Assembly: GCF_041320595.1 (NCBI RefSeq)
Contig: NZ_CP166625.1
Span: 2,119,501 to 2,183,500, forward strand
DNA: 64,000 nucleotides
Origin: Pleomorphomonas sp. PLEO
GTDB lineage: Bacteria; Pseudomonadota; Alphaproteobacteria; Rhizobiales; Pleomorphomonadaceae
Reading direction: 5' to 3'
In this document: positions 1 to 64,000 of the stretch, piece by piece
Numbering within the stretch: the first letter of the stretch is position 1
How the letters are laid out: the number at the start of each line of letters is the position of its first letter
Program-made: the position numbers and the translations under genes
The notes under the pieces: generated by a model
Told to the model about the DNA's origin: nothing
Databases searched by the model: none
Seen by the model: the letters and a program-made list of their open reading frames with translations, nothing else

Positions 1-251
1 CCGAAACCGAGCGTCTTTCCAGGATGGTTGAGCGGTCGGTGATCAAGCGGAACGAAGCGCGTGGGAAGATGGGGCTTTCCCCAGATCCTGACGGCGACGT
101 CTATCTCCTTCCCTCCGGCTATTCCCTCGTCAAAGAGGATGGAACGGTCGTGGCGGCCAGCAGCAAGCCAAGCTCCGATGCCGGCACCACTCCCGCGCCG
201 GATCAACCGGCTCAGTCAGGGAAGACTGAGCTCCATCTCGTGAAGGGCTGA
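1..251 (+). CDS. phage portal protein, C-terminal end (partial)
   Basis: This is the last 83 or so codons of an open frame that enters from the left edge (reading frame beginning at base 3). The conserved tail of HK97-type portal proteins is visible: a stretch rich in Arg/Glu followed by RNEARGKMGLSP and then GDVYLLPSGY, the usual end of the portal core, and a low-complexity Ser/Pro/Ala tail. Portal proteins form the dodecameric ring at the capsid vertex through which DNA is packaged. The following genes (protease, capsid, connectors) support the call. The N-terminal part and the terminase genes lie outside the window. Confidence 0.8.
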   Translation, partial: ETERLSRMVERSVIKRNEARGKMGLSPDPDGDVYLLPSGYSLVKEDGTVVAASSKPSSDAGTTPAPDQPAQSGKTELHLVKG

Positions 252-257
252 CCTGAC

Positions 258-617
258 ATGGCAAACATTACTCCTACGGCGATCAATAACGCCGGTAACG
301 AGCTCGCCTGGGCGGCTTCCGCTCCCGCTGGCGACGTCATCATCTACCGCGGCGGCACGCTCGTCGTGGAGTTTCAGAACGGCCATTCGTCCTCGATCAC
401 CGTATCGGCCGCCCCCACGCGGACCACGGCCCAGGTGGAGGGAGTCGGCAAGGTGGACGTTCCGACGCGCAGCCTGGTGCTGGCCGCCGGCGAGCCGGGC
501 ATCTTCGTGTTCACGCCGGATGAGATCTCCGCTTATCGCAACGCCGCCGGCAATCTCCCCATCGCCTACGCCAGCGGCAACGCGGCTCTGACGGTGCGCG
601 CCTTCACCATCAACTGA
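258..617 (+). CDS. small beta-rich phage structural protein, unknown function
   Basis: This 119-residue protein sits 6 bases after the portal gene and 13 bases before the prohead protease. It is rich in short Val/Thr/Ile strands (VIIYRGGTLVVEF, SITVSAAPT) with no Cys or His motif, and looks like a compact beta-sandwich. I do not recognise a named family. Its position inside the head module suggests a head decoration or accessory capsid protein, but that is inference from context only. Confidence 0.7.
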   Translation: MANITPTAINNAGNELAWAASAPAGDVIIYRGGTLVVEFQNGHSSSITVSAAPTRTTAQVEGVGKVDVPTRSLVLAAGEPGIFVFTPDEISAYRNAAGNLPIAYASGNAALTVRAFTIN

Positions 618-630
618 GGGCGCCATCGCC

Positions 631-1680
631 ATGCCGAAGATCATTTCCCCCGATGAGTACCGGGAGAAGCGGAAGGACTTTTGTCGTTCCGATGGCACGG
701 TGCTCAAGGCGGTCGCCTTCAAGGCCCCGCCGAGCTGGGACCCAGAGAAGCGCACGGCGCGCTTCATCATGTCGACCGAGGAGCCGGATCGCGATCGCGA
801 TATCGTCGTCCAGGCCGGCATCGACCTCACCAACTTCCTGAAAAACCCTGTGGCGCTCTATCGCCACTACAGCGAGTTCCCGATCGGCAACTGGTCAGCG
901 CTATCGCTGATCACTGCCGGCCGGCCCAAGCGTACCGAGGGCGATCTCAACTTCCTTGCCGAAGAGGTAGACGAAGACGCCGATCGGTGTGCTCGCCATG
1001 TTGCGGCCGGGTCTCTCAAGGCGGTCTCCATTGGGTTTCTACCGAAGAAGCTCCGTCAGCGAGAACGCGACGAGGATAGCAACTGGCCGGGGTATGAGAT
1101 CACGGAAAGCGAGCTCGTCGAGTGCTCGCTCTGCACCATCCCAGCTCAGCCGGGCGCACTCGCCAAGATGGCGGATCACGATGCCAAGCTTGCCAGACTC
1201 GAGATCGAAGAAGTCCTCGATTCGTGGGCTCTTGACCCGGTCACTAGGCTCCTGACCCCCCGCAAGGATTACGAGGCAGCCTACAAGGTGATCTCCGCCA
1301 AGGCCTTCGCCGACCTCATCCCGAAGGCTGCGGATGAGCCTCCTCCTCCGCCGGCGACCGACGCCAAGGAGGGTGGTGACCAGTCCAGCGAGGCTGGAGT
1401 CGCTGCGAAGGACGGTGGCGAAGAGGACGGCGGCGAAGGCTGCGGTGAGGGCGATGAGCCCGAGATGGATGAGGCCGGCTGCCAGCCCAAGCCGAAGGCC
1501 GAAGATGCCAAGTCTGAGGATAGCCTCGTCCATCGCATCGTGACGGCGATCACGAAGATCCTGAAACCTCAGCCGCCGGAACCGCCGGCGCCTCCCAGCG
1601 AAGCCGATATCGCATCAGCGAAGAAGGCCGCGAACGAAACCCTCCAGCGGCTCAAGGACGCTGGCCTCATCACCGACTGA
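631..1680 (+). CDS. prohead serine protease, HK97 gp4-like (peptidase S78)
   Basis: This 349-residue protein has the S78 protease core in its first 190 residues. It shows VVQAGIDLTNFLKNPVALYRHY with the candidate catalytic His79, and LKAVSIGFLP with the candidate nucleophile Ser133. The family matures the capsid by removing the scaffold-like delta domain from the capsid protein and then itself. The remaining 150 residues are a low-complexity acidic, Pro/Glu-rich tail ending in a short helix, longer than in HK97 gp4 and possibly scaffold-like. The start at 631 follows directly on the upstream gene. Its position just ahead of the capsid gene is the usual one. Confidence 0.9.
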   Translation: MPKIISPDEYREKRKDFCRSDGTVLKAVAFKAPPSWDPEKRTARFIMSTEEPDRDRDIVVQAGIDLTNFLKNPVALYRHYSEFPIGNWSALSLITAGRPKRTEGDLNFLAEEVDEDADRCARHVAAGSLKAVSIGFLPKKLRQRERDEDSNWPGYEITESELVECSLCTIPAQPGALAKMADHDAKLARLEIEEVLDSWALDPVTRLLTPRKDYEAAYKVISAKAFADLIPKAADEPPPPPATDAKEGGDQSSEAGVAAKDGGEEDGGEGCGEGDEPEMDEAGCQPKPKAEDAKSEDSLVHRIVTAITKILKPQPPEPPAPPSEADIASAKKAANETLQRLKDAGLITD

Positions 1681-1713
1681 CCAATCCCGACCGGGCACGA
1701 ACCGAGGGAGACA

Positions 1714-1736
1714 GGGCGCCGAAAGGTGCCCTTTTT
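1714..1736 (+). terminator. terminator-like hairpin between protease and capsid genes
   Basis: Arms GGGCGCC (1714-1720) and GGTGCCC (1725-1731) pair over 7 bp with one G-U pair around a GAAA tetraloop, followed directly by TTTTT (1732-1736). This has the form of an intrinsic terminator. It may attenuate read-through or protect the capsid mRNA 5' end. Confidence 0.65.
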
Positions 1737-1749
1737 CATGGAGACTATC

Positions 1750-3060
1750 ATGATCAAGAAGCTGCGCGCCCGGATCAAGGAGCTGGGCGAAGGTCTGAAG
1801 GCGCTTACCACGAAGGAAGCGCTCGAGCTCGAAGACCTCAAGAAGGTCGGCGAGATCAACACCGAGATCAAGGAGATCGAGGCTCAGATCAAGACCCTGG
1901 AGGAGGCCGAGCAGACCCTCGTCCGGACATCGTCTGCTCCGGCCGATCAGTCGATAGAGCAGCCCAATCAGCAGCCCGCCGTGGTCAAGGACAGGCATGA
2001 CTTCAAGGCCAAGATCGGCCTTCTGGCCATTGCCACGGCGATGGGTGCCAACGGGAAATCCGACCCGCTCGAGGTTCTGCGTAAGGGCGGCTACGGCGGT
2101 CTCGCCGATGAGTTCTCCGCCAGTACCGCTCGTCAGAAGGCTCTGAATGCATCGTCGGCTGTCGGTGGTGGAATTCTCATCCCCGAGAATATGTCGGAAG
2201 AGATCATTGAGTTCCTGCGCCCCCAGACCGCGTTCCTTCGCGGCAACCCGCGTCCCGTACCGATGCCGAACGGCACCTTCACGCAGGCCGGCGGCGCCAC
2301 CGGGGCTTCGGCGAGCTACGGTACCGAGCTTTCCAATGCCGCTGCGACCGAAGAGACCTTCCGCGACATCAATATGGTCGCCAAGGAGCTCAAGGCGCTG
2401 ATCCCGATGTCGAACCAGTTCCTGCAGTTCTCCATTGCTGGCGCTCGCGCCTTCGTGGAGGCGGACCTGCGTCAGGCTCTGACCGAAACCATGGACTCGA
2501 ATATGTTCCGTGGTGACGGCCTCCAGGGGCGACCGCTCGGCCTGTTCAACATCCCCGGCATCGGCTCCAATGCCGCGACAAACTCGACCACCCCGACTGT
2601 GGCCAACATCGATAGCGATCTCCGCAAGGCGATCAACTATCTTACCACGCGCAATGTATCGCTGCAGTCGGCGGCATGGGTGATCGGCCGCCGCACGATC
2701 GGCTACATGGAAGACCTTCGCGATGGCAACGGCAACTTCGTATTCCCGACGCTGCAGGCCGCGAACCCGACGCTGAAGCGTATCCCGGTGCTCGACACCA
2801 CGAACCTGCCCGAGAACCTGGGCGCCGGTAGCAATGAAGGTGTCATCGCCCTCATCGCCTTCGGCAACGTGTTGTTCGGCGAGGCTTCCTCGCTCGAGTT
2901 CCGCGCCTCCGATCAGGCCGCCTACTACGACGCCGGCGGCACCATGCGGTCGGCATTCCAGCGCGGCGAGACCCTGATCCTCGGCCTGATGCAGCACGAT
3001 GTCGCGCTGCGCCATCTGCCGGCGGTCCACACCCTCACGGCCGTCAAGTACGGCGGCTGA
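1750..3060 (+). CDS. phage major capsid protein, HK97 fold
   Basis: This 436-residue protein has an N-terminal Lys/Glu-rich coiled-coil delta domain (about residues 1-65), a linker, and then an HK97-type capsid body. Recognisable segments include GGILIPENMSEEIIEFLRP, the E-loop-like region rich in Gly/Ala, ELKALIPMSNQFL, ALTETMDSNMFRGDG and the C-terminal FGEASSLEFRASDQA. The protein forms the icosahedral shell and is expected to be cut by the upstream protease. I chose ATG 1750 because it has GGAG 6 bases upstream. The longer GTG 1726 and ATG 1738 starts lie within or just after the terminator-like hairpin and are unlikely. Confidence 0.93.
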   Translation: MIKKLRARIKELGEGLKALTTKEALELEDLKKVGEINTEIKEIEAQIKTLEEAEQTLVRTSSAPADQSIEQPNQQPAVVKDRHDFKAKIGLLAIATAMGANGKSDPLEVLRKGGYGGLADEFSASTARQKALNASSAVGGGILIPENMSEEIIEFLRPQTAFLRGNPRPVPMPNGTFTQAGGATGASASYGTELSNAAATEETFRDINMVAKELKALIPMSNQFLQFSIAGARAFVEADLRQALTETMDSNMFRGDGLQGRPLGLFNIPGIGSNAATNSTTPTVANIDSDLRKAINYLTTRNVSLQSAAWVIGRRTIGYMEDLRDGNGNFVFPTLQAANPTLKRIPVLDTTNLPENLGAGSNEGVIALIAFGNVLFGEASSLEFRASDQAAYYDAGGTMRSAFQRGETLILGLMQHDVALRHLPAVHTLTAVKYGG

Positions 3061-3102
3061 TGATCAACGCCTGATCTGATCAGGCAAAAGGAGCGCAAAA
3101 TC

Positions 3103-3480
3103 ATGAGCGATGAAAAGTTGGTCTCGGTGCGGTTCGTGAAATGCCACGGCCCGTACATGCCGGGCAATGTTGCCGGGTTCGACCCGAAGATCGCGCAGGC
3201 CCTCAAGGACAAGAAGATCGCCGTCGACCCCACCGAAACGGCGGATTCTACTGCCCCCGTCGAGGAAAATAAGGCCAAGCCGCCCAAGCCGCCGCAAGAG
3301 CCCAAACCTACCGTCAATCCCGACGACGTCGAGATCCCGGAAGGGTGGGGCGATGAGCACCACCTCCAGCAGATCGCCCTCGCCAAGAAGCTCAAGCCCG
3401 ATGAGCCGAAGATGGATAAGGCGCGGGCGATCGAGATCATCACCACCGAAATCGAACGCCGGAAGGTCAACGAGCAGTGA
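3103..3480 (+). CDS. small phage head protein with Pro-rich linker, unknown function
   Basis: This 125-residue protein has a short N-terminal beta segment of the type KLVSVRFVKCHGPYMPGNVAGFDPK, often seen in small proteins after the capsid gene. A Pro/Lys-rich linker (about residues 45-75) follows, then a C-terminal helical segment PKMDKARAIEIITTEIERRK that could be a HeH/SAP-like helix pair. A good AGGAG-type ribosome site precedes ATG 3103. The location between capsid and connector genes suggests a head or head-tail accessory role. No biochemical role can be assigned. Confidence 0.7.
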   Translation: MSDEKLVSVRFVKCHGPYMPGNVAGFDPKIAQALKDKKIAVDPTETADSTAPVEENKAKPPKPPQEPKPTVNPDDVEIPEGWGDEHHLQQIALAKKLKPDEPKMDKARAIEIITTEIERRKVNEQ

Positions 3481-3511
3481 CACTGCCGCCAGCCGGAGAT
3501 CAGGAGAAGTC

Positions 3512-4015
3512 ATGAACCCGAAATTCCACAATGGCGGTGCCTATTGCCGTTCCGCCTTCGTGGCGATCAACAAGACCGCCACTGCTGCTGGCACTGGTGA
3601 TGCCACGGAAGTCGATGGCGCCTGGGTTGACCGCAAGCCGTCCGATGCCGGCGCCTTCATGTCGGCGAAGCTCGTAATCGCGTATACGGCTACGCTGGCG
3701 GCGACGAAGACGCTCGCCATCGCTGCGCAGTTCCGCGATGCCACGGACTCCTCTGGCACCAGCGCTGACGACTATGGTGACGCCATCGCCTCGACGGTTG
3801 TTGCTACCGGTCCTGCCGGCGGCGGCACGGTGACTGGCACCGTGGAGGTCGATGTAGACCTGGCCGCGGCCCGCGAGTTCATCCAGGCGCAGGTTACCCC
3901 CGATTTGAACGCCTCTGGTACCGATACCGTCGAATGGTCGGCTGTGTTGCTGCTGTTTGGCACTGATCGCCAGCCGATTACTCAGGCCATCGACAGCGTC
4001 AAGTCCTGGGAGTGA
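3512..4015 (+). CDS. phage structural protein, possible head decoration, unknown
   Basis: This 167-residue protein starts at ATG 3512 with AGGAG at 3502-3506. An open frame extends further upstream (to 3167), but it overlaps the previous gene and lacks a ribosome site. The sequence is Ala/Thr/Val-rich and beta-type, with repeated strand-turn segments (KLVIAYTATLAATKTLAIAAQF, GTVTGTVEVDVDL) and WSAVLLLFG near the end. It lies between the capsid and the connector genes and is probably a virion component. I do not recognise a specific family. Confidence 0.7.
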   Translation: MNPKFHNGGAYCRSAFVAINKTATAAGTGDATEVDGAWVDRKPSDAGAFMSAKLVIAYTATLAATKTLAIAAQFRDATDSSGTSADDYGDAIASTVVATGPAGGGTVTGTVEVDVDLAAAREFIQAQVTPDLNASGTDTVEWSAVLLLFGTDRQPITQAIDSVKSWE

Positions 4016-4105
4016 TTTCGGCGCATGGGCTTCCGCGCTGAAAGAAGGCGGGTGGGGCGGTCGGCGCTCCTATCGTCCCACCCGCTGAATATCGGAGATC
4101 AGATC

Positions 4106-4735
4106 ATGCTCGACATCGAAGTCACCACGGCGCCTACCACGGATGCCGAGTTCGATGTGCTCTCCGTTGATGCGCTGCGCCGCCACATGCGCGTCGCGAG
4201 TTCCAGCGCCAATGTGCTGGCCGACTGTGAAGACGCGATCAAGGATACGGTCGCTTCTCTCGGCGGGCGTAGCGGGGTTCTCAATCTCACGATCCTCCCG
4301 ACGACATATGCCCTCTACCTCCCGGCATTCCCCAACGGGGTGATCGACCTGCCCTATCCGCCGGTGCGGTCCATCACGTCGATCGTCTACAAGGACTCCG
4401 CGGGAACCGAGCAGACGCTTTCCTCCAGCGCCTACACGCTTCGCCGAGGCAGCATCGAGGCGGAGATCTTCAAGCGCAGCGATGTCGACTGGCCGTCGAC
4501 AGATCCGGATGATCCCCGGGCCGTGAAGATCACGTTTGCCGCTGGCTACTTGGCAGCCGATGTACCTGACAACCTCAAACGACTCGTCAAGCTGATCGCA
4601 GCGGCCTGGTACGAGAACCGGGAAGCCGAGTTCATTGGTGGTTCCGGGAATGCCTCGGTCCCGCAGAAGATCATCTTCGGCTTCGATTTCCTCGTCACGC
4701 AGCTTCGCCGGCCGCTACCCTTTGGAGAAGGCTGA
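4106..4735 (+). CDS. head-tail connector protein, HK97 gp6 / phiE125 gp8-like
   Basis: This 209-residue protein carries the typical connector layout. Helices open with LSVDALRRHMRV and are followed by EDAIKDTVASLGGRSGVLNLTILPT, then the conserved LPYPPVRSITSIVYKDSAG and the C-terminal ITFAAGYLAADVPDNLKRLVKLIAAAWYENRE. This family forms the ring docked under the portal. ATG 4106 is preferred because GGAG lies 8 bases upstream. A start at 4025 would add 27 basic residues not typical of the family. It overlaps the next gene by one base. Confidence 0.85.
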   Translation: MLDIEVTTAPTTDAEFDVLSVDALRRHMRVASSSANVLADCEDAIKDTVASLGGRSGVLNLTILPTTYALYLPAFPNGVIDLPYPPVRSITSIVYKDSAGTEQTLSSSAYTLRRGSIEAEIFKRSDVDWPSTDPDDPRAVKITFAAGYLAADVPDNLKRLVKLIAAAWYENREAEFIGGSGNASVPQKIIFGFDFLVTQLRRPLPFGEG

Positions 4736-5082
4736 TGCGCAGCGGACGTAACCGGGCTGAGGTGCAGATCCTGCACATGCAGGAAGGCACTACTGATGAG
4801 TACGGGGTGCCTGCGACTACCTGGCCAGTGTTCATTGAGGCCAATGCCAGTGTCTTCATCAAGCGCGGCGGCGAGCAGTTCAAGAATGGCGTCTCCTACA
4901 GCGCCGATACGGCCGTGTTCACGTTCCGCTATGAGGATGTCGACGGCATCAACAGCACGATGCGCATCAACTTCGATGGCCAGCTCTACGAGATCAAGTC
5001 CATCCTGCCGGATCTGATGAAGCATGAGAGCACCATCGTTGATGCCGTGATCTACAACGCCCAGCAAGGCGGGACGCCATGA
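4735..5082 (+). CDS. head closure / head-tail adaptor protein
   Basis: This 115-residue protein matches the size and layout of the phage head-tail adaptor (SPP1 gp16 / HK97 gp7-like) superfamily. It opens with RSGRNRAEVQILHMQEGTTDEYGVPATTWPVF, continues with strands around a Tyr/Phe-rich VFTFRYEDVDGI, and ends DGQLYEIKSILPD. It starts within the stop codon of the connector gene (TGATG), so the two are probably translationally coupled. It would close the DNA-filled head before tail joining. Confidence 0.8.
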   Translation: MRSGRNRAEVQILHMQEGTTDEYGVPATTWPVFIEANASVFIKRGGEQFKNGVSYSADTAVFTFRYEDVDGINSTMRINFDGQLYEIKSILPDLMKHESTIVDAVIYNAQQGGTP

Positions 5083-5474
5083 GCGCCATCACCATCACAG
5101 TTGACGTTCTCAAGGCCAATGCCGGCGTCGCCGCGTTGGTTGGCACCAAGATCTCTGTCAAGGATGGCACCCCAACGGCAGCCCCATCTAAGATCGAGGT
5201 CGAGGAGGTAAACGAGGACGAGGGATACATGCTATCCGGCGCCTCTGGGTTCCCGCAGACAAGGGTGACGGTCAGTTGCATCGCATCATCGCCGTCTGTT
5301 GCCCGCCAAATCGGCAAGGCGGTCAAGGCCGCTCTGAACGATTTCACCGGTGTGATCGGGACCTATTGGGCGAACTTCCAGAAGGAAGGCACGGAGTACC
5401 CGGATAGCAACGATGACCTCACGATCTTCCGCCTGATGATCGATTACAACCTCGACTGGAAGACCAATGGCTAG
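5079..5474 (+). CDS. tail terminator / completion protein, DUF3168-like
   Basis: This 131-residue protein opens with a short helix and VAALVGTKISV, continues with SKIEVEEVNEDEGYMLSGASGFPQTRVTVSC and a helix SVARQIGKAVKAALNDF, and ends in an acidic strand region. This order fits the DUF3168 / SPP1 gp17-like tail completion family, which caps the tail tube at the head-tail joint. It overlaps the upstream gene by 4 bases and the downstream gene by 8 bases, as expected for a coupled operon. Confidence 0.75.
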   Translation: MSAITITVDVLKANAGVAALVGTKISVKDGTPTAAPSKIEVEEVNEDEGYMLSGASGFPQTRVTVSCIASSPSVARQIGKAVKAALNDFTGVIGTYWANFQKEGTEYPDSNDDLTIFRLMIDYNLDWKTNG

Positions 5475-5937
5475 CGGGCTCACCGGAGACAAGGATCTGC
5501 GCGCCGCATTGCGCCGCATGGCCGATGAGATGGCCAGCAAGGGCCTTGATGCCGCCATGGTGGCATCGCTGGAGCCCATGAAGGAAGCGACGGTGGCGAA
5601 TGCCACCAGGCTTAGGGTGCCCGGGCCGACGCCAAGAGGTGGCCATCTGGATCAAGGCGTCGCGGTTGTCCCGAAGTCGAGGAGCAGAGCCAAGCGGATC
5701 TACTGGCTCACCTTCGCCAAACGTGCCCGCAAGATCGCCCATCTGGTCGAGTACGGCACGGCGCCGCACTGGCAACCCAACTATCGCGGCGGCTGGATGC
5801 ATCCTGGTGCCCGGCCCAAGCCGTTCGCCCGCCCTGCCTTTGAGCAGAACAAGGAAGAGACGCTTTCGCGCCTCGGCCGGTTCGCATGGCAGATCCTTAG
5901 GCTCTCAATGGTTGGAGGCGCTAGGACGAGACGATGA
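5467..5937 (+). CDS. HK97 gp10-like tail/neck protein
   Basis: This 156-residue basic protein opens with an N-terminal helix pair (LRAALRRMADEMASKGLDAAMVASLEPMKE). The diagnostic segment follows: IAHLVEYGTAPHW, WMHPGARPKPFARPAFEQN. That segment characterises the HK97 gp10 family of minor tail/neck proteins found between connectors and the tail tube gene. Exact function in the family is not well settled. It may take part in head-tail completion. Confidence 0.85.
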   Translation: MASGLTGDKDLRAALRRMADEMASKGLDAAMVASLEPMKEATVANATRLRVPGPTPRGGHLDQGVAVVPKSRSRAKRIYWLTFAKRARKIAHLVEYGTAPHWQPNYRGGWMHPGARPKPFARPAFEQNKEETLSRLGRFAWQILRLSMVGGARTRR

Positions 5938-6170
5938 GACGCAAGCTCTCTACGGCGATCCCCGCCGATCAAGACATCACGGCCCAGACCACAACGCCCG
6001 CCCCTCCGGCGGGCGAAGTTGTCTCTGGCCTACCCGAATGCGGAATGACCGAGGGCCGTTGGTCAGGTCTCCCGCACTGGAGCTGCAGCAAGTGCGGCTT
6101 CGAAACCCTCGTCCAAACCGAAGCCGACCGGCACATGAATGCCTGCTCGGCGACCAAACCTGGAGGTTGA
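5934..6170 (+). CDS. small putative zinc-finger protein in the tail module
   Basis: This 78-residue protein overlaps the previous gene by 4 bases (ATGA). Its C-terminal third carries a compact Cys51-X2-Cys54-X12-His67-X3-Cys71 pattern in a C2HC zinc-finger layout, preceded by a Pro/Ala linker. Nothing else in the protein is recognisable. A single zinc finger in the middle of virion structural genes is unusual. It could bind nucleic acid or simply be structural. It ends only 4 bases before the tail tube start codon. Confidence 0.7.
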   Translation: MRRKLSTAIPADQDITAQTTTPAPPAGEVVSGLPECGMTEGRWSGLPHWSCSKCGFETLVQTEADRHMNACSATKPGG

Positions 6171-6174
6171 GATC

Positions 6175-6618
6175 ATGGTTGCCACTCAGGGCGTCATCGC
6201 GAAAGGTATGAGCTTCAAGGTTGGTGATGGCGGCACCCCCACCGAAGTCTTCACGGCAATCGCCGACGTCACCAGCATCAAGATCAGCGGCCGCCAGGCC
6301 GATGAGATCGAGTTCACCCACCTTCTTTCCGATATGAAGGAGTTCAAGCCCGGTTTCGTCGACCCTGGCTCGATCGCGCTGTCGCTGCAGTTCAACCCGG
6401 CGATTGCGACCCATGACAGCGCCACCGGGGTTGAGTCGTGGCTGGCCAGCGGCGCCATGAAGAACTTCAAGGTCGTGTTCCCCTCCACCGTCGGGAAGAC
6501 GCTGTCCGGTGTTGGTTTCGTGAAGTCGAACGAGATCTCCGGCGAGGCCAGCGGCAAGATTACCGGTGAGTGCACGTTCCGCCTCTCCGGCCTCACGACG
6601 TGGGGTGATTCAGCGTGA
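6175..6618 (+). CDS. major tail (tube) protein
   Basis: This 147-residue protein has the small beta-barrel layout of siphophage tail tube proteins. It includes the telltale ISGRQADEIEFTHLLSDMKEF, FVDPGSIALSLQFNPA and the closing ITGECTFRLSGLTTW. ATG 6175 is chosen because GGAGG at 6162-6166 lies 8 bases upstream. The frame extends to 6139 but without a ribosome site. Many copies form the hexameric rings of the tail tube. Confidence 0.88.
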   Translation: MVATQGVIAKGMSFKVGDGGTPTEVFTAIADVTSIKISGRQADEIEFTHLLSDMKEFKPGFVDPGSIALSLQFNPAIATHDSATGVESWLASGAMKNFKVVFPSTVGKTLSGVGFVKSNEISGEASGKITGECTFRLSGLTTWGDSA

Positions 6619-7043
6619 CCAATCCGGAAGCCCAACTCACTGGCGTCGTCGACTTCCCGGAAGCCGGCGACAACGTCTATCTCAAGCTTACCACGGCAGA
6701 CTTTCTGCAAGTCCAGGCGCGCTTCGGCGAAGATTGGATGCAGAAGGTCAATCACGGCTTCGACAAGTTTGATTTCGACGTTCTCACTGCTATCGCGGAA
6801 CTCGGCGGTAAGAGGGGTGGCAAGTCGCAGAAGATCAATATCGGCGGCATCGAAAACCTTACCCTTATCGATCTCCGCGATAAACTCCGCGACGCCTATT
6901 TCTATGCCTACTGCGGTCGGTCCTTCATGGAACAGGTCGAGTTCGCCTTCAAGGCACAAGCCGATGCGGCAGCCAAGGGCGAACCTGACGACGAGGACGA
7001 CGACGGTTCCCCCCGGAACCCGGAGGCTTCGTCGGAGCGCTAA
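6615..7043 (+). CDS. tail assembly chaperone (G-like)
   Basis: This 142-residue acidic protein starts with GTG 6615, overlapping the tail tube stop by 4 bases. It has a beta/helix core (VYLKLTTADFLQVQARFG, VLTAIAELGGKRGG, IENLTLIDLRDKLRDAYFYAYCGRSF) and ends in a disordered acidic tail. Size and place between tail tube and tape measure fit the lambda gpG class, which coats the tape measure during assembly. A C6 run near its end (7009-7014) lies where a -1 shift would join it to the next open frame. Confidence 0.8.
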   Translation: MTNPEAQLTGVVDFPEAGDNVYLKLTTADFLQVQARFGEDWMQKVNHGFDKFDFDVLTAIAELGGKRGGKSQKINIGGIENLTLIDLRDKLRDAYFYAYCGRSFMEQVEFAFKAQADAAAKGEPDDEDDDGSPRNPEASSER

Positions 7044-7303
7044 GGGCTCAGGCATTCCGGGCAGGATTACATCCAAACGAGTTCTGGGATCTCGCCCCGT
7101 GTGAGGTCCTGGCTTTCATCTCCGCATCAACGCGCCGTCGCCTCGAGGAAGCCTGGGCAATCGCGTGGTTGCAGCGGATCGATGCCGACAAGTTCCCGAG
7201 ACGCGCATCCGACCTATTCCCTGGCTCTGGCGGCGAAAAGCCTATGAGCGCAGAGAAGATAGCGCGCGTCCTCGACAAGGTCTTTGGCACCAAGGGGGCG
7301 TGA
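7013..7303 (+). CDS. tail assembly chaperone extension (T-like), made by probable -1 frameshift
   Basis: From 6989 to 7303 the -1 frame relative to the G-like gene is open and codes for a coherent sequence: FRAGLHPNEFWDLAPCEVLAF, RRLEEAWAIAWLQRI, ending KIARVLDKVFGTKGA. The segment GLHPNEFWDLAPCEV resembles the gene-transfer-agent-type tail assembly chaperone family. No ATG, GTG or TTG lies ahead of this conserved part in the frame, so independent translation is unlikely. A -1 slip at the C6 run would give a 229-residue fusion, matching the lambda G/GT arrangement. The frame closes one base before the tape measure ATG. Confidence 0.75.
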   Translation, partial: PEPGGFVGALRAQAFRAGLHPNEFWDLAPCEVLAFISASTRRRLEEAWAIAWLQRIDADKFPRRASDLFPGSGGEKPMSAEKIARVLDKVFGTKGA

Positions 7304-7304
7304 C

Positions 7305-10300
7305 ATGGCTGTTCAATTCGGGTCCATGTATGCCTCCTTGACGGCTGATATCCAGCCGTTCTTGACAGGTATGGCCCGCGCCGAGCAGGGGAATGCCAAG
7401 TCGACGGCGGCTATCCGTCGGGACTTGGCACTGACCGATCGGGCCGTCCAAGCCCTGTCTCACTCCACAGGACCAAATGGTATCCGTCTCGGCGGCATTC
7501 TCTCGGCATCTCGCGCTTTTGAGAATGCTGCCGATCGGGTCAATCTTCTTCGTGCCGCCGCGCTCGGTACCACTGCCGTCATGGGTGGGCTAGGCACTGC
7601 GCTGGCGACCAACGTCCTGCTCCGCTACGCCAATACGGCGACGCTGGTATCAAACCAGATCAAGACGGTTTCTTTATCGACAGCCGATCTGAAAGCGCAA
7701 CTCGGGGAGCTCGGCGCGCAGGCCAATAACGCCCGCGCCCGGCTTGAGAGCTTCGGCATTCTCTACACGCGCATTCGCCGGTCGAGCAGTGAGTCCGCTG
7801 AGAGCACATTCAGCCTCACTTCTACCATTCAGAAGGGGCTTCAGCTCGGAGGGGCCTCGGCGCAAGAAGCCGCCTCGGCGATGATCCAGTTTAGCCAGGG
7901 TCTCGCCTCGAACAGGCTGGCTGGCGATGAACTGCGCGCCGTCTTGGAAACCCCGCTCGGTGGCTATCTGGCCAAGGGTCTTGGTGTCACCATCGGCCAG
8001 CTCCGCAAGATGGGCTCCGATGGCGAACTGACAGCCAACCAGGTTATCCGCGCCCTGAAGCGCATAGCTCCCGAAGTGGAGGAGGCTTTCTCCAAGTCCC
8101 TAAGGACAATGGACCAAGCCTTCCAGATAGCGGACAACAATCTCACCCAATACATCTCCAGCATCGACTCGAGCTATGCGTTCACTCGCAAGTTCGGCGA
8201 TGCGATCGTTTACGCCTCCGAGAACCTTGATACGATCGGGGCTGCCGCTGGCTATGCCGGCCTTGCACTCGTCGCCCTTGGCGTGTCTCGCGGTCCAGTG
8301 CGCCTTACCGCCGCTTTCTCCGCGATGCGCAAGGCGGCGAAGGAAGAGCTTGCCGGCGTCACCGAAGACGTTGCGAAGATGGCCGAGAAGACCTCTGCCG
8401 CCCGCATCACCGCCGAGAAGGCACAGCTGACCTCTGGTGTCGCGCACGGCACGTCCATGAACGTGACCAAGTACGCCGACATCGACGTCGTGAAGGAACA
8501 AGCCCGCCAGGAGGCCGCCCTCAACAAGGCTTTGGCCGCGCGCGAGCAGACCGTCAAGGATCTGTCCAATCTCGAGGTGCAACGCTCCAATGCGATGGCA
8601 ACCTCGGCGCAGATGTCGACCAAGGCCGTAGCGCTCACCACGAAGATGACGGAGGCCGAACGGCGCCTGATCGCTCTGCAGCAGCGTGAATCGGTAGCTC
8701 GTGGCAATGTCCGTTTCTACAGCAAGGACGTGAAGACCGCAGACGTCAGTTTCTCGAGTGCAGACGAGCGTAAGGCTTGGATGGCCGACGCCCGCCTCAT
8801 GGCGGCTCAATCGCGCAGCGAGCTCAAGTCGATCACTGCCGAGAGAAAGGTCGCGGCGAAAGAGGTTGGCGACTATGAAGCACAGATCTCCAAGCTGTCT
8901 TCCCAGCGCGATCGAGCCGCCGTAAACGAACACCTCGCCATTTCGCGCTCCATGATCCAGAAGCGCCAGCAGCTCGAGGAGCAGGAAGCGGCCATTGCGG
9001 CGCGGAGGACGTCCTACGGGGCCGCCACGACCGCCGTAGGGGTAAGCGGCAGGTCCAACATTGGCGCCACTGCCAAGGACACTACATCGGCCTATGGTGC
9101 CATGGCGAAGGAACTCGACGCCGCCACGGTGCGCCTCAATGCCGCCGCTAAGGCCGCCTCGCTGACCGGCTTGGCGTTCAACAGTCTTCGTGCTGCCGGA
9201 TCTTCCGTACTTGCCTTCATGGGGGGCTGGACTGGCGTCGCGATCACCGGGGCGCTCGTTGGCTTAGGCATGTGGGCTGAAAGCTCCGCCGCCGCCGCCG
9301 CTGAGAGTGAGGCGTTCAACCAGAAGCTCCGCGAGATGGGCTTGCTGGCTACCGAGACCGGCGAGAAGCTGAAGACGCTATCGGAGCGCAGGATCGAAGC
9401 GATCCGCGAAGAGCGTCGCGGCGCCGAAGGCCAGATCCGAAACCGTATGGGGGAACTCGGCGGCATCGCCAATTCGGCCGGCGCCATTTCGATGGGCGAC
9501 TACCGGGGAGTGTTCGGAATATCTGGGGTAGAGAACCCAGCCGCATCGTCATATGCCGAACTCCAGAAGCTCATCAATGGCTTCCGGGATGGGAAGGTCA
9601 CCGCCGACGCGTTCAACTCGGCCTTGGATGGGATCTTATCCCGCACGAACGACTCCGGTCTTGATGTCATGGCGGGGAAGGCCCGCGAGCTGGTCGACCA
9701 GCTTAAGGCGGCCCCGGAGTATCTGCAAAAGCTCCAGCAGGAAGAAGGTTCTGTCTTCCGCTCGCAGATGATGGCACCGGTGGTTGGCGTCTTCAATTCT
9801 GATGCGGTGCAGTCGGCACTGGAGTCGGCGCAGCAGTTCGGCACGATGGCCGAATATGTCATCCATTACCGGACTGAACTGGCGCTCACTGCGCGGGAAT
9901 CTCAGGTCCTCGCTGAGAAAACCCGCATCCTGAAGGAGGCCGGCAACGCACTTGGTCCCCAGGCCAATGAAATTGCGGCCGCGCTTGCTGAGCAGTCCGT
10001 AGCTGCCAAGGAAACCGCCACTGCGGTAGATGAGGCCAAGCGCGCCTATGCCGAGATGTTTGCCACGATCAACAAGATGATCGGCTCTGGCAATCTCGGG
10101 ATGATCAACGCGGCGCTGCAAGACCCTTTCAGCCCAGAGGAAGCTGCCAGACGGCAAAAATATCTTGAAGATCTCCGCATGGCGAATGCGCTTGCCGGCG
10201 CCGTGCCTGACACATCGACCGTTGCCGCCGCTGGCAGCAACCCATTCGCCGACGCACAAGGGAAAGCCTTCCTCGATCGTGAAGCGGCTAAGGCCAATGT

Positions 10301-12149
10301 GCCGACCGATGAGGCGAACATCGAGGCCGAAGCGCAGCGGCTTTACAACGAAGCGCTGGCGCAGGGCAATGGCATCACCCTAGAGGCCGCTCGCAACACG
10401 GCCCGCTTGATCGCCGAACGTGAACAGCTTAACAGCGCGACGCCGCCTAGGCCGGTCGCCGACCCGCGCAAGGATCTCTCCTACATCGACCCCTACGATG
10501 CTGCCATGGCAAATGCTGGGCAGACCACTGCTCAGCTCAAGATGGAGCAGCAAGCGCTCAAGCTCACCACTGTTGAGGCCGACGCGCTACGCCGGGCATT
10601 CGAACTGCTCAACCAGGTGCAGGCTCAGAACGGCGAGGTTACCCCGGAGCAGCGCAAGGAGATCATCAAACTCGCATCCGATCAGGCAGTGCTTGCCGAC
10701 TCAAACGACAAGCTGAGGGCCAAGACCGAGGAGATGGGAAAAAGCGCCTCCGAGGCGTTTACCTCCATTGGGCAGTCGATCGGGCAGGCGCTGGCCAAAA
10801 CAAAGGACTGGAAGTCTGTCCTCACCGAAGTGATCATGCTGCTGGTCAATGCCGCGGCGAAGTGGGCGGGCCCGAAGATTGCGTCAGTGCTTGGTGTGGA
10901 AACGCCGACTGTCTCGACGGAATCTGTGGCCTCCACGGTCTCCAAGACGCTGTCGAGCTCAACATCCAACGAAGCCATCTCCTCGGCGCAGGCGAGCAAC
11001 GTTATCGACTTGGCTGCCTATCGCGAGGCAATCGGATCGATCGAGAGCGGGGGAGACTATTCGGCGATCGGCCCCAAGACAAGTTCAGGCGACCGCGCTT
11101 ATGGCAAGTACCAGGTCATGGGCAACAACATCGGCCCATGGACCAAGGACGCCTTGGGCACGTCGATGTCGTCGCAGCAGTTCCTGAACTCGCCGTCGGC
11201 ACAGGATTCCGTCTTCAACAAGCAGTTCGGAAACTCGCTCGCCAAGTACGGCAATTCAAACGATGCGGCGTCAGTCTGGTTCACCGGACGGCCAATGGCG
11301 ACAGGATCAAACGCTACCGACATCCTCGGGACATCCGGGTCGCAGTATGTCACCAAGTTCACTTCGAAGCTCGAGACGGCAACCAACTCGTTGTCCGATA
11401 TGGATGATACCGTCGGCAAGGTAGCAAACTCGCTTGATTCGACGATAAAAGGAGGCTCGACGACAGGGGGCGTATCGTCGCTGATTGGCGGTGGTGGGGC
11501 CACAACAGCGGCAGCATCGCAGTCTGCGTCGAGCGGCCCACTCGACCTCAGCCAGTTCACCAGTGGATCCAGTAGTGGTTCAACGGGGACCACCGGCCTA
11601 TTCACGAACATCTTCTCCGGAATTGGGAGCACGCTAAGCAATCTTTTCAGCGGCGTCGTGAAAAATTCGGGCAGCATCTTCAGCAGCATCTTCAGCGCGC
11701 TGTTCAACGCCAAAGGAAACGCCTTTGGGCCTAGCGGGCTGACTGCATTTGCCGGGGGCGGCGCGTTCACTAATTCCATCGTCAACACGCCCACCATGTT
11801 CAGGTTCGGCAATGGCGGCAATTTCGGGGTGATGGGCGAGGCTGGTGCCGAGGCCGTGATGCCGCTGTCCAAGGACAGCTCCGGCCGCCTCGGCGTATCG
11901 ATGAATAGCGGTGCAAACGACAATTGGGCAGCCAGCATTGGCTCCATGGCAAAGGTTGCGGCTGGCTCGAAGATGAGCGGCGGCAGCTCAATGAGCTACC
12001 GCGGCGGCGATACAGTCATCCAGGGCAACATCACCGAGGACATCTGGCCCAAGGTGCAGGCTCAGATCGAGCAATCTCAAGCGGCTACGAAAAGGGATGT
12101 GGCTCGCAACTTCAACTCCTACTACGGCATGTCGAAGGAGCGGGACTGA
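7305..12149 (+). CDS. tail tape measure protein with lytic transglycosylase domain
   Basis: This 1614-residue protein starts at ATG 7305 (an open frame begins at TTG 7284, inside the previous gene). Residues about 100-270 show the TMP_3-type tape measure domain with LGGASAQEAASAMIQFSQGL and AVLETPLGGYLAKGLG. Long Ala/Lys/Glu helices follow, with a hydrophobic stretch near residue 640. Around residue 1237 a lysozyme-like domain begins, AIGSIESGGDY with candidate catalytic Glu1247, followed by AYGKYQVMG and AASVWFTGR, as in transglycosylases. The C-terminus has the usual GVMGEAGAEAVMPL. It sets tail length and probably opens peptidoglycan during DNA entry. Confidence 0.93.
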   Translation: MAVQFGSMYASLTADIQPFLTGMARAEQGNAKSTAAIRRDLALTDRAVQALSHSTGPNGIRLGGILSASRAFENAADRVNLLRAAALGTTAVMGGLGTALATNVLLRYANTATLVSNQIKTVSLSTADLKAQLGELGAQANNARARLESFGILYTRIRRSSSESAESTFSLTSTIQKGLQLGGASAQEAASAMIQFSQGLASNRLAGDELRAVLETPLGGYLAKGLGVTIGQLRKMGSDGELTANQVIRALKRIAPEVEEAFSKSLRTMDQAFQIADNNLTQYISSIDSSYAFTRKFGDAIVYASENLDTIGAAAGYAGLALVALGVSRGPVRLTAAFSAMRKAAKEELAGVTEDVAKMAEKTSAARITAEKAQLTSGVAHGTSMNVTKYADIDVVKEQARQEAALNKALAAREQTVKDLSNLEVQRSNAMATSAQMSTKAVALTTKMTEAERRLIALQQRESVARGNVRFYSKDVKTADVSFSSADERKAWMADARLMAAQSRSELKSITAERKVAAKEVGDYEAQISKLSSQRDRAAVNEHLAISRSMIQKRQQLEEQEAAIAARRTSYGAATTAVGVSGRSNIGATAKDTTSAYGAMAKELDAATVRLNAAAKAASLTGLAFNSLRAAGSSVLAFMGGWTGVAITGALVGLGMWAESSAAAAAESEAFNQKLREMGLLATETGEKLKTLSERRIEAIREERRGAEGQIRNRMGELGGIANSAGAISMGDYRGVFGISGVENPAASSYAELQKLINGFRDGKVTADAFNSALDGILSRTNDSGLDVMAGKARELVDQLKAAPEYLQKLQQEEGSVFRSQMMAPVVGVFNSDAVQSALESAQQFGTMAEYVIHYRTELALTARESQVLAEKTRILKEAGNALGPQANEIAAALAEQSVAAKETATAVDEAKRAYAEMFATINKMIGSGNLGMINAALQDPFSPEEAARRQKYLEDLRMANALAGAVPDTSTVAAAGSNPFADAQGKAFLDREAAKANVPTDEANIEAEAQRLYNEALAQGNGITLEAARNTARLIAEREQLNSATPPRPVADPRKDLSYIDPYDAAMANAGQTTAQLKMEQQALKLTTVEADALRRAFELLNQVQAQNGEVTPEQRKEIIKLASDQAVLADSNDKLRAKTEEMGKSASEAFTSIGQSIGQALAKTKDWKSVLTEVIMLLVNAAAKWAGPKIASVLGVETPTVSTESVASTVSKTLSSSTSNEAISSAQASNVIDLAAYREAIGSIESGGDYSAIGPKTSSGDRAYGKYQVMGNNIGPWTKDALGTSMSSQQFLNSPSAQDSVFNKQFGNSLAKYGNSNDAASVWFTGRPMATGSNATDILGTSGSQYVTKFTSKLETATNSLSDMDDTVGKVANSLDSTIKGGSTTGGVSSLIGGGGATTAAASQSASSGPLDLSQFTSGSSSGSTGTTGLFTNIFSGIGSTLSNLFSGVVKNSGSIFSSIFSALFNAKGNAFGPSGLTAFAGGGAFTNSIVNTPTMFRFGNGGNFGVMGEAGAEAVMPLSKDSSGRLGVSMNSGANDNWAASIGSMAKVAAGSKMSGGSSMSYRGGDTVIQGNITEDIWPKVQAQIEQSQAATKRDVARNFNSYYGMSKERD

Positions 12150-12871
12150 TGGCTGCTTCCCCGATCCTGTTTGACCTTCGGCTATTGCCACCGAAGGATA
12201 TGTCGATCGGAAGAACCCCGATTGCTCTACGTCCACCGGAGTCGCTAAACGGTGACGGCGCCGGCGTCATGTTTTCGCCTGGCCGGATGACCATCACCTA
12301 TGACAGCATTCGGCTTTGGTCGCGCGAAAGCCATCTTGCATATAACCGTATGCGGTCATGGTCTCAGGGCGGCGTACGCGCTGTCCATGTCCCAATCATC
12401 ACCGATTACTTCGCCCCGACGCTCACCGAAAATGGGCCAGTTTGGGCGAGGTCATCTTTCAGCGATGGCGGGACGTTCTCTGATGGGGGGCTATTCGCCG
12501 GAGAAACCATCGTTGCGTTCGTAGCAGAGGCTGCGCTGCTCAGTGCTGGTACGCTGAAGATAAAGGTCAGCACTGGAGGCCAACTGGTCGGCGGCGAGAT
12601 GTTCTCGCTGTTCTCGACTGAGCTCGGCCATCATCCTCACGATATCGTCCAGGTCGACAATGCGGAGACCGTGGCTGGTGGCGTCGTCTACACATGCTGG
12701 ATCTCGCCAGGGCTATTCTTCCCTGTAGCGGTAGGCGATGAGGCCCGTTTTGTTCGCCCCCTCTGCACCAGCATCATTCAGGACGGCGAGAAGCTGCTCT
12801 ACGAAACGAGCGGATCTCTGCTCAGTGATGTCAGGCCAACGATGAAGTTCATCGAAAAGTTGGGGTGGTGA
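12149..12871 (+). CDS. tail tip protein, unknown function
   Basis: This 240-residue protein overlaps the tape measure stop by one base (TGATG). It is Gly/Ser/Phe-rich and mostly beta by appearance, with a duplicated FSDGGTFSDGGLF segment near residue 110 and no catalytic motif. Placement directly after the tape measure matches distal tail or tip proteins of siphophages, but I do not recognise the family, so the role is inferred from gene order. The longer open frame beginning at 11924 is rejected because it lies inside the tape measure gene. Confidence 0.75.
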   Translation: MAASPILFDLRLLPPKDMSIGRTPIALRPPESLNGDGAGVMFSPGRMTITYDSIRLWSRESHLAYNRMRSWSQGGVRAVHVPIITDYFAPTLTENGPVWARSSFSDGGTFSDGGLFAGETIVAFVAEAALLSAGTLKIKVSTGGQLVGGEMFSLFSTELGHHPHDIVQVDNAETVAGGVVYTCWISPGLFFPVAVGDEARFVRPLCTSIIQDGEKLLYETSGSLLSDVRPTMKFIEKLGW

Positions 12872-12872
12872 C

Positions 12873-13478
12873 ATGCCGGTCCTGACCAGCGAAGAGGCAT
12901 CCATGGTTGCCAACCTGGATGGCGGGACCGGCTCGATCGGTTACTTTTTCCGCGTCCTAGGCGATGGCTTAACCCTGCGCTTGTTCTTCGGGATCAACAC
13001 TGTCGAATACGGCTTTGCCACTGATCCTGGAGGGTCCAGATACAAGGGCGCCGGCCGCATCCTCGACATCCCTGACTTCGATGGTTTGCTCAATGGAATC
13101 GCCGAGACGGTCGAGTGGTCGATTAGCGGCATCCCTGAGGATCTGACTGAATATCTCAAGGAGATCCCGAACGTCGAGGGAGCAGATATCCTGCTCGGCT
13201 ATTGCCCAATGGATCATCGTGGGCAGCCCCGCATGCGTATCGTGCCGGAGTGGGCCGGTACGGGCGACTATGTCTCTTACGAGATCGCGGCCGTCAAGGA
13301 AGGCGAACAGCGTCGGTTCAAACTGGCGCTGACCACGCATACCGGAAACGAGTCCAGACGGACGCCGAGAAAGTCAGCTTTCACGCAGGCCGAACAGCAG
13401 ATCGAATATCCGGGCGATCAGTTCTTTTTCAGGTCCCATCTTTACAACCAAACCCGCCTCAAGATCTGGCAGCCATGA
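12873..13478 (+). CDS. tail tip / hub-associated protein, possibly DUF2163-like
   Basis: This 201-residue protein has an N-terminal beta domain reading LRLFFGINTVEYGFATDPGGSRYKGAGRILDIPDFDG. That could correspond to the start of DUF2163-like phage tail-hub proteins, where a short strand is followed by a Tyr-x-Gly turn. The C-terminal part is basic and beta-rich. It lies between the tape measure and an NlpC-like gene, which is where hub genes sit in lambda-like and gene-transfer-agent-like tails. The family call is tentative. Confidence 0.65.
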   Translation: MPVLTSEEASMVANLDGGTGSIGYFFRVLGDGLTLRLFFGINTVEYGFATDPGGSRYKGAGRILDIPDFDGLLNGIAETVEWSISGIPEDLTEYLKEIPNVEGADILLGYCPMDHRGQPRMRIVPEWAGTGDYVSYEIAAVKEGEQRRFKLALTTHTGNESRRTPRKSAFTQAEQQIEYPGDQFFFRSHLYNQTRLKIWQP

Positions 13479-13897
13479 CTGACCTTGAAACCTACCTTGA
13501 GCAGCAGCTCGCGGCGGCTTGGCGCTGGGGCGGCGATGGCCCCGATTGCATCCTCGCTGCCGCCAATTGGGTATGGCAGAGGACGGGCGTCGACCCTGCC
13601 GCAGAGATCCGCTGGAAATACCACGATCTCCGCAGCGCTCATCGTCTCATCAAGCGCAATGGCGGCATGGCAGAACTCATCTCCCGCCAGATGAGTAAGC
13701 ACGGATTCCCACTCACGACCTACCCGGAGGCTGGCGACGTCGGCCTTGTCGATGCTCCCACGCACCTTTCCGCGAATGGGCGTGTGTTCTCAACATTAGT
13801 CGGCGCGATCTGCCTTGGACCGCTCTGGTGCATCAAAACCGAAGCCGGCCACCACATCTTTGAAATGAGGCCTGTTCTGGCATGGCAAATCTGCTGA
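13475..13897 (+). CDS. NlpC/P60-like tail peptidase, DUF6950-like
   Basis: This 140-residue protein has an N-terminal WRWGGDGPDCILAAANWVW, in which a Cys follows Asp in the manner of the NlpC/P60-type nucleophile. A later GDVGLVDAPTH supplies a candidate His. This matches the small tail peptidase placed just before the tip attachment protein in many alphaproteobacterial phages. ATG 13475 overlaps the previous stop, and the end overlaps the next gene by 16 bases. It probably cleaves peptidoglycan cross-links or is a structural relic of such an enzyme. Confidence 0.7.
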   Translation: MTDLETYLEQQLAAAWRWGGDGPDCILAAANWVWQRTGVDPAAEIRWKYHDLRSAHRLIKRNGGMAELISRQMSKHGFPLTTYPEAGDVGLVDAPTHLSANGRVFSTLVGAICLGPLWCIKTEAGHHIFEMRPVLAWQIC

Positions 13898-16146
13898 TCA
13901 GACTCACGCTCGCCGCCTTAGGCCTTTTCGCGCTGACATTCTCTGCCCATGCAGACCCCATTTTTACCCCGATCTTCACGGCCATCTTCGGAGAGGCAAT
14001 CCTCTTCGGGACGACAACTATTGCGGCCGTTGCCACGTCGATCGCGACGTCTCTTACAGTCTCTCTGATTTCATGGGGTGTCTCTGCTCTTTTTGCAAAG
14101 AATGCGGAGACGCCTACATCAGATGAACTGAAGATGCAGCGGAAATCATCGACGCAACCCATTACTTACGGCGCCGGATCTGTCCTGATGTCTCCCCAAG
14201 CTACGGTGCTTGATGAGGTCATCAATGGCTGGAGTTATTTTATTGGGGCTCTATTTGGCCACAGGATTTCTGGGATCACAGGAGCCTATGTCGATTCAGT
14301 ACAGCAAACGCTGGTTGCCGGGATGTGGACTGGAGCACCAGGCATTTCAGGGGATGATGGATATACCGACAAAATGGTTACCGGGAATAACGGCCGATAT
14401 AATGGCCGATACCGCTTTGACTGGCGGCTCGGTACTGAGTCTGAGTCGCCGTACTCCTGGATAATCAGCAGGATCAGTGGGGGGGCTTCCAGCACATCCA
14501 GTGCTTATTGGAATAGCTCATGCCTTGGGAATGGTGTGGCGTCGGTGGCCCTAGTAATCACCAAGCCTGCTTCTGAGAATTTCAATAAGGAGATCCTGAA
14601 CCCGAGCGCTCCTTTCTCCATGCTCTGCGACCTCGCCCCGATGTGGGACCCGCGCGAGCCTAGCCAAGACCCGAATAATTCGTACACATGGAGCTACGCA
14701 CCGCGGAACTGCGCTATCCAACTGATCTGGTTCTGGTGCTTCTGCCCATATGGGCCTCAGAAAGACTACCGGACAGCCATCCTGCCATTGCTCGATGATT
14801 GGATCGAACAGATTAACATCTGCGACGATCTTGTCCCGAAAAAGAGCGGGGGCACTGAGCCGAGGTTCCACGCGTCTTGGGTTGCCTCGACTGAAAACGA
14901 AAATGTTGACGTCCTCCGCGAACTGCTGAAGGCCTGCGACGGCTGGCTGCATGAACGCGGTGATGGCGCCACCAAGTTCAGAGCCGGCCTCTATACAGGG
15001 CCGGAGATCATGATCACCGACTCCGACATTGCTGGCGTCACCTTCTACGGAGGGACAGCCGCCAAGGAGCGCTACAATCGGCTTATGTGCTCGTACTCAT
15101 CGCCAGATCATGGTTATGAGACTGTCCAGATAGGCCCCTTTGACGACGCCTCTAACCAGTCACGGGCCGGGAAGATCAGATCTACCACTCTCGAGCTGAA
15201 AAGCGTCCAATCCAACGGACAGGCGAGCCGGGTATCTTACGGGGCTATGGAGTTCATAAAGAGCCCGATCCGCGGCGTCCTCTATATCAGGAAGTGGAGC
15301 GCGAACGCAGAGAACGCCATTGACTGCCGAGATATTTTGATCTCGTCGAACAAGATAAAGTTCCTAAATGGGCTGGTGATCAGGAACACAAAGTATCGCA
15401 GACTCGCAACTCAGGGTCTAATATCAATCGAGTTCAATGTAGTCCCCGTAGAAACGATAAATGATTACTCGGCGGCTATCCATGAATTGAAGCCGCAAGA
15501 TCCCCAATCCTACTCAGATGATGAGCTAACTGTCATATCTGATTTTGAGGTTGTGGCTGAAAAGACAAGTACTGCCGATAGCGAGATAACATCCCTTAAG
15601 TGCTCTTTCGACAACCCTAATCGGTCTGACCTTGAATATATAGTCCGGTGGCGGCTTGCGAACGACGGTTCAGGATTTCCAGGGGTATGGGTCAACACGA
15701 CGTTTTCCAGCCCACCAGGAGCTGTGTCGGGAAGGATCACGCTTAGGGTGCCAGACGTGCCGTCTGGTACGACAATCCATGTCGCCATGAGGGAACATCT
15801 CGGGGCATGGACAGACCCCTACGTGATCGTGTCGACCACAGTCACTGGCACAGCTCCAGGGACTCCGACCATCAACTCGCTATCGATCGTGGACAGCTTG
15901 GCCTCGCTGACCTGCACGGCCCCGAATAGCGCCAACTGCCACCACCTCGTTCTTTACCGCGCACCAGCCGGGTCTGACTTTGAGGCCGCCGTTGATGCCT
16001 CTGACCCTGTGCTCGCAACTGCCAATCAGACGGTCTTCATCGAAGACTCTCCTGGTGTCGGGGCCTGGGATTGGTGGTTGGTCGCAGCCAACGAATACAA
16101 CGTCACCTCAACTCCTGCCGGGCCAGTGACCGGAACCATCTCGTGA
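13882..16146 (+). CDS. tail tip attachment (host specificity) protein, J-like
   Basis: This 754-residue protein has an N-terminal hydrophobic segment (residues about 5-25, then 40-70), as found in the tip proteins of this phage group. The body includes QPITYGAGSVLMSPQATVLDEVINGWSY, a DVLRELLKACDGWLHERGDG segment that is usual in gpJ-like phage tail proteins, and VEFNV-type strands. The last 200 residues look like two fibronectin-III-like modules (ITSLKCSFDNPNRSDLEYIVRWR; GTPTINSLSIVDSLASLTC). Such proteins form the tail tip that contacts the cell. Direct receptor binding may instead lie with the two following genes. Confidence 0.8.
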   Translation: MANLLIRLTLAALGLFALTFSAHADPIFTPIFTAIFGEAILFGTTTIAAVATSIATSLTVSLISWGVSALFAKNAETPTSDELKMQRKSSTQPITYGAGSVLMSPQATVLDEVINGWSYFIGALFGHRISGITGAYVDSVQQTLVAGMWTGAPGISGDDGYTDKMVTGNNGRYNGRYRFDWRLGTESESPYSWIISRISGGASSTSSAYWNSSCLGNGVASVALVITKPASENFNKEILNPSAPFSMLCDLAPMWDPREPSQDPNNSYTWSYAPRNCAIQLIWFWCFCPYGPQKDYRTAILPLLDDWIEQINICDDLVPKKSGGTEPRFHASWVASTENENVDVLRELLKACDGWLHERGDGATKFRAGLYTGPEIMITDSDIAGVTFYGGTAAKERYNRLMCSYSSPDHGYETVQIGPFDDASNQSRAGKIRSTTLELKSVQSNGQASRVSYGAMEFIKSPIRGVLYIRKWSANAENAIDCRDILISSNKIKFLNGLVIRNTKYRRLATQGLISIEFNVVPVETINDYSAAIHELKPQDPQSYSDDELTVISDFEVVAEKTSTADSEITSLKCSFDNPNRSDLEYIVRWRLANDGSGFPGVWVNTTFSSPPGAVSGRITLRVPDVPSGTTIHVAMREHLGAWTDPYVIVSTTVTGTAPGTPTINSLSIVDSLASLTCTAPNSANCHHLVLYRAPAGSDFEAAVDASDPVLATANQTVFIEDSPGVGAWDWWLVAANEYNVTSTPAGPVTGTIS

Positions 16147-16153
16147 GGACATC

Positions 16154-18655
16154 ATGACTGGCAGCATCAAAATGGCATTCGACACTGCGTTCTCTGCCGC
16201 CCCGGTTGGCGGAGATGTCGAGAAGAGTCTCGCCAGGCAGGCGGGCACCATCGTCGAACAGCGCGTGGCCGCCGTTGAGACAGGCCAGAACAGCGGCAGC
16301 ATGCTTTTTGCCATTCGTGCCGCTCTGTACGCCAGAACCGGTGCGCTTGCGGTTCTCCCCGCCAAGGCTGAAGTGCGGGCAGATCCAACGGCCGCCTACA
16401 ATGGGCTTTACGCTAATTCTACCGGAGGGACGGGGGCAGGAGCATGGACCAAGATCGCGGAGCTTCCCGATGAAATCATCCTGGCGGTTGACTCTGGGGC
16501 CGGCACCGCAAATGCCATAAAGGTCACTGTATCGAGGCTGCCGGCCGATGGCGCCGTGGTGAGCTTCGCTGCTTTCCAAGCGAACACTGCCGAAGACGTC
16601 ACGGTGGAAGTCGTCGGTGGCAGTACATATGCCATCCGGACTGCCGGTGGAGCGAAGCCGTCCGAAGGCGCCATCACTGCCGGCATGGTGTTGCTTGGCC
16701 GCGTGGATGCTGGAGCGAGCACTCTCCGCCTTGCCACCGACACGACGTCGATTGCTATCCAGACGGCATCTGAGGCGGCACGTGATCTTGCCAAGGACTT
16801 TGCTAACAAGGGCGAGGATCAGGTTGTCGCCGACGGTCTCTACTCGGCCAGGCATTGGGCGACGAAGGCGGCGGACGCGGACGCTGGAAGCGGTGCCGCT
16901 GCTGCTCGTGATGCGGCCGTAGCCGCTGCCGCGCTCGCCGCGCTCGCTGGCCAAACCGCTGAAGCCAAGGCCGCGGTTGCCGAGGAGGCTGCGGATGCGG
17001 CTCAAACTGCCGCCGCCAATGCGCAAGCATCCTCAAGAGTTTTTGGCTCGTGGACTGATCTGGTTATACGAACAGCGACCGTCGAAGGCGAAAGTGCCGA
17101 GGTGCTCGACAGTGATACGGGCACCCACTTGGACGGGACGGCAACCGGATACGATGGGACAGAAGTTCCGAATGCCGGCAGATACTATGGGGCCATCGGG
17201 TGGGGAGGGACGCGCTGGCTGCGGATTGGGTCAACGGGACTGTCTGCCAAGGCATCCACAACCGAGGTAAATGCCCGTATCGACCAGGGCGGCGATGAAG
17301 CGTCCGGCTATCTGTTCGAGTGGCTCGACAAAACGCGCCTGAAGCGTCTCGCCGGTATCCGGCTCGATGGTGTGTTCGAATTCCTCGGGCAAACACTGCC
17401 AGAATACGTTGGTGGCATCTTCGCGAAGATCGCCAGCCAAGACACTCGCCCTGGCGCGATGAGCGGGTACCTTTTCGAGTGGGTCGACACGACGGGCCGG
17501 CGGATAATGGGGCTGACGACGGCCGGTGTTCTCAAGGTCGGCGGCGCTGAGGTCCCGGCAGCTGCGCAACTCAACAAAACGCTGCGTAGCGACGGTTTGA
17601 CGACGGAGCCACTGATGGCGCCATGGCGCCTGCGGGAAACGAGGCGGCTGCTGCAGGCCCTCAAGGGTTCCGTCGCATCCAGTCAGTTGCCCATAAACCT
17701 CATCGGCGAATCGTGGATGGATGACCGCTCGCACTTTAGCCAAGCTCTGACGCAGCAGCTCAAGGCGGCCTTCGGCGATGCCGGCATCGGCTACGTGGGG
17801 GCTGGCAAGGGTTCGGCTGGTGGCGATGCCACTCTTGCCGCTACGGGATCATGGGTGGCGGAAGCAGCCAATCATACCACGCCGTCTGTCGCGGCGCCTT
17901 TCCCGAGCCTCTCGATCTACACCTCGTCGACGGCCGGTGACCAATTGTCGCTGACAGCGTCCAGTGGCGCCGACTCCATTGCGCTGCATCATCTCGGTGG
18001 CAATGGGGTGGTGCGATACCGCTATGGGTCTGGTTCATGGACAACGCTTGCCCTTGATGGCAGCGGTGCCCAGGTCAAATCGCTTTCCACGCCGCCAGCT
18101 GGTGCGTTGGCTCTGACCATTGAAGTCGTATCCGGCACCTGCGTCATCGGCGGCCCGGATGCTCGCAAGACGCAGAACGGAGTGCGCGTCAATAAGTGCG
18201 CGTCTGGCGGTTGCCGCGCATTGGAGTTCACGTCGCAAAACGAAGCCTCGTGGATTGCCGCCATGCAGGCTCTCGGCGCCCCGCTTAACGTTGTCATGCT
18301 GGGTATCAATAACCGCGCGGAGAGAACACTGGACCAATGGACCGCCGAGCTTGGCGAGTTGCTTCGGCGCCTCCGCATCGTCAGCCCGTTCGGCGATATT
18401 TTGGTAGTGTCACCGCCGGAGATCCAACAATCGTTCCCGACCAAGCCGATGAGCCAATGGAGCTATGTCGCCCGTACGCTCGCCGAGGCCTATGGGGCGG
18501 CACACCTCGATTTTCAGCAGTATTTCGGTGATGCGCCGGCCGACTACGGCAATGCCGGCCGGCAGTATTTCACATCGACCGATGACGCCCACACCGCCAC
18601 CAATGGCGACCAGATTCTTCGCGAGGGCTTCTTGCGTGCCCTTCTCTATTCCTGA
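16154..18655 (+). CDS. tail fibre with C-terminal SGNH/GDSL esterase domain
   Basis: This 833-residue protein has an N-terminal beta region that anchors it to the tail, an Ala-rich helical stalk (residues about 200-300), and short repeats of SGYLFEW type (about 380 and 440). Residues about 510-833 form an SGNH hydrolase. Block I INLIGESWMDD has nucleophile Ser520, block III MLGINNRA has Asn719, and block V DDAHTATNGD has Asp810 and His813. In known phage fibres such domains remove O-acetyl groups from host surface polysaccharide. RBS GAGGA precedes ATG 16154. It is the likely host-range determinant. Confidence 0.88.
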   Translation: MTGSIKMAFDTAFSAAPVGGDVEKSLARQAGTIVEQRVAAVETGQNSGSMLFAIRAALYARTGALAVLPAKAEVRADPTAAYNGLYANSTGGTGAGAWTKIAELPDEIILAVDSGAGTANAIKVTVSRLPADGAVVSFAAFQANTAEDVTVEVVGGSTYAIRTAGGAKPSEGAITAGMVLLGRVDAGASTLRLATDTTSIAIQTASEAARDLAKDFANKGEDQVVADGLYSARHWATKAADADAGSGAAAARDAAVAAAALAALAGQTAEAKAAVAEEAADAAQTAAANAQASSRVFGSWTDLVIRTATVEGESAEVLDSDTGTHLDGTATGYDGTEVPNAGRYYGAIGWGGTRWLRIGSTGLSAKASTTEVNARIDQGGDEASGYLFEWLDKTRLKRLAGIRLDGVFEFLGQTLPEYVGGIFAKIASQDTRPGAMSGYLFEWVDTTGRRIMGLTTAGVLKVGGAEVPAAAQLNKTLRSDGLTTEPLMAPWRLRETRRLLQALKGSVASSQLPINLIGESWMDDRSHFSQALTQQLKAAFGDAGIGYVGAGKGSAGGDATLAATGSWVAEAANHTTPSVAAPFPSLSIYTSSTAGDQLSLTASSGADSIALHHLGGNGVVRYRYGSGSWTTLALDGSGAQVKSLSTPPAGALALTIEVVSGTCVIGGPDARKTQNGVRVNKCASGGCRALEFTSQNEASWIAAMQALGAPLNVVMLGINNRAERTLDQWTAELGELLRRLRIVSPFGDILVVSPPEIQQSFPTKPMSQWSYVARTLAEAYGAAHLDFQQYFGDAPADYGNAGRQYFTSTDDAHTATNGDQILREGFLRALLYS

Positions 18656-18667
18656 TCGGAGACCATT

Positions 18668-19804
18668 ATGACGACGAGTTTCATCAGTGACGCAGCCACC
18701 ACGAACACCTCTTTACCGCTTGCCAAGGTCGATGCTTTGATTGACGGGGTCGATGCCGGTTTTTGGGGCTTCGATCTCGCCAGCAAGTATGGCTTTCCGC
18801 GCCAAGGCGCGCCCTATAGCGGTGACCTGGTCAAGGATCTGCAAGCCGGAGCTGGCGCCTATGGGGATGGTGCCATCGTCCAGGCCTCGGGCCAGTCGCT
18901 TGGCTATGTCGGCAAGATGCTCGATTTCTCCGACCTGACGTACCGCAACAGCTATGTGCAAGGACCGGCCAGTGTTTTAGCGGGGATTTGGGGAACGGGC
19001 AGTGGTGCCACGGCAACGGCAGCTCTTTCAGGCAGCACGGCCGTTGTTACAGTCACGGCCGGAGGCGCCGCCTACGTTGCCGGTAAAGCAACGGCAGTGT
19101 TCATAGGCGGTGGCTTGGCGAATGGGGTGACAGTCTCCTCGGCCTGCACGGTGGTTGGCGGTGCTGTTACTGCTGTGGCCTCTCCGGCGGCCACGTTCAC
19201 CAGCGCCCCGACAGTGGTCATTGTGCCGTCACCGCAACTCTGGCTGTGGTGCGGGTATTACAAGCTGCCAACCAACGCGGATTGGAATGCTGAAACAAGC
19301 AATGGCAATCGGTTCCCCCTGTTTCAGTGTTCTAATGATGATCAATCATTTGGTACCGATGCCGACATGTTGGCTGTTTTACAGCAAACTGACAAAACTC
19401 TGCGGTTCGCGAAACAGGGGTATGCAGCCCAAGGGGTCACCCTCGCCATAACGCCCGCCACACCGGATTATGGTGCTGTGTGCCAATTGGCGGCATGGGC
19501 TACACCGAGTGGTTTCTTTGTCCGCCTCAAGCGCCTCGAAACCGGCGCTGCGGCCATCTCCACCTCATGGACGACGACGGTCGCGCCGAACTCTCTTAAT
19601 TTCGCGGCCAAGACGCCCAAGTTTGGGCCGGCGGGGGCCTATGCCTTGAAGAGTGGCGGAGTGTGGAGCACCGCGCAACAGGCGGCGAGCAACTTCAAAG
19701 TCGGGCGTGGCTTCATCGAAAACCTTGGGATTACCGGCCGCGACCCTATCGGCGTGCTCGATGCCGACTGGGAACGGACGCTGGCGAGAGCGGTCTATAG
19801 CTGA
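18668..19804 (+). CDS. phage tail-associated protein, possible receptor-binding
   Basis: This 378-residue protein starts at ATG 18668, 12 bases after the fibre gene, with GGAG upstream. It has a Gly/Ala/Thr/Val repeat-rich middle (residues about 110-190) that looks like a beta-solenoid or prism, flanked by a Trp/Tyr-rich domain (QLWLWCGYYKLPTNADW) resembling carbohydrate-binding lectin-like folds. The C-terminus is LDADWERTLARAVYS. I recognise no named family. The position after the fibre and before a terminator suggests a second adhesin or fibre tip. Confidence 0.65.
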   Translation: MTTSFISDAATTNTSLPLAKVDALIDGVDAGFWGFDLASKYGFPRQGAPYSGDLVKDLQAGAGAYGDGAIVQASGQSLGYVGKMLDFSDLTYRNSYVQGPASVLAGIWGTGSGATATAALSGSTAVVTVTAGGAAYVAGKATAVFIGGGLANGVTVSSACTVVGGAVTAVASPAATFTSAPTVVIVPSPQLWLWCGYYKLPTNADWNAETSNGNRFPLFQCSNDDQSFGTDADMLAVLQQTDKTLRFAKQGYAAQGVTLAITPATPDYGAVCQLAAWATPSGFFVRLKRLETGAAAISTSWTTTVAPNSLNFAAKTPKFGPAGAYALKSGGVWSTAQQAASNFKVGRGFIENLGITGRDPIGVLDADWERTLARAVYS

Positions 19805-19852
19805 GGCAGGGGAGACGGAGGCGGGAAAACCCACCGTTTTTCCCTGACGTTC

Positions 19853-19874
19853 GCCCGCCTCGCGCGGGCTTTTT
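19853..19874 (+). terminator. intrinsic terminator after the tail operon
   Basis: Arms GCCCGC (19853-19858) and GCGGGC (19864-19869) pair perfectly around CTCGC and are followed by TTTTT (19870-19874). It lies 49 bases after the last tail gene and just before the lysis cassette. Confidence 0.8.
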
Positions 19875-19886
19875 CATGAGGCGACC

Positions 19887-19988
19887 ATGGAGCATCCCTT
19901 CATCTTGGTGGGGGTGGTCGCCTTTTGGCTGCTGTACCTCGCCGCCATAATCGTCGGCTTCGTCTGCTTCCCTCTGTTTATCTCATAA
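19887..19988 (+). CDS. 33-residue single-span membrane peptide ahead of the lysis genes
   Basis: ATG 19887 opens a 33-codon frame. The product begins MEHPFILVGVV, is almost entirely hydrophobic through the middle (AFWLLYLAAIIVGFVCF), and ends LFIS with TAA at 19986-19988. It starts 12 bases after the terminator T-run, with GAGGCGACC upstream as a weak ribosome site, and ends 9 bases before the next gene. One transmembrane helix and the setting at the head of the lysis cassette suggest a small holin-like or antiholin-like protein. The prediction rests on hydrophobicity and context alone. Confidence 0.55.
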   Translation: MEHPFILVGVVAFWLLYLAAIIVGFVCFPLFIS

Positions 19989-19997
19989 GGACTATCG

Positions 19998-20222
19998 ATG
20001 CGCCTGAAGCTCGTCGAGAACCATCGCGCCATTCTGGGCCGTGCGTGGTCGATCCGCTTTGCCGTTGCAGCCGGATTGCTGCACGGCGCCGGCCCGGCGA
20101 TCAGCGCTTGGGCACCCATCGAATGGGTCTGGCTGGCGGCGATCACGGAACCTTTGGCTTATCTGGCCGATGCCGGCGTGGTGATCGCCCGTATCGTCGC
20201 ACAGGACAATCTCAACACATAG
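19998..20222 (+). CDS. small membrane protein of the lysis cassette, DUF7940-like putative holin
   Basis: This 74-residue protein begins MRLKLVENHRAILGRAWSIRFAVAAGLLHGAGP, the pattern of the small DUF7940-like phage proteins placed directly before endolysin genes. It has one or two short hydrophobic segments (residues about 18-38 and 42-66). AAGGA lies 6 bases ahead of ATG 19998, and the lysozyme starts 9 bases after its stop. It is a good holin candidate by context, though the holin activity of this family is not something the sequence proves. Confidence 0.7.
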   Translation: MRLKLVENHRAILGRAWSIRFAVAAGLLHGAGPAISAWAPIEWVWLAAITEPLAYLADAGVVIARIVAQDNLNT

Positions 20223-20231
20223 GAGGCCCGC

Positions 20232-20813
20232 ATGGGCAAACTTGTTTCGTCCGCTCGGGCTCGGGCGGCGATCGCTGGCGCCATGATGCTGGCTGCGTCG
20301 GTCGGTGGCGTCTGGGTAGCCAAAGCTCCTGACGGCAAGACCTATCCTCTAGCCGTCACTATGGCGGCGGACACGTTGATCAAGCCGTGGGAGCAAGAAC
20401 GCCTCATTGCCTACCTTGATAGCGTGCGCGTTCCGACGATTTGTTTCGGCGAGACCAAGGGCGTCTATCTCGGGATGAAGAAGACGCACAGCGAATGCGT
20501 GGCGATGCTTTACCGCCGCGTCAACGAGGACTTTTACATTCCGCTGACGCTGTGCGCCGCCGGGTTCGAACGCGCCCCTGACCCGGTGCAGGCCAGCATG
20601 GTCTCCGGCGCCTACAACTTCGGCGTCGTGGCTTGGTGTCGGTCGACGGCTGCCAGGATGATCCGCGCCGCCCGCTACCGCGATGCCTGCCAAGCTCAGA
20701 CGGCCTTCAACCGAGCCGGTGGCGAAGTCCTTACCGGGCTGGTTCGTCGGCGCGAAATGGGCGATGCGCAGCGCATCGGCGAAGGCGAGCTTTGCGTGAG
20801 TGGTCTGAAATGA
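20232..20813 (+). CDS. endolysin, GH24 lysozyme with N-terminal signal-anchor
   Basis: This 193-residue protein has the T4-type lysozyme catalytic spacing Glu54-X8-Asp63-X5-Thr69 in WEQERLIAYLDSVRVPT, so the triad is intact. The first 30 residues (basic start, then AAIAGAMMLAASVGGVWVA) form a weakly hydrophobic, Gly/Ala-rich segment typical of SAR endolysins, which reach the periplasm by the Sec system and are released when the membrane depolarises. Cys residues are several (72, 87 and others), so disulphide control is possible. It cuts the glycan strands of peptidoglycan at lysis. Confidence 0.9.
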   Translation: MGKLVSSARARAAIAGAMMLAASVGGVWVAKAPDGKTYPLAVTMAADTLIKPWEQERLIAYLDSVRVPTICFGETKGVYLGMKKTHSECVAMLYRRVNEDFYIPLTLCAAGFERAPDPVQASMVSGAYNFGVVAWCRSTAARMIRAARYRDACQAQTAFNRAGGEVLTGLVRRREMGDAQRIGEGELCVSGLK

Positions 20814-20902
20814 TCCTCCCCGGCAACAAGCTGCGATCTGTAGAAGGCGGCGGACTGATGTTCCGCTGCCCAGACGGTGGACCTGCCGGATTGGGAGGAT
20901 GA
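20810..20902 (+). CDS. 30-codon remnant-like ORF between endolysin and spanin
   Basis: This 30-codon frame starts in the endolysin stop (ATGA overlap) and ends one base before the spanin GTG. The product reads NKLRSVEGGGLMFRCPDGGP, resembling the beginning of DUF6527-type small phage proteins (strand, then FxCPxC), but the second Cys is missing and it ends abruptly. It may be a truncated relic retained for translational coupling, since GGGAGG of the next gene lies within it. Confidence 0.4.
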   Translation: MILPGNKLRSVEGGGLMFRCPDGGPAGLGG

Positions 20903-20905
20903 GTG

Positions 20906-21304
20906 ATGTTCGGCCTTCTCGATAAGATCGGAACCACGGCTGCCGCTATCGCCGGTGTTGTTGCCGGCGCGCTTCTGACGGCCGCTCTCATGAGCCTCTA
21001 CATCTGGTTGTTCCACGATCCGGCCGTGGCCACCGCGGCGCGGGAGGGCTTCGTCGCAGCTTCTGAGAAGTTGGCCCTCCAGGGTCAGATCGATGAAATG
21101 AACCGCCAGTCCAAGCTCGCTGAGGCGGCGGCACAGAGTGACCGATTGCGAGCCGATGCAGCCAGTAAGGAGGCGGACAATGCGTGGAAGCAATATGAGG
21201 CTGCGGTTGCGGCCGACACTGGCGATGATGGCTGCCGCGTCTCTCCTGTCGATCTTGACTGGCTGCGGAAATCTCGAGGGGCGGCTGTCGGCAGCGTCAA
21301 GTGA
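20906..21304 (+). CDS. i-spanin, Rz-like
   Basis: This 132-residue protein has an N-terminal transmembrane helix (TTAAAIAGVVAGALLTAALMSLYIWLF) followed by a long Ala/Glu/Lys coiled coil (residues about 45-110), the layout of inner-membrane spanins. GGGAGG at 20893-20898 precedes it. GTG 20903 is an alternative start one codon earlier. The out-of-frame lipoprotein gene that begins inside it supports the Rz/Rz1 call. With its partner it fuses inner and outer membranes at the last step of lysis. Confidence 0.82.
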   Translation: MFGLLDKIGTTAAAIAGVVAGALLTAALMSLYIWLFHDPAVATAAREGFVAASEKLALQGQIDEMNRQSKLAEAAAQSDRLRADAASKEADNAWKQYEAAVAADTGDDGCRVSPVDLDWLRKSRGAAVGSVK

Positions 21305-21527
21305 GATCGGCCGGCAGAATGCTGGTATCGATCTCCCGACGCTCCCGGCGCGGTGCCGCGACAAAATGGGACGCGTGACGCCACAGCCGGGCGAGAAGTG
21401 GCGCGCTGTTCAAGGCCGGTGGGAGATAGTCGCCGACAATGAAGATCGCCGCACGGCCGATTGTGCAGCTTTCTATGACGATGTGCAGGGCAGCTTCGCC
21501 AAGCCGAGCGGGGGAAAGAATGGATGA
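21195..21527 (+). CDS. o-spanin, Rz1-like lipoprotein, starting inside the Rz-like gene
   Basis: This 110-residue protein begins MRLRLRPTLAMMAAASLLSI, with lipobox LTGC|G at the cleavage site (Cys at about residue 25). It starts in a different frame 110 bases before the Rz-like stop, an arrangement well known for lambda Rz1. The mature part has short Pro-containing segments (LPTLPARC, RVTPQPGEK). The frame extends upstream to 21138, but the 21195 start gives the cleanest signal peptide. The product would sit in the outer membrane and pair with the i-spanin. Confidence 0.8.
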   Translation: MRLRLRPTLAMMAAASLLSILTGCGNLEGRLSAASSEIGRQNAGIDLPTLPARCRDKMGRVTPQPGEKWRAVQGRWEIVADNEDRRTADCAAFYDDVQGSFAKPSGGKNG

Positions 21528-21918
21528 GCCGGATGGAATCTCGCGCTCGCTCGGGCGTGTCGAAGGTACCCTGCAGCAATTGATTAAGTCAGCCGAGGAG
21601 GACCGCGCATCGGCGGCTGATTGGCGTCGGAGCATATATCACCTGCTCCAGGACCATGCGGACGAGATCGGCAAGCTCCGCGAGGATGTCGTCATAGTCG
21701 GGGAGATCAGCACGCAGGCCCGCGAGCATGCCAAGAAAATCGAGAAGCGCCTTGATGAGGACATATCCCCAGACATTGCCGAGTGGCGAAAAATCAAGGC
21801 CATGGGCATGGGCATGTTCGCCCTGGTTGGTTTAGGCGGGGCTATAATCGCTTCGACCATTGCTTATTTCTGGGATGTCATCGCTATGGCTATCCGGAGC
21901 GGGCTGAAGATCCACTGA
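21520..21918 (+). CDS. DUF1515-like phage membrane protein
   Basis: This 132-residue protein starts at ATG 21520, overlapping the Rz1-like stop by 8 bases. The opening MDEPDGISRSLGRVEGTLQQLIKS, a long charged helix (residues about 20-85) and one transmembrane helix (MGMFALVGLGGAIIASTIAYFW, residues about 95-118) match DUF1515-like proteins of alphaproteobacterial prophages, which accompany lysis genes. It may be an accessory to lysis. Its function is not established. The open frame upstream to 21439 is not used in my view. Confidence 0.75.
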   Translation: MDEPDGISRSLGRVEGTLQQLIKSAEEDRASAADWRRSIYHLLQDHADEIGKLREDVVIVGEISTQAREHAKKIEKRLDEDISPDIAEWRKIKAMGMGMFALVGLGGAIIASTIAYFWDVIAMAIRSGLKIH

Positions 21919-21938
21919 GCATCGATCGTCATAAAGTA

Positions 21939-21973
21939 GGCCGCCTGCCGGGGAACCGGTGGGCGGCCTTTTT
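21939..21973 (+). terminator. strong intrinsic terminator at the end of the late operon
   Basis: Arms at 21939-21951 and 21956-21968 pair over 13 bp with two wobble pairs around a GGAA loop and are followed by five T residues (21969-21973). It lies 20 bases after the DUF1515-like gene and ends the plus-strand late operon. Confidence 0.9.
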
Positions 21974-21977
21974 GTTT

Positions 21978-22187
21978 TCAGCCCGGCCCAGGTCGTGCTG
22001 GCTCAATTCGCTGCCTATCCACCGACACGAGAATGCGCTCCACGGATGTCCTCATCACCCGGTGGACAGCCCGAGAGCATTCCTCGTCGATATTCATGCG
22101 ACCGATACCTTCGATGATGCAGATGCAATCATCGATAATCAATGCATCGCTCACAATACCTTCTAGTTTATCCTCACCACCAGACAT
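21978..22187 (-). CDS. small acidic phage protein on the opposite strand, unknown
   Basis: This 69-residue protein is read towards the late operon terminator. Its start ATG (22185-22187) has GGGGGAAG about 9 bases upstream on the same strand. The product is acidic and helical at the N-terminus (GGEDKLEGIVSDALIIDDCICIIEGIGRMNIDEEC) and basic at the C-terminus. No motif is recognisable. It diverges from the helix-turn-helix gene at 22350 across a 162-base AT-rich spacer, as regulators in prophage ends often do. The competing plus-strand frame at 22033-22353 looks like a shadow. Confidence 0.5.
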   Translation of the reverse strand: MSGGEDKLEGIVSDALIIDDCICIIEGIGRMNIDEECSRAVHRVMRTSVERILVSVDRQRIEPARPGPG

Positions 22188-22316
22188 AGTTAATTACTTC
22201 CCCCACAGATACGCAGTTACAGAACCCGCGTTTATCGCGCATTATCTTCTTGAGAGAACTAGCGGTATTTATATATTCTTTATAGACCAGTTAACTACCA
22301 GCCGCCTAAAATATCA

Positions 22317-22334
22317 AGGTTACAAACGTAACCT
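22317..22334. promoter_or_regulatory. perfect inverted repeat, probable operator
   Basis: AGGTTAC (22317-22323) and GTAACCT (22328-22334) form perfect 7-bp arms around AAAC. It sits 15 bases before the start of the helix-turn-helix gene in an AT-rich spacer between two divergent genes, consistent with autoregulation by a dimeric repressor. Confidence 0.6.
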
Positions 22335-22349
22335 AATGGTGGTGGTCGC

Positions 22350-22835
22350 TTGATTTTCTTTTTCTCTAGTTGTGGTGCTGTACGAGAAATCATAGCGAGG
22401 GCGGCTCGATCGGTATTCGGGCGCACCATTGTAGTGGTATCCGCTTATACCGAGCCTGCGCTTCAATCAGCGCGCCGAATCGGTTGTCGTGTGATCCTGG
22501 ATAGGCCGACAGAAGAGGTCATGCGGCTGTTCGAAGATCGTCCTGATGAAGGCGCCGTCCTGGAGCTGATCGACCTTAGCGACGACGATGCCATCAGGGT
22601 CGTGCCATTTGCTCCGCCACGGCCGCGAGAGACAATTGCTGTCAACGGTAGCCACTCAGACCATGAGGCCCTGGCATTCGATCTCCGCAGTCGTGGAATG
22701 TCATACGAGGAGATGGCGGTGGCCATGGAGTGCGACGTCCAGACCATCAAGACGTACATCCTCAGGGCGCGCGTCAAGAACCGTCGTGATGCCCAGATGG
22801 AGGAGGCGTTGCGGTTGTCCGTGCCTTCTGATTGA
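22350..22835 (+). CDS. helix-turn-helix regulator near the prophage end
   Basis: This protein is up to 161 residues. The only in-frame start after the previous stop is TTG 22350. GTG near 22432 or ATG 22521 are later choices, so the N-terminus is uncertain. The last 50 residues form a sigma-70 region-4 / LuxR-like helix-turn-helix: LRSRGMSYEEMAVAMECDVQTIKTYILRAR. The N-terminal part is mixed with no clear domain. An AGGTTAC palindrome lies immediately upstream. It may control late or lysogeny genes of the prophage. Confidence 0.6.
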   Translation: MIFFFSSCGAVREIIARAARSVFGRTIVVVSAYTEPALQSARRIGCRVILDRPTEEVMRLFEDRPDEGAVLELIDLSDDDAIRVVPFAPPRPRETIAVNGSHSDHEALAFDLRSRGMSYEEMAVAMECDVQTIKTYILRARVKNRRDAQMEEALRLSVPSD

Positions 22836-22977
22836 CCAGGATGCCGCATGCAGAGTTCGCCCATCGGTTTGGGGCTTGCTTCACGGTCTCGCAGATGCCA
22901 AAACGCGGGCACCCAAGGGGACGAGCGCGATCCATAAACGGTCCAAAACCTGTCGGTGATCCGCTAAGTACTTGATG

Positions 22978-23053
22978 GGCCTGTAGCTCAATGGTTAGAG
23001 CCGGCCGCTCATAACGGTCTGGTTGCAGGTTCGAGTCCTGCCGGGCCCACCAC
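22978..23053 (+). tRNA. tRNA-Ile with CAU anticodon (lysidine type)
   Basis: This 76-base cloverleaf has acceptor arms GGGCCTG/CGGGCCC, D stem GCTC/GAGC, anticodon stem GGCCG/CGGTC with loop CTCATAA (anticodon CAT at loop positions 3-5), T arm GCAGG-TTCGAGT-CCTGC, then A and an encoded CCA end. The CTCATAA loop and acceptor sequence resemble the minor tRNA-Ile whose C34 is modified to lysidine, rather than elongator or initiator Met. It lies between the last phage gene and the glycan locus and may mark the prophage junction. Confidence 0.93.
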
Positions 23054-23452
23054 TTTCAACTGCTTTGATTGAACGGCGCTTTCGGTGTTACTCCGGAAAT
23101 CTCTACATTCGCGCACGGCGGTCCGGAGATCGAGAAAAGTGTCTCCGGTGTCGCAACAATGCGGGTGTGTTTCGAAAAAGGCATCGCTCTCATAACCAGG
23201 GATGAACGAAAGGTGGCATGCAGAGCTTGCTCACCAACGGCGGCGTGTCGGCTACGGGGGGCTGCGCGCTCGATACACGCTTGAGGGGAGAACCGTTGTC
23301 CTCTAACTTACCCAGACATATCAATGCGCAATAGTGACTCGCCAGTGACACTCGGCGGAGATTATTACGCAATATTACTGTGGCTACAAGCTGTCTTCTT
23401 CGTTCTATCTCGAAGAGTTTCGAAATAAAATAAACTGGATCAGGCGGTATAA
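23054..23452. other. intergenic stretch after the tRNA, no clear gene
   Basis: The stretch is 399 bases. A 34-codon frame (23202-23306) with many Arg residues is present but has no ribosome site and no recognisable product. The AT content rises towards the next gene. I see no integrase remnant and no obvious duplicate of the tRNA 3' end here. Confidence 0.5.
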
Positions 23453-25051
23453 ATGCGGACGAAAGCTTGCTATGTACTGAATCTTTTTCTGAAAATGCGC
23501 CTCTCAAGGACATTTTTGCTTTTTTTAGTTTTTTTGGCCGCGGTTCAGTCTGTCTGGATATTCATTCTCGGATTTTCTTATCCTATTCTCGATGCGCATG
23601 CATTCCGGCAAACGCAGACGGCACTATCGGTTTACTGGATGGGTCATGGAGGGGCGCTTCTCAATTATGAAACGCCAGTCCTCGGTGCACCCTGGGCAAT
23701 TCCGTTCGAGTTTCCTATTTATCAGTGGATGGTCCTGGGGGTGTCCAGAGTTTCCGGTTTACCGCTCGATGGGGCCGGCCGAAGTGTTTCCTATGCATTT
23801 TTCTTGCTTACGTTGATACCCCTGCGCGTCATCAGCGGATATTTTTATAAATCGCGCGATGTGTTTCTAATCTCGGTCATATTATTTTTGATATCGCCAA
23901 TTTACCTGTTTTGGTCGCGGACTTTCATGATTGAATCGGTCGCGCTTTTTGCTTCTCTCAGCTTCATTGCGTGCGTCATCCGCTGGGTTCAGGCGCCATC
24001 TTTGCTGAAGCTAGCCTTTGCCACACTTTTTGCCACGCTCGCAGCTTTGCAGAAGATCACAACTTTCCTACCCGCGGCGATCGTCGCGGGCGTTATCGCT
24101 CTGGATTATATGTGGCGGATCGTGCCGAGCAAACTGGAAGGCGAACGCACCTTCCGAAAGGCTATTTTCGAAGTATTCAGATTTTTTCCGCTTGTACTGC
24201 CTGTTATCGTCTCCATCGTCCTTTTTGAATTTTGGTTGAAATGGTCCGATCAAAGCAAGGCGCTGAATTCATTCGGAGACAGCCTTACGTCGGCAGCCTT
24301 GACGAGCTGGAATTTTGGATCCTGGGCGCAAAGGGTCAGTTGGCCTTTCTGGCTGGTGGTTCACAGTAGAATTTTCCCACAAACCGTTGCGTCGCTAGAG
24401 GTCGTCATATTATTATTTGGAGTTGTTTTCTTTCTGAAGCCGAAGTGCATGAAGAGTGCTCTATTGGTGCTCCCTGGATTTTTCGGGGGGCTTTTGCTAT
24501 TTTCAAACCTGCATTTTGTTCATAACTATTATCAATATGCCATTTCAATCTATCTGATCCTTGCGGTTGCCTTTGTTGTCCATGAGGTCGAACGAGTTCG
24601 ACCGTTGCTCGGAGTTGTTTCTTTATTTGTCTTGATGATCAGTTGCGAGTTTGTATTCTTTGCCGGCGGCCAGAGTTATTTTCACGCCGTGCGGAACGGG
24701 GCTAGTCTTCAAGACAGCCAAACGATGCAACTGGCTAGATTCATCAAGGAAAAAACGCCTCAGGATAGCGTTATCATCGGGTTTGGTTATGACTGGTCCT
24801 CGGAGCTTTCCTATTACGCGGAAAGACGGAGCTTGATGGTCCCGTCTTGGGCGAAGGACGATCGTCTGAAAGATATTCTGGAAGACCCCAAGCCGTACCT
24901 TGGTGGGCTGCCGATCGGCGCGGTCGTCGTCTGTCAGTCGGACACGCCGCCGGGTCAAAAGAGCCTCATCGATTCCAGTGTTGGATTCACTGGGTTGTTA
25001 GCTGGAATGAATAGGACGGTGGTTTCCGGCTGCGATGTGGCGTGGAACTGA
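23453..25051 (+). CDS. GT-C membrane glycosyltransferase, GT39/ArnT-like
   Basis: This 532-residue protein has about 11-12 hydrophobic segments. Between the first two segments comes FSYPILDAHAFRQTQTALSVYWM, the Asp-containing periplasmic loop signature of GT-C enzymes (DxHxxRQTQTA type), which use polyprenyl-phosphate sugars. The C-terminal 80 residues are a soluble periplasmic tail. Codon use is more AT-rich than in the genes downstream. Placed at the head of the UbiA/DprE1/DprE2 locus, it is the best candidate for the transferase that uses the lipid-linked pentose made there. ATG 23453 or 23495 could be the start. Confidence 0.78.
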   Translation: MRTKACYVLNLFLKMRLSRTFLLFLVFLAAVQSVWIFILGFSYPILDAHAFRQTQTALSVYWMGHGGALLNYETPVLGAPWAIPFEFPIYQWMVLGVSRVSGLPLDGAGRSVSYAFFLLTLIPLRVISGYFYKSRDVFLISVILFLISPIYLFWSRTFMIESVALFASLSFIACVIRWVQAPSLLKLAFATLFATLAALQKITTFLPAAIVAGVIALDYMWRIVPSKLEGERTFRKAIFEVFRFFPLVLPVIVSIVLFEFWLKWSDQSKALNSFGDSLTSAALTSWNFGSWAQRVSWPFWLVVHSRIFPQTVASLEVVILLFGVVFFLKPKCMKSALLVLPGFFGGLLLFSNLHFVHNYYQYAISIYLILAVAFVVHEVERVRPLLGVVSLFVLMISCEFVFFAGGQSYFHAVRNGASLQDSQTMQLARFIKEKTPQDSVIIGFGYDWSSELSYYAERRSLMVPSWAKDDRLKDILEDPKPYLGGLPIGAVVVCQSDTPPGQKSLIDSSVGFTGLLAGMNRTVVSGCDVAWN

Positions 25052-25264
25052 AACGCGGTGGCTCCGTCGGTGAAGGCGCGCTAAATTCGATTTGGGGTGG
25101 GTATCTGAGCGACCTTGATTTCGGCGAGTCGAAAAGCGGAATGCGTCATTTCGCGACGTCGTTCTGAACGAAATCCGTCTTATCAAGGTGACTTCAAGTC
25201 ATAGCCTGTGGTTTTGATGATCCGGTATTTAGATTGCCGGGCTGAACAGAAGAAAAGCCGTAAA

Positions 25265-26740
25265 ATGGACTTTGATGTGGAAACGGGTGAAGAGAAAATT
25301 CCATCTCTGAATTTCGGTTTATCTGTTCCCCTCGTCCTGGATATGGATGGGGCGCTTCTGGCGACAGATACGCTCCATGAAGCTGTGGTCTGTTTCATCA
25401 GGCGACGCGGGCTGGCTGTTTTCAAGGCGCCTAGCTGGTTGATGCGGGGGAGGGGGTATTTCAAAACCCAAATACTGTCATCTCTTACCGCCGAAGACAT
25501 CGCCTATCTTCCGTCGGTGGCGGAAGTCGTCGCCTTTGCCGAACGCGAAGCGAGCCTCGGCCGACGCGTTGTCTTGACGACGGCGGCGGATCGGGCGATT
25601 GCCGAACGGGTGGCCGCGCACTACCCCTTCGTTGCCGAGATCATCGCTTCCGACGAAGGCGGCGGTCTCAAGGGAGCCGACAAGGCGAGCCTGTTGGCCA
25701 AGCGATTTCCAGAAGGCTTTGTCTATGCTGGCGATTCTTCGGTCGATCCAGCCATCTGGAAAGCGGCCGTCGGTACCATTGTTGTTGGACCCACGGCCGG
25801 TCCAAAAGCGGCGCTTCCTCAAAATGGCCAATGGCTGCATACCGCCACGGGCCGCGGCGGCTTACTTGCCGTGCTGCGGCGCAGTCTGCGTCTGCATCAG
25901 TGGGTCAAGAACGGCTTGGTGTTCGTGCCGTTGATTCTCAGCGGCCAACTGTTCGACCCCTGGGATTGGCTGCGTGTGCTGATCGGCTTCATCGCCATCG
26001 GCCTGCTTGCGTCGGCGACCTATGTTCTCAATGACTTGTGGGACCTTTCCGAGGATCGCCAGCACTGGTCGAAGCGAAATCGTCCCCTGGCCAGCGGTCG
26101 GCTATCGATTATTGGCGGCGTCACCCTTATTGCCAGCTGTGGCCTGGGCTCGCTGGCCGCGGGATTGGCGCTCGGGCCTGCTGTGGTCGGGGTTTTGTCG
26201 CTCTACCTCGTTATCAGCCTCGCCTATTCTTTCCGCTTCAAGCGCGAGCCGATCATCGACGTCTTTCTCCTCGCCACGATGTTCAGTCTTCGTCTGGCCC
26301 TCGGTATTGCCATCACCCACGCCAAGCCGTCGCCGTGGCTGATCGTGTTCTCCATGTTTACCTTTCTTTCGCTTTCCTTGGCCAAGCGTCTGACCGAGAT
26401 CAAGCGCATGGCCGAACACGGCCTCGAGCGAACCTTGGGGCGCGGCTATGAAGCCGCCGATGCGCCACTGGTCCTAGCACTGGGCGTCGGATCCACCTTG
26501 GCGACGGTGCTGATCATGGTGCTCTATCTCATTGATGATGCCTTCCCGGCAGGGGTTTATCATCGGCCCGATTTTCTCTGGGGCTTCCCGATCGTCATCT
26601 TCCTGTTTCTCTCTCGCATCTGGTTGGTCTGCCATCGGGGTGATCTGCACGACGACCCCGTCGCCTACGCGCTGAAGGATAAGGTTTCCCTTTTCTACGG
26701 CGCGACAATGACGGCCTTATTCGTTGCGGCAATGGTGTAG
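25265..26740 (+). CDS. HAD phosphatase-UbiA prenyltransferase fusion (decaprenyl-phosphate phosphoribosyltransferase-like)
   Basis: This protein is 491 residues from ATG 25265 (GTG 25208 and ATG 25217 are longer options). Residues about 20-190 are a HAD domain with VLDMDGALLATD (Asp26, Asp28), the VLTTAADRA motif II and AGDSSVD (Asp157, Asp161). Residues about 210-490 are a UbiA membrane domain with about 8 helices and NDLWDLSEDR (Asn256-Arg265), then KRNRPLASG. UbiA enzymes of this type join PRPP to decaprenyl phosphate. The product needs dephosphorylation, which the HAD half could do. The DprE1- and DprE2-like genes follow directly. Confidence 0.88.
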   Translation: MDFDVETGEEKIPSLNFGLSVPLVLDMDGALLATDTLHEAVVCFIRRRGLAVFKAPSWLMRGRGYFKTQILSSLTAEDIAYLPSVAEVVAFAEREASLGRRVVLTTAADRAIAERVAAHYPFVAEIIASDEGGGLKGADKASLLAKRFPEGFVYAGDSSVDPAIWKAAVGTIVVGPTAGPKAALPQNGQWLHTATGRGGLLAVLRRSLRLHQWVKNGLVFVPLILSGQLFDPWDWLRVLIGFIAIGLLASATYVLNDLWDLSEDRQHWSKRNRPLASGRLSIIGGVTLIASCGLGSLAAGLALGPAVVGVLSLYLVISLAYSFRFKREPIIDVFLLATMFSLRLALGIAITHAKPSPWLIVFSMFTFLSLSLAKRLTEIKRMAEHGLERTLGRGYEAADAPLVLALGVGSTLATVLIMVLYLIDDAFPAGVYHRPDFLWGFPIVIFLFLSRIWLVCHRGDLHDDPVAYALKDKVSLFYGATMTALFVAAMV

Positions 26741-26746
26741 GCATAC

Positions 26747-28096
26747 ATGCTCAGATCTTCGATACCCCGCTTCACCGACCGCACCGACGTCTTTTCCTGG
26801 GGAAGGGTACGACGCGAACCTCAACGGCTCGCCCATCCGACCTTTGCCGATCAACTCTCCGGTCTCGCCGTTGACGCCACGCGGCCCAGTCGGTTGGCGA
26901 CCGGTCTGCGCCGATCCTACGGGGACTCCTGTCTCAACGGCCCCGGCCTTCTTATCGACATGACCGGCGTCGATCGCTTCATCTCCTTCGATCGCGACAC
27001 CGGTCGACTGGTTGCCGAGGCCGGCATCAGCCTGTCGCATATCCTGCAGGTCGTGGTGCCGCAGGGTTGGTTCTTGCCGACGACTCCGGGAACGCGTTTC
27101 GTTACGTTGGGTGGCGCCGTTGCCAACGACGTCCACGGCAAAAATCACCATCGCTTCGGCAGCATGGGGTGCAGTGTCCGATCGCTCGGCCTGATCAGCG
27201 GCGATGGGGCGCGTCTGACCATCGGCCCGAACGACCGGCCGGATTTGTTCGCCGCGACCATCGGCGGTCTCGGTCTGACGGGCGTGATTGAATGGGTCGA
27301 GTTGCAGCTGGTCCGGGTAGGCAGCGCCTATCTTGATGTCGAAACCATCCCTTACGACAATCTGGGTGCCTTCTGGGCTCTGGCTGACGAAAGCACGGTC
27401 AGTCACGAACATACCGTCGCCTGGATCGACTGCATGAGCCGTGGCGCTCGGACGGGACGCGGTGTCTTCACCCGCGCCAATTGGGCCTCCGACGGTGCGT
27501 ATACCATCCATTCCGACCGAACCTGGAAGAGCATGCCGCTCGAACTGCCCGGTTTTGCGCTCAATCGCCTTTCGGTCGCGGCCTTCAATGAGTTCTATTT
27601 CCGCCTTCACAAGATGAAGCCTCGCCACCAGCGCCAGCACTATGCGACCTATTTCTATCCGCTCGACGCCGTCTTGAACTGGAATCGCCTCTATGGTCGG
27701 CGCGGCATGATGCAATACCAGTGCGTCGTTCCACCCGGCAGCGACCGCGCCGTGATGGGCGTTCTTCTCGACGAAATATCGCGCTCGGGTCAGGCCTCGT
27801 TCCTGGCTGTGCTCAAGACATTCGGCGATGTTGCCTCGCCCGGCCTGTTGTCGTTTCCGCGCCCTGGTGCCACCTTGGCCCTCGACTTTCCCAATCGCGG
27901 CGTCGAGACGCTGGCTCTGATGGCCCGGCTCGACCGGATCGTGGCCGATGCCGGTGGCGCACTCTATCCGGCGAAAGACGGGCGCATGCCCGCCGACATG
28001 TTCCGGCGTTCCTTTCCCGATTGGCAGCGCTTCGCTGGCTTGAAGGATCCCAAGATGAATTCCGATTTCTGGCGAAGGGTCTCACTCGATGACTGA
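26747..28096 (+). CDS. DprE1-like FAD oxidase (decaprenylphosphoryl-ribose 2'-oxidase)
   Basis: This 449-residue FAD-linked oxidase has GLRRSYGDSCLNGPG and PTTPGTRFVTLGGAVANDVHGKNHH, closely resembling the FAD-binding core of mycobacterial DprE1. LSFPRPGATLALDFPNRG and GALYPAKDGRMP at the C-terminus include the conserved Lys410 (Lys418 in M. tuberculosis). DprE1 oxidises the 2'-hydroxyl of lipid-linked ribose, the first half of epimerisation to arabinose. The residue matching Cys387, the target of benzothiazinones, is Ala378. It starts 6 bases after the UbiA gene and overlaps the DprE2-like gene by 8 bases. Confidence 0.9.
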   Translation: MLRSSIPRFTDRTDVFSWGRVRREPQRLAHPTFADQLSGLAVDATRPSRLATGLRRSYGDSCLNGPGLLIDMTGVDRFISFDRDTGRLVAEAGISLSHILQVVVPQGWFLPTTPGTRFVTLGGAVANDVHGKNHHRFGSMGCSVRSLGLISGDGARLTIGPNDRPDLFAATIGGLGLTGVIEWVELQLVRVGSAYLDVETIPYDNLGAFWALADESTVSHEHTVAWIDCMSRGARTGRGVFTRANWASDGAYTIHSDRTWKSMPLELPGFALNRLSVAAFNEFYFRLHKMKPRHQRQHYATYFYPLDAVLNWNRLYGRRGMMQYQCVVPPGSDRAVMGVLLDEISRSGQASFLAVLKTFGDVASPGLLSFPRPGATLALDFPNRGVETLALMARLDRIVADAGGALYPAKDGRMPADMFRRSFPDWQRFAGLKDPKMNSDFWRRVSLDD

Positions 28097-28838
28097 TGTT
28101 GTGAAGCGTATCGTGATCCTGGGCGCCACCTCGGCCATGGCGGAAGCCGCGGCGCGGCGATGGGCCGGGCAAGGCGCCGAGATGATCCTGGTCGGACGCG
28201 ATGTGACCCGGCTGGAGGCGATCGCCAAGGACTTGCTGGTGCGTGGCGCCGCTGGCGCGACCACCGTCGGTCTGGATTGTGCCACCGCCGATGCCGTGGC
28301 GTCGTTGACGGGATTTGTCGAGACGCTCGGTGGTCTAGATGTGCTGTTGCTGGCCTATGGCGCGCTCGGCGATCAGGCCGAATTCGAAACGGACCCCAAG
28401 GCGACCGCCGATCTGTTCCGCACCAACTTCACCAGTGCCGCCGCCTGGTGTCAGGCCGGCGCGACGGTTCTCGAACGGCAGGGCTTCGGCGTTCTTGTTG
28501 TCATAGGCTCGGTGGCCGGTGATCGCGGGCGGCGGTCGAACTATGTTTATGGTGCATCGAAGGCCGGCCTTGGCGTGCTGGTCCAGGGTATCGCTCATCG
28601 TCTGGCTGGCAGTGGGGCCCGTGCCGTGTTGATCAAGCCCGGCTTCGTTGACACGCCGATGACCGCGGGGATTACCCGCAAGGGGCTGTTGTGGGCCAAG
28701 CCGGAGACGCTTGGTGCCATCATCGTCGCCTCGGCGGTCAAGGGGAAGCCGATCGTCTATGCCCCAGCCTTCTGGCGCTTCATCATGGCAATTGTCCGCA
28801 ACGTTCCGGCGGCCATCTTCCACAAGACCAAACTCTGA
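28089..28838 (+). CDS. DprE2-like short-chain dehydrogenase (2-keto-pentose reductase)
   Basis: This 249-residue SDR has the cofactor motif ILGATSAMAEA near the N-terminus, IGSVAGDRGRRSNYVYGASKAG with the catalytic Tyr-X3-Lys, and KPGFVDTPMTAG, matching DprE2-type reductases. It would reduce the 2-keto intermediate produced by the DprE1-like enzyme to lipid-linked D-arabinofuranose. The start overlaps the DprE1 gene by 8 bases, indicating coupling and probably a complex, as reported for the mycobacterial pair. It also has a hydrophobic C-terminus (FWRFIMAIVRNVPAAIFH) that may touch the membrane. Confidence 0.88.
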   Translation: MTDVVKRIVILGATSAMAEAAARRWAGQGAEMILVGRDVTRLEAIAKDLLVRGAAGATTVGLDCATADAVASLTGFVETLGGLDVLLLAYGALGDQAEFETDPKATADLFRTNFTSAAAWCQAGATVLERQGFGVLVVIGSVAGDRGRRSNYVYGASKAGLGVLVQGIAHRLAGSGARAVLIKPGFVDTPMTAGITRKGLLWAKPETLGAIIVASAVKGKPIVYAPAFWRFIMAIVRNVPAAIFHKTKL

Positions 28839-28853
28839 CCTCTGGGGGCTGTT

Positions 28854-29801
28854 GTGCCGATTTCGAGCGAGCGAAAGATCGTTATTACCGGTGGCGCCGG
28901 CCTGGTGGGCCAAAATCTGATCCAGCGGCTGGAGGCGCGCGGAATAGGCCATATCGTCGCCATCGACAAACATCCCGCCAATACGGCGATCCTGGCGAAA
29001 CTGCATCCCGGCGTCGAGGTGATCGAGGCCGACATGGCCCACGCCGGTGCTTGGCAAGACGCCTTCGCCGGGGCCGACACCGTGGTGCTGAACCACGCCC
29101 AGATCGGCGGGGTGGACGAACGGCCCTTCACCAGCAACAACATTACTGCCAGCGAGCATGCCGTCGCCGCGGCGTTGCGTCATGCCGTCGCCAACGTGGT
29201 TCACATCAGCTCGTCGGTGGTCAATTCGCAAGCCCGCGACTTCTACACCGAATCCAAGAAGGCCCAGGAGAAGCTCGTGGTCGCCAGCGGCCTGCCGGTC
29301 TGCGTCTTGCGGCCGACCTTGATGTTCGGCTGGTTCGATCGCAAGCACCTCGGCTGGCTCGCCCGTTTCATTCAACGCTCTCCGATCTTCCCGGTGCCAG
29401 GTTCGGGGCGTTACCTGCGCCAGCCGCTTTATGTCGGCGATCTGTGCGAGATCATCATTTCCTGTATCGAAACGCCCCGACCGGGCCAGGCGTTCAACAT
29501 CTCGGGCCAGGAAAAGATCGACTATATAGATCTGATCCGCGCGGTGAAGACGGCGATCCGCGCCTCGACCCCCATTGTCCGGATTCCCTATTCGCTATTC
29601 TGGTTGCTGCTCAAGACCTATGCTCTGGTCGATCGCGATCCGCCCTTTACCACCCAGCAGCTCAAGGCGCTGGTCACACCGGACGTGTTCGAAGTCATCG
29701 ACTGGCCGGGGATATTCGGCGTGAAAGCGACGCCTCTGGCGGATGCGCTGCATCAGACCTTCCAGGATCCGACCTATTCCGACATCGTGCTGGAGTTTTG
29801 A
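28854..29801 (+). CDS. NAD-dependent epimerase/dehydratase
   Basis: This 315-residue extended SDR starts at GTG 28854, 15 bases after the DprE2-like gene. It has VITGGAGLVGQNL for NAD binding, HISSSVVNS with a YTESKKAQE segment carrying the Tyr-X3-Lys pair, and PLYVGDLCEIIISCIE, typical of sugar-nucleotide epimerases. The substrate cannot be read from sequence. Within this locus it probably tailors a nucleotide or lipid-linked sugar. The C-terminal half includes a hydrophobic FWLLLKTYALV segment. Confidence 0.85.
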   Translation: MPISSERKIVITGGAGLVGQNLIQRLEARGIGHIVAIDKHPANTAILAKLHPGVEVIEADMAHAGAWQDAFAGADTVVLNHAQIGGVDERPFTSNNITASEHAVAAALRHAVANVVHISSSVVNSQARDFYTESKKAQEKLVVASGLPVCVLRPTLMFGWFDRKHLGWLARFIQRSPIFPVPGSGRYLRQPLYVGDLCEIIISCIETPRPGQAFNISGQEKIDYIDLIRAVKTAIRASTPIVRIPYSLFWLLLKTYALVDRDPPFTTQQLKALVTPDVFEVIDWPGIFGVKATPLADALHQTFQDPTYSDIVLEF

Positions 29802-29804
29802 GCC

Positions 29805-31103
29805 GTGAAGCGAGTCGCAATCATAGGCGGCGGCGCCATGGGGCTGGCCGCTGCCTATCACGCAGTCAAGGCCGGGCATCGCGTCACCGTTTACGAGGCT
29901 GACGCGGTGGCTGGCGGCATGGCCGCCCATTTCGATTTCGATGGCCTGTCGATCGAACGTTACTATCACTTCGTGTGCAAGCCGGATCAGGCGACCTTCG
30001 ACTTGATGGAGGAACTCGGGATCGGCGATCGCATGCGCTGGGTGCCGACGTCGATGGGCTATTTTGTCGACGGGGCGCTGCACGAGTGGGGTAACCCCCT
30101 CGCTTTGTTGCGCTTTCCGGCGCTGAACCTGATCGATAAGCTGCGCTATGGCTTGATGATGTTTGTTTCCGTCAAGCGGAAAAGCCCGGGCAATCTGGAG
30201 ACCACCGCCGCCAAGTCGTGGATCGAACGTTGGTGCGGCAAGCGGGTCTACGACAAGCTGTGGCGGCCGCTGTTCGACCTGAAGTTCTATCAATATGCCG
30301 ACAATGTCTCGGCGGCATGGATCTGGACCCGCATCAAGCGGGTGGGCTCCTCGCGCCGGTCCCTGATGCAGGAAGAACTCGGCTACATCGACGGGGGAAG
30401 CGAAACCCTGGTGACGGCGCTGGTCGGCGCCATCGAGCGCCTCGGCGGTGAAATACGCCTGTCGGCGCCAGTGTCGGAGATTGTCAGTATCGGCGGTCGT
30501 GTCACCGGCGTGGTCGCGGGCGGACAGGAAGAAGCCTACGACGCGGTGATCTCAACCGTGCCCATTTCCCTGATACCGGACCTTGTCCCAACCTTGCCGG
30601 CGGCGAGCAAGGCGGCCTACGAGGCCATCCTGAACATCGGCGTCGCCTGCCTGATCTTCAAATTGAAGCGGTCGGTCACGCCGCACTTCTGGGTCAACAT
30701 CACCGACAACCGCATCGCCATCCCCGGCATCGTCGAGTTTTCCAATCTCCGCCAGACCGGCGATACCATCGTCTACGTGCCCTATTATATGCCGGTGACC
30801 AACCCGAAGTGGGCAATGTCGAATGAGGAACTGTTGGCCGAAGCCTTTGGTTATCTCAAGCTGGTCAACCCGCAATTGACCGACGCCGATCTGATCGCCG
30901 CCCGCGTCGGGCGGCTGACCCATGCCCAACCGGTGTGCCCGCCCGGGTTCGCCGCGCACATTCCCCCGGTCCAGACCTCCATTGCCGGATTGCAGATCGC
31001 CGACACTTGTTTCTATTATCCGGAAGACCGGGGCATTTCCGAAGGCGCACGATATGGCCGGTTGATGGCAGCGGCCATCGACGATCCGTCGGTGTGGGGG
31101 TAG
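29805..31103 (+). CDS. FAD-dependent amine-oxidase-like oxidoreductase
   Basis: This 432-residue protein starts at GTG 29805, 3 bases after the epimerase. The N-terminal Rossmann motif is VAIIGGGAMGLAAAYHAV with the downstream YEADAVAGGMA. IDGGSETLVTALVGAIERLGG is the second conserved FAD segment, and the C-terminal ACLIF..., FYYPEDRGISEGARYGR closes the flavin domain. The family includes protoporphyrinogen oxidase-like and polysaccharide-locus oxidoreductases. The reaction here is unknown. Placement in the arabinose-type locus suggests a sugar or lipid substrate. UDP-galactopyranose mutase is less likely given the sequence. Confidence 0.85.
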   Translation: MKRVAIIGGGAMGLAAAYHAVKAGHRVTVYEADAVAGGMAAHFDFDGLSIERYYHFVCKPDQATFDLMEELGIGDRMRWVPTSMGYFVDGALHEWGNPLALLRFPALNLIDKLRYGLMMFVSVKRKSPGNLETTAAKSWIERWCGKRVYDKLWRPLFDLKFYQYADNVSAAWIWTRIKRVGSSRRSLMQEELGYIDGGSETLVTALVGAIERLGGEIRLSAPVSEIVSIGGRVTGVVAGGQEEAYDAVISTVPISLIPDLVPTLPAASKAAYEAILNIGVACLIFKLKRSVTPHFWVNITDNRIAIPGIVEFSNLRQTGDTIVYVPYYMPVTNPKWAMSNEELLAEAFGYLKLVNPQLTDADLIAARVGRLTHAQPVCPPGFAAHIPPVQTSIAGLQIADTCFYYPEDRGISEGARYGRLMAAAIDDPSVWG

Positions 31104-31109
31104 GCCTGC

Positions 31110-31511
31110 ATGCTTTCGCGAGAGTTCCTTCGTTTCCTGATGACCGGTGGCGTCGCAGCGATTGTCAATCTCGGCAGTCGCTATGGCCTGAGCTATTTCG
31201 TCCGGTTTGAGATTGCCGTCGTCCTTGCCTATCTGCTCGGCATGCTGACCGCCTATGTGCTGGCCAGGATCTTTGTCTTCGTACCCTCTGGACGGTCTTT
31301 AGCCTCGGAATTGTGGCGCTTCACCATGGTCAATCTCGTGTCCCTTGCCATGGTCTGGTCAATCAGCGTTGCCTTGGCCAGAATCGTCTTTCCCGCCATC
31401 GGGTTCATTTGGCACCCGGAAGACGTCGCTCACGTCATTGGCGTGCTGGCGCCGGCCGTTGTCAGCTATTTCGGCCATCGCTTCTATACCTTTGCCAGAG
31501 ATGTTTCCTGA
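31110..31511 (+). CDS. GtrA-family membrane protein
   Basis: This 133-residue protein has four transmembrane helices and begins MLSREFLRFLMTGGVAAIVNLGSRYGLSY, the standard GtrA/DPMS3 opening, ending HVIGVLAPAVVSYFGHRFYTF. GtrA proteins are thought to flip polyprenyl-phosphate-linked sugars across the inner membrane or to support the enzyme that makes them. It closes the UbiA/DprE-type operon, 6 bases after the flavoenzyme, so it is the likely route of the lipid-linked pentose to the periplasmic GT-C enzyme. Confidence 0.88.
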   Translation: MLSREFLRFLMTGGVAAIVNLGSRYGLSYFVRFEIAVVLAYLLGMLTAYVLARIFVFVPSGRSLASELWRFTMVNLVSLAMVWSISVALARIVFPAIGFIWHPEDVAHVIGVLAPAVVSYFGHRFYTFARDVS

Positions 31512-31701
31512 GGTGGCGACCCGCGGCATTGATGCGCGTCGAAGAGATGGCTTGGGAGCCGTCGGCGGCGTGTCGTGTGGCTTTGCGAGGAAGCTCGACT
31601 AAGGCGGGCCACCGGGACGGTCGAAGCCGCCGAACATCTAAAGCTGACCCTCAGCCGTCCGAACCTCGACGTGAAGGTCGTCGACCGGATGCTCTCCGTA
31701 T

Positions 31702-32625
31702 TCAATCAACCTGAGTTGTCGGTCGCTCAATTCTTGCTTTTAACCGTCCAAGCTGGTGGTAGAGCCGGCGCATATTGAAGCTTAGAGAGGATATGATTAT
31801 TTTCTTGATGATTTTCAAAAGAACAAAATTTGCTCTATCTTGTAAGCCATACTTGCAGCTCAGATAGGCTATTGAGCTTTCTTTTCCGTAGCCGCGCAAG
31901 AATTCCACGAACCGGCTCGGGGGGGTCGATTTACCAAGGACATGCTCAACCTTGGCATCGGAGACCAAGATAATAGGCTGGCCGCTTTGCAGGAGGCGCC
32001 AACTCAAGTCGTCGTCCTCAAAATACAAGAAGATATTTGGATCAAATCCCCCCATCTCAAGAAACAATGACCGGCGGATGGCAAACGCTCCCCCGTTGGC
32101 AAAACGTACACAGCAGTCGCCGGAAAAATTGGTGTCCAATATCATGGCTGGACGCTCGCCTTTCAGCTTGCACTCAATCCATGTTATGTTTTGGAAGTGA
32201 AGGCGGCTTTGTACATAGGTTGCTGCGCAAAAAGCTGAGCAGTCAGCGTAATTATTTACAGCAATACGTAATGCATCGAAGAAGCCACCCATCAGGATTG
32301 CATCTGGATTTAGGAAAAGAATAAAATCACCAGTTGCGGCTTCTGCTCCGAAGTTGCAGGCCTGTCCAAACCCAATATTCTTGCCACTTTTAAAGTACTT
32401 GGCCCCGCTGGGTAACTTCGATAGATCAGGCGAGTCGTTTCCATTGTCAACGAGTATGATCTCGATTCCCGGCGGAATGCTGCTTAGCATGTCAAAGACA
32501 ACAGCATTGCTATTGTAGAGCACCGTTACAACTGAGAAACATACGTCTGGCAATAGATATTCTCCATGAGTTGCCGCCAGGGGCATGGCAACAGTCTTAG
32601 CTCGCGTAGCTGGCGCTCTAGACAA
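31702..32625 (-). CDS. glycosyltransferase family 2, rhamnosyltransferase-like
   Basis: This 307-residue GT2 protein has FSVVTVLYNS at the start of the fold, IEIILVDNGND, NIGFGQACNFGAEAATGDFILFLNPDA carrying the Asp-containing donor site, and FLYFEDDDLSWRLLQSG with acidic catalytic residues. This is the WbbL-like pattern that transfers rhamnose or related sugars to polysaccharide. The first 25 residues are low in similarity, and an inner Met about 13 codons in could be the start. It stands alone with no operon partner on the same strand. The nearby dTDP-rhamnose genes could supply its donor. Confidence 0.85.
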   Translation of the reverse strand: MSRAPATRAKTVAMPLAATHGEYLLPDVCFSVVTVLYNSNAVVFDMLSSIPPGIEIILVDNGNDSPDLSKLPSGAKYFKSGKNIGFGQACNFGAEAATGDFILFLNPDAILMGGFFDALRIAVNNYADCSAFCAATYVQSRLHFQNITWIECKLKGERPAMILDTNFSGDCCVRFANGGAFAIRRSLFLEMGGFDPNIFLYFEDDDLSWRLLQSGQPIILVSDAKVEHVLGKSTPPSRFVEFLRGYGKESSIAYLSCKYGLQDRANFVLLKIIKKIIISSLSFNMRRLYHQLGRLKARIERPTTQVD

Positions 32626-32660
32626 CCGCTGTCGATATGAAAAGGTTCCGAATAACGCTG

Positions 32661-32695
32661 TCTCTGGGTGAGGAAATATTCCTCATACTCAGAGA
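32661..32695. repeat. imperfect hairpin upstream of the GT2 gene
   Basis: TCTCTGGGTGAGGAA (32661-32675) faces TTCCTCATACTCAGAGA (32679-32695). The arms pair apart from one mismatch and a two-base bulge, across a three-base loop. It lies 36 bases upstream of the GT2 start and could be an operator or a terminator for transcription from the right. Confidence 0.5.
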
Positions 32696-33129
32696 CATTA
32701 GTTTTTACCTGATCATGCTATAGGCCTTGCACGCTATCATTGCAGCTTCCGCGATGAACACGCTTTCCGCTGCTGAATTGTTCCAAACTGTTTCGTCGCC
32801 TCGTTGGACAGAAAAATCTGTGCCACCGCCCAAAGCCAACTCGTTAAATATCCCACCGTCCGATTTCTCTCACTCCTTCTTCCAAAATGCAACGCAAACG
32901 CAACCTTGTGTTGCCTGAATCGGTCGCTCTGGGCTTAGATTTTGCGATTGTGACAAGGGCTGTGGATGAACGGTTTGATAGAGGCGTGCACTTCGCTCGC
33001 AATTGCCGCGAGCGAAGGGGTTTGTAACAGGCGCAAACTGCGCCGGCCAACGCGTGTTTGAATGGGAGAAGGTCGATCGATGCGGCAAAGCTCGGCCGCA
33101 TACCCCAGATACGTTGCTTTCGTCGACGA

Positions 33130-33252
33130 TTATACCAATTGTCGAAGATGCTGACGCATCCGCTCATTGAACCATTGTCGATTTCTCATTTGCATCAGGG
33201 ACATGAGAGATCGACAAGCAGAATACCAAGGGTTATTTTCAAGGCACCTTGG
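33130..33252. repeat. dispersed intergenic repeat, copy 1 (about 123 bp)
   Basis: By eye this is roughly 80-85 percent identical to the reverse complement of about 50822-50945. It contains a stem with arms TTGTCGATTTCTCAT (33175-33189) and ATGAGAGATCGACAA (33203-33217) and a weaker outer hairpin with CCAAGG / CCTTGG ends (33226-33252). The other copy carries a C-G pair where this copy has T-A, a compensatory change. Confidence 0.8.
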
Positions 33253-33312
33253 CATTAGCCGTCGCGCCGTCGATTCAAACGTCGGAGATTGGGTGCTGGT
33301 CGCGTGCGGGAG

Positions 33313-33342
33313 TGTTTCCGGTGAAACAGTTCACCGGAAACA
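33313..33342. repeat. perfect 13-bp inverted repeat downstream of rfbA
   Basis: TGTTTCCGGTGAA (33313-33325) and TTCACCGGAAACA (33330-33342) pair perfectly around ACAG. It begins 8 bases past the rfbA stop on the minus strand, so it can act as a transcript-end hairpin, though no T-run follows. The core GGTGAA...TTCACC recurs at 41685-41719 and, degenerate, at 38206-38239. Confidence 0.7.
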
Positions 33343-33349
33343 TTTCGGG

Positions 33350-34222
33350 TCAAATCAGCCCGGAGCGTAGATTGAGAAGATACCGGCCGTATTCGCTCTT
33401 TCCGAGCTTCTTTCCAAGGGCCTCCAGCTGGTTGTGGTCGATGAAGCCGTTGCGGAAGGCGATCTCCTCGGGGCAGGCGATCTTGATGCCTTGCCGGCGC
33501 TGCAGCGTGCCGACAAAGTCGCCTGCCTCCAGAAGGCTGTCGGGCGTTCCGGTATCAAGCCAGGCGTAGCCCCGGCCCATCAGCTCGACATTGAGACGGC
33601 CGCGCTCAAGATAGGTCTTGTTGACGTCGGTGATCTCGAGTTCGCCGCGCGCCGAAGGCTTCAAGTTGGCGGCGATATCCACCACATCCTTGTCATAGAA
33701 ATAGAGCCCGGTGACCGCCCAGTTGGACTTCGGCTTGGCGGGCTTTTCCTCGATCGACATCGCCCGCATTGTCGCGTCAAACTCCACCACGCCGTAACGC
33801 TCGGGGTCGGTGACGTGATAGGCGAACACCGTCGCGCCCTCCGAGCGCGACGCCGCGCTGGCGAACAGGTCGGTGAGGCCGTGGCCGTGGAAGATGTTGT
33901 CGCCCAGGATCAGGCAGGATGGCTCGGAGCCGACGAAGTCGGCGCCAATGATATAGGCCTGAGCGAGGCCGTCCGGCGACGGCTGCTCGGCATAGGAAAG
34001 CGAGATGCCCCACTGCGCTCCATCGCCCAGCAGCCGGCGGAAGCTCGGCAGGTCGTGCGGCGTCGAGATGATCAGGATGTCACGGATGCCGGCCAGCATC
34101 AGGGCGGACAGCGGATAGTAGATCATCGGCTTGTCGTAGATCGGCATCAGCTGCTTGGATGTCACCAGCGTCATCGGATGCAGCCGCGTGCCCGAGCCGC
34201 CGGCTAGAATGATCCCCTTCAT
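33350..34222 (-). CDS. rfbA: glucose-1-phosphate thymidylyltransferase
   Basis: This 290-residue protein begins [18 protein letters not shown], the nucleotidyltransferase signature, followed by [28 protein letters not shown] and [11 protein letters not shown], giving full-length family identity. It joins glucose-1-phosphate to dTTP, the first step to dTDP-L-rhamnose. ATG at 34220-34222 is preferred because GGGAGGT lies about 6 bases upstream. The longer frame to 34285 lacks support. It is the last gene of the rhamnose set and is separated from rfbD by 208 bases containing a short repeat. Confidence 0.96.
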
Positions 34223-34352
34223 CAAACGACCTCCCATTAAGTCACTGCCTGAGAGCCTGCCCCGAAACTCTACTGGGGCGGGCATCTAGCTTCGATTTCT
34301 GCGCTTCCGGTGCTCACGAACCTCAAGTTCGCTCCGCTCCGGTTCTCGAACT

Positions 34353-34398
34353 CGTCGCCATCTGCCTCACCCCAGCGAATTTCGAGTCAGGCTCTGAA
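34353..34398. repeat. short dispersed repeat, copy 1 (about 46 bp)
   Basis: The segment at 34372-34398 matches 51361-51387 at 25 of 27 positions, in the same orientation. Weaker similarity extends about 19 bases to the left in both. It lies between rfbA and rfbD. Confidence 0.65.
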
Positions 34399-34430
34399 AC
34401 CCGTGTGGCGCCGAGTTCATGATTCTTCTG

Positions 34431-35321
34431 TCAGCCGGCGACGAGCCGCCGGACGACCCGTTCCGTCGAGCCCTGCCAGTTTGGCAGGCGAACGCCGTGC
34501 AGCCGCTCGATCTTGCCACAGTCGAGCCGTGAGTTGCCCGGCCTTTTTGCCGGCGTCGGATAAGCGCTGGTCGGGATCGGATCGACCGTGACGGACTTGC
34601 CGCCGAGGGCCGCCGACAGGCGGAAGATTTCCGCCGCAAAGCCCGCCCAGCTCGTCTCGCCATCGCCGGTCATATGGAAGATGCCGCGCAGGGCCGGGTC
34701 GCCCGAGGCGATGAGGTTGCCCGCCACCTTGAGAAGACCGTCGGCGATATCCAGCGCCGAGGTGGGGTTGCCGATCTGGTCGGCAACGACCCCGAGGCTA
34801 TCGCGCGTTTCGCCAAGCCGCAGCATGGTTTTGACGAAGTTCTTGCCGAAGGGCGAGTAGACCCAGGCCGTCCTGAGAATGGCATGGTTGGCCGTGGCGG
34901 TGGCGAGCGCCAGTTCTCCGGCCAGCTTGGTGCGGCCATAGGCCGACAGCGGCCCCGTGGGATCGCTCTCGACATAAGGCGAAGGCTTGTCGCCGGAGAA
35001 CACATAGTCGGTGGAAAGATGCACCACCGGTACGCCGAGCCGTGCCGCCGCCTTGCCGATCTCGCCGACCGCCGTGCCGTTGACGGCGAGCGCCGTCGCT
35101 TCGTCGCTTTCCGCGGCGTCGACCGCCGTATAGGCGGCCACCGACAGGATGACGTCGGGCCTCAGCGCTTCGATCGCCGGGGCGATCTTGTCCGTGGCGG
35201 CGAGATCGAGCTCCGGTCGGCCGATCGGCAGCAGTTCGATGTCGGTCCGTGTCGCCGCTTTTTCGAGGAGCGAGCCGACCACTTGTCCATCGGTCCCGGT
35301 CACCAGGATGCGGCGGATCAT
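34431..35321 (-). CDS. rfbD: dTDP-4-dehydrorhamnose reductase
   Basis: This 296-residue SDR has the NADPH motif [38 protein letters not shown], the hallmark [36 protein letters not shown] carrying Tyr-X3-Lys, and [19 protein letters not shown]. It reduces the 4-keto sugar to dTDP-L-rhamnose, the last step. Its start overlaps the end of rfbB by 4 bases, so the two are coupled. Confidence 0.95.
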
Positions 35322-36382
35322 GCCTTCGTCTCTGCCGGTTTGAGGAGACCGAGGCGGCTACCATCATAGCCTTTGCGCAGCGGCGCCCACCACCAGTCGT
35401 TCTGAAGATACCACCGCACCGTCTTGTCGATACCGCTCTCGAAGTTCTCCTCGGCCTTCCAGCCGAGTTCCCTTTCCAGCTTTGTCGCGTCGATGGCGTA
35501 GCGGACGTCATGGCCGGGACGATCGGCGACATAGGTGATCAGGCGGTCATGCGGGGCGCCGGCCGGGTGGTGGCGATCCATCAGTGCGCAGATCGTCTGG
35601 ACCACGTCGAGGTTCTTCCGCTCGTTGCGGCCACCGACGTTGTAGGTCTCGCCGGGACGGCCACGCTCGGCGATCAGGTCGAGCGCGCGGGCGTGGTCTT
35701 CGACATACAGCCAGTCGCGGATGTTGGCGCCGTTGCCGTAGACCGGCAGCGGCTTGCCCTCAAGGGCATTGATGATCATCAGCGGGATCAGCTTCTCGGG
35801 GAAGTGATAGGGGCCGTAATTGTTGGAGCAATTGGACACCACGACCGGCAAGCCATAGGTCCGCTGCCAGGCCTTGGCCAGATGGTCCGACGATGCCTTC
35901 GACGCCGAATAGGGCGAAGAGGGATCGTAAGAGGTCTCTTCGGTGAACAGGCCCTCGTCTCCAAGCGATCCATAGACCTCGTCGGTCGACACATGCAGGA
36001 AGCGGAAGGCGGCTTTCTCGCCGTCGGAAAGACCATTCCAATAAAGGCGCGCCGCCTCCAGCATGGTGAAGGTGCCGATGACGTTGGTCTCGACGAAGTC
36101 GCGCGCGCCGGTGATCGAACGGTCGACGTGGCTCTCGGCGGCGAGATGCATCACCCGGTCCGGCCGGAAGCTGTCGTAGGCCTCGGTGATCGCCTGACGG
36201 TCGCAGATGTCCGCCTTGAGGAAACGATGGTTCGGATGATTGTCGACGGCCCGCAGCGAGGTGAGCGTGCCGGCGTAGGTGAGCTTGTCGACGGTCAGCA
36301 CCTCGTAGCCCTTGACGAGCACGAGATGGCGGACGACGGCTGACCCAATGAAACCGGCGCCGCCGGTGACGAGAACGCGCAT
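35318..36382 (-). CDS. rfbB: dTDP-glucose 4,6-dehydratase
   Basis: This 354-residue extended SDR has [20 protein letters not shown] for NAD binding, [24 protein letters not shown], the active-site THE-like [29 protein letters not shown] with Tyr-X3-Lys, and [20 protein letters not shown], all family hallmarks. It converts dTDP-glucose to dTDP-4-keto-6-deoxyglucose. It begins 45 bases after rfbC on the minus strand, in operon orientation. Confidence 0.97.
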
Positions 36383-36427
36383 GAGAATACCCTGCCTCAG
36401 GAAAAGATAAGAAAGGCCAGCGGGAAC

Positions 36428-36991
36428 TCAGCCGGCGAAGACGAAGTTGGAATCGAGTTCGGCGAGAAGCGGTTGCACCCGATCCTTGGCCGAAAGAACG
36501 GCCTTGTCCTCGGTCACCGGCCAGTCGATGTCGAGCGCCGGGTCGTTCCAGCGCAGGCCGCGGTCATGCTGGGGGCTGTAGTAATCGGTGACCTTGTAGG
36601 CGATGACGCTGTTTGGCTCCAAGGTGCAGAACCCATGCGCAAAGCCGGATGGTATCCACAGCTGATGATCATTCTCGGCGGACAGCTCGACCTTGACGTG
36701 CTGGCCGTAGGTTGGCGATCCCCGGCGGATATCGACGGCAATGTCCAGGACCGCGCCGGCAAGGCAGCGGACAAGCTTGCCCTGCGCCTTCGGATTGAGC
36801 TGGAAATGCAGGCCACGCACCGTTCCAACCTCGGCTGACATCGACTGATTGTCCTGAACGAAGACAACCTGCCCGACCACTTGCTCAAATAGATCCAGTC
36901 GAAAGGTCTCCAAGAAATATCCACGGCTATCGACGTTGCGATGATGGACAATCAGGGTCGGACCAGAAATCGGAAAAGACGCAATTTGCAT
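36428..36991 (-). CDS. rfbC: dTDP-4-dehydrorhamnose 3,5-epimerase
   Basis: This 187-residue cupin-type epimerase has NVDSRGYFLETFR, FVQDNQSMSAEVGTVRGLHFQ with the conserved His, KLVRCLAGAVLDIAVDIRRGSPTYG and IPSGFAHGFCTLEPNSVIAYKVTDYY. It inverts C3 and C5 of the keto sugar in dTDP-rhamnose synthesis. ATG at 36989-36991 is preferred because the length fits the family and GGAG lies upstream. A GTG nine codons further up (37018) is possible. Confidence 0.95.
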   Translation of the reverse strand: MQIASFPISGPTLIVHHRNVDSRGYFLETFRLDLFEQVVGQVVFVQDNQSMSAEVGTVRGLHFQLNPKAQGKLVRCLAGAVLDIAVDIRRGSPTYGQHVKVELSAENDHQLWIPSGFAHGFCTLEPNSVIAYKVTDYYSPQHDRGLRWNDPALDIDWPVTEDKAVLSAKDRVQPLLAELDSNFVFAG

Positions 36992-37265
36992 GAATGGTTG
37001 GCTCCAGGATTGCCCCACATCGACCAGATAGATTGACCGCTTTCACCGATGGAAATCGTTGCTCGCCTCTACCCGTCTTCCAGCATATCCGCCCTTTTGG
37101 ATCAGTGTGCATACATAGTTGGTTAGGGACTTGTTTTTCATCAGCGTTATCACGGAAACAAAGACCGCCACGCCGTTGCCCCGGTTTTATCCAGCCGAAT
37201 ATGTCCATTGATGCGCGAACGCCCATGGCCCCACATGACGCAGCCCGTTCAGGCCTCCAACTGCC

Positions 37266-38189
37266 CTACGAAGCGGCATGGTTGGCTTTCAGCCATGACC
37301 AGACACTGGCTACGCCTTCCCTCAATCCGATCTTGGTATCCCAATTGAAGTCCAGCTTGGCGCGCTCGATATCAAGAACCGAGATGGGGACATCAAGACT
37401 ACGAGCGGGTTTATAGATGATCGGTATCGGACTGCCGACGACTTCGCTAATAACCTCGGCGATGTGCGACACGGATGTTCCTGTCCCGCTGCCGCCGTTA
37501 TAGATACCTATCTTTTCGCTTTCCAACGCCGCGACACAAAGGCTCGTAAGGTCTTTGATGTAGATGTAATCTCTTATGGCCGACCCATCGCCCCATATTT
37601 CGAGCGGCTGTTGGTTCAGTGCCCGATTCAGATAGGTGCCGATGATGCCTTGCACACCGAGATTGCCTTGGTAGGGGCCGTAGGGGTTGGATGCACGGAT
37701 CACGATCGGCCGCAGCCCGAACTTTGTTTCATAAAGCTTGAGGTAGGATTCAATGGCGACTTTCACGATCCCGTAGGAAGAGATCGGGTCGAGTATGTGC
37801 CCTTCGGGTATCGGAATTTCCTGTGGCTTGCCGTAAACGGTTCCACCGGATGACACATACAACAGGCGCTTAACCCCGCACGCCGCCATGTCGTCCAGAA
37901 CGCTCAAGGTGCCAAGAAGGTTGATCTGTATGTCCCGGCCCGGATCCTTGTCGGCTGTGGCGGGCACCGTCCCACTTGCAAGATGGGCCACCGCGTCGAC
38001 GTCCTGCAAGGCGTCTCGCAAAAGCTTGCTGTCCGCCAAGTCTCCCGAGATATATTGGACGTCAGGCAACAATGGACGAGATGGGACCCGGTTTCTGCCC
38101 AGAACCTTGACAACATGTCCGGCCGCGACCAGGTCATTGACAAGATGGAAGCCAATGAAGCCGCCGCCTCCCAGCACAAGTATTTTCAT
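37266..38189 (-). CDS. NAD-dependent sugar epimerase/dehydratase, GalE-like
   Basis: This 307-residue extended SDR begins MKILVLGGGGFIGFHLVNDLVAAG. It continues LLYVSSGGTVYGKPQEIPIPEGHILDPISSYGIVKVAIESYLKLYE, which contains Tyr-X3-Lys, and RASNPYGPYQGNLGVQGIIGTYLNRAL, with a substrate loop and IYIKDLTSLCVAALES. This is the UDP-glucose/UDP-N-acetylglucosamine 4-epimerase group, though the exact substrate is open. GGGAG lies 7 bases ahead of the ATG at 38187-38189. It sits between the rhamnose genes and the large glycosyltransferase gene, probably one transcription unit. Confidence 0.88.
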   Translation of the reverse strand: MKILVLGGGGFIGFHLVNDLVAAGHVVKVLGRNRVPSRPLLPDVQYISGDLADSKLLRDALQDVDAVAHLASGTVPATADKDPGRDIQINLLGTLSVLDDMAACGVKRLLYVSSGGTVYGKPQEIPIPEGHILDPISSYGIVKVAIESYLKLYETKFGLRPIVIRASNPYGPYQGNLGVQGIIGTYLNRALNQQPLEIWGDGSAIRDYIYIKDLTSLCVAALESEKIGIYNGGSGTGTSVSHIAEVISEVVGSPIPIIYKPARSLDVPISVLDIERAKLDFNWDTKIGLREGVASVWSWLKANHAAS

Positions 38190-38205
38190 TGGGACTCCCA
38201 CCAGC

Positions 38206-38239
38206 GCTTCTCCTGTGAAAATGAGTTCACGGGGAAAGC
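38206..38239. repeat. degenerate GGTGAA-type hairpin
   Basis: GCTTCTCCTGTGAA (38206-38219) faces TTCACGGGGAAAGC (38226-38239). The arms pair with several G-U pairs or mismatches. It resembles the hairpins at 33313 and 41685 and lies in the gap before the epimerase gene. Confidence 0.45.
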
Positions 38240-38315
38240 TCTGTCTCTTTGTTACACAATTCCAGACGCAAAACCGGTTCCCACTTTTGCTGGAATTGCT
38301 CTAGTCTACGACACA

Positions 38316-41300
38316 TTACGCAGTTAAACGCTGCTCTAATATAGAGCGATATTCCACGATATAGTCGCCCGCCAGGGCGTCTATGTCATATGTCCCGCTG
38401 AGCGCCCTGGCATTGGCCTGAAGTTCGGCACGGACCTCAACATCCAATATCGATTCCATGGCCGCCGTCAGCTCATCCACGAACTGGGCATCATCGGCGT
38501 TGTTTGAAATCATGATGCCGGCTTGCTTGCCCTCGATCTGAGACATTGTCTTGATCTCTCCAATGTCCGTGGCGACGCAAGGCACGCCGACCTGAAGCGC
38601 CTGTATCAGGCAAAGAGGGAAGGATTCGCCCGGAAAGCGCGTCGGAACCAGGGCTACGTCGCTCATGCGGTACAGCCCATAGATCTCTTTGACGAAGCCG
38701 AGGAAATGGATCGACGGATCCGCTTGGGCCAGGCGCCTTGCGGCCTCGGAAGAGGGCCCCTCGCCGGCCATCAGCAGAGCCATCCGCGCCTCCGGCCGCC
38801 GTTGACGCAGCAGAAGATAGGCCTTCACGGCCTCCGCCCAGCCCTTGCCCTCCACCCCTCGGCCGACCAGTGAAAAGACAATGGCATCCTCAGGTATGTC
38901 CAGCTTCTGGCGGCCTCCAGGGAAAGGAACGGTATCGACAGGCATCGCATTTCTCACCTTCAGGAATTTGCTGCTCTCAACCTTGAGGCCCTTGAAGGGA
39001 GTGAGATTGCGGTCCGCCAAGTAAGCCAGTTTGTCGATCTTCCTGCTCCACTGGCTAATCTTTTTCGCTGATATATTCATGGCCTCATACGATCCATGAA
39101 GCGTCACGATATAGGGAATGGAAACGCCTTTTTGCTCCAGCAGGAACGCTTCCACACTGGCAACATGCGAATGAACGATGGAAATGCCGGCATTCTTCAA
39201 GAACTGCTCGACGCCGACTTCGCGAACATCCTTGGCTGTGTAAATGGGAATTCCCGGATCGAGCATTGATCTTACGTCGGGATGATAGTCGATGTTGTTC
39301 ATTTGCAGGATCGACACCATGATCCCTTGCCTGCGAAGTGCGTTCGCCAAATGAATGGGGAATATCTCGCCGCCACCAAAAGAGAAGCTTAGAATTCCGA
39401 TGAGAACATGCACGTCGCTTTGGGGCAGGGCGCGGAGAGTGGGCGCATCCAGGATCTCATCGAAAACGGAGCTGCTCCCGCCGGCCGCCAGGAAAACGCC
39501 GCGGCAAGAGGCCAAGAACCGGTCCACCGTTTCGTCCGGGATGGCCCATCGCGCTTTCAGCGCCGCCATGAGCCGATAATATTCCTTGCAGTACTCCGGC
39601 TTGGACTGTGCGCCGTGGCCCGACGTATTACCCTGGTGAATCCGGAAGGAACTGGTCGCGCTCGGTTCATAGGCGATCTGGCCGCCACCGGCTATGGCCG
39701 AATAGAGATACCAATCCCCCATGATCCTGAAGTTTCGAGCTTCTTCCCATACCCGGTCAGGAATATCAAAGCGGCGCCACAGGCTGCCACCCACGTTGGC
39801 AATGACGTTTTTCACGCCAAACCCGGCCCGAAACCAAGTCGCGGCGGGGCGAACGATCGGCGTGTTCCAGATACCGGCTTCGCTATCCTCGCGGTAACGG
39901 TCCAGCCCGGCCATGAAATTCCCCTCACTATCGGCGAATTGAATTCTGCCGAAGGCCAGCATCACGCTGGGATCGCGAAAGGCGCCTATCATGCGCTCGA
40001 CGAACGTCGGCTCGCAAAAGTCGTCGCTTTCGCAGATCCAGATCAGATCGCCGGTCGCGTGCGCATGCCCCTTCTGCCATTGGCGAAAGACGTTTCCAGA
40101 GTTTTCCGAATTGTATACGGTTCGGATCCGTTTCGGATAGCGCTCCACATAAGAATCTATGACCGATCTGCTGTCATCTGTAGAGCAATCATCGAGAACG
40201 ATGATGTCTATCAACTCATATGTCTGCGATAGAATACTGTCGAGCCTTTGGGGGAGATAGCGGGCATGGTTGTAGTTCGGCACGATAGCCGTCACTCTCA
40301 ATCCATGGCGCGAAAATATATTTTCACGGAACGCTGAGATAACCTCATTTTTTGAAATTTTCTTGGGGACGTTGGTAAAAAATTGATCCAAGCGGCGTAA
40401 AAACAAAATCGGATCTCTCTTCTCCGCCGATCTCAGCAATTTCTTCCGTCGCCGGGAACTAACCAGCCGCATTTTCGATAGGGTGTAGAGAAACTGAACG
40501 TAGATCAGGTGAGTGATGAGCCTTCCTAAAGAGGAACGGCCCATCCAATTCTCTCGCTTCAAAAACTCCACTTCGTCGGTAATCTGGTCGATGTCTTTTA
40601 TCAAGGTGTCGGACCATTGGGCTCGCTCGAGGTCCAGAGCTGTCAAGAACAGCTCGGAATCCTTGATATCCTGGGAGAATAGTCCGCCGACACTTACGCT
40701 CTGTACCGGAGTGTTCGATGCGACCGCGATCAGGACCGATGGATTTGTCACACCCGCCGTGGTTGAATAGTTCTTGGAATCGGTTTCAAAAAACAGACTA
40801 GGTTCATTTTCAGCGGCGATAACGGAACCAAAGCCAATTTTTTGACCATGCATGGTCACGTGAGAGAAATGCGTGCGAAGTCGTTTTTCGAAATCGGCTT
40901 TGAATAATTCTCTTACGCTTGGCTCGTTTAGCGAATCTGTCTTGTCACGGTGGGAATTATCAGGAATTGATATGATCAATGCGCCACCGTCCCGTAGAAC
41001 GCGCTTAATCTCTGAAAAGAACTTGTCATAATTTACAATATATTGCTGTGCCTCAAAGGCAACGACCGTATCAATAGACTTTTCTGGCAAGGGTATGGAG
41101 CTATACTCTCCTGTCACAAAAGATAGGTTTTCACTCTTATATTTACTTTGGGCTTGTAGGACCGCATCGCGAGACGCATCAACTCCGACGACGGAGCGGG
41201 CTGTCTTTGCCAGCAGTGCGGAGCCTATCCCTTCGCCGCTCGCTATATCCAATACATCTTTGTCTTTGGCAAGATTTTGGGCGAGATGGTAGCGATGCAT

Positions 41301-41372
41301 ATGTTCGAGGAAGATGTTGCCGCCAATCGTCGGGACAAAGCGCTGTCCGCTAAGGCCAAGGTCCTCGGTCAT
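38316..41372 (-). CDS. methyltransferase-GT2-GT4 trifunctional glycan enzyme
   Basis: This 1018-residue protein has three domains. Residues about 15-200 are a class I SAM methyltransferase (KDVLDIASGEGIGSALLA, VVGVDAS, VLRDGGALIISIPDN). Residues about 355-600 are a GT2 fold (LRVTAIVPNYNHARYLPQRLDS, IIVLDDCSTDDS, WICESDDF). Residues about 650-1018 are a GT4 fold (LSFSFGGGEIFPIHLANALRRQG, SLVGRGVEGKGW, MAGEGP, SDVALVPTRFPGESFPLCLIQAL). The GT4 EX7E motif reads E...Q, so the second acidic residue is missing. ATG 41372 has GAGGA upstream. The frame to 41645 is basic low-complexity and unlikely. It probably builds and methyl-caps a surface glycan with dTDP-rhamnose-type donors. Confidence 0.88.
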   Translation of the reverse strand: MTEDLGLSGQRFVPTIGGNIFLEHMHRYHLAQNLAKDKDVLDIASGEGIGSALLAKTARSVVGVDASRDAVLQAQSKYKSENLSFVTGEYSSIPLPEKSIDTVVAFEAQQYIVNYDKFFSEIKRVLRDGGALIISIPDNSHRDKTDSLNEPSVRELFKADFEKRLRTHFSHVTMHGQKIGFGSVIAAENEPSLFFETDSKNYSTTAGVTNPSVLIAVASNTPVQSVSVGGLFSQDIKDSELFLTALDLERAQWSDTLIKDIDQITDEVEFLKRENWMGRSSLGRLITHLIYVQFLYTLSKMRLVSSRRRKKLLRSAEKRDPILFLRRLDQFFTNVPKKISKNEVISAFRENIFSRHGLRVTAIVPNYNHARYLPQRLDSILSQTYELIDIIVLDDCSTDDSRSVIDSYVERYPKRIRTVYNSENSGNVFRQWQKGHAHATGDLIWICESDDFCEPTFVERMIGAFRDPSVMLAFGRIQFADSEGNFMAGLDRYREDSEAGIWNTPIVRPAATWFRAGFGVKNVIANVGGSLWRRFDIPDRVWEEARNFRIMGDWYLYSAIAGGGQIAYEPSATSSFRIHQGNTSGHGAQSKPEYCKEYYRLMAALKARWAIPDETVDRFLASCRGVFLAAGGSSSVFDEILDAPTLRALPQSDVHVLIGILSFSFGGGEIFPIHLANALRRQGIMVSILQMNNIDYHPDVRSMLDPGIPIYTAKDVREVGVEQFLKNAGISIVHSHVASVEAFLLEQKGVSIPYIVTLHGSYEAMNISAKKISQWSRKIDKLAYLADRNLTPFKGLKVESSKFLKVRNAMPVDTVPFPGGRQKLDIPEDAIVFSLVGRGVEGKGWAEAVKAYLLLRQRRPEARMALLMAGEGPSSEAARRLAQADPSIHFLGFVKEIYGLYRMSDVALVPTRFPGESFPLCLIQALQVGVPCVATDIGEIKTMSQIEGKQAGIMISNNADDAQFVDELTAAMESILDVEVRAELQANARALSGTYDIDALAGDYIVEYRSILEQRLTA

Positions 41373-41684
41373 CCTCATTCCTCGGTAATTGCCGCATTTC
41401 GCAGTTTTTTTACGCGGTAGTTTATTCCCTTGGTTGAGTCGAGTGAACGCTCCCAACCCAGAACCACGACATATTGGTGATTTTCGGCGATGTGAAGCGC
41501 TACTGGCTTTTAGGCCACCAGAAACTGGATTGTCCGCCCGTTGGTGCTCGCGCCGTCGGCCGGGGAACCCGGATCCGCCTCGCGCTCCGTGTCGGCGGCC
41601 TCGCGCGGGGGCGCCGCCTGACGGCACCCGATGACCGTCCAGCACAAAAAGCAGGGCTATTGCCGAATGCAGGATGAATATGGG

Positions 41685-41719
41685 GGCGCTTTTGGTGAAA
41701 CGGGTTCACCGGAAGCGCC
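41685..41719. repeat. large hairpin of the GGTGAA family
   Basis: GGCGCTTTTGGTGAA (41685-41699) faces TTCACCGGAAGCGCC (41705-41719) across a five-base loop. The arms pair along 15 positions with two G-U pairs. The core matches the perfect palindrome at 33313-33342. Confidence 0.7.
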
Positions 41720-41803
41720 TTATCCTTTTGTTTTGAAACAACTTCTGATGAATGGCCGCGGCGTGAGTTTTCGCGAACCGTTTTGCCATAATCAACAGTA
41801 TGG

Positions 41804-41818
41804 TTAACGTCGTGTTAA
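41804..41818. promoter_or_regulatory. CtrA-type binding site TTAA-N7-TTAA
   Basis: TTAA (41804-41807) and TTAA (41815-41818) are separated by exactly seven bases, the spacing of the full CtrA consensus of alphaproteobacteria. It lies 117 bases before the bcsN start. A match of this length can occur by chance in an AT-rich region. Confidence 0.5.
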
Positions 41819-41934
41819 GTGTAATTTCGTATTAATGATTAGCAAGTTCTCGTCATGTATATCGCATTTGTTGCTGCAATTGTTTCTTTGAAACATTTGC
41901 GTGTGGAAGTCTTGAACCTAGAATTGATTTTTCG

Positions 41935-43212
41935 ATGACACAGAGATTACTACTCATTTTGGTTGTATCGGCGGGTGTGGCGGGCTGCGCGAGCCAGCCG
42001 GATATCGTGCGCCTTGCCTCTGTGGAAAGCGTCGCCGTGTCGCAGGCGGTGATCTTTCCGCCGCCGGGTGGTCCCGAGATCGCAGCCGTGCTCCAACGCA
42101 CCAATCCGGACGGTCTCCAGCAATCGGTGATGCTGGCGACGGCCTCAACGACGCCGGGCGACAACTACTTCAAGATCCGCCTGTCCTCGGGCGCGGTGGC
42201 CAACGTCAAGGATCCCGATCCTCGCCCCATCAAGACCGCGGCCGACCTCGATCGGGAACTCCGGGCCGCTTTCCCCGGGGTGGCGATGGTGCCGTCGGCG
42301 GTTTTCCTGCAAAACGCCTTTGGCCCGTTTTCCTATGCCTCCGGGCGGGGCACGGCGGGGGAAACCTGCCTTTACGCCTGGCAGCAAATCGCGGCGTCCG
42401 ACGATCAGAAGTCGGCGGTGACCTCGCGCGGCGATATCCAGATTCGCTTCCGCATGTGCGACGCCCATCGCAGCGAACATGACCTGTTGATGGTCATGTA
42501 CGGCTTCACGATCACGGCCGCCGTCAACAGCAAAGGGTGGAACCCTTACGGCGCCGCGGCTTTTGCGCAAACCACGGGCCCGCAGGGCGATGGCATTGTG
42601 CTGCCCGCCGGTGGGGCGACCGTCTGCGCGCAGGGCGCTGCCCCCTCGACCGAGTGCATCTTCGCGCCCTCGCAGTTGGCCGCCCGGTTGGCGGCGGCAA
42701 GCGCCGGCGCGCCACAAGCCACTTCGCCCCAACCTGCTTCACTTGACGTCACGCCGCGCTCGGTGCCGCTGCCGCCGGCGCGGACGTTCGAGCAGGCCAT
42801 TCCCTCACCCCTGTCGCCGCCGTTGCCACAGAACAAGAAGGCCCCCGCACCCGATACGCGCCAAGCCGCGCTAGGAGCGGTGCCAGATCCTTCCGAATTG
42901 GCGTCCAGCCAGCCGGTTTCGCCTTCGGCGGCGCCCGTTGCGGTGGTGCCATCGCCCCGCGGCTTGGCCAGCCCGACGCTTCAGGCCAAGGACGCCGGAA
43001 GCGCTCCGTCCGGCAGCGGGACGGCGACATCAGAGGTTCCGCCCAAGCCGCCCCGGATGATCGAGCTTTCCGCCCTGCCAAGTTCGTTGCGTCCGCATGA
43101 GACGACGGCCGGCGCCGACTGCGCGCCGGGTGATGGAAAGGCCTGCCCCCATGAAAGCCAAGCGCCCATTGTGGCTTCCCCGTTCGGCGTCTCAGCCTTA
43201 GGTGAGCAATGA
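41935..43212 (+). CDS. bcsN: cellulose biosynthesis lipoprotein BcsN
   Basis: This 425-residue protein has an N-terminal lipoprotein signal (LLLILVVSAGVAGC|A). The BcsN body follows with VESVAVSQAVIFPPPGG, YFKIRLSSG, FGPFSYASGRGTAGETCLYAWQQI and IQIRFRMCDAHRSEHDLL. About 170 residues of Pro/Ala/Ser-rich tail come after that. BcsN is an accessory of unclear mechanism found with bcsAB in Hyphomicrobiales. The lipidated N-terminus puts it at a membrane facing the periplasm. It overlaps the bcsA start by 11 bases. Confidence 0.88.
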   Translation: MTQRLLLILVVSAGVAGCASQPDIVRLASVESVAVSQAVIFPPPGGPEIAAVLQRTNPDGLQQSVMLATASTTPGDNYFKIRLSSGAVANVKDPDPRPIKTAADLDRELRAAFPGVAMVPSAVFLQNAFGPFSYASGRGTAGETCLYAWQQIAASDDQKSAVTSRGDIQIRFRMCDAHRSEHDLLMVMYGFTITAAVNSKGWNPYGAAAFAQTTGPQGDGIVLPAGGATVCAQGAAPSTECIFAPSQLAARLAAASAGAPQATSPQPASLDVTPRSVPLPPARTFEQAIPSPLSPPLPQNKKAPAPDTRQAALGAVPDPSELASSQPVSPSAAPVAVVPSPRGLASPTLQAKDAGSAPSGSGTATSEVPPKPPRMIELSALPSSLRPHETTAGADCAPGDGKACPHESQAPIVASPFGVSALGEQ

Positions 43213-45397
43213 CATGAAGACCTTCGGCATGTTTCTCCTTTGGCTGATCGCGGTGGCGGGCTTCGTGGCGGTCGCCACGCTGCCGATCAGCATGCAGACG
43301 CAGCTGGTCACCGGCGTTTCGGTCATTCTGGTGATGGCGCTCCTCAAGCAGATCAAGGCGGAGGGCGGCTGGCGCTTCTTCTCGCTGACGCTCGGCGTCG
43401 TCATCGTGCTGCGCTATGTCTATTGGCGGACGACGCAGACCCTGCCGCCGGTCAGCCAGCTCGAGAACTTCATCCCCGGCCTGCTGCTCTATCTGGCCGA
43501 AATGTACAATGTGCTGATGCTGATGCTCAGCCTTTTCGTGGTGGCCAGCCCCTTGCCGCCGCGCGCCTCGCCGATCCCCTCGGAATGGCCGACGGTCGAC
43601 GTTTTCGTGCCGTCCTACAATGAGGATGTCGGCCTGCTGGCCAACACGCTGTCGTCGGCCAAGGCGATGGATTATCCGGCCGGCAAGCTGACGGTCTGGC
43701 TGCTTGATGATGGCGCCACCGACCAGAAGTGCCAGTCGGTCAACGTGCTGGAGTCGCGGGCGGCCATTGCTCGGCGCGCCGAGATGGAAACGCTCTGCCG
43801 GGAGCTGGGGGTCAACTATCTGACGCGGCCGCTCAACAGCCGCGCCAAGGCCGGCAACCTCAACAACGGCCTCGAACATTCGACGGGCGAACTGGTGGCC
43901 GTGTTCGACGCCGATCACGCGCCGGCCCGCGAGTTCCTCAAGGAGACGACCGGCTATTTCGAGGAAGATCCCAAGCTGTTCCTGGTGCAGACGCCGCATT
44001 TCTTCATCAACCCGGACCCCATCGAGCGCAACCTCGACACCTTCGATGCGATGCCCAGCGAGAACGAAATGTTCTACGGCATCATCCAGCGCGGCCTCGA
44101 CAAGTGGAACGCCTCGTTCTTCTGCGGCTCGGCGGCCGTGCTGCGCCGCGAGGCGCTCGCGGTCACCGATGGCTTCAGCGGCTCGTCGATCACCGAGGAT
44201 TGCGAAACCGCGCTCGCCCTGCACGCGGCGGGCTGGAACTCCGTCTATGTCGACAAGCCGCTGATCGCCGGCCTGCAACCGGCCACCTTCGCCAGCTTCA
44301 TCGGCCAGCGCAGCCGCTGGGCGCAGGGCATGATGCAGATCCTGATCTTCCACTTCCCGGCCTTCCGCCGGGGGCTGAGCCTGCCGCAGCGGATCTGCTA
44401 CATGTCGTCGACGCTGTTCTGGTTCTTCCCGCTGTCGCGCGCCATCTTCCTTCTGGCGCCGCTGTGCTACCTGTTCTTCAATCTTCAGATCTTCGCCGCC
44501 TCCGGCACCGACTTCATGGCCTATATCCTGGTCTATCTCGGCGCCAACCTGATGCTGCAGAACTATCTCTACGGCTCCTTCCGCTGGCCCTGGATCTCAG
44601 AACTCTACGAATACGCCCAGACGCTGCATCTGTTGCCGGCCATCGTGTCGGTTTGGTTCAACCCGAGAAAACCCACCTTCAAGGTGACGGCCAAGGACGA
44701 AACCATCACCAGCAGCCGGCTGTCGGAGATCGGCACACCCTTCTTCGTGCTGTTCGGCGTGCTCTCCATCGGCGTCGTCGTCACCATCTATCGCCTCTAT
44801 ACCCAGCCCTATCAGTCGGGCGTGACGCTGACGGTCGGCGGCTGGAACCTTCTGAACCTGGTTCTTGCCGGCTGCACCCTGGGTGTGGTGTCCGAGCGCG
44901 CCAACCGCCAGGCGGCCCAGCGCGTCTCCGTCAACCGGCGCTGCCGCTTCGGGCTGAACGACGTGTGGTACGACGCATCGATCGTCAACGTGTCGACGCT
45001 CGGCGCCGGCCTGCATGTGTTCCATCCCGGCAAGCTCGAAGCCAAGCCCGGCGGCACGGCGATGCTCAGCTTCCAACTGCATGAGAGCGAGGAAGAGGTC
45101 AGCGTGCCGATCACCATTCGGCGCACCACCCCGCAGGGCAACCAGCTGTTCGTCGTCGGCTGCGAGTTCGATCCCAGCGAGCCACAGCACCGACGCGGCA
45201 TTGCCGATCTGGTGTTTGCCAATTCGGCGCGATGGACCGAATTCCAGATGGGGAGACGTCGGAACCTCGGCATCATCAGGGGCTCGGCATGGTTCCTCTA
45301 TCTGGCGCTGTTCCATACCGTCCGTGGCCTCGGCTACCAGCTGCGTCGCCTCGGCGGCCGCGAGCGGTCGGCAAGCGTGGAGAAGCAGACGCCATGA
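43202..45397 (+). CDS. bcsA: cellulose synthase catalytic subunit BcsA
   Basis: This protein is 731 residues from GTG 43202 (ATG 43214 also possible). Membrane helices at the N-terminus are followed by the GT2 core: LLDDG with Asp169/Asp170, FDADHAP with Asp236 and Asp238, TED at 331-333 and QRSRW with Gln369, Arg372 and Trp373. More helices follow, then a C-terminal PilZ domain with NVSTLG (Asn596, Ser598, Gly601). The arginine motif before it reads QAAQR(574)VSVNRR, not the canonical RxxxR, so the c-di-GMP site may be altered. It polymerises UDP-glucose and threads cellulose out through the membrane with BcsB. Confidence 0.96.
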   Translation: MSNDMKTFGMFLLWLIAVAGFVAVATLPISMQTQLVTGVSVILVMALLKQIKAEGGWRFFSLTLGVVIVLRYVYWRTTQTLPPVSQLENFIPGLLLYLAEMYNVLMLMLSLFVVASPLPPRASPIPSEWPTVDVFVPSYNEDVGLLANTLSSAKAMDYPAGKLTVWLLDDGATDQKCQSVNVLESRAAIARRAEMETLCRELGVNYLTRPLNSRAKAGNLNNGLEHSTGELVAVFDADHAPAREFLKETTGYFEEDPKLFLVQTPHFFINPDPIERNLDTFDAMPSENEMFYGIIQRGLDKWNASFFCGSAAVLRREALAVTDGFSGSSITEDCETALALHAAGWNSVYVDKPLIAGLQPATFASFIGQRSRWAQGMMQILIFHFPAFRRGLSLPQRICYMSSTLFWFFPLSRAIFLLAPLCYLFFNLQIFAASGTDFMAYILVYLGANLMLQNYLYGSFRWPWISELYEYAQTLHLLPAIVSVWFNPRKPTFKVTAKDETITSSRLSEIGTPFFVLFGVLSIGVVVTIYRLYTQPYQSGVTLTVGGWNLLNLVLAGCTLGVVSERANRQAAQRVSVNRRCRFGLNDVWYDASIVNVSTLGAGLHVFHPGKLEAKPGGTAMLSFQLHESEEEVSVPITIRRTTPQGNQLFVVGCEFDPSEPQHRRGIADLVFANSARWTEFQMGRRRNLGIIRGSAWFLYLALFHTVRGLGYQLRRLGGRERSASVEKQTP

Positions 45398-47667
45398 AGC
45401 CCTCGTCCCTTCTTCTGGCGAGCCTGATCGCCCTTTCGCCCTCAACGCTCGCCGCCCAGCAGGCGGCCCCCTTCGACATGAGCGGGGAAAGAACGACCCC
45501 GCCGGTGGTCGAAACACCTCAGGCCGTCAAGCCGGCCGAGCCGGTGGCGGCGCCCGCCACGGGGCGAGCCTACCTGCTGCCGGCCGGCGCCCTGTCGCTG
45601 GAAGGCGAGGAGGTCAGGCGATCCTGGTCGGTCTATCTTTCGCCCGAGCAGGCCGAGGCCGGGCAGGCGGTTTCGCTCGGCTACCAGAATGCCATCGCGG
45701 TGGCGCCGGAGTTCTCGGCGTTGACGCTGTCGATCAACGGAACGCCGGTGGGCAAAACGTCGCTGAAAGCCTCCGAGCGGCCGGCGAGCCTGTCCTTCGA
45801 CCTGCCGGCCGGCCTTCTCAAACCGGGTAGCAACAGGGTGTCGATCGAGGCGACCCAGCGCCACCGGACCGATTGCGGCCCCGCCTCCACCGCCGAGCTG
45901 TGGACCCGGCTCGATCCGGCCACCACCTTCATCGAGGCGAAAGCGTCGAGTTCGGGCAATGCGCTCGAGGCCATTCGCTCTATCGGCGCCGACAGCCAGG
46001 GTCAGACGACCTTCTCGATCACCGCGCCGGCACTCAGAGGGATGGCGGCCGTCGAGCCGCTGCTGCGCCTGGCCGGGCGCTTGCAGCTCGCCGCCGGCAT
46101 GCCCAACCAGAGCGTCTCGTTCAGCGCCGATACCGTTGCTGCCTCTCAGGCGGGGCATCTGTCGGTGCTGGTCGGAACAGCCGATGAGCTACGTCCCCTG
46201 CTGCCCGGTGGGGCCGATCTCGGCGCCGCGACCCCGGCCGCGCGGATGGTCAGGAGCGGCGACGCCTCGGCTCTAGTGATCAGCGGGTCGGACTGGCGGG
46301 CGGTTTCCGTCGCCATCGACGGCCTGCTGCCACGCTCGACGGCGGCTGTCGCCAGCCTGCCGACGGCGGCGTTCCTGATGCCCGAACCGAAGGTGATCAC
46401 CGGCAACAGCCGTCTGGCGCTGGCCGATCTCGGCTATCGCACCGAGGAGTTTTCCGGCCGGCGTCTGCGCACCGACTTGGCGGTCGGCCTGCCGGGCGAC
46501 TTTTACGCCAACGCCTATGGCGACATGGTCGTCCACCTGGATACCGCCTTTACCAAGGAGGTTCTCCCGGGAAGCGGTCTGGTCATTTTCGTCAATGATC
46601 AGGTGGCGGCGGCCATTCCCATCGACGTGCGCGGCGGCGGCGTCATGCGCGAGCTGCCGGTGCGGGTGCCGATGCGGCATTTCCGGCCGGGTCTGAACAT
46701 CATCACCTTCGAGGCCAACCTGTTGACCGAGGCAGACGTCGCCTGCGCGCCCGGCCATACCGGCGACACGGCAACCCATTTCGTGCTGTTCGACACCACC
46801 ACCATCGATTTCCCCGACTATGCCCGGGCCGGCCAACGGCCCAATCTGTCCGCGCTCACCCAGATCGGCTATCCGTTCACCGCGACCCAAGAACCGGTCG
46901 ACCTGCTGCTGGGCGAGATCGCGCCCGGTGAGCTGTCAGCGGCCGGCACGCTGCTCGGCAAGCTCTCGCTCAAGGCCGGACGCGACATTGCGATCCATCC
47001 GGTGACCTCAGTGAGCGAGCTGAAGCCGGAGGCGCCGGCCATCGTGGTGGCGGCGGGCGGTCAAATCCCAGAGGCCTCGCTGTCCACCTTCGATCTGACG
47101 GCCGATCTGGCGGCGCGCTGGAGCGCGGAGGCAACCGGCCGTGGCGCCCCCGCGCCGTCGGGCGCCGACATCGACGCCTGGAGCGAACGCCTGCCAGCCA
47201 ACGGCGTGGCAGGCGCGCTCGAGCGGTTCCAGAAATGGCTGTCGTCCTATTTCGGCCTCAGCGGCGATCTCTTCCACATGCCGTCCGACGCCGGGCTGGC
47301 TTTCGCGCCCGAGCCGGGCACCTCGACCCTCGTCGCGGCCAGCCCGACCGCCGACTGGCTGCTGGTCGCCGCGCCCACCCCCGACGCATTGAGCGCCGGC
47401 GTCGGCTTCCTCGCGCGGGAGGGGAACTGGCGGCAGCTTGGCGGATGGCTCGCCAGCCTGCGCGCCGCCGATCAGAAGATCACGGTGGCCTCGCGTTCCA
47501 CTGAGGTGGTGCTGCCCAATCGGTTCGATGTCGGCAACTTCCGCCTGATCGCCGCCAACTGGCTGTCGAGCAACATCCTGATCTATGTGGGGCTGCAGAT
47601 TTTCTTCTGCATCCTGTTGGCCGTCAGCATGGGCTTGCTGATCCGCCGGTTCGGGAGGCATCGATGA
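45394..47667 (+). CDS. bcsB: cellulose synthase subunit BcsB
   Basis: This protein is 757 residues from ATG 45394, overlapping the bcsA stop by 4 bases. It has a Sec signal peptide (SLLLASLIALSPSTLAA), two carbohydrate-binding jelly-roll/ferredoxin-like modules (for example ALTLSINGTPVGKTSLK, VVHLDTAFTKEVLPGSGLVIFVND and MRHFRPGLNIITFEANL) and a single C-terminal transmembrane helix (IYVGLQIFFCILLAVSMGLLI) that anchors it to BcsA. It guides the growing cellulose chain through the periplasm. The frame upstream to 45232 lies inside bcsA. Confidence 0.94.
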   Translation: MKPSSLLLASLIALSPSTLAAQQAAPFDMSGERTTPPVVETPQAVKPAEPVAAPATGRAYLLPAGALSLEGEEVRRSWSVYLSPEQAEAGQAVSLGYQNAIAVAPEFSALTLSINGTPVGKTSLKASERPASLSFDLPAGLLKPGSNRVSIEATQRHRTDCGPASTAELWTRLDPATTFIEAKASSSGNALEAIRSIGADSQGQTTFSITAPALRGMAAVEPLLRLAGRLQLAAGMPNQSVSFSADTVAASQAGHLSVLVGTADELRPLLPGGADLGAATPAARMVRSGDASALVISGSDWRAVSVAIDGLLPRSTAAVASLPTAAFLMPEPKVITGNSRLALADLGYRTEEFSGRRLRTDLAVGLPGDFYANAYGDMVVHLDTAFTKEVLPGSGLVIFVNDQVAAAIPIDVRGGGVMRELPVRVPMRHFRPGLNIITFEANLLTEADVACAPGHTGDTATHFVLFDTTTIDFPDYARAGQRPNLSALTQIGYPFTATQEPVDLLLGEIAPGELSAAGTLLGKLSLKAGRDIAIHPVTSVSELKPEAPAIVVAAGGQIPEASLSTFDLTADLAARWSAEATGRGAPAPSGADIDAWSERLPANGVAGALERFQKWLSSYFGLSGDLFHMPSDAGLAFAPEPGTSTLVAASPTADWLLVAAPTPDALSAGVGFLAREGNWRQLGGWLASLRAADQKITVASRSTEVVLPNRFDVGNFRLIAANWLSSNILIYVGLQIFFCILLAVSMGLLIRRFGRHR

Positions 47668-48716
47668 AAGCGCCTGTGATCGCCTTGGCGGCGCTGTCGG
47701 TTGCCTGCATGGTGTCGGGAACCGAGGTCGTTCGAGGGGCCACCCTCACCGAGCCCGAGTGGGGCGCCTACAAGCAGCATTTCCTTGATCCGTCGGGCCG
47801 CATCGTCGACACCGGCAACGGCGGCATCAGCCACAGCGAAGGCCAGGGCTACGGGCTGATGCTGGCCTATCTGGCTGGCCGGCCGGATGACTTCGAACGC
47901 ATCTGGACCTTCACGCGCACCGAGATGCTGCTGCGCGACGACGGGTTGTCGGTGTGGAAATGGGTGCCCGGCGCCGGTTCCCACACGCCGGACCTCAACA
48001 ATGCCACCGATGGCGATCTGTTGATCGCCTATGCTCTGTGGAGCGCCGGCAAAGCCTGGCAGCGCCCCGATTACCTTGCCCTTGGCCGAACCATCGCCAC
48101 CGCGATCGCCGAGCACTGCGTGGTGACGTGGAAGGGGCGCCCCTATCTTCTGCCGGGCGCCAGCGGCTTTACGGCGGAGGACCGGCCGGACAACAGCCCG
48201 GTGGTGAACCCGTCCTACTGGGTGTTCGCGGCGCTGCCGGCGATGACCGAGCTGTTGCCGTCCCCGCTGTGGAAGGCGCTCGGCGACAGCGGTGTGGCGC
48301 TGATCGACGAGAGCGAGTTCGGTCGCCGGCGCCTGCCGTCCGAGTGGGTCAGCCTGGGGCCGGAGCATCATTTCATGGCCGACGGCTTTCCTCCCGAGTT
48401 CGGCTACAACTCGATCCGGATTCCGCTTTATCTGATCGGCGGCGGCATCACCGACCCGGAACGCCTCAAGCGCCTCAAGGCGGGCATGACGGCGGACGAC
48501 GGCAATCCGGCGGTGTTCGATCTTGCCGGCGACAGGGTGCGCGCCTCGCTGAGCGAGCCGGGCTATCGCATGGTCGTCGACCTTGCCGCCTGCGCGATCG
48601 ACGGCAGTCGGCTGTCCGAGCCCAGCCGGACCTTCACCCCCACGCTTTACTATCCCTCCACGCTGCAACTTCTCGGCTTGGCCATTGCCAGGGAGAAATA
48701 CCCCAAGTGTCTGTGA
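47664..48716 (+). CDS. bcsZ: endo-beta-1,4-glucanase BcsZ (GH8)
   Basis: This 350-residue periplasmic enzyme has a signal peptide, then WGAYKQHFLDPSGRIVDTGNGGISHSEGQGYGLMLAYL with the catalytic acid Glu, and LNNATDGDLLIAYALWSAG carrying the GH8 Asp signature. NPSYWVFAALPAM and FGYNSIRIPLYLIG complete the (alpha/alpha)6 barrel. It trims misaligned cellulose during export and is needed for normal fibril formation in bcs systems. It overlaps bcsB by 4 bases and the TPR gene by 10 bases. Confidence 0.95.
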   Translation: MKAPVIALAALSVACMVSGTEVVRGATLTEPEWGAYKQHFLDPSGRIVDTGNGGISHSEGQGYGLMLAYLAGRPDDFERIWTFTRTEMLLRDDGLSVWKWVPGAGSHTPDLNNATDGDLLIAYALWSAGKAWQRPDYLALGRTIATAIAEHCVVTWKGRPYLLPGASGFTAEDRPDNSPVVNPSYWVFAALPAMTELLPSPLWKALGDSGVALIDESEFGRRRLPSEWVSLGPEHHFMADGFPPEFGYNSIRIPLYLIGGGITDPERLKRLKAGMTADDGNPAVFDLAGDRVRASLSEPGYRMVVDLAACAIDGSRLSEPSRTFTPTLYYPSTLQLLGLAIAREKYPKCL

Positions 48717-50818
48717 ACCCACTCTCCCCCCTCGCCGTTGTCGCCGCCGCCCTGTGGCTGGGCGTGGCGCCGACCAGCCTGGCCGCCGCCGATGCCAACC
48801 GGACAGGCGATCTAGCGCAACCGACCGCCAGCCCGACGCCGACGACCGACGCGGCGGCGGACGATGTCGACGTCAGCGCGCTTCGCTATTTCGCCCGAAA
48901 TGGCGACAGCGTCCGCCTCAACCTGGAAATCAGCCGTCTGCAGGCCCTCCACCCCGATTGGATCCCGCCCACCGATCCCGCCAACGCGCCCGAGCCGCCG
49001 GACCGGGAACTCAACGCCATCTGGCAGCTCTATTCCCAGGACCATTTCCCCGAGGCGCGCGCCGCCATCGCCGCCCGCAAGGAGCGCGAGCCCGACTGGC
49101 AACCGCCCGCCGACCTCCTGACCATGCTGGACCGTGGCGAGGCGCGGCGCCGCCTGACCAACGCCTACAACCTCAAGCAATATGCGAGGGTGGTGGAAAC
49201 CGCCGCCAACGCGCCGGATCTGACGTCCTGTTCCGAGATCAACGTGATCTGGATGGTCGCCGAGTCCTTCGTGCGCACCGACCGGGCCAAGCGCGGCGAG
49301 GACGCCTACGACTACGTGCTCAAGACCTGCGGCGGCGGCGACATCCACCGCGCCACGCTCCAGAAGGCGGCGGAGCTGTTGCCCTATGCGGCGGTGCAGC
49401 GGCTGATTGCCGACGAACCGCTGGCCGCGGAGGGGACCGGTGAGTTCGCCTCCCTCAAGGACGACCTTGCCCGCCGTTTCGTGGGCGATGCCAATGCCGA
49501 TGCCAAGCTGGTCGTCGACGCGTCCTATGTCGAGCGGCTGAAGAGCATGGCCGACCAGGGCGGTTCGGTGGACGACGTCCTCAATTATGCCTGGTACGTC
49601 TGGCTGCATGGCCGCTCGCCCGCTGCCCAGGCCTATTTCGAACGGGCGCGCACCCTTCAGGATTCGGCGTCGGCGGCCGTCGGTCTCACGCTGACGCTGC
49701 TTGCCAAACAGCAATATGCCGAGGGGGAGGCCGTCATGTACGGCTGGCGCCAGACGTCGAAGGATACCATGGCCACCTATCTGGCGGCGGCGGCCAACCT
49801 TCTGTCGCAAAATCCGCCGGTAACAATTGACGCCGCGGTGATGCAACGCATGGCCGAGGCGGTTCTGACGGAACGGGATGCCGTCGCCGCCCAGCAATTC
49901 GGCTGGTATGCCCGCCAGGCCCACCAGTTGGAAACCGCCTCCGACTGGTTTTCGACGGCGCTGTCCTGGTCCGCCGACGACGAGCCCTCGGCTTTTGGCC
50001 TGACGCTGACCCGCCTCGATCTCGGCGATGTCGCAACGGCCACGCGCCTGCGGGACGCCTGGGCCGATCGCTCACCCCGCATCGCCGCCCTGGGGCGCGC
50101 ACCAGCCCCAGCCCCAGCCCCGGGCCGGAAGGCCGCTATCGAGGGGGATGTCGCCGTGACCGGGTCCATACCGGCCGCCGGGCAAGCCCCGGTTGGCCCG
50201 GCGGTGTCCACGGTGGCCTTTTCAGCTCCGATGAGCGCCAAGGCGCAACCGAAAGGCAGGCGCGTTGAGGCCTCCGCCTCGACGCCGCGTAGCGCGGGCG
50301 CGGGCAATTGCAAGGGTGTGACGGCCCCGTCGCAGTCCCAGCCGACATCCGACGCCGCCGCTCTGCGTCTGGGCTGGTGCTATATGGACCTCAAACAGCC
50401 GGCGTCCGCCCTCAGAAGCTTCGAGGCGGTTGCCGCCCGTGCCTCGGCCAGCCGTCGCGAGGAAGCCAGCTACGGCCGGGCGCTCGCCTTGCTGCGGCTG
50501 GGGCTGACCGACGAAGCGGCGATCGCCGCCACCGGCACGCCGATGTCGCCCGAGCGGGCGGCGACGCTGCAGACGATCATTCTGGCCAACCGGGCCATCG
50601 CCGCCTTCGACGGTAACCGGTTCCGGGAAGCCATTCTCTATCTCGATCAGCGGGCCGCTCTGGCGCCCGAGCCCTTGGATCTGATGACGTTGCGCGGCCA
50701 TGCCTACGTCAAGCTTGGCTCCATGGAAGAGGCAAAGCGGGTGTTCTCGGCCTTGGCGGCGATCGGCAATCCCGAGGGGCCGCGCGGGCTCAACATGATC
50801 CGCGACCAGCATGGCTAG
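48707..50818 (+). CDS. periplasmic TPR protein of the cellulose operon
   Basis: This protein is 703 residues from GTG 48707, with AGGGAG 11 bases upstream inside bcsZ. A signal peptide (PLAVVAAALWLGVAPTSLAAA) is followed by about ten helical repeats of TPR type (for example LNAIWQLYSQDHFPEARAAIAARKERE, NAYNLKQYARVVETAANAP, AALRLGWCYMDLKQPASALRSFEAVAARA). A Pro/Ala-rich linker sits at about residues 465-485. It occupies the place of BcsC but ends without the 16-strand outer-membrane barrel, so it may bridge to a separate porin or act as a periplasmic scaffold. Confidence 0.82.
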   Translation: MSVNPLSPLAVVAAALWLGVAPTSLAAADANRTGDLAQPTASPTPTTDAAADDVDVSALRYFARNGDSVRLNLEISRLQALHPDWIPPTDPANAPEPPDRELNAIWQLYSQDHFPEARAAIAARKEREPDWQPPADLLTMLDRGEARRRLTNAYNLKQYARVVETAANAPDLTSCSEINVIWMVAESFVRTDRAKRGEDAYDYVLKTCGGGDIHRATLQKAAELLPYAAVQRLIADEPLAAEGTGEFASLKDDLARRFVGDANADAKLVVDASYVERLKSMADQGGSVDDVLNYAWYVWLHGRSPAAQAYFERARTLQDSASAAVGLTLTLLAKQQYAEGEAVMYGWRQTSKDTMATYLAAAANLLSQNPPVTIDAAVMQRMAEAVLTERDAVAAQQFGWYARQAHQLETASDWFSTALSWSADDEPSAFGLTLTRLDLGDVATATRLRDAWADRSPRIAALGRAPAPAPAPGRKAAIEGDVAVTGSIPAAGQAPVGPAVSTVAFSAPMSAKAQPKGRRVEASASTPRSAGAGNCKGVTAPSQSQPTSDAAALRLGWCYMDLKQPASALRSFEAVAARASASRREEASYGRALALLRLGLTDEAAIAATGTPMSPERAATLQTIILANRAIAAFDGNRFREAILYLDQRAALAPEPLDLMTLRGHAYVKLGSMEEAKRVFSALAAIGNPEGPRGLNMIRDQHG

Positions 50819-50849
50819 TACCAAGATGCATTGAAAATGCCTCTTGGTA
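50819..50849 (+). terminator. hairpin directly after the cellulose operon
   Basis: TACCAAGATGCATT (50819-50832) and AATGCCTCTTGGTA (50836-50849) pair at 13 of 14 positions around GAA, starting at the base after the TPR gene stop. It forms one end of the dispersed repeat copy and probably also serves as the transcript end. Confidence 0.55.
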
Positions 50850-50948
50850 TTCTGCTTGCCGATTTCTCATGCCCCTGATGCAAATGAGAAATCGGCAATG
50901 ACGTCAATGAGCGGATGCGTCAGCATCTTCGCGAATTGGTGTAAACGC
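50819..50948. repeat. dispersed intergenic repeat, copy 2 (about 130 bp)
   Basis: This is the inverted counterpart of the repeat at 33130-33252. Its central stem has perfect 15-bp arms TTGCCGATTTCTCAT (50856-50870) and ATGAGAAATCGGCAA (50884-50898) across a 13-base loop. The fourth pair is C-G here and T-A in copy 1. Confidence 0.8.
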
Positions 50949-51013
50949 GATCGTTTCCGAGCTCGCCACGGATGATTGACGAACCCATTGGTGGTCACTG
51001 ATCCCTTCGAAGG

Positions 51014-51038
51014 GGGAGGATACCCTCGGCATCCTCCC
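51014..51038. terminator. GC-rich hairpin, possible terminator
   Basis: GGGAGGAT (51014-51021) and ATCCTCCC (51031-51038) pair perfectly across nine bases. A T-rich but interrupted tail follows (TTTCGTCTATTT). It could end transcripts that pass the cellulose operon. Confidence 0.5.
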
Positions 51039-51256
51039 TTTCGTCTATTTAAAGTATTTTTCTGTTCAGGAAATGGTCCGCCGTCGTGTGGCGTCGACGG
51101 CGGACCTATTTTAACTATGGCTAGTCCCTCGGATGTCAACTTCCGAGGATAAATTTATAAAAAAAGTCCGAAATATATTTTGTGGTTACTTCCCACCGCC
51201 CCCGCGGCGCTCGTCTTTGTCTAGGTAGTTTTGCGTCAAATGAGAGCCGTTTGCAA

Positions 51257-51274
51257 CGGGGTAGATCTACCCCG
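51257..51274. promoter_or_regulatory. perfect 18-bp palindrome CGGGGTAGATCTACCCCG
   Basis: Both halves CGGGGTAGA and TCTACCCCG are exact reverse complements with no spacer. Such a symmetric site in a non-coding region is typical of a dimeric regulator. The nearest regulator gene is the LuxR-type protein about 580 bases downstream. Confidence 0.5.
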
Positions 51275-51342
51275 AGCCTCCCGGGGGGCTGTGAGGCACT
51301 CGATTATACTTAATTATTGTTGAATGCTCATTCTGCTGCTTG

Positions 51343-51387
51343 TCGCTATCTACCTAGCCACCAGCGAGTTTCGAGTCGGGCTCTGAA
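51343..51387. repeat. short dispersed repeat, copy 2 (about 46 bp)
   Basis: The core 51361-51387 matches 34372-34398 at 25 of 27 positions in direct orientation, with weaker similarity to the left. Confidence 0.65.
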
Positions 51388-51856
51388 GGTTATCGTCTGC
51401 GCGGCGGCCGGTCGCGCCTGGAATTTGCGAGGTATATGAAACTCACAATAGCCGAATTCACGAGAGGGGCGATCGATCCGCTTGTCCTAAATGCGAATCA
51501 TATGCATTATCAATGACAAATTTTATCATTATTGGTTGTGCGCAGGCGCTCTGAACGCCGATTCTTATACTTTTGACTTAGGTAAAAATACCCATTTTTA
51601 TCCCTGTGTACATCCGCCCACTTACTAGCGTAAATAAAGTATATATGAATTTTATCTTCGTCAGAATATGTATTATGGATGCTCTATTAAAGCTAAGGCG
51701 GCAAATATTTGGTGTATAGGGTCGGCTACGGTCAGGTAAATATACCCCTGACGGGCTTCGTTATGGCTTGTATGGGTTGACTTCAAACTTTCACAGAAGT
51801 CAGATTGCATCATTATTGGAGCAATCGATTGTGCCTGTTCGAGGCAAATCGAGAAA

Positions 51857-52483
51857 ATGGGGAATAAGGGTCGCTTCATGCAAGCCAAAAAACATGAATG
51901 GGACCAAGATCCACCCAGAGCAGCGCAAGACGCCAGCTCGCGAAAAGCTCGCTTTGTCAGTCGCGCAAACGCGCTGACGGCTCACAGGCCATATGATGCC
52001 GCGAGCCGGGATATGGCTCGGCACAAGTGGCATATCGATCTTTCTTCAGCCAAGATAAGTCATATGCCATCCGCTGCTGACGAACTTTCACCTGCGTTGG
52101 CGCCGCATGGTATTAGCTATGAATCCGTTCGGCCAAAACCGCCGAACCAAACAGATTTCATTGATCAAATATTCTTTCGAAAAGAAATACATTTTTTTAT
52201 ATTAGAACGAGTATTACTATCAATTACTAAACGAAAAGAAATGATATCAGATATTGATCTACATCTCAATGAGCGGGAGATTGAGACCGTATCATATCTC
52301 GCGGCGGGCTATGGCGCCAAGGAAATTGCCCGCGAACTCAACCTCTCTCCCAGAACCGTTGAACATCGGATCGAAGCGCTGAAACGTCGTGTTGGCGCGC
52401 GCAATGTCACCCATCTCATTGCTATGATTCTATTGAGCAATAGTATTCGAGATTCAGGCGAGTCCGATATCAAAGACGAATAA
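51857..52483 (+). CDS. LuxR-type helix-turn-helix regulator
   Basis: This protein is 208 residues from ATG 51857. ATG 51878 (AAGGG 7 bases upstream) is an equally good start. The last 70 residues form a GerE/LuxR DNA-binding domain: LNEREIETVSYLAAGYGAKEIARELNLSPRTVEHRIEALKRRVGARN. The N-terminal 120 residues are not recognisable as a sensor (no autoinducer or receiver domain). Codon use in the middle (about 52140-52270) is strikingly AT-rich compared with the flanks. The gene follows a long regulatory spacer and may control the polysaccharide genes. That link is inference. Confidence 0.75.
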   Translation: MGNKGRFMQAKKHEWDQDPPRAAQDASSRKARFVSRANALTAHRPYDAASRDMARHKWHIDLSSAKISHMPSAADELSPALAPHGISYESVRPKPPNQTDFIDQIFFRKEIHFFILERVLLSITKRKEMISDIDLHLNEREIETVSYLAAGYGAKEIARELNLSPRTVEHRIEALKRRVGARNVTHLIAMILLSNSIRDSGESDIKDE

Positions 52484-52593
52484 CCGGAAATTTCGCGTCA
52501 GACAGATATCTCAAGCTTTATGCTGATTTCATTCCCGTTTTCTTTTGTCGTTTTCATTCGAAGATTTCGATCAATCATTGCTTTGAGGATGCT

Positions 52594-52968
52594 ATGCACC
52601 CAAAGATTTTCGAGAGGCGAGGGCGCGTGCTCGCCGAAAAATGCGCCGAGATAGATAGTGAAATTAAAGCCGTATCGGCCGCCATGGCTCGGCGTGTTCG
52701 GCTGGCCGGCGTATTGTGTCTTGGCGAGCGGGAGGCGGATGCCCTCGAGAAGCAGTTCCACGCAAGCGTATGTTACGTCATCGAGGTTCCCGTGGTTTCC
52801 GAAGAAGGGATGCGCGCCCGCCGCGAGCTGATCAAACAACTTACGGCTCTTGATAAGTACATTAGTTTCTTGCTCAGCTCTCCGTGGACCTCTCGCGAGA
52901 GTCCCGTCGAAAGCCAGCAGAAATTGGAACAATGTCGCCTGGGTTTGGATGAAATTGGGCTCTGCTAG
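52594..52968 (+). CDS. hypothetical helical protein
   Basis: This protein is 124 residues from ATG 52594, with GAGG upstream. It is helical and rich in charged residues (RVLAEKCAEIDSEIKAVSAAMARR; MRARRELIKQLTALDKYISFLL), with no known motif. Codon positions look coding on this strand. A competing minus-strand frame (52498-52932) covers the same DNA, so strand choice is not certain. It may be a small coiled-coil regulator. Confidence 0.5.
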   Translation: MHPKIFERRGRVLAEKCAEIDSEIKAVSAAMARRVRLAGVLCLGEREADALEKQFHASVCYVIEVPVVSEEGMRARRELIKQLTALDKYISFLLSSPWTSRESPVESQQKLEQCRLGLDEIGLC

Positions 52969-53110
52969 AGTTCCTGCATAAATCTAAACGTATAGATCGA
53001 TTGGTATACCTATATTCGACAATGGGAAATTACAAACAGATCTTCATGAAAGAAGGGCTCCAATTTCTGAGACTTATGGATGCTCAATATAATAATCTAC
53101 AGGTTCGACA

Positions 53111-53389
53111 ATGGCGCACTGCCCACATTGCTTAAATAACGTACCAAGAAAAGAAATTCTATGCCGCTCCTGCGGAGCTGAAAAGGGATACATACACTTC
53201 AATAGAAAAGTCAGGGGCGCATTGTTCCTAACCGTGTGTGGAATATTGTTGCCTGTGGCAATCGCCCTGTATGTTCCGCTCTGTTTTCACGGCGCTGAAA
53301 CTCTGTTCTGGTCGGCCCTGGCGATTGCTTTGGGGCTGAGTGTGTTTTCCATCTATAGGCTCGTGATCGGGCCTATCTGGTATCGTTAG
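53111..53389 (+). CDS. small zinc-ribbon membrane protein
   Basis: This 92-residue protein has a zinc ribbon Cys4-X2-Cys7 and Cys18-X2-Cys21 (CPHC ... CRSC) at the N-terminus. Two transmembrane helices follow (GALFLTVCGILLPVAIALYVPLCF and TLFWSALAIALGLSVFSIYRLVI). Such zinc-ribbon membrane proteins are common and uncharacterised. The start ATG 53111 has only a weak ribosome site. No operon partner is evident. Confidence 0.65.
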   Translation: MAHCPHCLNNVPRKEILCRSCGAEKGYIHFNRKVRGALFLTVCGILLPVAIALYVPLCFHGAETLFWSALAIALGLSVFSIYRLVIGPIWYR

Positions 53390-53494
53390 GACAACACCAA
53401 CAACGACGCGCCGCGGTTTGGCGAAAGAAACGGATCAAGGCGCTGCGCCTCACCGTTCCGCCAGCTCGTCGCCGCTGGCCCTTAGAACGCTATT

Positions 53495-53515
53495 CGATCT
53501 GATTGAATCAGATCG
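53495..53515. repeat. perfect 21-bp palindrome downstream of the GGDEF gene
   Basis: CGATCTGATT (53495-53504) and AATCAGATCG (53506-53515) are perfect 10-bp arms around one G. It lies 28 bases past the end of the diguanylate cyclase gene and contains a GAATC (CcrM-type GANTC) site. It may be an operator or a transcript-end hairpin. Confidence 0.55.
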
Positions 53516-53542
53516 GCGCTCTAAGTACTTGGTTTGGAAGCA

Positions 53543-54758
<1,216 letters not shown>

Positions 54759-54766
<8 letters not shown>

Positions 54767-55916
54767 CCTGTTGGTCCCCAGGCAAGTCTCCGATCGCAAT
54801 CCCGGTCAGGGTATGGTTGACGTGAATGCCGTTATACTGCTCACCATAACAGGAAAAGCCGATGACGTTATTCTCGCTCAGAATGCTTTCGACCTCCCTG
54901 GTTAATGTTTTACTCGAGATATTGAGCTTTCTCAGGATACAGTCAAACCCTATCAGTAATTCGGGCAGTCCTATTGCTTTGCGGATCTCGGCGAGCGCCG
55001 CGCTCAGGTTGGCGACGACGTCGGTCATGCTGGCAATGCGGAACACCATACCCTCGTCGATGGCGCAGTAGAAGGTGAGGCTGCCGTCGCGATGAGCCGT
55101 CTGGACGGCGCGCACGTAATGGGTACCGGCCAGCAGAACGACGATCGGCGCGTCGGCGAACTTGGCCGGGCCAAGGCTCTTCTGGGGGACGTCGATCACC
55201 CGGGCATATTCCTCGGCGGCCGGCAGCCCGTTGATCTCCAACACGCGGCGGCGCTCCGGCTCGGCGGCCGTCACCACCAGCCGTTCGTCGTTTGGCACGA
55301 AGTTCTGGATCTTGACGGCACGGAATGGCCGCGAGGTGGCGACCAGGATCACCACCGCCGCGTCGGTGTGGAAGCGCCCGCCGTGATAGACATGGGTGCG
55401 CACGAAATTGAGGTCGTCGCCCGCCGATCCTCCGACCAGGCAGACGTCGTCGAGGGCGGTCTGGAAGGCGCGGCAGACCAGTTCCTCGCGGATCGACAGG
55501 CCGTCGATCAGCGACAGCGCGAAGCGGTTGGCAAGCTCAGGGCAAGCGTCGGTCTTGGTGTCGAGTTCCAGCAACTGCGACTGGACGAGGGCGCGGGCCG
55601 AGGACAGCTCGAACCGCTGCAGGTTGGCAACGAGGTGGCCGACGGCGGCGAAACTGTCGCCGGGCAAGCTGACGCCGCTGAGGCTATAGTTGAGGTAACC
55701 CTCGGGGCCGATTTCGCCGGCGGTGGTGCAGCCGATCACTTGCACCCCGGGGAATTGGCGGGTCATCTCGTCGGCTATGTCGTCGAGTTCATAGGCGCTG
55801 GAACAGAAAAACAGCACCAGGGCCATGTCGGGCTGGAAGACGCCGTCATGGAATTCCCGCACGGCGGTGCGCGCGTCTGTACTGGCAGAATGAAAGCGGC
55901 GAATGGGAGCGCGCAT
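54759..55916 (-). CDS. FIST-domain sensor protein
   Basis: This 385-residue protein has an N-terminal FIST_N domain with VQVIGCTTAGEIGPEGY and CLVGGSAGDDLNF, and a C-terminal FIST_C domain (VVLLAGTHYVRAVQTAHRDGSLTFYCAIDEGMVFRIA ... GFDCILRKLNI ... NVIGFSCYGEQYNGIHVNHTLTGIAIG). FIST proteins are thought to sense small ligands, perhaps amino acids, and often stand beside signalling enzymes. Here the stop overlaps the start of the diguanylate cyclase, so the pair is very likely one signalling unit. Confidence 0.9.
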
Positions 55917-56179
55917 TTGGGAGGGGGTTCTCGGACGTCGATATAAACCCCAGTATCACCGCCCCATGGCTTCCATCTTCTTATCAATGTTTATATTCTG
56001 TAGTAGAAGTAACGCCTTCGTTAAGGTCTGGATACAAATACCAATGTCCGTTGCGATTGCGTAAGCACGACGATGGATGCCGCAAGAGGCGGCGGTCCTG
56101 ACGCGGGCGGGGGAGAGCATTGATGCTCTGGTCACACCGGAGCCTATCCCGGTGCGACCTTCCGGCGTGAGCCGGCTTC

Positions 56180-58180
56180 TCAAACGAGGTATTGGTCGAT
56201 CTTGCGCAGGACTTTTTCCTTGCTGAAGCCGAAATAGTCGAACAACACATCGGCCGGCGCCGACTCCCCGAAGCCGGTCATGCCGATGACCATGCCGTCG
56301 AGGCCGACGTAGCGCTCCCAGAACGAAGCGATGCTCGCCTCGATGGCAACCCGCTTGCGCACCGTTGGCGGCAGCACCGCGTCCCGATACGCCTTGTCCT
56401 GGTCGTCGAAGCGCCGTGTGCAGGGCATCGACACGACGCGAACTTGCATGCCCCGTTTCTTGAGCTCGGCGGCGGCGTCGACCGCCAACCCGACTTCCGA
56501 ACCGCTGGAGATCAGGATCAACTCGGGCACGCCCTCGCAATCGACGAGAACATAACCGCCGCGCGTCACGGCCTTCAGTTGCTCGGGCGTGCGGGACTGC
56601 TGCGGCAGCGCCTGGCGCGTGAAGACGAGGGCCGACGGACCATCCATTCTTTCGATGGCCTGTTGCCAGCCGATCGCCGCCTCAACCTGATCGCAGCCGC
56701 GCCAGGTCTCGACGTTGGGCGTCATCCTGAGGGATGCGAGCTGTTCGACGGGCTGATGGGTCGGGCCATCCTCACCCAGGCCGATGCTGTCGTGGGTGTA
56801 AACGAGGATCACCCGCAGTTTCATCAGCGCCGCCATGCGGACGGCGTTGCGGGCATATTCCATGAACATCAGGAAGGTGCCGCCATAGGGCACGAAGCCG
56901 CCATGCAGGGCGATGCCGCTGAGGATCGCCGTCATGCCGAACTCGCGCACGCCGTAGTGGATGTAGTTGCCGTCGGCGGTGGCGGCGTTGACGTCGACCG
57001 AATTGGTCAGCCGTGTCAGGTTCGACGGAGACAGGTCGGCCGAGCCGCCGAAGAACTCGGGCAGCACCTCGGCGAAAGCCTTGATGGTGTTCTGGCTCGC
57101 CTGCCGGGTGGCAAGCGACGCCGGGTTGGCCTGCAGGCTGGCGATGTAGGCGTTGCTATGTTCGGCCCAGTTTTCGGGAAGCTCTTCGTGCGAGCGCCGC
57201 AGCAATTCCCTGGCGAGATCGGGATAGTCGCGGGCGTAGGCGTCGAAGGCCCGCTGCCAATCGTTCTGGAGCTCGGCCCCCCTGGCGCGGCCGTCCCAGG
57301 CCTTGAGAATGTCATCGGCAATGACGAAGGGCTCGGCCGTCCATCCCAGCTGCTTGCGAACCAGAGCCACCTCGGCCACGCCGAGCGGCGAGCCGTGGGC
57401 ATCATGGCTGTCGGCCTTGTTGGGCGAGCCGAAGCCGATCGTCGTGCGGCAGCACAGAAGGCTCGGCTTGCCGCTTTCCCGATGAGACAGTTCGATCGCC
57501 GCGGCGACGGCCTCGGCATCCTGACCATCGATGTCCTCGACGACGTGCCAGCCGTAAGCGCGGAAACGCGCCACCTTATCCTCGGAGAACCATGTGTCGA
57601 CGCGGCCGTCGATGGAAATGTGGTTGTTGTCCCAGAAGGCGATCAGCTTGCCGAGGCCGAGCGTGCCGGCCAGCGAGCAGGCCTCGTGCGAGATGCCTTC
57701 CATCAAGCAGCCATCGCCAAGGAAGCAATAGGTGAAGTGGTCGATGACCGCGTGGCCCGGCCGATTGAAGTGAGCGGCCAGCGTTCTTTCGGCGATGGCC
57801 ATGCCAACGGCATTGGCGATGCCCTGTCCGAGTGGCCCTGTCGTCGTTTCCACGCCGGGTGTCTGACGATATTCGGGATGGCCGGGCGTTCTCGAATGCA
57901 GTTGCCGGAAGCCCTTGATGTCGTCGATCGTCAGGTCGTAGCCGGTCAAATGCAGCAGGGAATAGAGCAGCATCGACGCATGGCCGTTGGACAGGACGAA
58001 GCGGTCGCGGTTGATCCAGGCGGGGTCGGCGGGATTGTGCCTGAGATACTTGCCCCACAGCGCCACGGCCATGTCGGCCATGCCCATCGGGGCGCCCGGA
58101 TGGCCGGAATTCGCCTTCTGAACGGCGTCGACGCTCAGCATGCGGATGGCATTTGCATAGGTCTTGTTTGCCAAATCCAT
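56180..58180 (-). CDS. tkt: transketolase
   Basis: This 666-residue protein has the thiamine diphosphate-binding segments of transketolase: [90 protein letters not shown] and the C-terminal Tyr/His-containing [24 protein letters not shown]. It transfers two-carbon ketol units in the pentose phosphate and Calvin-type pathways, producing pentose phosphate precursors. ATG at 58178-58180 is preferred. The longer frame (to 58411) is basic and unlike the family. A minus-strand stand-alone gene. The opposite-strand 752-residue frame is a shadow. Confidence 0.96.
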
Positions 58181-58502
58181 TGTCCATCGCCTTTCGGGCG
58201 CTGCCCCTTGAGGGGCGTTGTGAGGAGAGCGGCGGTCATGCCGACACCTGATCCGCGCCGGTGGTCTCGGAGGGATGCATATGTCAGGAGCGAACCGATA
58301 GGCCCTTTTCGCGGCTATTTCAGGCCCGCTTACCGGCGAACGGCAGCGATGTCGCGCCATTGTCGAAGCAGATGTTGCTCGCGGCCATGCACGGCTGCGA
58401 TCCATGACCAAGCTGGCTGCCGCAATGAGGATCTGGTGCCGGCCTTATAAAGGCGACACCCTGGGGAAGGGCGCTGGTGGGCGCCCTCCACTTGCGGGTT
58501 GT
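58181..58502. other. spacer between OmpA-like gene and tkt
   Basis: The spacer is 322 bases with no gene seen. It should hold the tkt promoter on the minus strand. Near the OmpA gene end lies the hairpin listed at 58468-58487. Confidence 0.5.
58468..58487 (-). terminator. hairpin after the OmpA-like gene
   Basis: AGGGCGC (58468-58474) and GCGCCCT (58481-58487) pair perfectly across six bases, just past the OmpA-like stop on the minus strand. The following tail is only weakly T-rich (TTCCCC). Confidence 0.5.
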
Positions 58503-59585
58503 TCAGTTCAGCCGAACCACCTCGACGCGGCGGTTCTTGGCGCGGCCGTCCTCGCTGGCGTTGGTAGCGACCGGCGCCACCATGCCGATGCCGGCACTCT
58601 TCATGCGGTCGGCCGGAACCTGGAAGCGCTTGGTCAGCGCGCCGACCACCGCCGCCGCCCGCTTCTTGGACAGGTCGATGTTGTAGTCGAAGGCGCCGAC
58701 GTTGTCGGTGTGACCGACGATGACCACCTTGAGGTCGGCGTTGTCCGACAAGAGCTTGGCGATCTCGGTCAGCGTTGGTTCGGACTCGGGTTTCAGCGTT
58801 GCCTTGTCGGTGTCGAACAGGATGCCGTAGAGCGCCACATGGCCGGAGGCATTGATATCCTTGGCCATCTCCTCGGCTTTGACCACCACCATCTTCTGCT
58901 CGCGCGCCTTCGGCTCCAGAATGTAGACGATGGCGATGGTGCGATTGTTGAAAGCGCCGCAATAGGGGCTGCCATCGGGGATGGTGTAGGTCTGGACGGC
59001 GAGGAAGCTGTCGCCGCCGTCGCCCGGCAGCCGGCCGGAGAAATAGCGCTGGTCGGTGATCGATGAGGTAACGGCGCAGGCGCCGTTGGAGAAGGCTCCA
59101 TCCTTCAGGTCCCTCTCGGTGAAGAAGTGCATGGTGAGGCTGGTGTCGCCGCCGCCGCCCGAACTCGACCGGGTGGACGAGCCGCCGCAGTCCTCGCCCT
59201 TGCACTCCCACAGCACCTCGCCGCCGGCCGCCCTCAGCGCGTCCTGATAGTTGCGCAGCACCTCGAGCGGCGAGCGATCCTCCGGCTCGATATAGACGAG
59301 CCGCGTCAACTGGCCCTCAAGGTCTTTGGATTGCTTGGGCGCGTAGACGTTGTTGTTGCTGGCATCGAGCTTGCCGTTGGCCTCCAGCGGCGACAGCGGC
59401 AGATTGAAATCGGTGAATTTCTGCTGGGCATAGCTGACGATGAACGACCCCTCGTAGCGCGGCACCAGCGGATTGTCGGCGGCGCCCTTGATGTCCTTGG
59501 TCGGCAGCGTCGCGTCGGCAAGGGCGGCGGGAATAAAGCCGAGGAGTCCGAGGGCCAGCAGGGCGCCCGCTTTCCAGTGTGACAT
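58503..59585 (-). CDS. OmpA-family outer-membrane protein with DUF4892-like N-terminus
   Basis: This 360-residue protein has a Sec signal peptide (GALLALGLLGFIPAALA). The N-terminal domain (residues about 25-210) is DUF4892-like with DNPLVPRYEGSFIVSY and FTDFNLPLSP. A Gly/Ser linker (GGSSTRSSSGGGGD) follows, then the C-terminal OmpA peptidoglycan-binding domain ALYGILFDTDKATLKPESEPTLTEIAKLL ... VVGHTDNVG ... NIDLSKKRAAAVVGAL ... NRRVEVVRLN. It probably links outer membrane to peptidoglycan. It is monocistronic and points away from the toxin-antitoxin genes. Confidence 0.88.
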   Translation of the reverse strand: MSHWKAGALLALGLLGFIPAALADATLPTKDIKGAADNPLVPRYEGSFIVSYAQQKFTDFNLPLSPLEANGKLDASNNNVYAPKQSKDLEGQLTRLVYIEPEDRSPLEVLRNYQDALRAAGGEVLWECKGEDCGGSSTRSSSGGGGDTSLTMHFFTERDLKDGAFSNGACAVTSSITDQRYFSGRLPGDGGDSFLAVQTYTIPDGSPYCGAFNNRTIAIVYILEPKAREQKMVVVKAEEMAKDINASGHVALYGILFDTDKATLKPESEPTLTEIAKLLSDNADLKVVIVGHTDNVGAFDYNIDLSKKRAAAVVGALTKRFQVPADRMKSAGIGMVAPVATNASEDGRAKNRRVEVVRLN

Positions 59586-59854
59586 GGTTTGGCTCCGGGT
59601 TGGGTACCGATCGCGCCGTCATCCGGCGCGCAGTCCTCCCGCCGAATGCCTCCGTCGCTGGGGTGAGGATACAACTGGAAACATCGGGGCGTGTAAGCGA
59701 TTACGCGTAGTTAGTCGAATGATTTTCAATGCGAAGGGCTGCATGGAGTTTCCCATCTGGAAACCGCAACGGATCGTTTCTGGTCGGCGAATGGTTGCTA
59801 TGCCATTTGAAACGACCTATATTCACGTCAATAAATGTGGCGCGAGGTGTAAGG

Positions 59855-60205
59855 ATGGGACTGGCTCAATATGCCGACAACGGCCTGTTCGCTGCGACCA
59901 AGATCGCCGACGCCTTCATGACGACCAAGGACGAGGTGGCGCGCTCGGCCGGCCTTGGCCGCGACGCCGTGCTGCGCATCGACCGCCTTCGCTCGGACAA
60001 GACCCAGCGGCGCCTGCGCGAGATGGTGGAGATCGTCAACAAGGTGGAGCCGCGCTTCGGCTCCGCCCTGATCGCCTATGCCTGGTACCGGTCGGAGCCG
60101 CTTGCCGGCTTCGGCGGCGCCACGGCGATGGCGCTGACGCAGCAGGGCCGGGCGGGTGAGGTGCTCGACTATATCGACGCGGTGGATGCCGGCGTCTTTG
60201 CCTGA
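59855..60205 (+). CDS. Xre/MbcA/ParS-type antitoxin
   Basis: This protein is 116 residues from ATG 59855, with GAGG 7 bases upstream. An N-terminal helix-turn-helix-like segment (TKDEVARSAGLGRDAVLRIDR) is followed by the DUF2384 toxin-binding part (RLREMVEIVNKVEPRFGSALIAYAWYRSEPLAGFGGATAMALTQQGRAGEVLDYIDAVDAG). This is the antitoxin partner type of RES toxins, and the RES gene starts 7 bases downstream. The antitoxin would neutralise the toxin and repress the operon. The frame upstream to 59729 is not used. Confidence 0.88.
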   Translation: MGLAQYADNGLFAATKIADAFMTTKDEVARSAGLGRDAVLRIDRLRSDKTQRRLREMVEIVNKVEPRFGSALIAYAWYRSEPLAGFGGATAMALTQQGRAGEVLDYIDAVDAGVFA

Positions 60206-60212
60206 GGCTCTT

Positions 60213-60707
60213 ATGCGCTTCCAAGGTACCCTCTACCGCGCCCTCAATCCCGTTTATGCCAGGGAGCCGCTGTCGGGGCGAGGCGCACAACTCTATGGCG
60301 GCCGCTTCAACGCCAAAGGCACGCCGGCCCTCTATCTGACGCTCGACGTGCTCTCGGCGATCCGCGAGGCCAACCAGGTCGGCAGCCTGCAACCGACGAC
60401 GCTGGTCGCCTATGAGGCGGATATCGACGATATCTTTGATAGCCGGGACACGGCAGCGTTGGCCGAGCGCGGCCTGGCGGTGGGCGATCTTGCGGCAACG
60501 ACATGGCGCGACGAGATGCGGGGAACGGGCCGATCGAAAACACAGGGCTTTGCCGCCGATCTAGTCGATCGTGGATTCTCGGGGCTGCTGGTTCGCAGCT
60601 TCGCCCGCGGCTCGACGGAGACCGACCTCAACCTCGTCTTGTGGCGGTGGGTGGAGAGCGGGAGGTATCGGCTGACGGTGATCGACGACGAGGGAAGGCT
60701 GGGATGA
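60213..60707 (+). CDS. RES-domain toxin (NAD+ depleting)
   Basis: This protein is 164 residues from ATG 60213, with GAGG upstream (TTG 60198 overlaps the antitoxin). The RES fold shows LYRALNPVYA, LYGGRFNAKGTPALYLTLDVLSAIREAN with Arg31 and Glu52, and the C-terminal GFSGLLVRSFARGSTETDLNLVLWRW. RES toxins (MbcT-type) phosphorylyse or hydrolyse NAD+ and stop growth. It follows its antitoxin directly. Together they form a classic type II module, with phage defence or stabilisation as possible roles. Confidence 0.87.
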   Translation: MRFQGTLYRALNPVYAREPLSGRGAQLYGGRFNAKGTPALYLTLDVLSAIREANQVGSLQPTTLVAYEADIDDIFDSRDTAALAERGLAVGDLAATTWRDEMRGTGRSKTQGFAADLVDRGFSGLLVRSFARGSTETDLNLVLWRWVESGRYRLTVIDDEGRLG

Positions 60708-60858
60708 GATGCGAAAGACGTCGGGTTATATTTTCATTTTTCCATCCACATTGCCTGTACGACGGGGGCGACCAGCAAAAGGGGCGCCTTTTTTGTTTCG
60801 CACTGGATTCTAGCAAGGCCACCTCCTTCGTCGGGCTTTCGGGCTCCGCATCTCATCT

Positions 60859-60878
60859 CTGATAATGTCCTTTATCAG
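60859..60878. promoter_or_regulatory. inverted repeat just upstream of the TIR-like gene
   Basis: CTGATAA (60859-60865) and TTATCAG (60872-60878) form perfect 7-bp arms across six bases, 15 bases before the start codon and just ahead of the ribosome site GGAGGGG (60884-60890). It could be an operator, or an mRNA hairpin that modulates ribosome access. Confidence 0.5.
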
Positions 60879-60893
60879 TGACTGGAGGGGCAG

Positions 60894-62126
60894 ATGAGGC
60901 GGGTGATTGACGGGGTCATGTATGACACAGACAAGGCGGAGGAGATTGGTTGTGGAAGCCATGATTCTGAGCTGTCGGATGCGGCGTGGTGTCTCTATCG
61001 AACGCCTGCTGGCGCGTTTTTTATGGTGGAAGCTGATCACGCTGGAGTGGTGGACACATTCCGTCCTGTGTCCGCTGGCGAAGCGCGAAAGTTTGTCGAA
61101 CGCTGGGCAAATAGCCGCTACGAAGACTTCTGGCCGACTACCGAACCTATTCCAATAGGAGATAGCTTTAGACACGGCCAGATCGCCGAGTCTGGTGAAA
61201 GTGCGGGGGAGCATATGAGAGACGAAATCCAAACGAAGAAATTTCCGCCGTTCCCGTCGAGGGCGTTAGTTATTGCGGCCGCAAATATGCTCAAAGCCGA
61301 AGGGCATTCGGGCTTTGAAGCGTTACGCTTGGAATACGATTTATTGCAGACAAATGCCGGTCTGGGGGCTGGGTTAGCGGCGAGATCAACGTCCTTGGCG
61401 ACTTTCGCGCTCGAAAACCCGGAAGCACGAACACCGGACGGCATATATCTTCAATCAGCAATTGTTGCTCGTGCAGGTGAACTCTATCGCAGTGGTACCA
61501 TGAACAACATCGGTGAGAAGGAGAGAGATGCCTTCAAAAAAGCGTCTAGCGCAGCGGGCACCATGAATGACGTTTCGGAGTCGGGAAACGTAATATTTTC
61601 GCGTGATAATGAAAGCACAGCGCAGCTGTTAACTTCCGCGTCCACCGTTAGACCCACGTCTGTCAGTCGCAAGATTTCCGCAAGCCGCAAAGTCTTCGTT
61701 GTTCATGGTCACGATAAAGCTACGCTTGAAACAGTTGCCAGATTTCTAGAGCGTATCCGATTTGAGGCTATAATCCTTCATGAGCAAGCCAACCAGGGAC
61801 GAACGATTATCGAAAAAATTGAGACGCACGGCGATGTCGACTTTGCTGTTGTGCTTCTCACACCCGACGATGTGGGGGCGACGGTTGGCGGCGAGCAGAA
61901 ACCTCGTGCACGTCAGAACGTCATCCTGGAACTTGGTTATTTCATCGCCAAGCTGGGGCGACAGAAGGTCTGTGTGTTGAAGCGCGATGCGATTGAATTG
62001 CCGTCAGATTTTGCAGGGATAGTTTATCAAACCTTGGACGAAGGCGGCGGATGGCGCAATGCGCTCGCTCGTGAACTGGAGGAGGTTGGGTTCGAAATCG
62101 ACTGGCGAAAGGTCGGGCGATCCTGA
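60894..62126 (+). CDS. TIR-like nucleotide-binding effector with unusual N-terminal domain
   Basis: This 410-residue protein ends in a TIR-like domain of the COG4271 type (residues about 265-405): KVFVVHGHDKATLETVARFLERIRFEAIILHEQANQGRTIIEKIE, then VVLLTPDDVG, RARQNVILELGYFIAKLGRQKVCVL. Such domains occur in bacterial antiviral effectors that consume NAD+. The first 90 residues read VIDGVMYDTDKAEEI ... WCLYRTPAGAFFMVEAD, a small domain of IDGxxYDTxxAxEI type also found in unrelated proteins, and the middle is helical. GGAGGGG lies 3 bases before ATG 60894. No partner gene is obvious, so it may sense its trigger itself. Confidence 0.75.
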   Translation: MRRVIDGVMYDTDKAEEIGCGSHDSELSDAAWCLYRTPAGAFFMVEADHAGVVDTFRPVSAGEARKFVERWANSRYEDFWPTTEPIPIGDSFRHGQIAESGESAGEHMRDEIQTKKFPPFPSRALVIAAANMLKAEGHSGFEALRLEYDLLQTNAGLGAGLAARSTSLATFALENPEARTPDGIYLQSAIVARAGELYRSGTMNNIGEKERDAFKKASSAAGTMNDVSESGNVIFSRDNESTAQLLTSASTVRPTSVSRKISASRKVFVVHGHDKATLETVARFLERIRFEAIILHEQANQGRTIIEKIETHGDVDFAVVLLTPDDVGATVGGEQKPRARQNVILELGYFIAKLGRQKVCVLKRDAIELPSDFAGIVYQTLDEGGGWRNALARELEEVGFEIDWRKVGRS

Positions 62127-62325
62127 AACAGCTCTGTCCCCACCATTTCAATGGTGCCGAGAGTCATTACTTTCTCTGGCAATTGTGTCGCCTAATGTAT
62201 TCTTGAGTTCTTCTCGATTTATACCCGGAACCAGAACACGCGGCGGGCCGTTGGCGACTTTACCGCTGGACGGAGGCCCCATGCCTCACCTCGATTGAAA
62301 GCGTCTCCTCTGTCTATGTGGCGCC

Positions 62326-62763
62326 TCAATCGGCTGGAAGCGTCTCGAACAGATCGAGGCATGCGACGCCCAATACACCGAAATGTCGGATGTTGCGTGT
62401 CAGTATAGTCAGCTCGTGCGCCGCCGCCGTCGCAGCGATGGCTATGTCGGCGAAGCCTGGGGCGTGGCCGTTGCCACGTGCTCGGTCCGCAAGCTCTCCG
62501 GCCATCCGGGCTTCGGTGAGGCCGAAGGGGAGGATGCGGTCGGCGTAGAGGTGTTCGAGTGTTGCCCACCAGTCCCGCAGTCGCGCTGCCTTGGCCGTCG
62601 CGCCCTCCCGCCGCAGCTTGGCGATGCCGGATAGGATCTCGGACGCCGTGACGACCGAGAGCGCCAGTTCCGGGGAGTGCCTGTCCAGCCATTCCACCAC
62701 GTCGAGGCGGGGCTGTGCCGCTGTGGCGCTCGACAGGATGTTGGTGTCGACAAGGTATTTCAC
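62326..62763 (-). CDS. vapC: VapC-type PIN ribonuclease toxin
   Basis: This protein is 145 residues from GTG 62763, overlapping the antitoxin gene by 4 bases. The PIN acidic residues are visible: Asp6 in YLVDTNILS, Glu42 in TASEIL and Asp106 in GFADIAIAAT. A near-C-terminal LTRNIRHFGVLGV follows. VapC toxins are Mg-dependent RNases that cut tRNA or rRNA. The open frame up to 62871 lies inside the antitoxin and is unlikely to be used. Confidence 0.93.
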   Translation of the reverse strand: MKYLVDTNILSSATAAQPRLDVVEWLDRHSPELALSVVTASEILSGIAKLRREGATAKAARLRDWWATLEHLYADRILPFGLTEARMAGELADRARGNGHAPGFADIAIAATAAAHELTILTRNIRHFGVLGVACLDLFETLPAD

Positions 62764-62999
62764 AGATCGATGTCCCGGAAGGACTGATCGCGTTCGGCGA
62801 TGTCGCCCTGTTCCAGGTCGGACGACATGAGCAGGCGGCCGAAACTCGGCACCTGCGAAAGCCTCTGCCATTCCTCCCAGGAGAGGACGACCGCCGCCTT
62901 GCGTCCGTGCCGGGTGATGACCGCCGGCGAGCCCGCGATAGCCTGATCGACCACGGCCGATAGCGACGCCTTGGCATCCCGAAGCTGGATTTCGCGCAT
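62760..62999 (-). CDS. Phd/YefM-type antitoxin
   Basis: This protein is 79 residues from ATG 62999, with GGAGGG 4 bases upstream. It begins MREIQLRDAKASLSAVVDQAIAGSPAVITRHGRKAAVVLSWEEW, the Phd/YefM DNA-binding fold, and has an acidic toxin-binding tail. It overlaps the VapC start by 4 bases, so the pair is co-translated. A perfect inverted repeat lies just upstream for autoregulation. The longer frame to 63056 crosses that operator and is rejected. Confidence 0.93.
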   Translation of the reverse strand: MREIQLRDAKASLSAVVDQAIAGSPAVITRHGRKAAVVLSWEEWQRLSQVPSFGRLLMSSDLEQGDIAERDQSFRDIDL

Positions 63000-63009
63000 T
63001 CGACCCTCC

Positions 63010-63036
63010 ATATGACCACTGTAGTCATATATCATA
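63010..63036 (-). promoter_or_regulatory. operator and -10-like box of the Phd/VapC pair
   Basis: ATATGAC (63010-63016) and GTCATAT (63024-63030) are perfect 7-bp arms across seven bases. On the minus strand a TATGAT box (63036-63031) borders the repeat, so bound antitoxin would block the promoter. The antitoxin ATG is 10 bases further on. Confidence 0.65.
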
Positions 63037-63075
63037 GGTGCAGGTCTGAGACGCAAGTGGCATATCGGTGCCGCC

Positions 63076-63468
63076 TCAAACCTCCATCACCTTGAAGAAG
63101 CCGCCGGCGACCAGCCGCTTTCCTTCGAAGATGGCGTCCTCGCCGTCTTCCGGCTGGATGCGCGGGTCGGACAGGACGTGCGGCAGGCACTCGTCGCGGA
63201 CGGTTTTGCTCGGCCATTCGGTCCAGGAGAGAACCACCACTTCGCCGGGGCTGGTGGCGGCGGCGGCTCGGAAGTCGCGCAGCGCGGCGGCGTCAATCTC
63301 GGCCCGTGCCTCGTCGGCATGAAACTGCGCGTCGGGGTCGAGGACGCAGTCGATCACCCTGACGGCGCCGTAATCGCGATAGACGCTGGCGATCTTCTTG
63401 GAGAAGTGCCTGTAAGTCTCCAGTTTGGTTTCCGGTACCGGGATCAGGTAACAGTCAAAGTAAGACAT
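63076..63468 (-). CDS. DUF1428 family protein
   Basis: This 130-residue protein begins MSYFDCYLIPVPETKLETYRHFSKKIASVYRDYGAVRVIDCV, the DUF1428 (YbaA-like) hallmark, and continues VVLSWTEWPSKTVRDECLPHVLSDPRI and FEGKRLVAGGFFKVMEV at full family length. It is a small dimeric ferredoxin-like fold of unknown function. It appears monocistronic, between the toxin-antitoxin pair and the mntP riboswitch region. Confidence 0.92.
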   Translation of the reverse strand: MSYFDCYLIPVPETKLETYRHFSKKIASVYRDYGAVRVIDCVLDPDAQFHADEARAEIDAAALRDFRAAAATSPGEVVVLSWTEWPSKTVRDECLPHVLSDPRIQPEDGEDAIFEGKRLVAGGFFKVMEV

Positions 63469-63659
63469 TGTCTCTTGCTCCCTCCGCGACCTGTGAATCG
63501 TCTATAAGTTGCCGAAAAATCTACACTTTCTCGATTGATCGCCTGTCTTGGCATGGAATAATCGCGTTATTCGTTGCCGATGAGCAGATATATTAAATGC
63601 AAACGCTTCTTAATACCATTCCTGTCTCAGGGCAAACCTTGACAAAGTTCCCCTGGCTG

Positions 63660-63775
63660 CTACATGCCTCGCCCATCGGGGAGTAGTCACCGCCCTTGGG
63701 CGGGATCGTGTCAACAGGCTTGCGTGGATGCGCATGGCACGATCAGCCGAGAAATCGGCCCGGCAAGACCGTGGC
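63660..63775 (+). ncRNA. yybP-ykoY manganese riboswitch upstream of mntP
   Basis: The conserved elements occur in order: GGGGAGTAG (63678-63686), GTCAACA (63710-63716) after a GC-rich stem (CGCCC/GGGCG, 63691-63702), and GGCAAGACC (63762-63770). This is the yybP-ykoY signature. The class binds Mn2+ and switches on Mn efflux genes. It lies 70 bases before the mntP start codon, which supports the call. Exact ends are estimated. Confidence 0.85.
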
Positions 63776-63840
63776 GCCACCTGCTTTGTGCGGACAAGCG
63801 GGGCTGGAGCGCCCGGTCTGTTGTCCGTCGGAGCCTATCG

Positions 63841-64000
63841 ATGTCGCCCTTTTCCATTGCCGTTCTCGCCGTCAGCATGTCGGTCGATGCCTTCGCCGTT
63901 TCCGTCGGGCGGGGCGCCGCCATTGGCCGGCCACGCTTGCGCGAGGCGCTGCGCACCGGCCTGGTGTTCGGCACCGTCGAGGCGCTGACGCCGCTGATCG
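63841..64000 (+). CDS. mntP: manganese efflux pump MntP, N-terminal part (partial)
   Basis: The gene runs off the window end. From ATG 63841 (CGGAG 8 bases upstream) the product begins [20 protein letters not shown], then [25 protein letters not shown]. This is the MntP/YebN opening, with the conserved Asp in the first membrane helix (MSVDAFAVS) and GxVEAxxPL in the second. MntP exports Mn2+. The riboswitch upstream supports the call strongly. Confidence 0.9.

Follow-up and report, generated by a model that had tools for sequence, protein, structure and literature searches.

The question raised by this locus is how the 5-phosphate left on the lipid-linked product of a UbiA polyprenyl-phosphate phosphoribosyltransferase is removed. 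We examined it in a 64,000-nucleotide stretch of Pleomorphomonas sp. PLEO (NZ_CP166625.1, positions 2,119,501 to 2,183,500 of the forward strand), referred to as a whole as the window. The original prediction was that a HAD phosphatase domain preceding UbiA in the same chain removes this phosphate. The protein and its two halves are:

25265..26740, + strand: fused HAD (phosphoribosyl phosphatase-like) and UbiA (polyprenyl-phosphate phosphoribosyltransferase) protein, 491 aa, assigned from translation and NF006088
25322..25834, + strand: HAD half, about residues 20-190, HAD phosphatase fold, assigned from PF12710 and conservation in 51 homologues
25859..26737, + strand: UbiA half, about residues 199-491, assigned from 8j8j and NF008977 scores and residue mapping to ORF15

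The frame was open over its 491 codons, and an alternative GTG start 57 bases upstream would give a protein of 510 aa. The NCBIfam model for fused HAD-UbiA proteins (NF006088, PRK08238) scored 550 bits against a curated cut-off of 351, and its match spanned residues 19-490 and profile positions 10-480 of 482. Pfam placed UbiA at residues 226-457 (89 bits) and the HAD domain PF12710 at residues 24-161, the latter with 26.8 bits, just below the cut-off of 27. The predicted arrangement of a HAD domain ahead of UbiA in one chain was thus borne out, and the protein is an unexceptional representative of NF006088, a widespread family whose two-in-one enzyme has already been published.

The motifs of the HAD half were complete: D26 and D28 (motif I), T106 (motif II), K140 (motif III), and D157 and D161 (motif IV, G156-D157-x3-D161). 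All four aspartates named at the outset, in motifs I and IV, were therefore present, with T106 and K140 found besides. To describe conservation, we aligned 51 fused proteins gathered from genomes across Pseudomonadota, 47 of which kept the full active site. D26 was found in 48/51, D28 in 47/51 and T or S at position 106 in 49/51; position 140 held K or R in all except one (K 48, R 2), and D161 was invariant (51/51). Position 157 was N in 28, D in 19 and E in 2 of the 51 proteins, and the 'GDxxxD' form of motif IV carried by the window protein is a minority form. A structure model of the HAD half alone, of modest confidence (3-sequence alignment, pLDDT 72, pTM 0.74), had the HAD Rossmannoid fold and matched mostly HAD phosphatases, among them prominently the phosphoserine phosphatases SerB/PSP (Foldseek E down to 6e-5, VIA Z about 12). 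The full-length model, likewise from a 3-sequence alignment, was set aside at pLDDT 53.

The UbiA half carries N256, D257, D260 and D264, R375 and E378, and D464, P465 and D472. Its closest solved UbiA structure was 8j8j, the DPPR synthase of M. tuberculosis, with an E value of 4e-21 for the window sequence alone; a 20-member profile gave 4e-49 for 8j8j versus 4e-9 for the next UbiA enzyme. NF008977, the model for the stand-alone type of DPPR synthase, gave 139 bits, under its curated cut-off of 234, which places the UbiA half outside that family as defined, whereas the stand-alone UbiA proteins of two other loci (L092 and L141) exceeded this cut-off.

A tested homologue exists in ORF15 of Citrobacter youngae O1 (AWU66546.1), in which a HAD phosphoribosyl phosphatase forms the N-terminal part and a UbiA polyprenyl phosphoribosyltransferase the C-terminal part (Kelly et al., PNAS 2024, PMC11127046). 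Wild-type ORF15 membranes converted farnesyl-P and PRPP to farnesyl-P-Ribf, while the D18A variant yielded mainly farnesyl-P-Ribf-5-P with a small residue of dephosphorylated product and was leaky both in vitro and in vivo (PMC11127046). This leakiness indicates that other phosphatases are able to do part of the 5-phosphate removal. We compared the two proteins through the published residue numbers (PMC11127046). ORF15 residues N247, D248, D251, D255, R366 and E369 correspond in the window protein to N256, D257, D260, D264, R375 and E378, with all six identical at a single offset of +9; none of the other offsets between -60 and +99 reached even four of the six. The nucleophile D18 corresponds to D26, at an offset of +8. 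The window protein thus shows the features of the PRP-PPPRS type represented by ORF15, namely a HAD domain N-terminal to UbiA with a DxD nucleophile and the remaining HAD motifs, and the six identical UbiA residues in the published numbering.

The fused gene heads a tight operon on the same strand, preceded by a gene for a multi-membrane-span protein:

23453..25051, + strand: protein of 532 aa with multiple membrane spans, candidate GT-C glycosyltransferase that may use the lipid donor
26747..28096, + strand: DprE1-like FAD oxidase, separated from the fused gene by 6 bp (NF053785, 359 bits)
28089..28838, + strand: DprE2-like SDR reductase, overlapping the DprE1-like gene by 8 bp (NF053786, NF005489)
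28854..29801, + strand: NAD-dependent epimerase/dehydratase-family protein (PF01370, 78 bits), in the same order as in Bosea L011
29805..31103, + strand: FAD-dependent amine-oxidase-like protein (NF005560/PRK07233, 531 bits, cut-off 252)
31110..31511, + strand: GtrA-family membrane protein, candidate polyprenyl-P-sugar flippase (PF04138, 56 bits)

The DprE1 equivalog model NF053785 was by far the best match for the first gene after the fusion, but its 359 bits lie below the cut-off of 500 that defines membership, a value reached by none of the 337 alphaproteobacteria sampled. The DprE2-like gene also scored below cut-offs (NF053786, 175 bits versus 250; NF005489, 255 bits versus 267). The order of fused HAD-UbiA followed by DprE1/DprE2 was kept in Bosea and in distant proteobacteria. 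For the 532 aa protein upstream, a Pfam search gave no match, and TIGR03663 was the sole NCBIfam match at 20 bits, far under its cut-off. The trio of epimerase-like, PRK07233 FAD-oxidoreductase-like and GtrA genes (28854-31511) recurs in L011, L074, L091 and L147-L150, in distant proteobacteria in the company of fused HAD-UbiA, DprE1 and DprE2. Farther upstream in the window (16154-22977), ORFs that resemble tail and lysis genes of phages stop right before a tRNA-Met (22977-23052), and a prophage integrated at this tRNA is suggested.

Taken together, we consider the fused protein very probably a bifunctional polyprenyl-phospho-ribofuranose synthase whose HAD half takes off the 5-phosphate. For the window itself we computed the domain content, the completeness of the active sites, the structure of the operon and the residue correspondence with ORF15; both enzyme activities would carry over by analogy from ORF15, where they have been shown. 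The UbiA half would load ribose-5-phosphate onto the membrane lipid, and the cytoplasmic HAD half, in which D26 would be the nucleophile and D28 the acid/base, would remove the 5-phosphate to give polyprenyl-P-ribofuranose. The adjacent DprE1- and DprE2-like enzymes may then epimerise C2 to yield polyprenyl-P-arabinofuranose, the GtrA-type protein may flip the lipid-sugar, and the candidate GT-C enzyme may attach the pentofuranose to a glycan of the cell surface. For this organism we infer the substrates, the step order, the acceptor glycan and the flippase and GT-C assignments. The proposal that the fused HAD removes the phosphate left by UbiA is thus supported by the activity of ORF15 (PMC11127046) and by equivalent residues at constant offset. 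As an economical solution to a missing step, the fusion is not new, since the family is common and the mechanism was published in 2024. Counting against this assignment are the DprE1/E2 scores under their cut-offs, the leaky D18A variant, and HAD domains that are degenerate or absent in some lineages.

A fusion unique to this locus was ruled out, as 20 of the 337 alphaproteobacterial genomes encode the fused protein, which is also common in other Pseudomonadota and lies on many rhizobial plasmids. A search of phages for the enzyme retrieved nothing fused; the two matches were partial, one to the HAD only on a viral contig and one to UbiA in a phage record. An unrooted tree built from 83 UbiA domains divided into the stand-alone type (20 rows) and the fused type (63 rows) along a long branch with full support, and the window protein lay nearest to Bosea sp. 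117 and Methylocystis sp. H62. The fused-type rows comprised 48 with an intact or near-intact HAD, 8 with a degenerate HAD and 7 without one. The simplest reading is one old proteobacterial fusion with later losses, the direction being inferred given that the tree is unrooted. With the HAD degenerate in 8 and absent in 7 fused-type members, not every lineage depends on the domain.

If the HAD serves the product of UbiA, it is expected wherever UbiA is, with or without DprE1. Among the 20 fused alphaproteobacterial genomes, DprE1 was linked in 11, located elsewhere in 1 and undetected in 8 (E<=1e-50), and DprE2 gave no match at E<=1e-30 in the four fused genomes checked. A HAD tied specifically to DprE1 was ruled out by these eight genomes without DprE1 and four without DprE2. 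Since a DprE1 match is lacking in many fused genomes, we associate the HAD with the UbiA step and not with DprE1.

If phosphate removal has to be catalysed, loci with a stand-alone UbiA might be expected to hold a phosphatase of their own. One genome (G402, L141:3442-10712) has a split pathway with DprE1, DprE2, a stand-alone HAD-IB phosphatase, a membrane protein, UbiA, a PF03706 protein and a PMT-like GT; this operon is a split version of the window pathway, and we counted it in favour of the HAD being the 5-phosphatase. The other 16 DprE1-linked loci of stand-alone type held no HAD of the fused-type profile within the stretch examined, and no PRP-like stand-alone HAD was found elsewhere in the stand-alone-UbiA genomes tested with NF006088 at E<=1e-4. 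A linked PAP2 protein that could act as substitute was not found in the genomes tested, where PAP2 matches lay on other contigs or more than 200 kb away and several genomes had none. Membrane proteins of PF03706 (LPG synthase TM-like, ~330 aa), candidate lipid-sugar flippases, occurred as direct neighbours of UbiA or between it and DprE1:

L093:5820-6809, PF03706 protein
L100:2897-3916, PF03706 protein
L103:6834 onward, PF03706 protein
L141:8122-9081, PF03706 protein
L076:4743-5720, PF03706 protein

Degenerate HADs still fused to UbiA were found in G131 and G316 (D26 replaced by E or P, motif IV altered), in G140, and in a five-genome, genus-level clade with large genomes from the same taxonomic order (L132-L136), whose shortened HAD reads IDLEG (DxE) and has lost motifs III and IV:

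L135:7322-8647, example of a degenerate HAD-UbiA fusion

DprE1/E2 lay near the degenerate fusion in G131 and G316, and at 3-7 kb from it in three of the five clade members. In L135, the start of an ORF adjoining the DprE1-like gene (14790-15596) reads by eye like a UppP/BacA undecaprenyl-diphosphatase. If the 5-phosphate is removed at all in these lineages, another factor has to do it, which agrees with the leaky ORF15 D18A and with the non-essentiality of Rv3807c, the proposed phosphatase of M. tuberculosis (PMC5964476). Given that lineages with a decayed or lost HAD keep UbiA-DprE1-DprE2 and that most stand-alone-UbiA genomes have no linked phosphatase, it is conceivable, if on balance doubtful, that the fused HAD is a dispensable accelerator and not the obligatory 5-phosphatase, with another cytoplasmic or membrane phosphatase acting across bacteria, mycobacteria included.

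We regard it as improbable that the HAD half instead acts on soluble ribose-phosphate or PRPP, or regulates UbiA, while an unlinked general phosphatase clears the lipid 5-phosphate. The residual activity of ORF15 D18A (PMC11127046) would fit such an arrangement, as would the stand-alone-UbiA loci with DprE1/E2 but mostly no linked phosphatase, and the stand-alone ~200 aa proteins of the same HAD subfamily that occur away from UbiA in small alphaproteobacterial genomes. The mutated homologue, however, accumulates precisely the predicted 5-phospho product (PMC11127046), and the fusion with an intact active site has been retained across a deep lineage. The stand-alone HADs just mentioned were seen in L112-L130 (for example L121:7351-7884 and L118:6342-6884); L118, L121 and L124 have both neighbouring gene families in common with one another, and in L121 these are GrpE and a DciA-like gene.

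Broken-active-site remnants fused to UbiA (L029, L030, L035 and L132-L136) show what a HAD half that is an inactive or structural remnant, with a separate phosphatase acting, could look like; for the window protein this is very improbable, as its HAD carries every catalytic residue, its closest relatives L011 and L012 also keep them, and no PAP2 gene is linked to the locus, the genome's two PAP2 genes being more than 700 kb away. The UbiA superfamily is broad, but a quinone or other prenyltransferase adjacent to DprE1/E2 by accident is a negligible possibility for this UbiA half, given DPPR synthase scores far above those of other UbiA enzymes, all six UbiA residues probed in ORF15 and a neighbourhood conserved in other genomes.

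With the bifunctional synthase as the preferred assignment, an old fused lineage, repeated decay or loss of the HAD, and stand-alone loci mostly without a linked phosphatase together narrow the search for the 5-phosphatase of lineages without an intact HAD. Rv3806c of M. tuberculosis (8j8j) resembles the window in its UbiA chemistry and in the downstream epimerase pair DprE1/DprE2, but its UbiA stands alone. The separate mycobacterial phosphatase assumed in the original prediction has indeed been proposed, the PAP2-type Rv3807c, although the case is less settled than it implied, Rv3807c being reported as non-essential (PMC5964476).

In other systems, the same chemistry is distributed differently. 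Pilin arabinosylation in P. aeruginosa and P. syringae also combines a PPPRS with a dephosphorylation step for Araf; the P. aeruginosa system uses separate proteins, and the P. syringae candidate is said to have a C-terminal PRP domain (PMC11127046). The gPRT-PRP ribofuranosyltransferases likewise couple a phosphoribosyl transfer domain to a HAD phosphatase for 5-phosphate removal, but they act on a cytoplasmic glycan and their transferase domain is not UbiA (PMC11127046, PMC11231755). ORF15 shares with the window protein an N-terminal HAD and a C-terminal UbiA in one chain, with D18 and D26 as nucleophiles. It supplies ribofuranose, or xylofuranose together with ORF13, to O-antigen side chains, using a MATE flippase and GT136 (PMC11127046), whereas the DprE1/E2-like genes of the window predict arabinofuranose and its flippase candidate is GtrA-like. 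In Araf systems, DprE1/E2 homologues stand beside such three-component systems (PMC11127046). The window is a clear alphaproteobacterial case of the published bifunctional enzyme directly upstream of an arabinose epimerase pair, an arrangement from which a D-arabinofuranose-bearing surface glycan is predicted in this organism.

Follow-up and report, generated by a model that had tools for sequence, protein, structure and literature searches.

The window, by which is meant the whole 64-kb stretch of DNA analysed (positions 2119501-2183500 of the 5.48-Mb chromosome of Pleomorphomonas sp. PLEO), carries a block of rml and bcs polysaccharide genes flanked by two inverted repeats, at 33127-33260 and 50813-50947. 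The repeats are 88-91% identical in two blocks, bearing out the original prediction of inverted copies of approximately 123 bases. The exact ends of both copies were set from the target duplication, giving spans, flanking triplets included, of 33130-33257 for copy 1 and 50816-50944 for copy 2. Beyond what had been predicted, they carry two further hairpins, short terminal inverted repeats and a 3-bp target duplication, and approximately 27 other copies exist in the genome, so that about 29 are spread over the chromosome.

The element of copy 1, TACCAATTG...CCTTGGCA, occupies 33133-33254 on the plus strand (R1 match at chromosome positions 2152631-2152755, 122.9 bits), between a left target duplicate TTA at 33130-33132 and a right one, also TTA, at 33255-33257 (locus L118). 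It folds into three hairpins, all read on the plus strand: hairpin 1 (33136-33169), CAATTGTCGAAGATGC-TGAC-GCATCCGCTCATTG, in which the GCG/CGC part is imperfect; hairpin 2 (33174-33217), whose 15 pairs, TTGTCGATTTCTCAT / ATGAGAGATCGACAA, include one G-U; and hairpin 3 (33222-33255), AATACCAAGG...CCTTGGCATT, whose outer arm is the right terminal repeat. Copy 1 is intergenic, and since the nearest gene end, that of an rmlA-like gene (33350-34285, minus strand), lies 95 bp away, with the copy past that end, it is located off any stop codon.

Copy 2, inverted with respect to copy 1, lies at 50819-50941 on the minus strand (R1 match 2170318-2170443, minus, 149.2 bits), and its hairpin 2 (50857-50899, minus) is a perfect 15-bp stem, TTGCCGATTTCTCAT / ATGAGAAATCGGCAA. 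The insertion site is the stop codon of the last gene of the cellulose block, a TPR-rich, cellulose-export-like gene at 47954-50818 (plus strand; the limits are those of the open reading frame, which opens inside the previous gene). One target duplicate is thus the TAG stop codon itself, at 50816-50818 on the plus strand (locus L099, TTA/CTA, at distance 0), and the other, TAA on the plus strand, lies at 50942-50944. The central stem had been predicted to keep its pairing through a C-G to T-A change, and this change is indeed compensated between the two copies. Folding z-scores of the two copies are -4.6 and -4.7, none of 200 shuffles being equally stable. Elsewhere in the window, a manganese riboswitch of the yybP-ykoY family (RF00080) is found at 63666-63839 on the plus strand, with a score of 51.3 bits that barely exceeds the gathering score.

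The suggestion that the two copies are the recombination ends of an invertible 18-kb polysaccharide segment derives from their inverted orientation on either side of the rml/bcs block. They are, however, merely two of about 29 scattered copies, with nothing that singles out or links the pair; their identity is approximately 88% over 123 bp, and each has its own target duplication, hence its own insertion. The DNA around copy 2, moreover, is not conserved in the genus, so that an inverted gene order cannot be shown. The idea thus finds no support and is extremely improbable, each of the scattered copies being explained by its own TNA-duplicating insertion.

Anatomy, mobility and hosts of the family

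The element is non-coding, measures approximately 123 bp, has the ends TACCAA...TTGGTA, and has the consensus TACCAATTCGCGAAGATGCTGACGCATCCGCTCATTGA-n-CATTGCCGATTTCTCATTTGCATCAGGGGCATGAGAAATCGGCAAGCGGAATACCAAGAGGCATTTTCAATGCATCTTGGTA. In consensus hairpin 1, CAAT..GCG..GATGC pairs with GCATC..CGC..ATTG around an AA bulge; hairpin 2 is a 15-bp stem; and in hairpin 3 the right terminal repeat is accompanied by a second, internal copy. The two outer hairpins occupy alignment columns 6-39 and 94-127. The terminal inverted repeats are short (6-8 bp), the left end being the more degenerate. One copy in the same genome, at 4351811 (L123), has an internal deletion joined via a GCATC direct repeat, with TGA retained on both sides.

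The triplet that precedes TACCAA and follows TTGGTA is T-N-A. Among the 98 copies with a TNA at both ends, the same triplet is present on the two sides in 88, where composition alone would predict 28; the flanking triplets lie outside the fold, since the two N positions are identical and not complementary. Copies in A. vitis and Asticcacaulis display the same geometry (for example TTA/TTA and TAA/TAA). In addition, the locus at 1448535 of the same chromosome is filled in four genomes and empty in eight, and most of the empty sites keep a single TCA, the reverse of a TGA stop; the insertion site at this locus and its orthologues (L250-L264), filled in some genomes and empty in others, is the stop codon of a gene for an OmpR-type regulator. 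The matched TNA triplets and the filled and empty sites together establish insertion with a 3-bp TNA duplication. The element shows several of the features by which a miniature inverted-repeat transposable element (MITE) is recognised: terminal inverted repeats, a target-site duplication, filled and empty sites in relatives, a length below 200 bp, lack of coding capacity and many copies (approximately 29).

No autonomous partner with matching ends was detected in the same genome, either by the end pattern or among PF01609 transposases, or in the fetched loci. Its IS5-family transposases were rejected as partners, having different ends and CTAG at their boundaries, and solo TNATACCAAG sites were rejected as ends of an autonomous element, their sequences being unrelated past the end motif. 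Three multi-copy IS5-family elements of this genome (L293-L307) are bounded by CTAG, within which TAG is itself a stop codon. Movement would probably depend on a DDE-type transposase supplied from elsewhere that acts on the short ends, its type being suggested only by a 3-bp duplication together with ends that are short and inverted.

Copies occur in 13 of the 14 Pleomorphomonas genomes searched, with up to 67 matches per genome. The highest number belongs to a strongly amplified, distinct subfamily (genome G007), in which several stem pairs are swapped on both sides in approximately half of the rows of alignment A3. Those named genomes that have the core 20-mer inside an element, whether complete or truncated, belong to Pleomorphomonas species or are soil MAGs (two of them), and a few copies are present in two genomes from other families of the same order. 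A class-wide model search recovered, among just nine candidates scored per genome, the family in the Pleomorphomonas sp. PLEO genome only. A plasmid BLAST search yielded copies of approximately 72-79% identity on plasmids of Agrobacterium vitis, Allorhizobium, A. salinitolerans and Asticcacaulis; large plasmids of A. vitis (L314/L315, L309, L095) carry copies of approximately 77% identity at annotated stop codons. The presence of the A. vitis plasmid copies suggests either horizontal spread or an old alphaproteobacterial family. Gemmatimonadetes 20-mer matches were rejected as family members (they extend over 22-23 bp only, and the element is absent), as was a phage origin, no match being found among phage records. 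Rfam gave no match above the gathering threshold at either window copy, and a known RNA family was rejected on that basis.

Positioning at stop codons

The relationship between insertion sites and gene ends was studied in 169 distinct copies, for which coding open reading frames running into either side were sought, genes being predicted with an in-house score of codon usage, for which the window served as training set, in place of a standard gene finder. The duplicated triplet is an in-frame stop codon in 95 of the 169 (67 TGA, 25 TAA and 3 TAG); under this codon-usage gene model the other 74, copy 1 among them, lie off an exact stop. The second most frequent distance from a stop accounts for 7 copies. 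The TAG codons of the three exceptions appear to derive from TAA or TGA by a later change, because the other copy of the triplet is a TNA.

Domain matches confirm the host genes, with FlgI and MetQ profiles reaching the very last codon; further matches include OmpR-type regulators, EAL/GGDEF proteins, a phosphatase, MucR and ornithine cyclodeaminase. Independent annotation is available for A. vitis, in which LysR and NAD(P)-binding coding sequences end exactly at the element boundary; other plasmid copies lie off annotated stops in the gene table used, which is incomplete.

Part of this bias stems from the rarity of TNA outside stops in compact, GC-rich DNA. In the window, at least 27 of the 876 TNA triplets outside predicted genes are stops, a lower bound, as the gene model misses genes. 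A stricter control of supply was performed on the 127 copies located within 100 bp of a stop, the other non-coding TNA triplets within 100 bp being counted at each locus. Exact stops numbered 95 among these 127 copies, against 71.6 expected, a value above all 50000 simulations (maximum 91). At the 85 loci where one or more other non-coding TNA triplets lie within 100 bp, 61 exact stops were observed against 29.6 expected, a result reached in none of the 50000 simulations. TNA supply thus explains much of the stop placement, though not all of it, and an excess at TGA and TAA remains after this control.

It could still be proposed that survivorship is the sole cause, with a transposase that takes any TNA and a stop codon that is the only TNA without cost in a compact, GC-rich genome. 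The 71.6 exact stops expected without any preference fit such a scheme, as does the lack of any further non-coding TNA within 100 bp at 34 of the 95 exact loci; so does the near absence of TAG, which is not a TNA (3 of 95). The excess over the simulation maximum, and the 61 against 29.6 where an alternative is present, run against it. Insertion slightly further downstream, by a few bases, ought moreover to cost no more, yet is rarer per site. Survivorship as the whole explanation is therefore conceivable, if somewhat doubtful. It is distinctly improbable, on the other hand, that the transposition machinery reads the stop codon itself, for instance through coupling either to gene-end structure or to translation termination at UGA/UAA, the two codons that release factor 2 reads; should that be true, the last codon of genes would give this mobile element an inbuilt safe harbour. 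The reading preferred here is that the bias would reflect in part purifying selection, stops being much of the permitted TNA, and in part a real target preference.

Covariation in the three hairpins

In an alignment of 55 copies, both partners change in 16 of 41 pairs, compared to 4.5 in shuffles, and sliding the partner by 1-3 columns lowers the proportion of paired cells from 94% to 33-41%. A further 100 copies, aligned by a fit to the structure, gave 32 of 41 co-changing pairs (20.4 in shuffles) and, in the same fitted alignment, 91.7% of paired cells (30-39% in slid controls). Covariation is present in all three hairpins. On the branches of a tree, 159 double changes lead from one Watson-Crick pair to another, and 26 lead to a mismatch. 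The ratio of double changes to single mismatches is 78:56 on internal branches and 81:272 on terminal ones (p 6e-13), a contrast that may be inflated by the parsimony procedure, in which ties were broken in favour of Watson-Crick pairs. As double changes weigh on internal branches and mismatches on terminal ones, we read this contrast as constraint on the spreading lineage, followed by decay after insertion. That a folded structure is selected, as originally suggested, or homogenised is strongly supported.

The covariation could reflect hairpin-templated mutation or gene conversion instead of selection. Imperfect palindromes are known to undergo quasi-palindrome correction through template switching; this, or conversion between copies, would match the two arms with no selection at all, and in favour of it several pairs are double-changed with few one-step intermediates (such as GC:48/CG:47). 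Yet right-hand hairpin columns 174/203 and 177/199 are mismatched in approximately one third of the copies, and the tolerance of wobble pairs depends on orientation, which makes a mutational origin rather unlikely, though a serious contender. It is slightly less probable still that the hairpins are kept for the host after insertion, as a 3'-UTR structure (a signal for mRNA stability, RNase III or attenuation) of the kind proposed for ERIC and NEMIS. Copies do sit at the 3' ends of genes, and when they are read in the direction of the upstream mRNA, 115 G-U pairs stand against 74 A-C mismatches (p = 0.026 by permutation within genomes), which hints weakly that the RNA form also matters. Orthologous copies, moreover, include compensated changes: the four at the OmpR locus display a T-A to G-C change and an A-T, G-T, G-C series. 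However, these occur alongside many one-sided mismatches in orthologous copies, terminal branches are dominated by mismatches, copies face either way relative to the gene (57:38), the wobble signal, itself weak, stems from a single orientation class, and neither window copy received an intrinsic-terminator call. Constraint during spread, with decay after insertion, remains the preferred interpretation: the hairpins would be kept mainly since copies that lose them stop spreading.

Relationship to known elements and significance

REP/REPIN sequences with RAYT are dispersed palindromes located near the 3' ends of genes, as is the present element, but to our knowledge REPs have neither terminal inverted repeats nor a 3-bp target duplication, whereas the element is 123 bp long and has both, with TNA duplicated. 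RIME, the Rhizobium intergenic mosaic element, is an intergenic sequence of approximately 100 bp with two palindromes, found in Rhizobiaceae; the likeness to it is by description only, and in the plasmid search the copies of the present element were limited to Agrobacterium, Allorhizobium and Asticcacaulis. The REP/RIME-like class that the original prediction proposed as a check was the right dispersed-repeat neighbourhood, but a MITE that duplicates a TNA target is what the evidence favours. A 3-bp TNA duplication is also characteristic of the IS1031 subgroup of the IS5 family, and a MITE derived from such an element would share it; the ends compared, those of the IS5-family elements in this genome, differ and are bounded by CTAG.

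REPs also differ in size (20-40 bp; PMC3733652). Among known MITEs, the enterobacterial ERIC/RU-1 element (approximately 127 bp) is non-coding and intergenic, has strong stem-loops and a target duplication, and can affect the transcript of the upstream gene (PMC2229807, PMC3049150). The present element resembles it in length, lack of coding capacity, intergenic location, stem-loops and target duplication, but ERIC has TA ends, a TA dinucleotide target and one long stem, whereas here TNA is duplicated, the hosts are Alphaproteobacteria and the hairpins are three and separate. Correia/NEMIS (CREE), RUP and BOX are small structured MITEs with terminal repeats, and NEMIS RNA is a substrate for cleavage by RNase III (PMC2229807); their sequences differ from that of the element, NEMIS and RUP target TA, and a partner, IS630-Spn1, has been proposed for RUP, whereas none was found for the element in its own genome. 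The Caulobacter CIR is an alphaproteobacterial intergenic repeat in which the 5' part and the 3' part each form a stem-loop of their own (PMC2229807); it is marked by an exposed GANTC, and membership was rejected, as only 58 of 178 copies of the element contain any GANTC. No report of the TACCAA...TTGGTA family, or of bacterial MITEs targeted to stop codons, was found in the literature covered, outside which most subscription papers fall.

Taken as a whole, the repeat is very probably a non-autonomous DNA transposon (MITE) of a family undescribed in the sources searched, with RIME compared by description only. The element inserts at T-N-A and duplicates those three bases; where the duplicated triplet is a stop codon, the host gene retains that stop, its protein is unaltered, and its mRNA acquires a 3' end rich in hairpins. 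Once transcribed, the hairpins may influence that end of the mRNA. Harmless mobile elements need safe sites, and a 3-bp TNA target, which coincides with every stop codon but TAG and which the duplication restores, is a very simple means of inserting at gene ends with the protein unchanged. With approximately 170 aligned copies, filled and empty sites and deep covariation, the family allows a direct test of whether the hairpins of bacterial MITEs serve transposition or the host mRNA.
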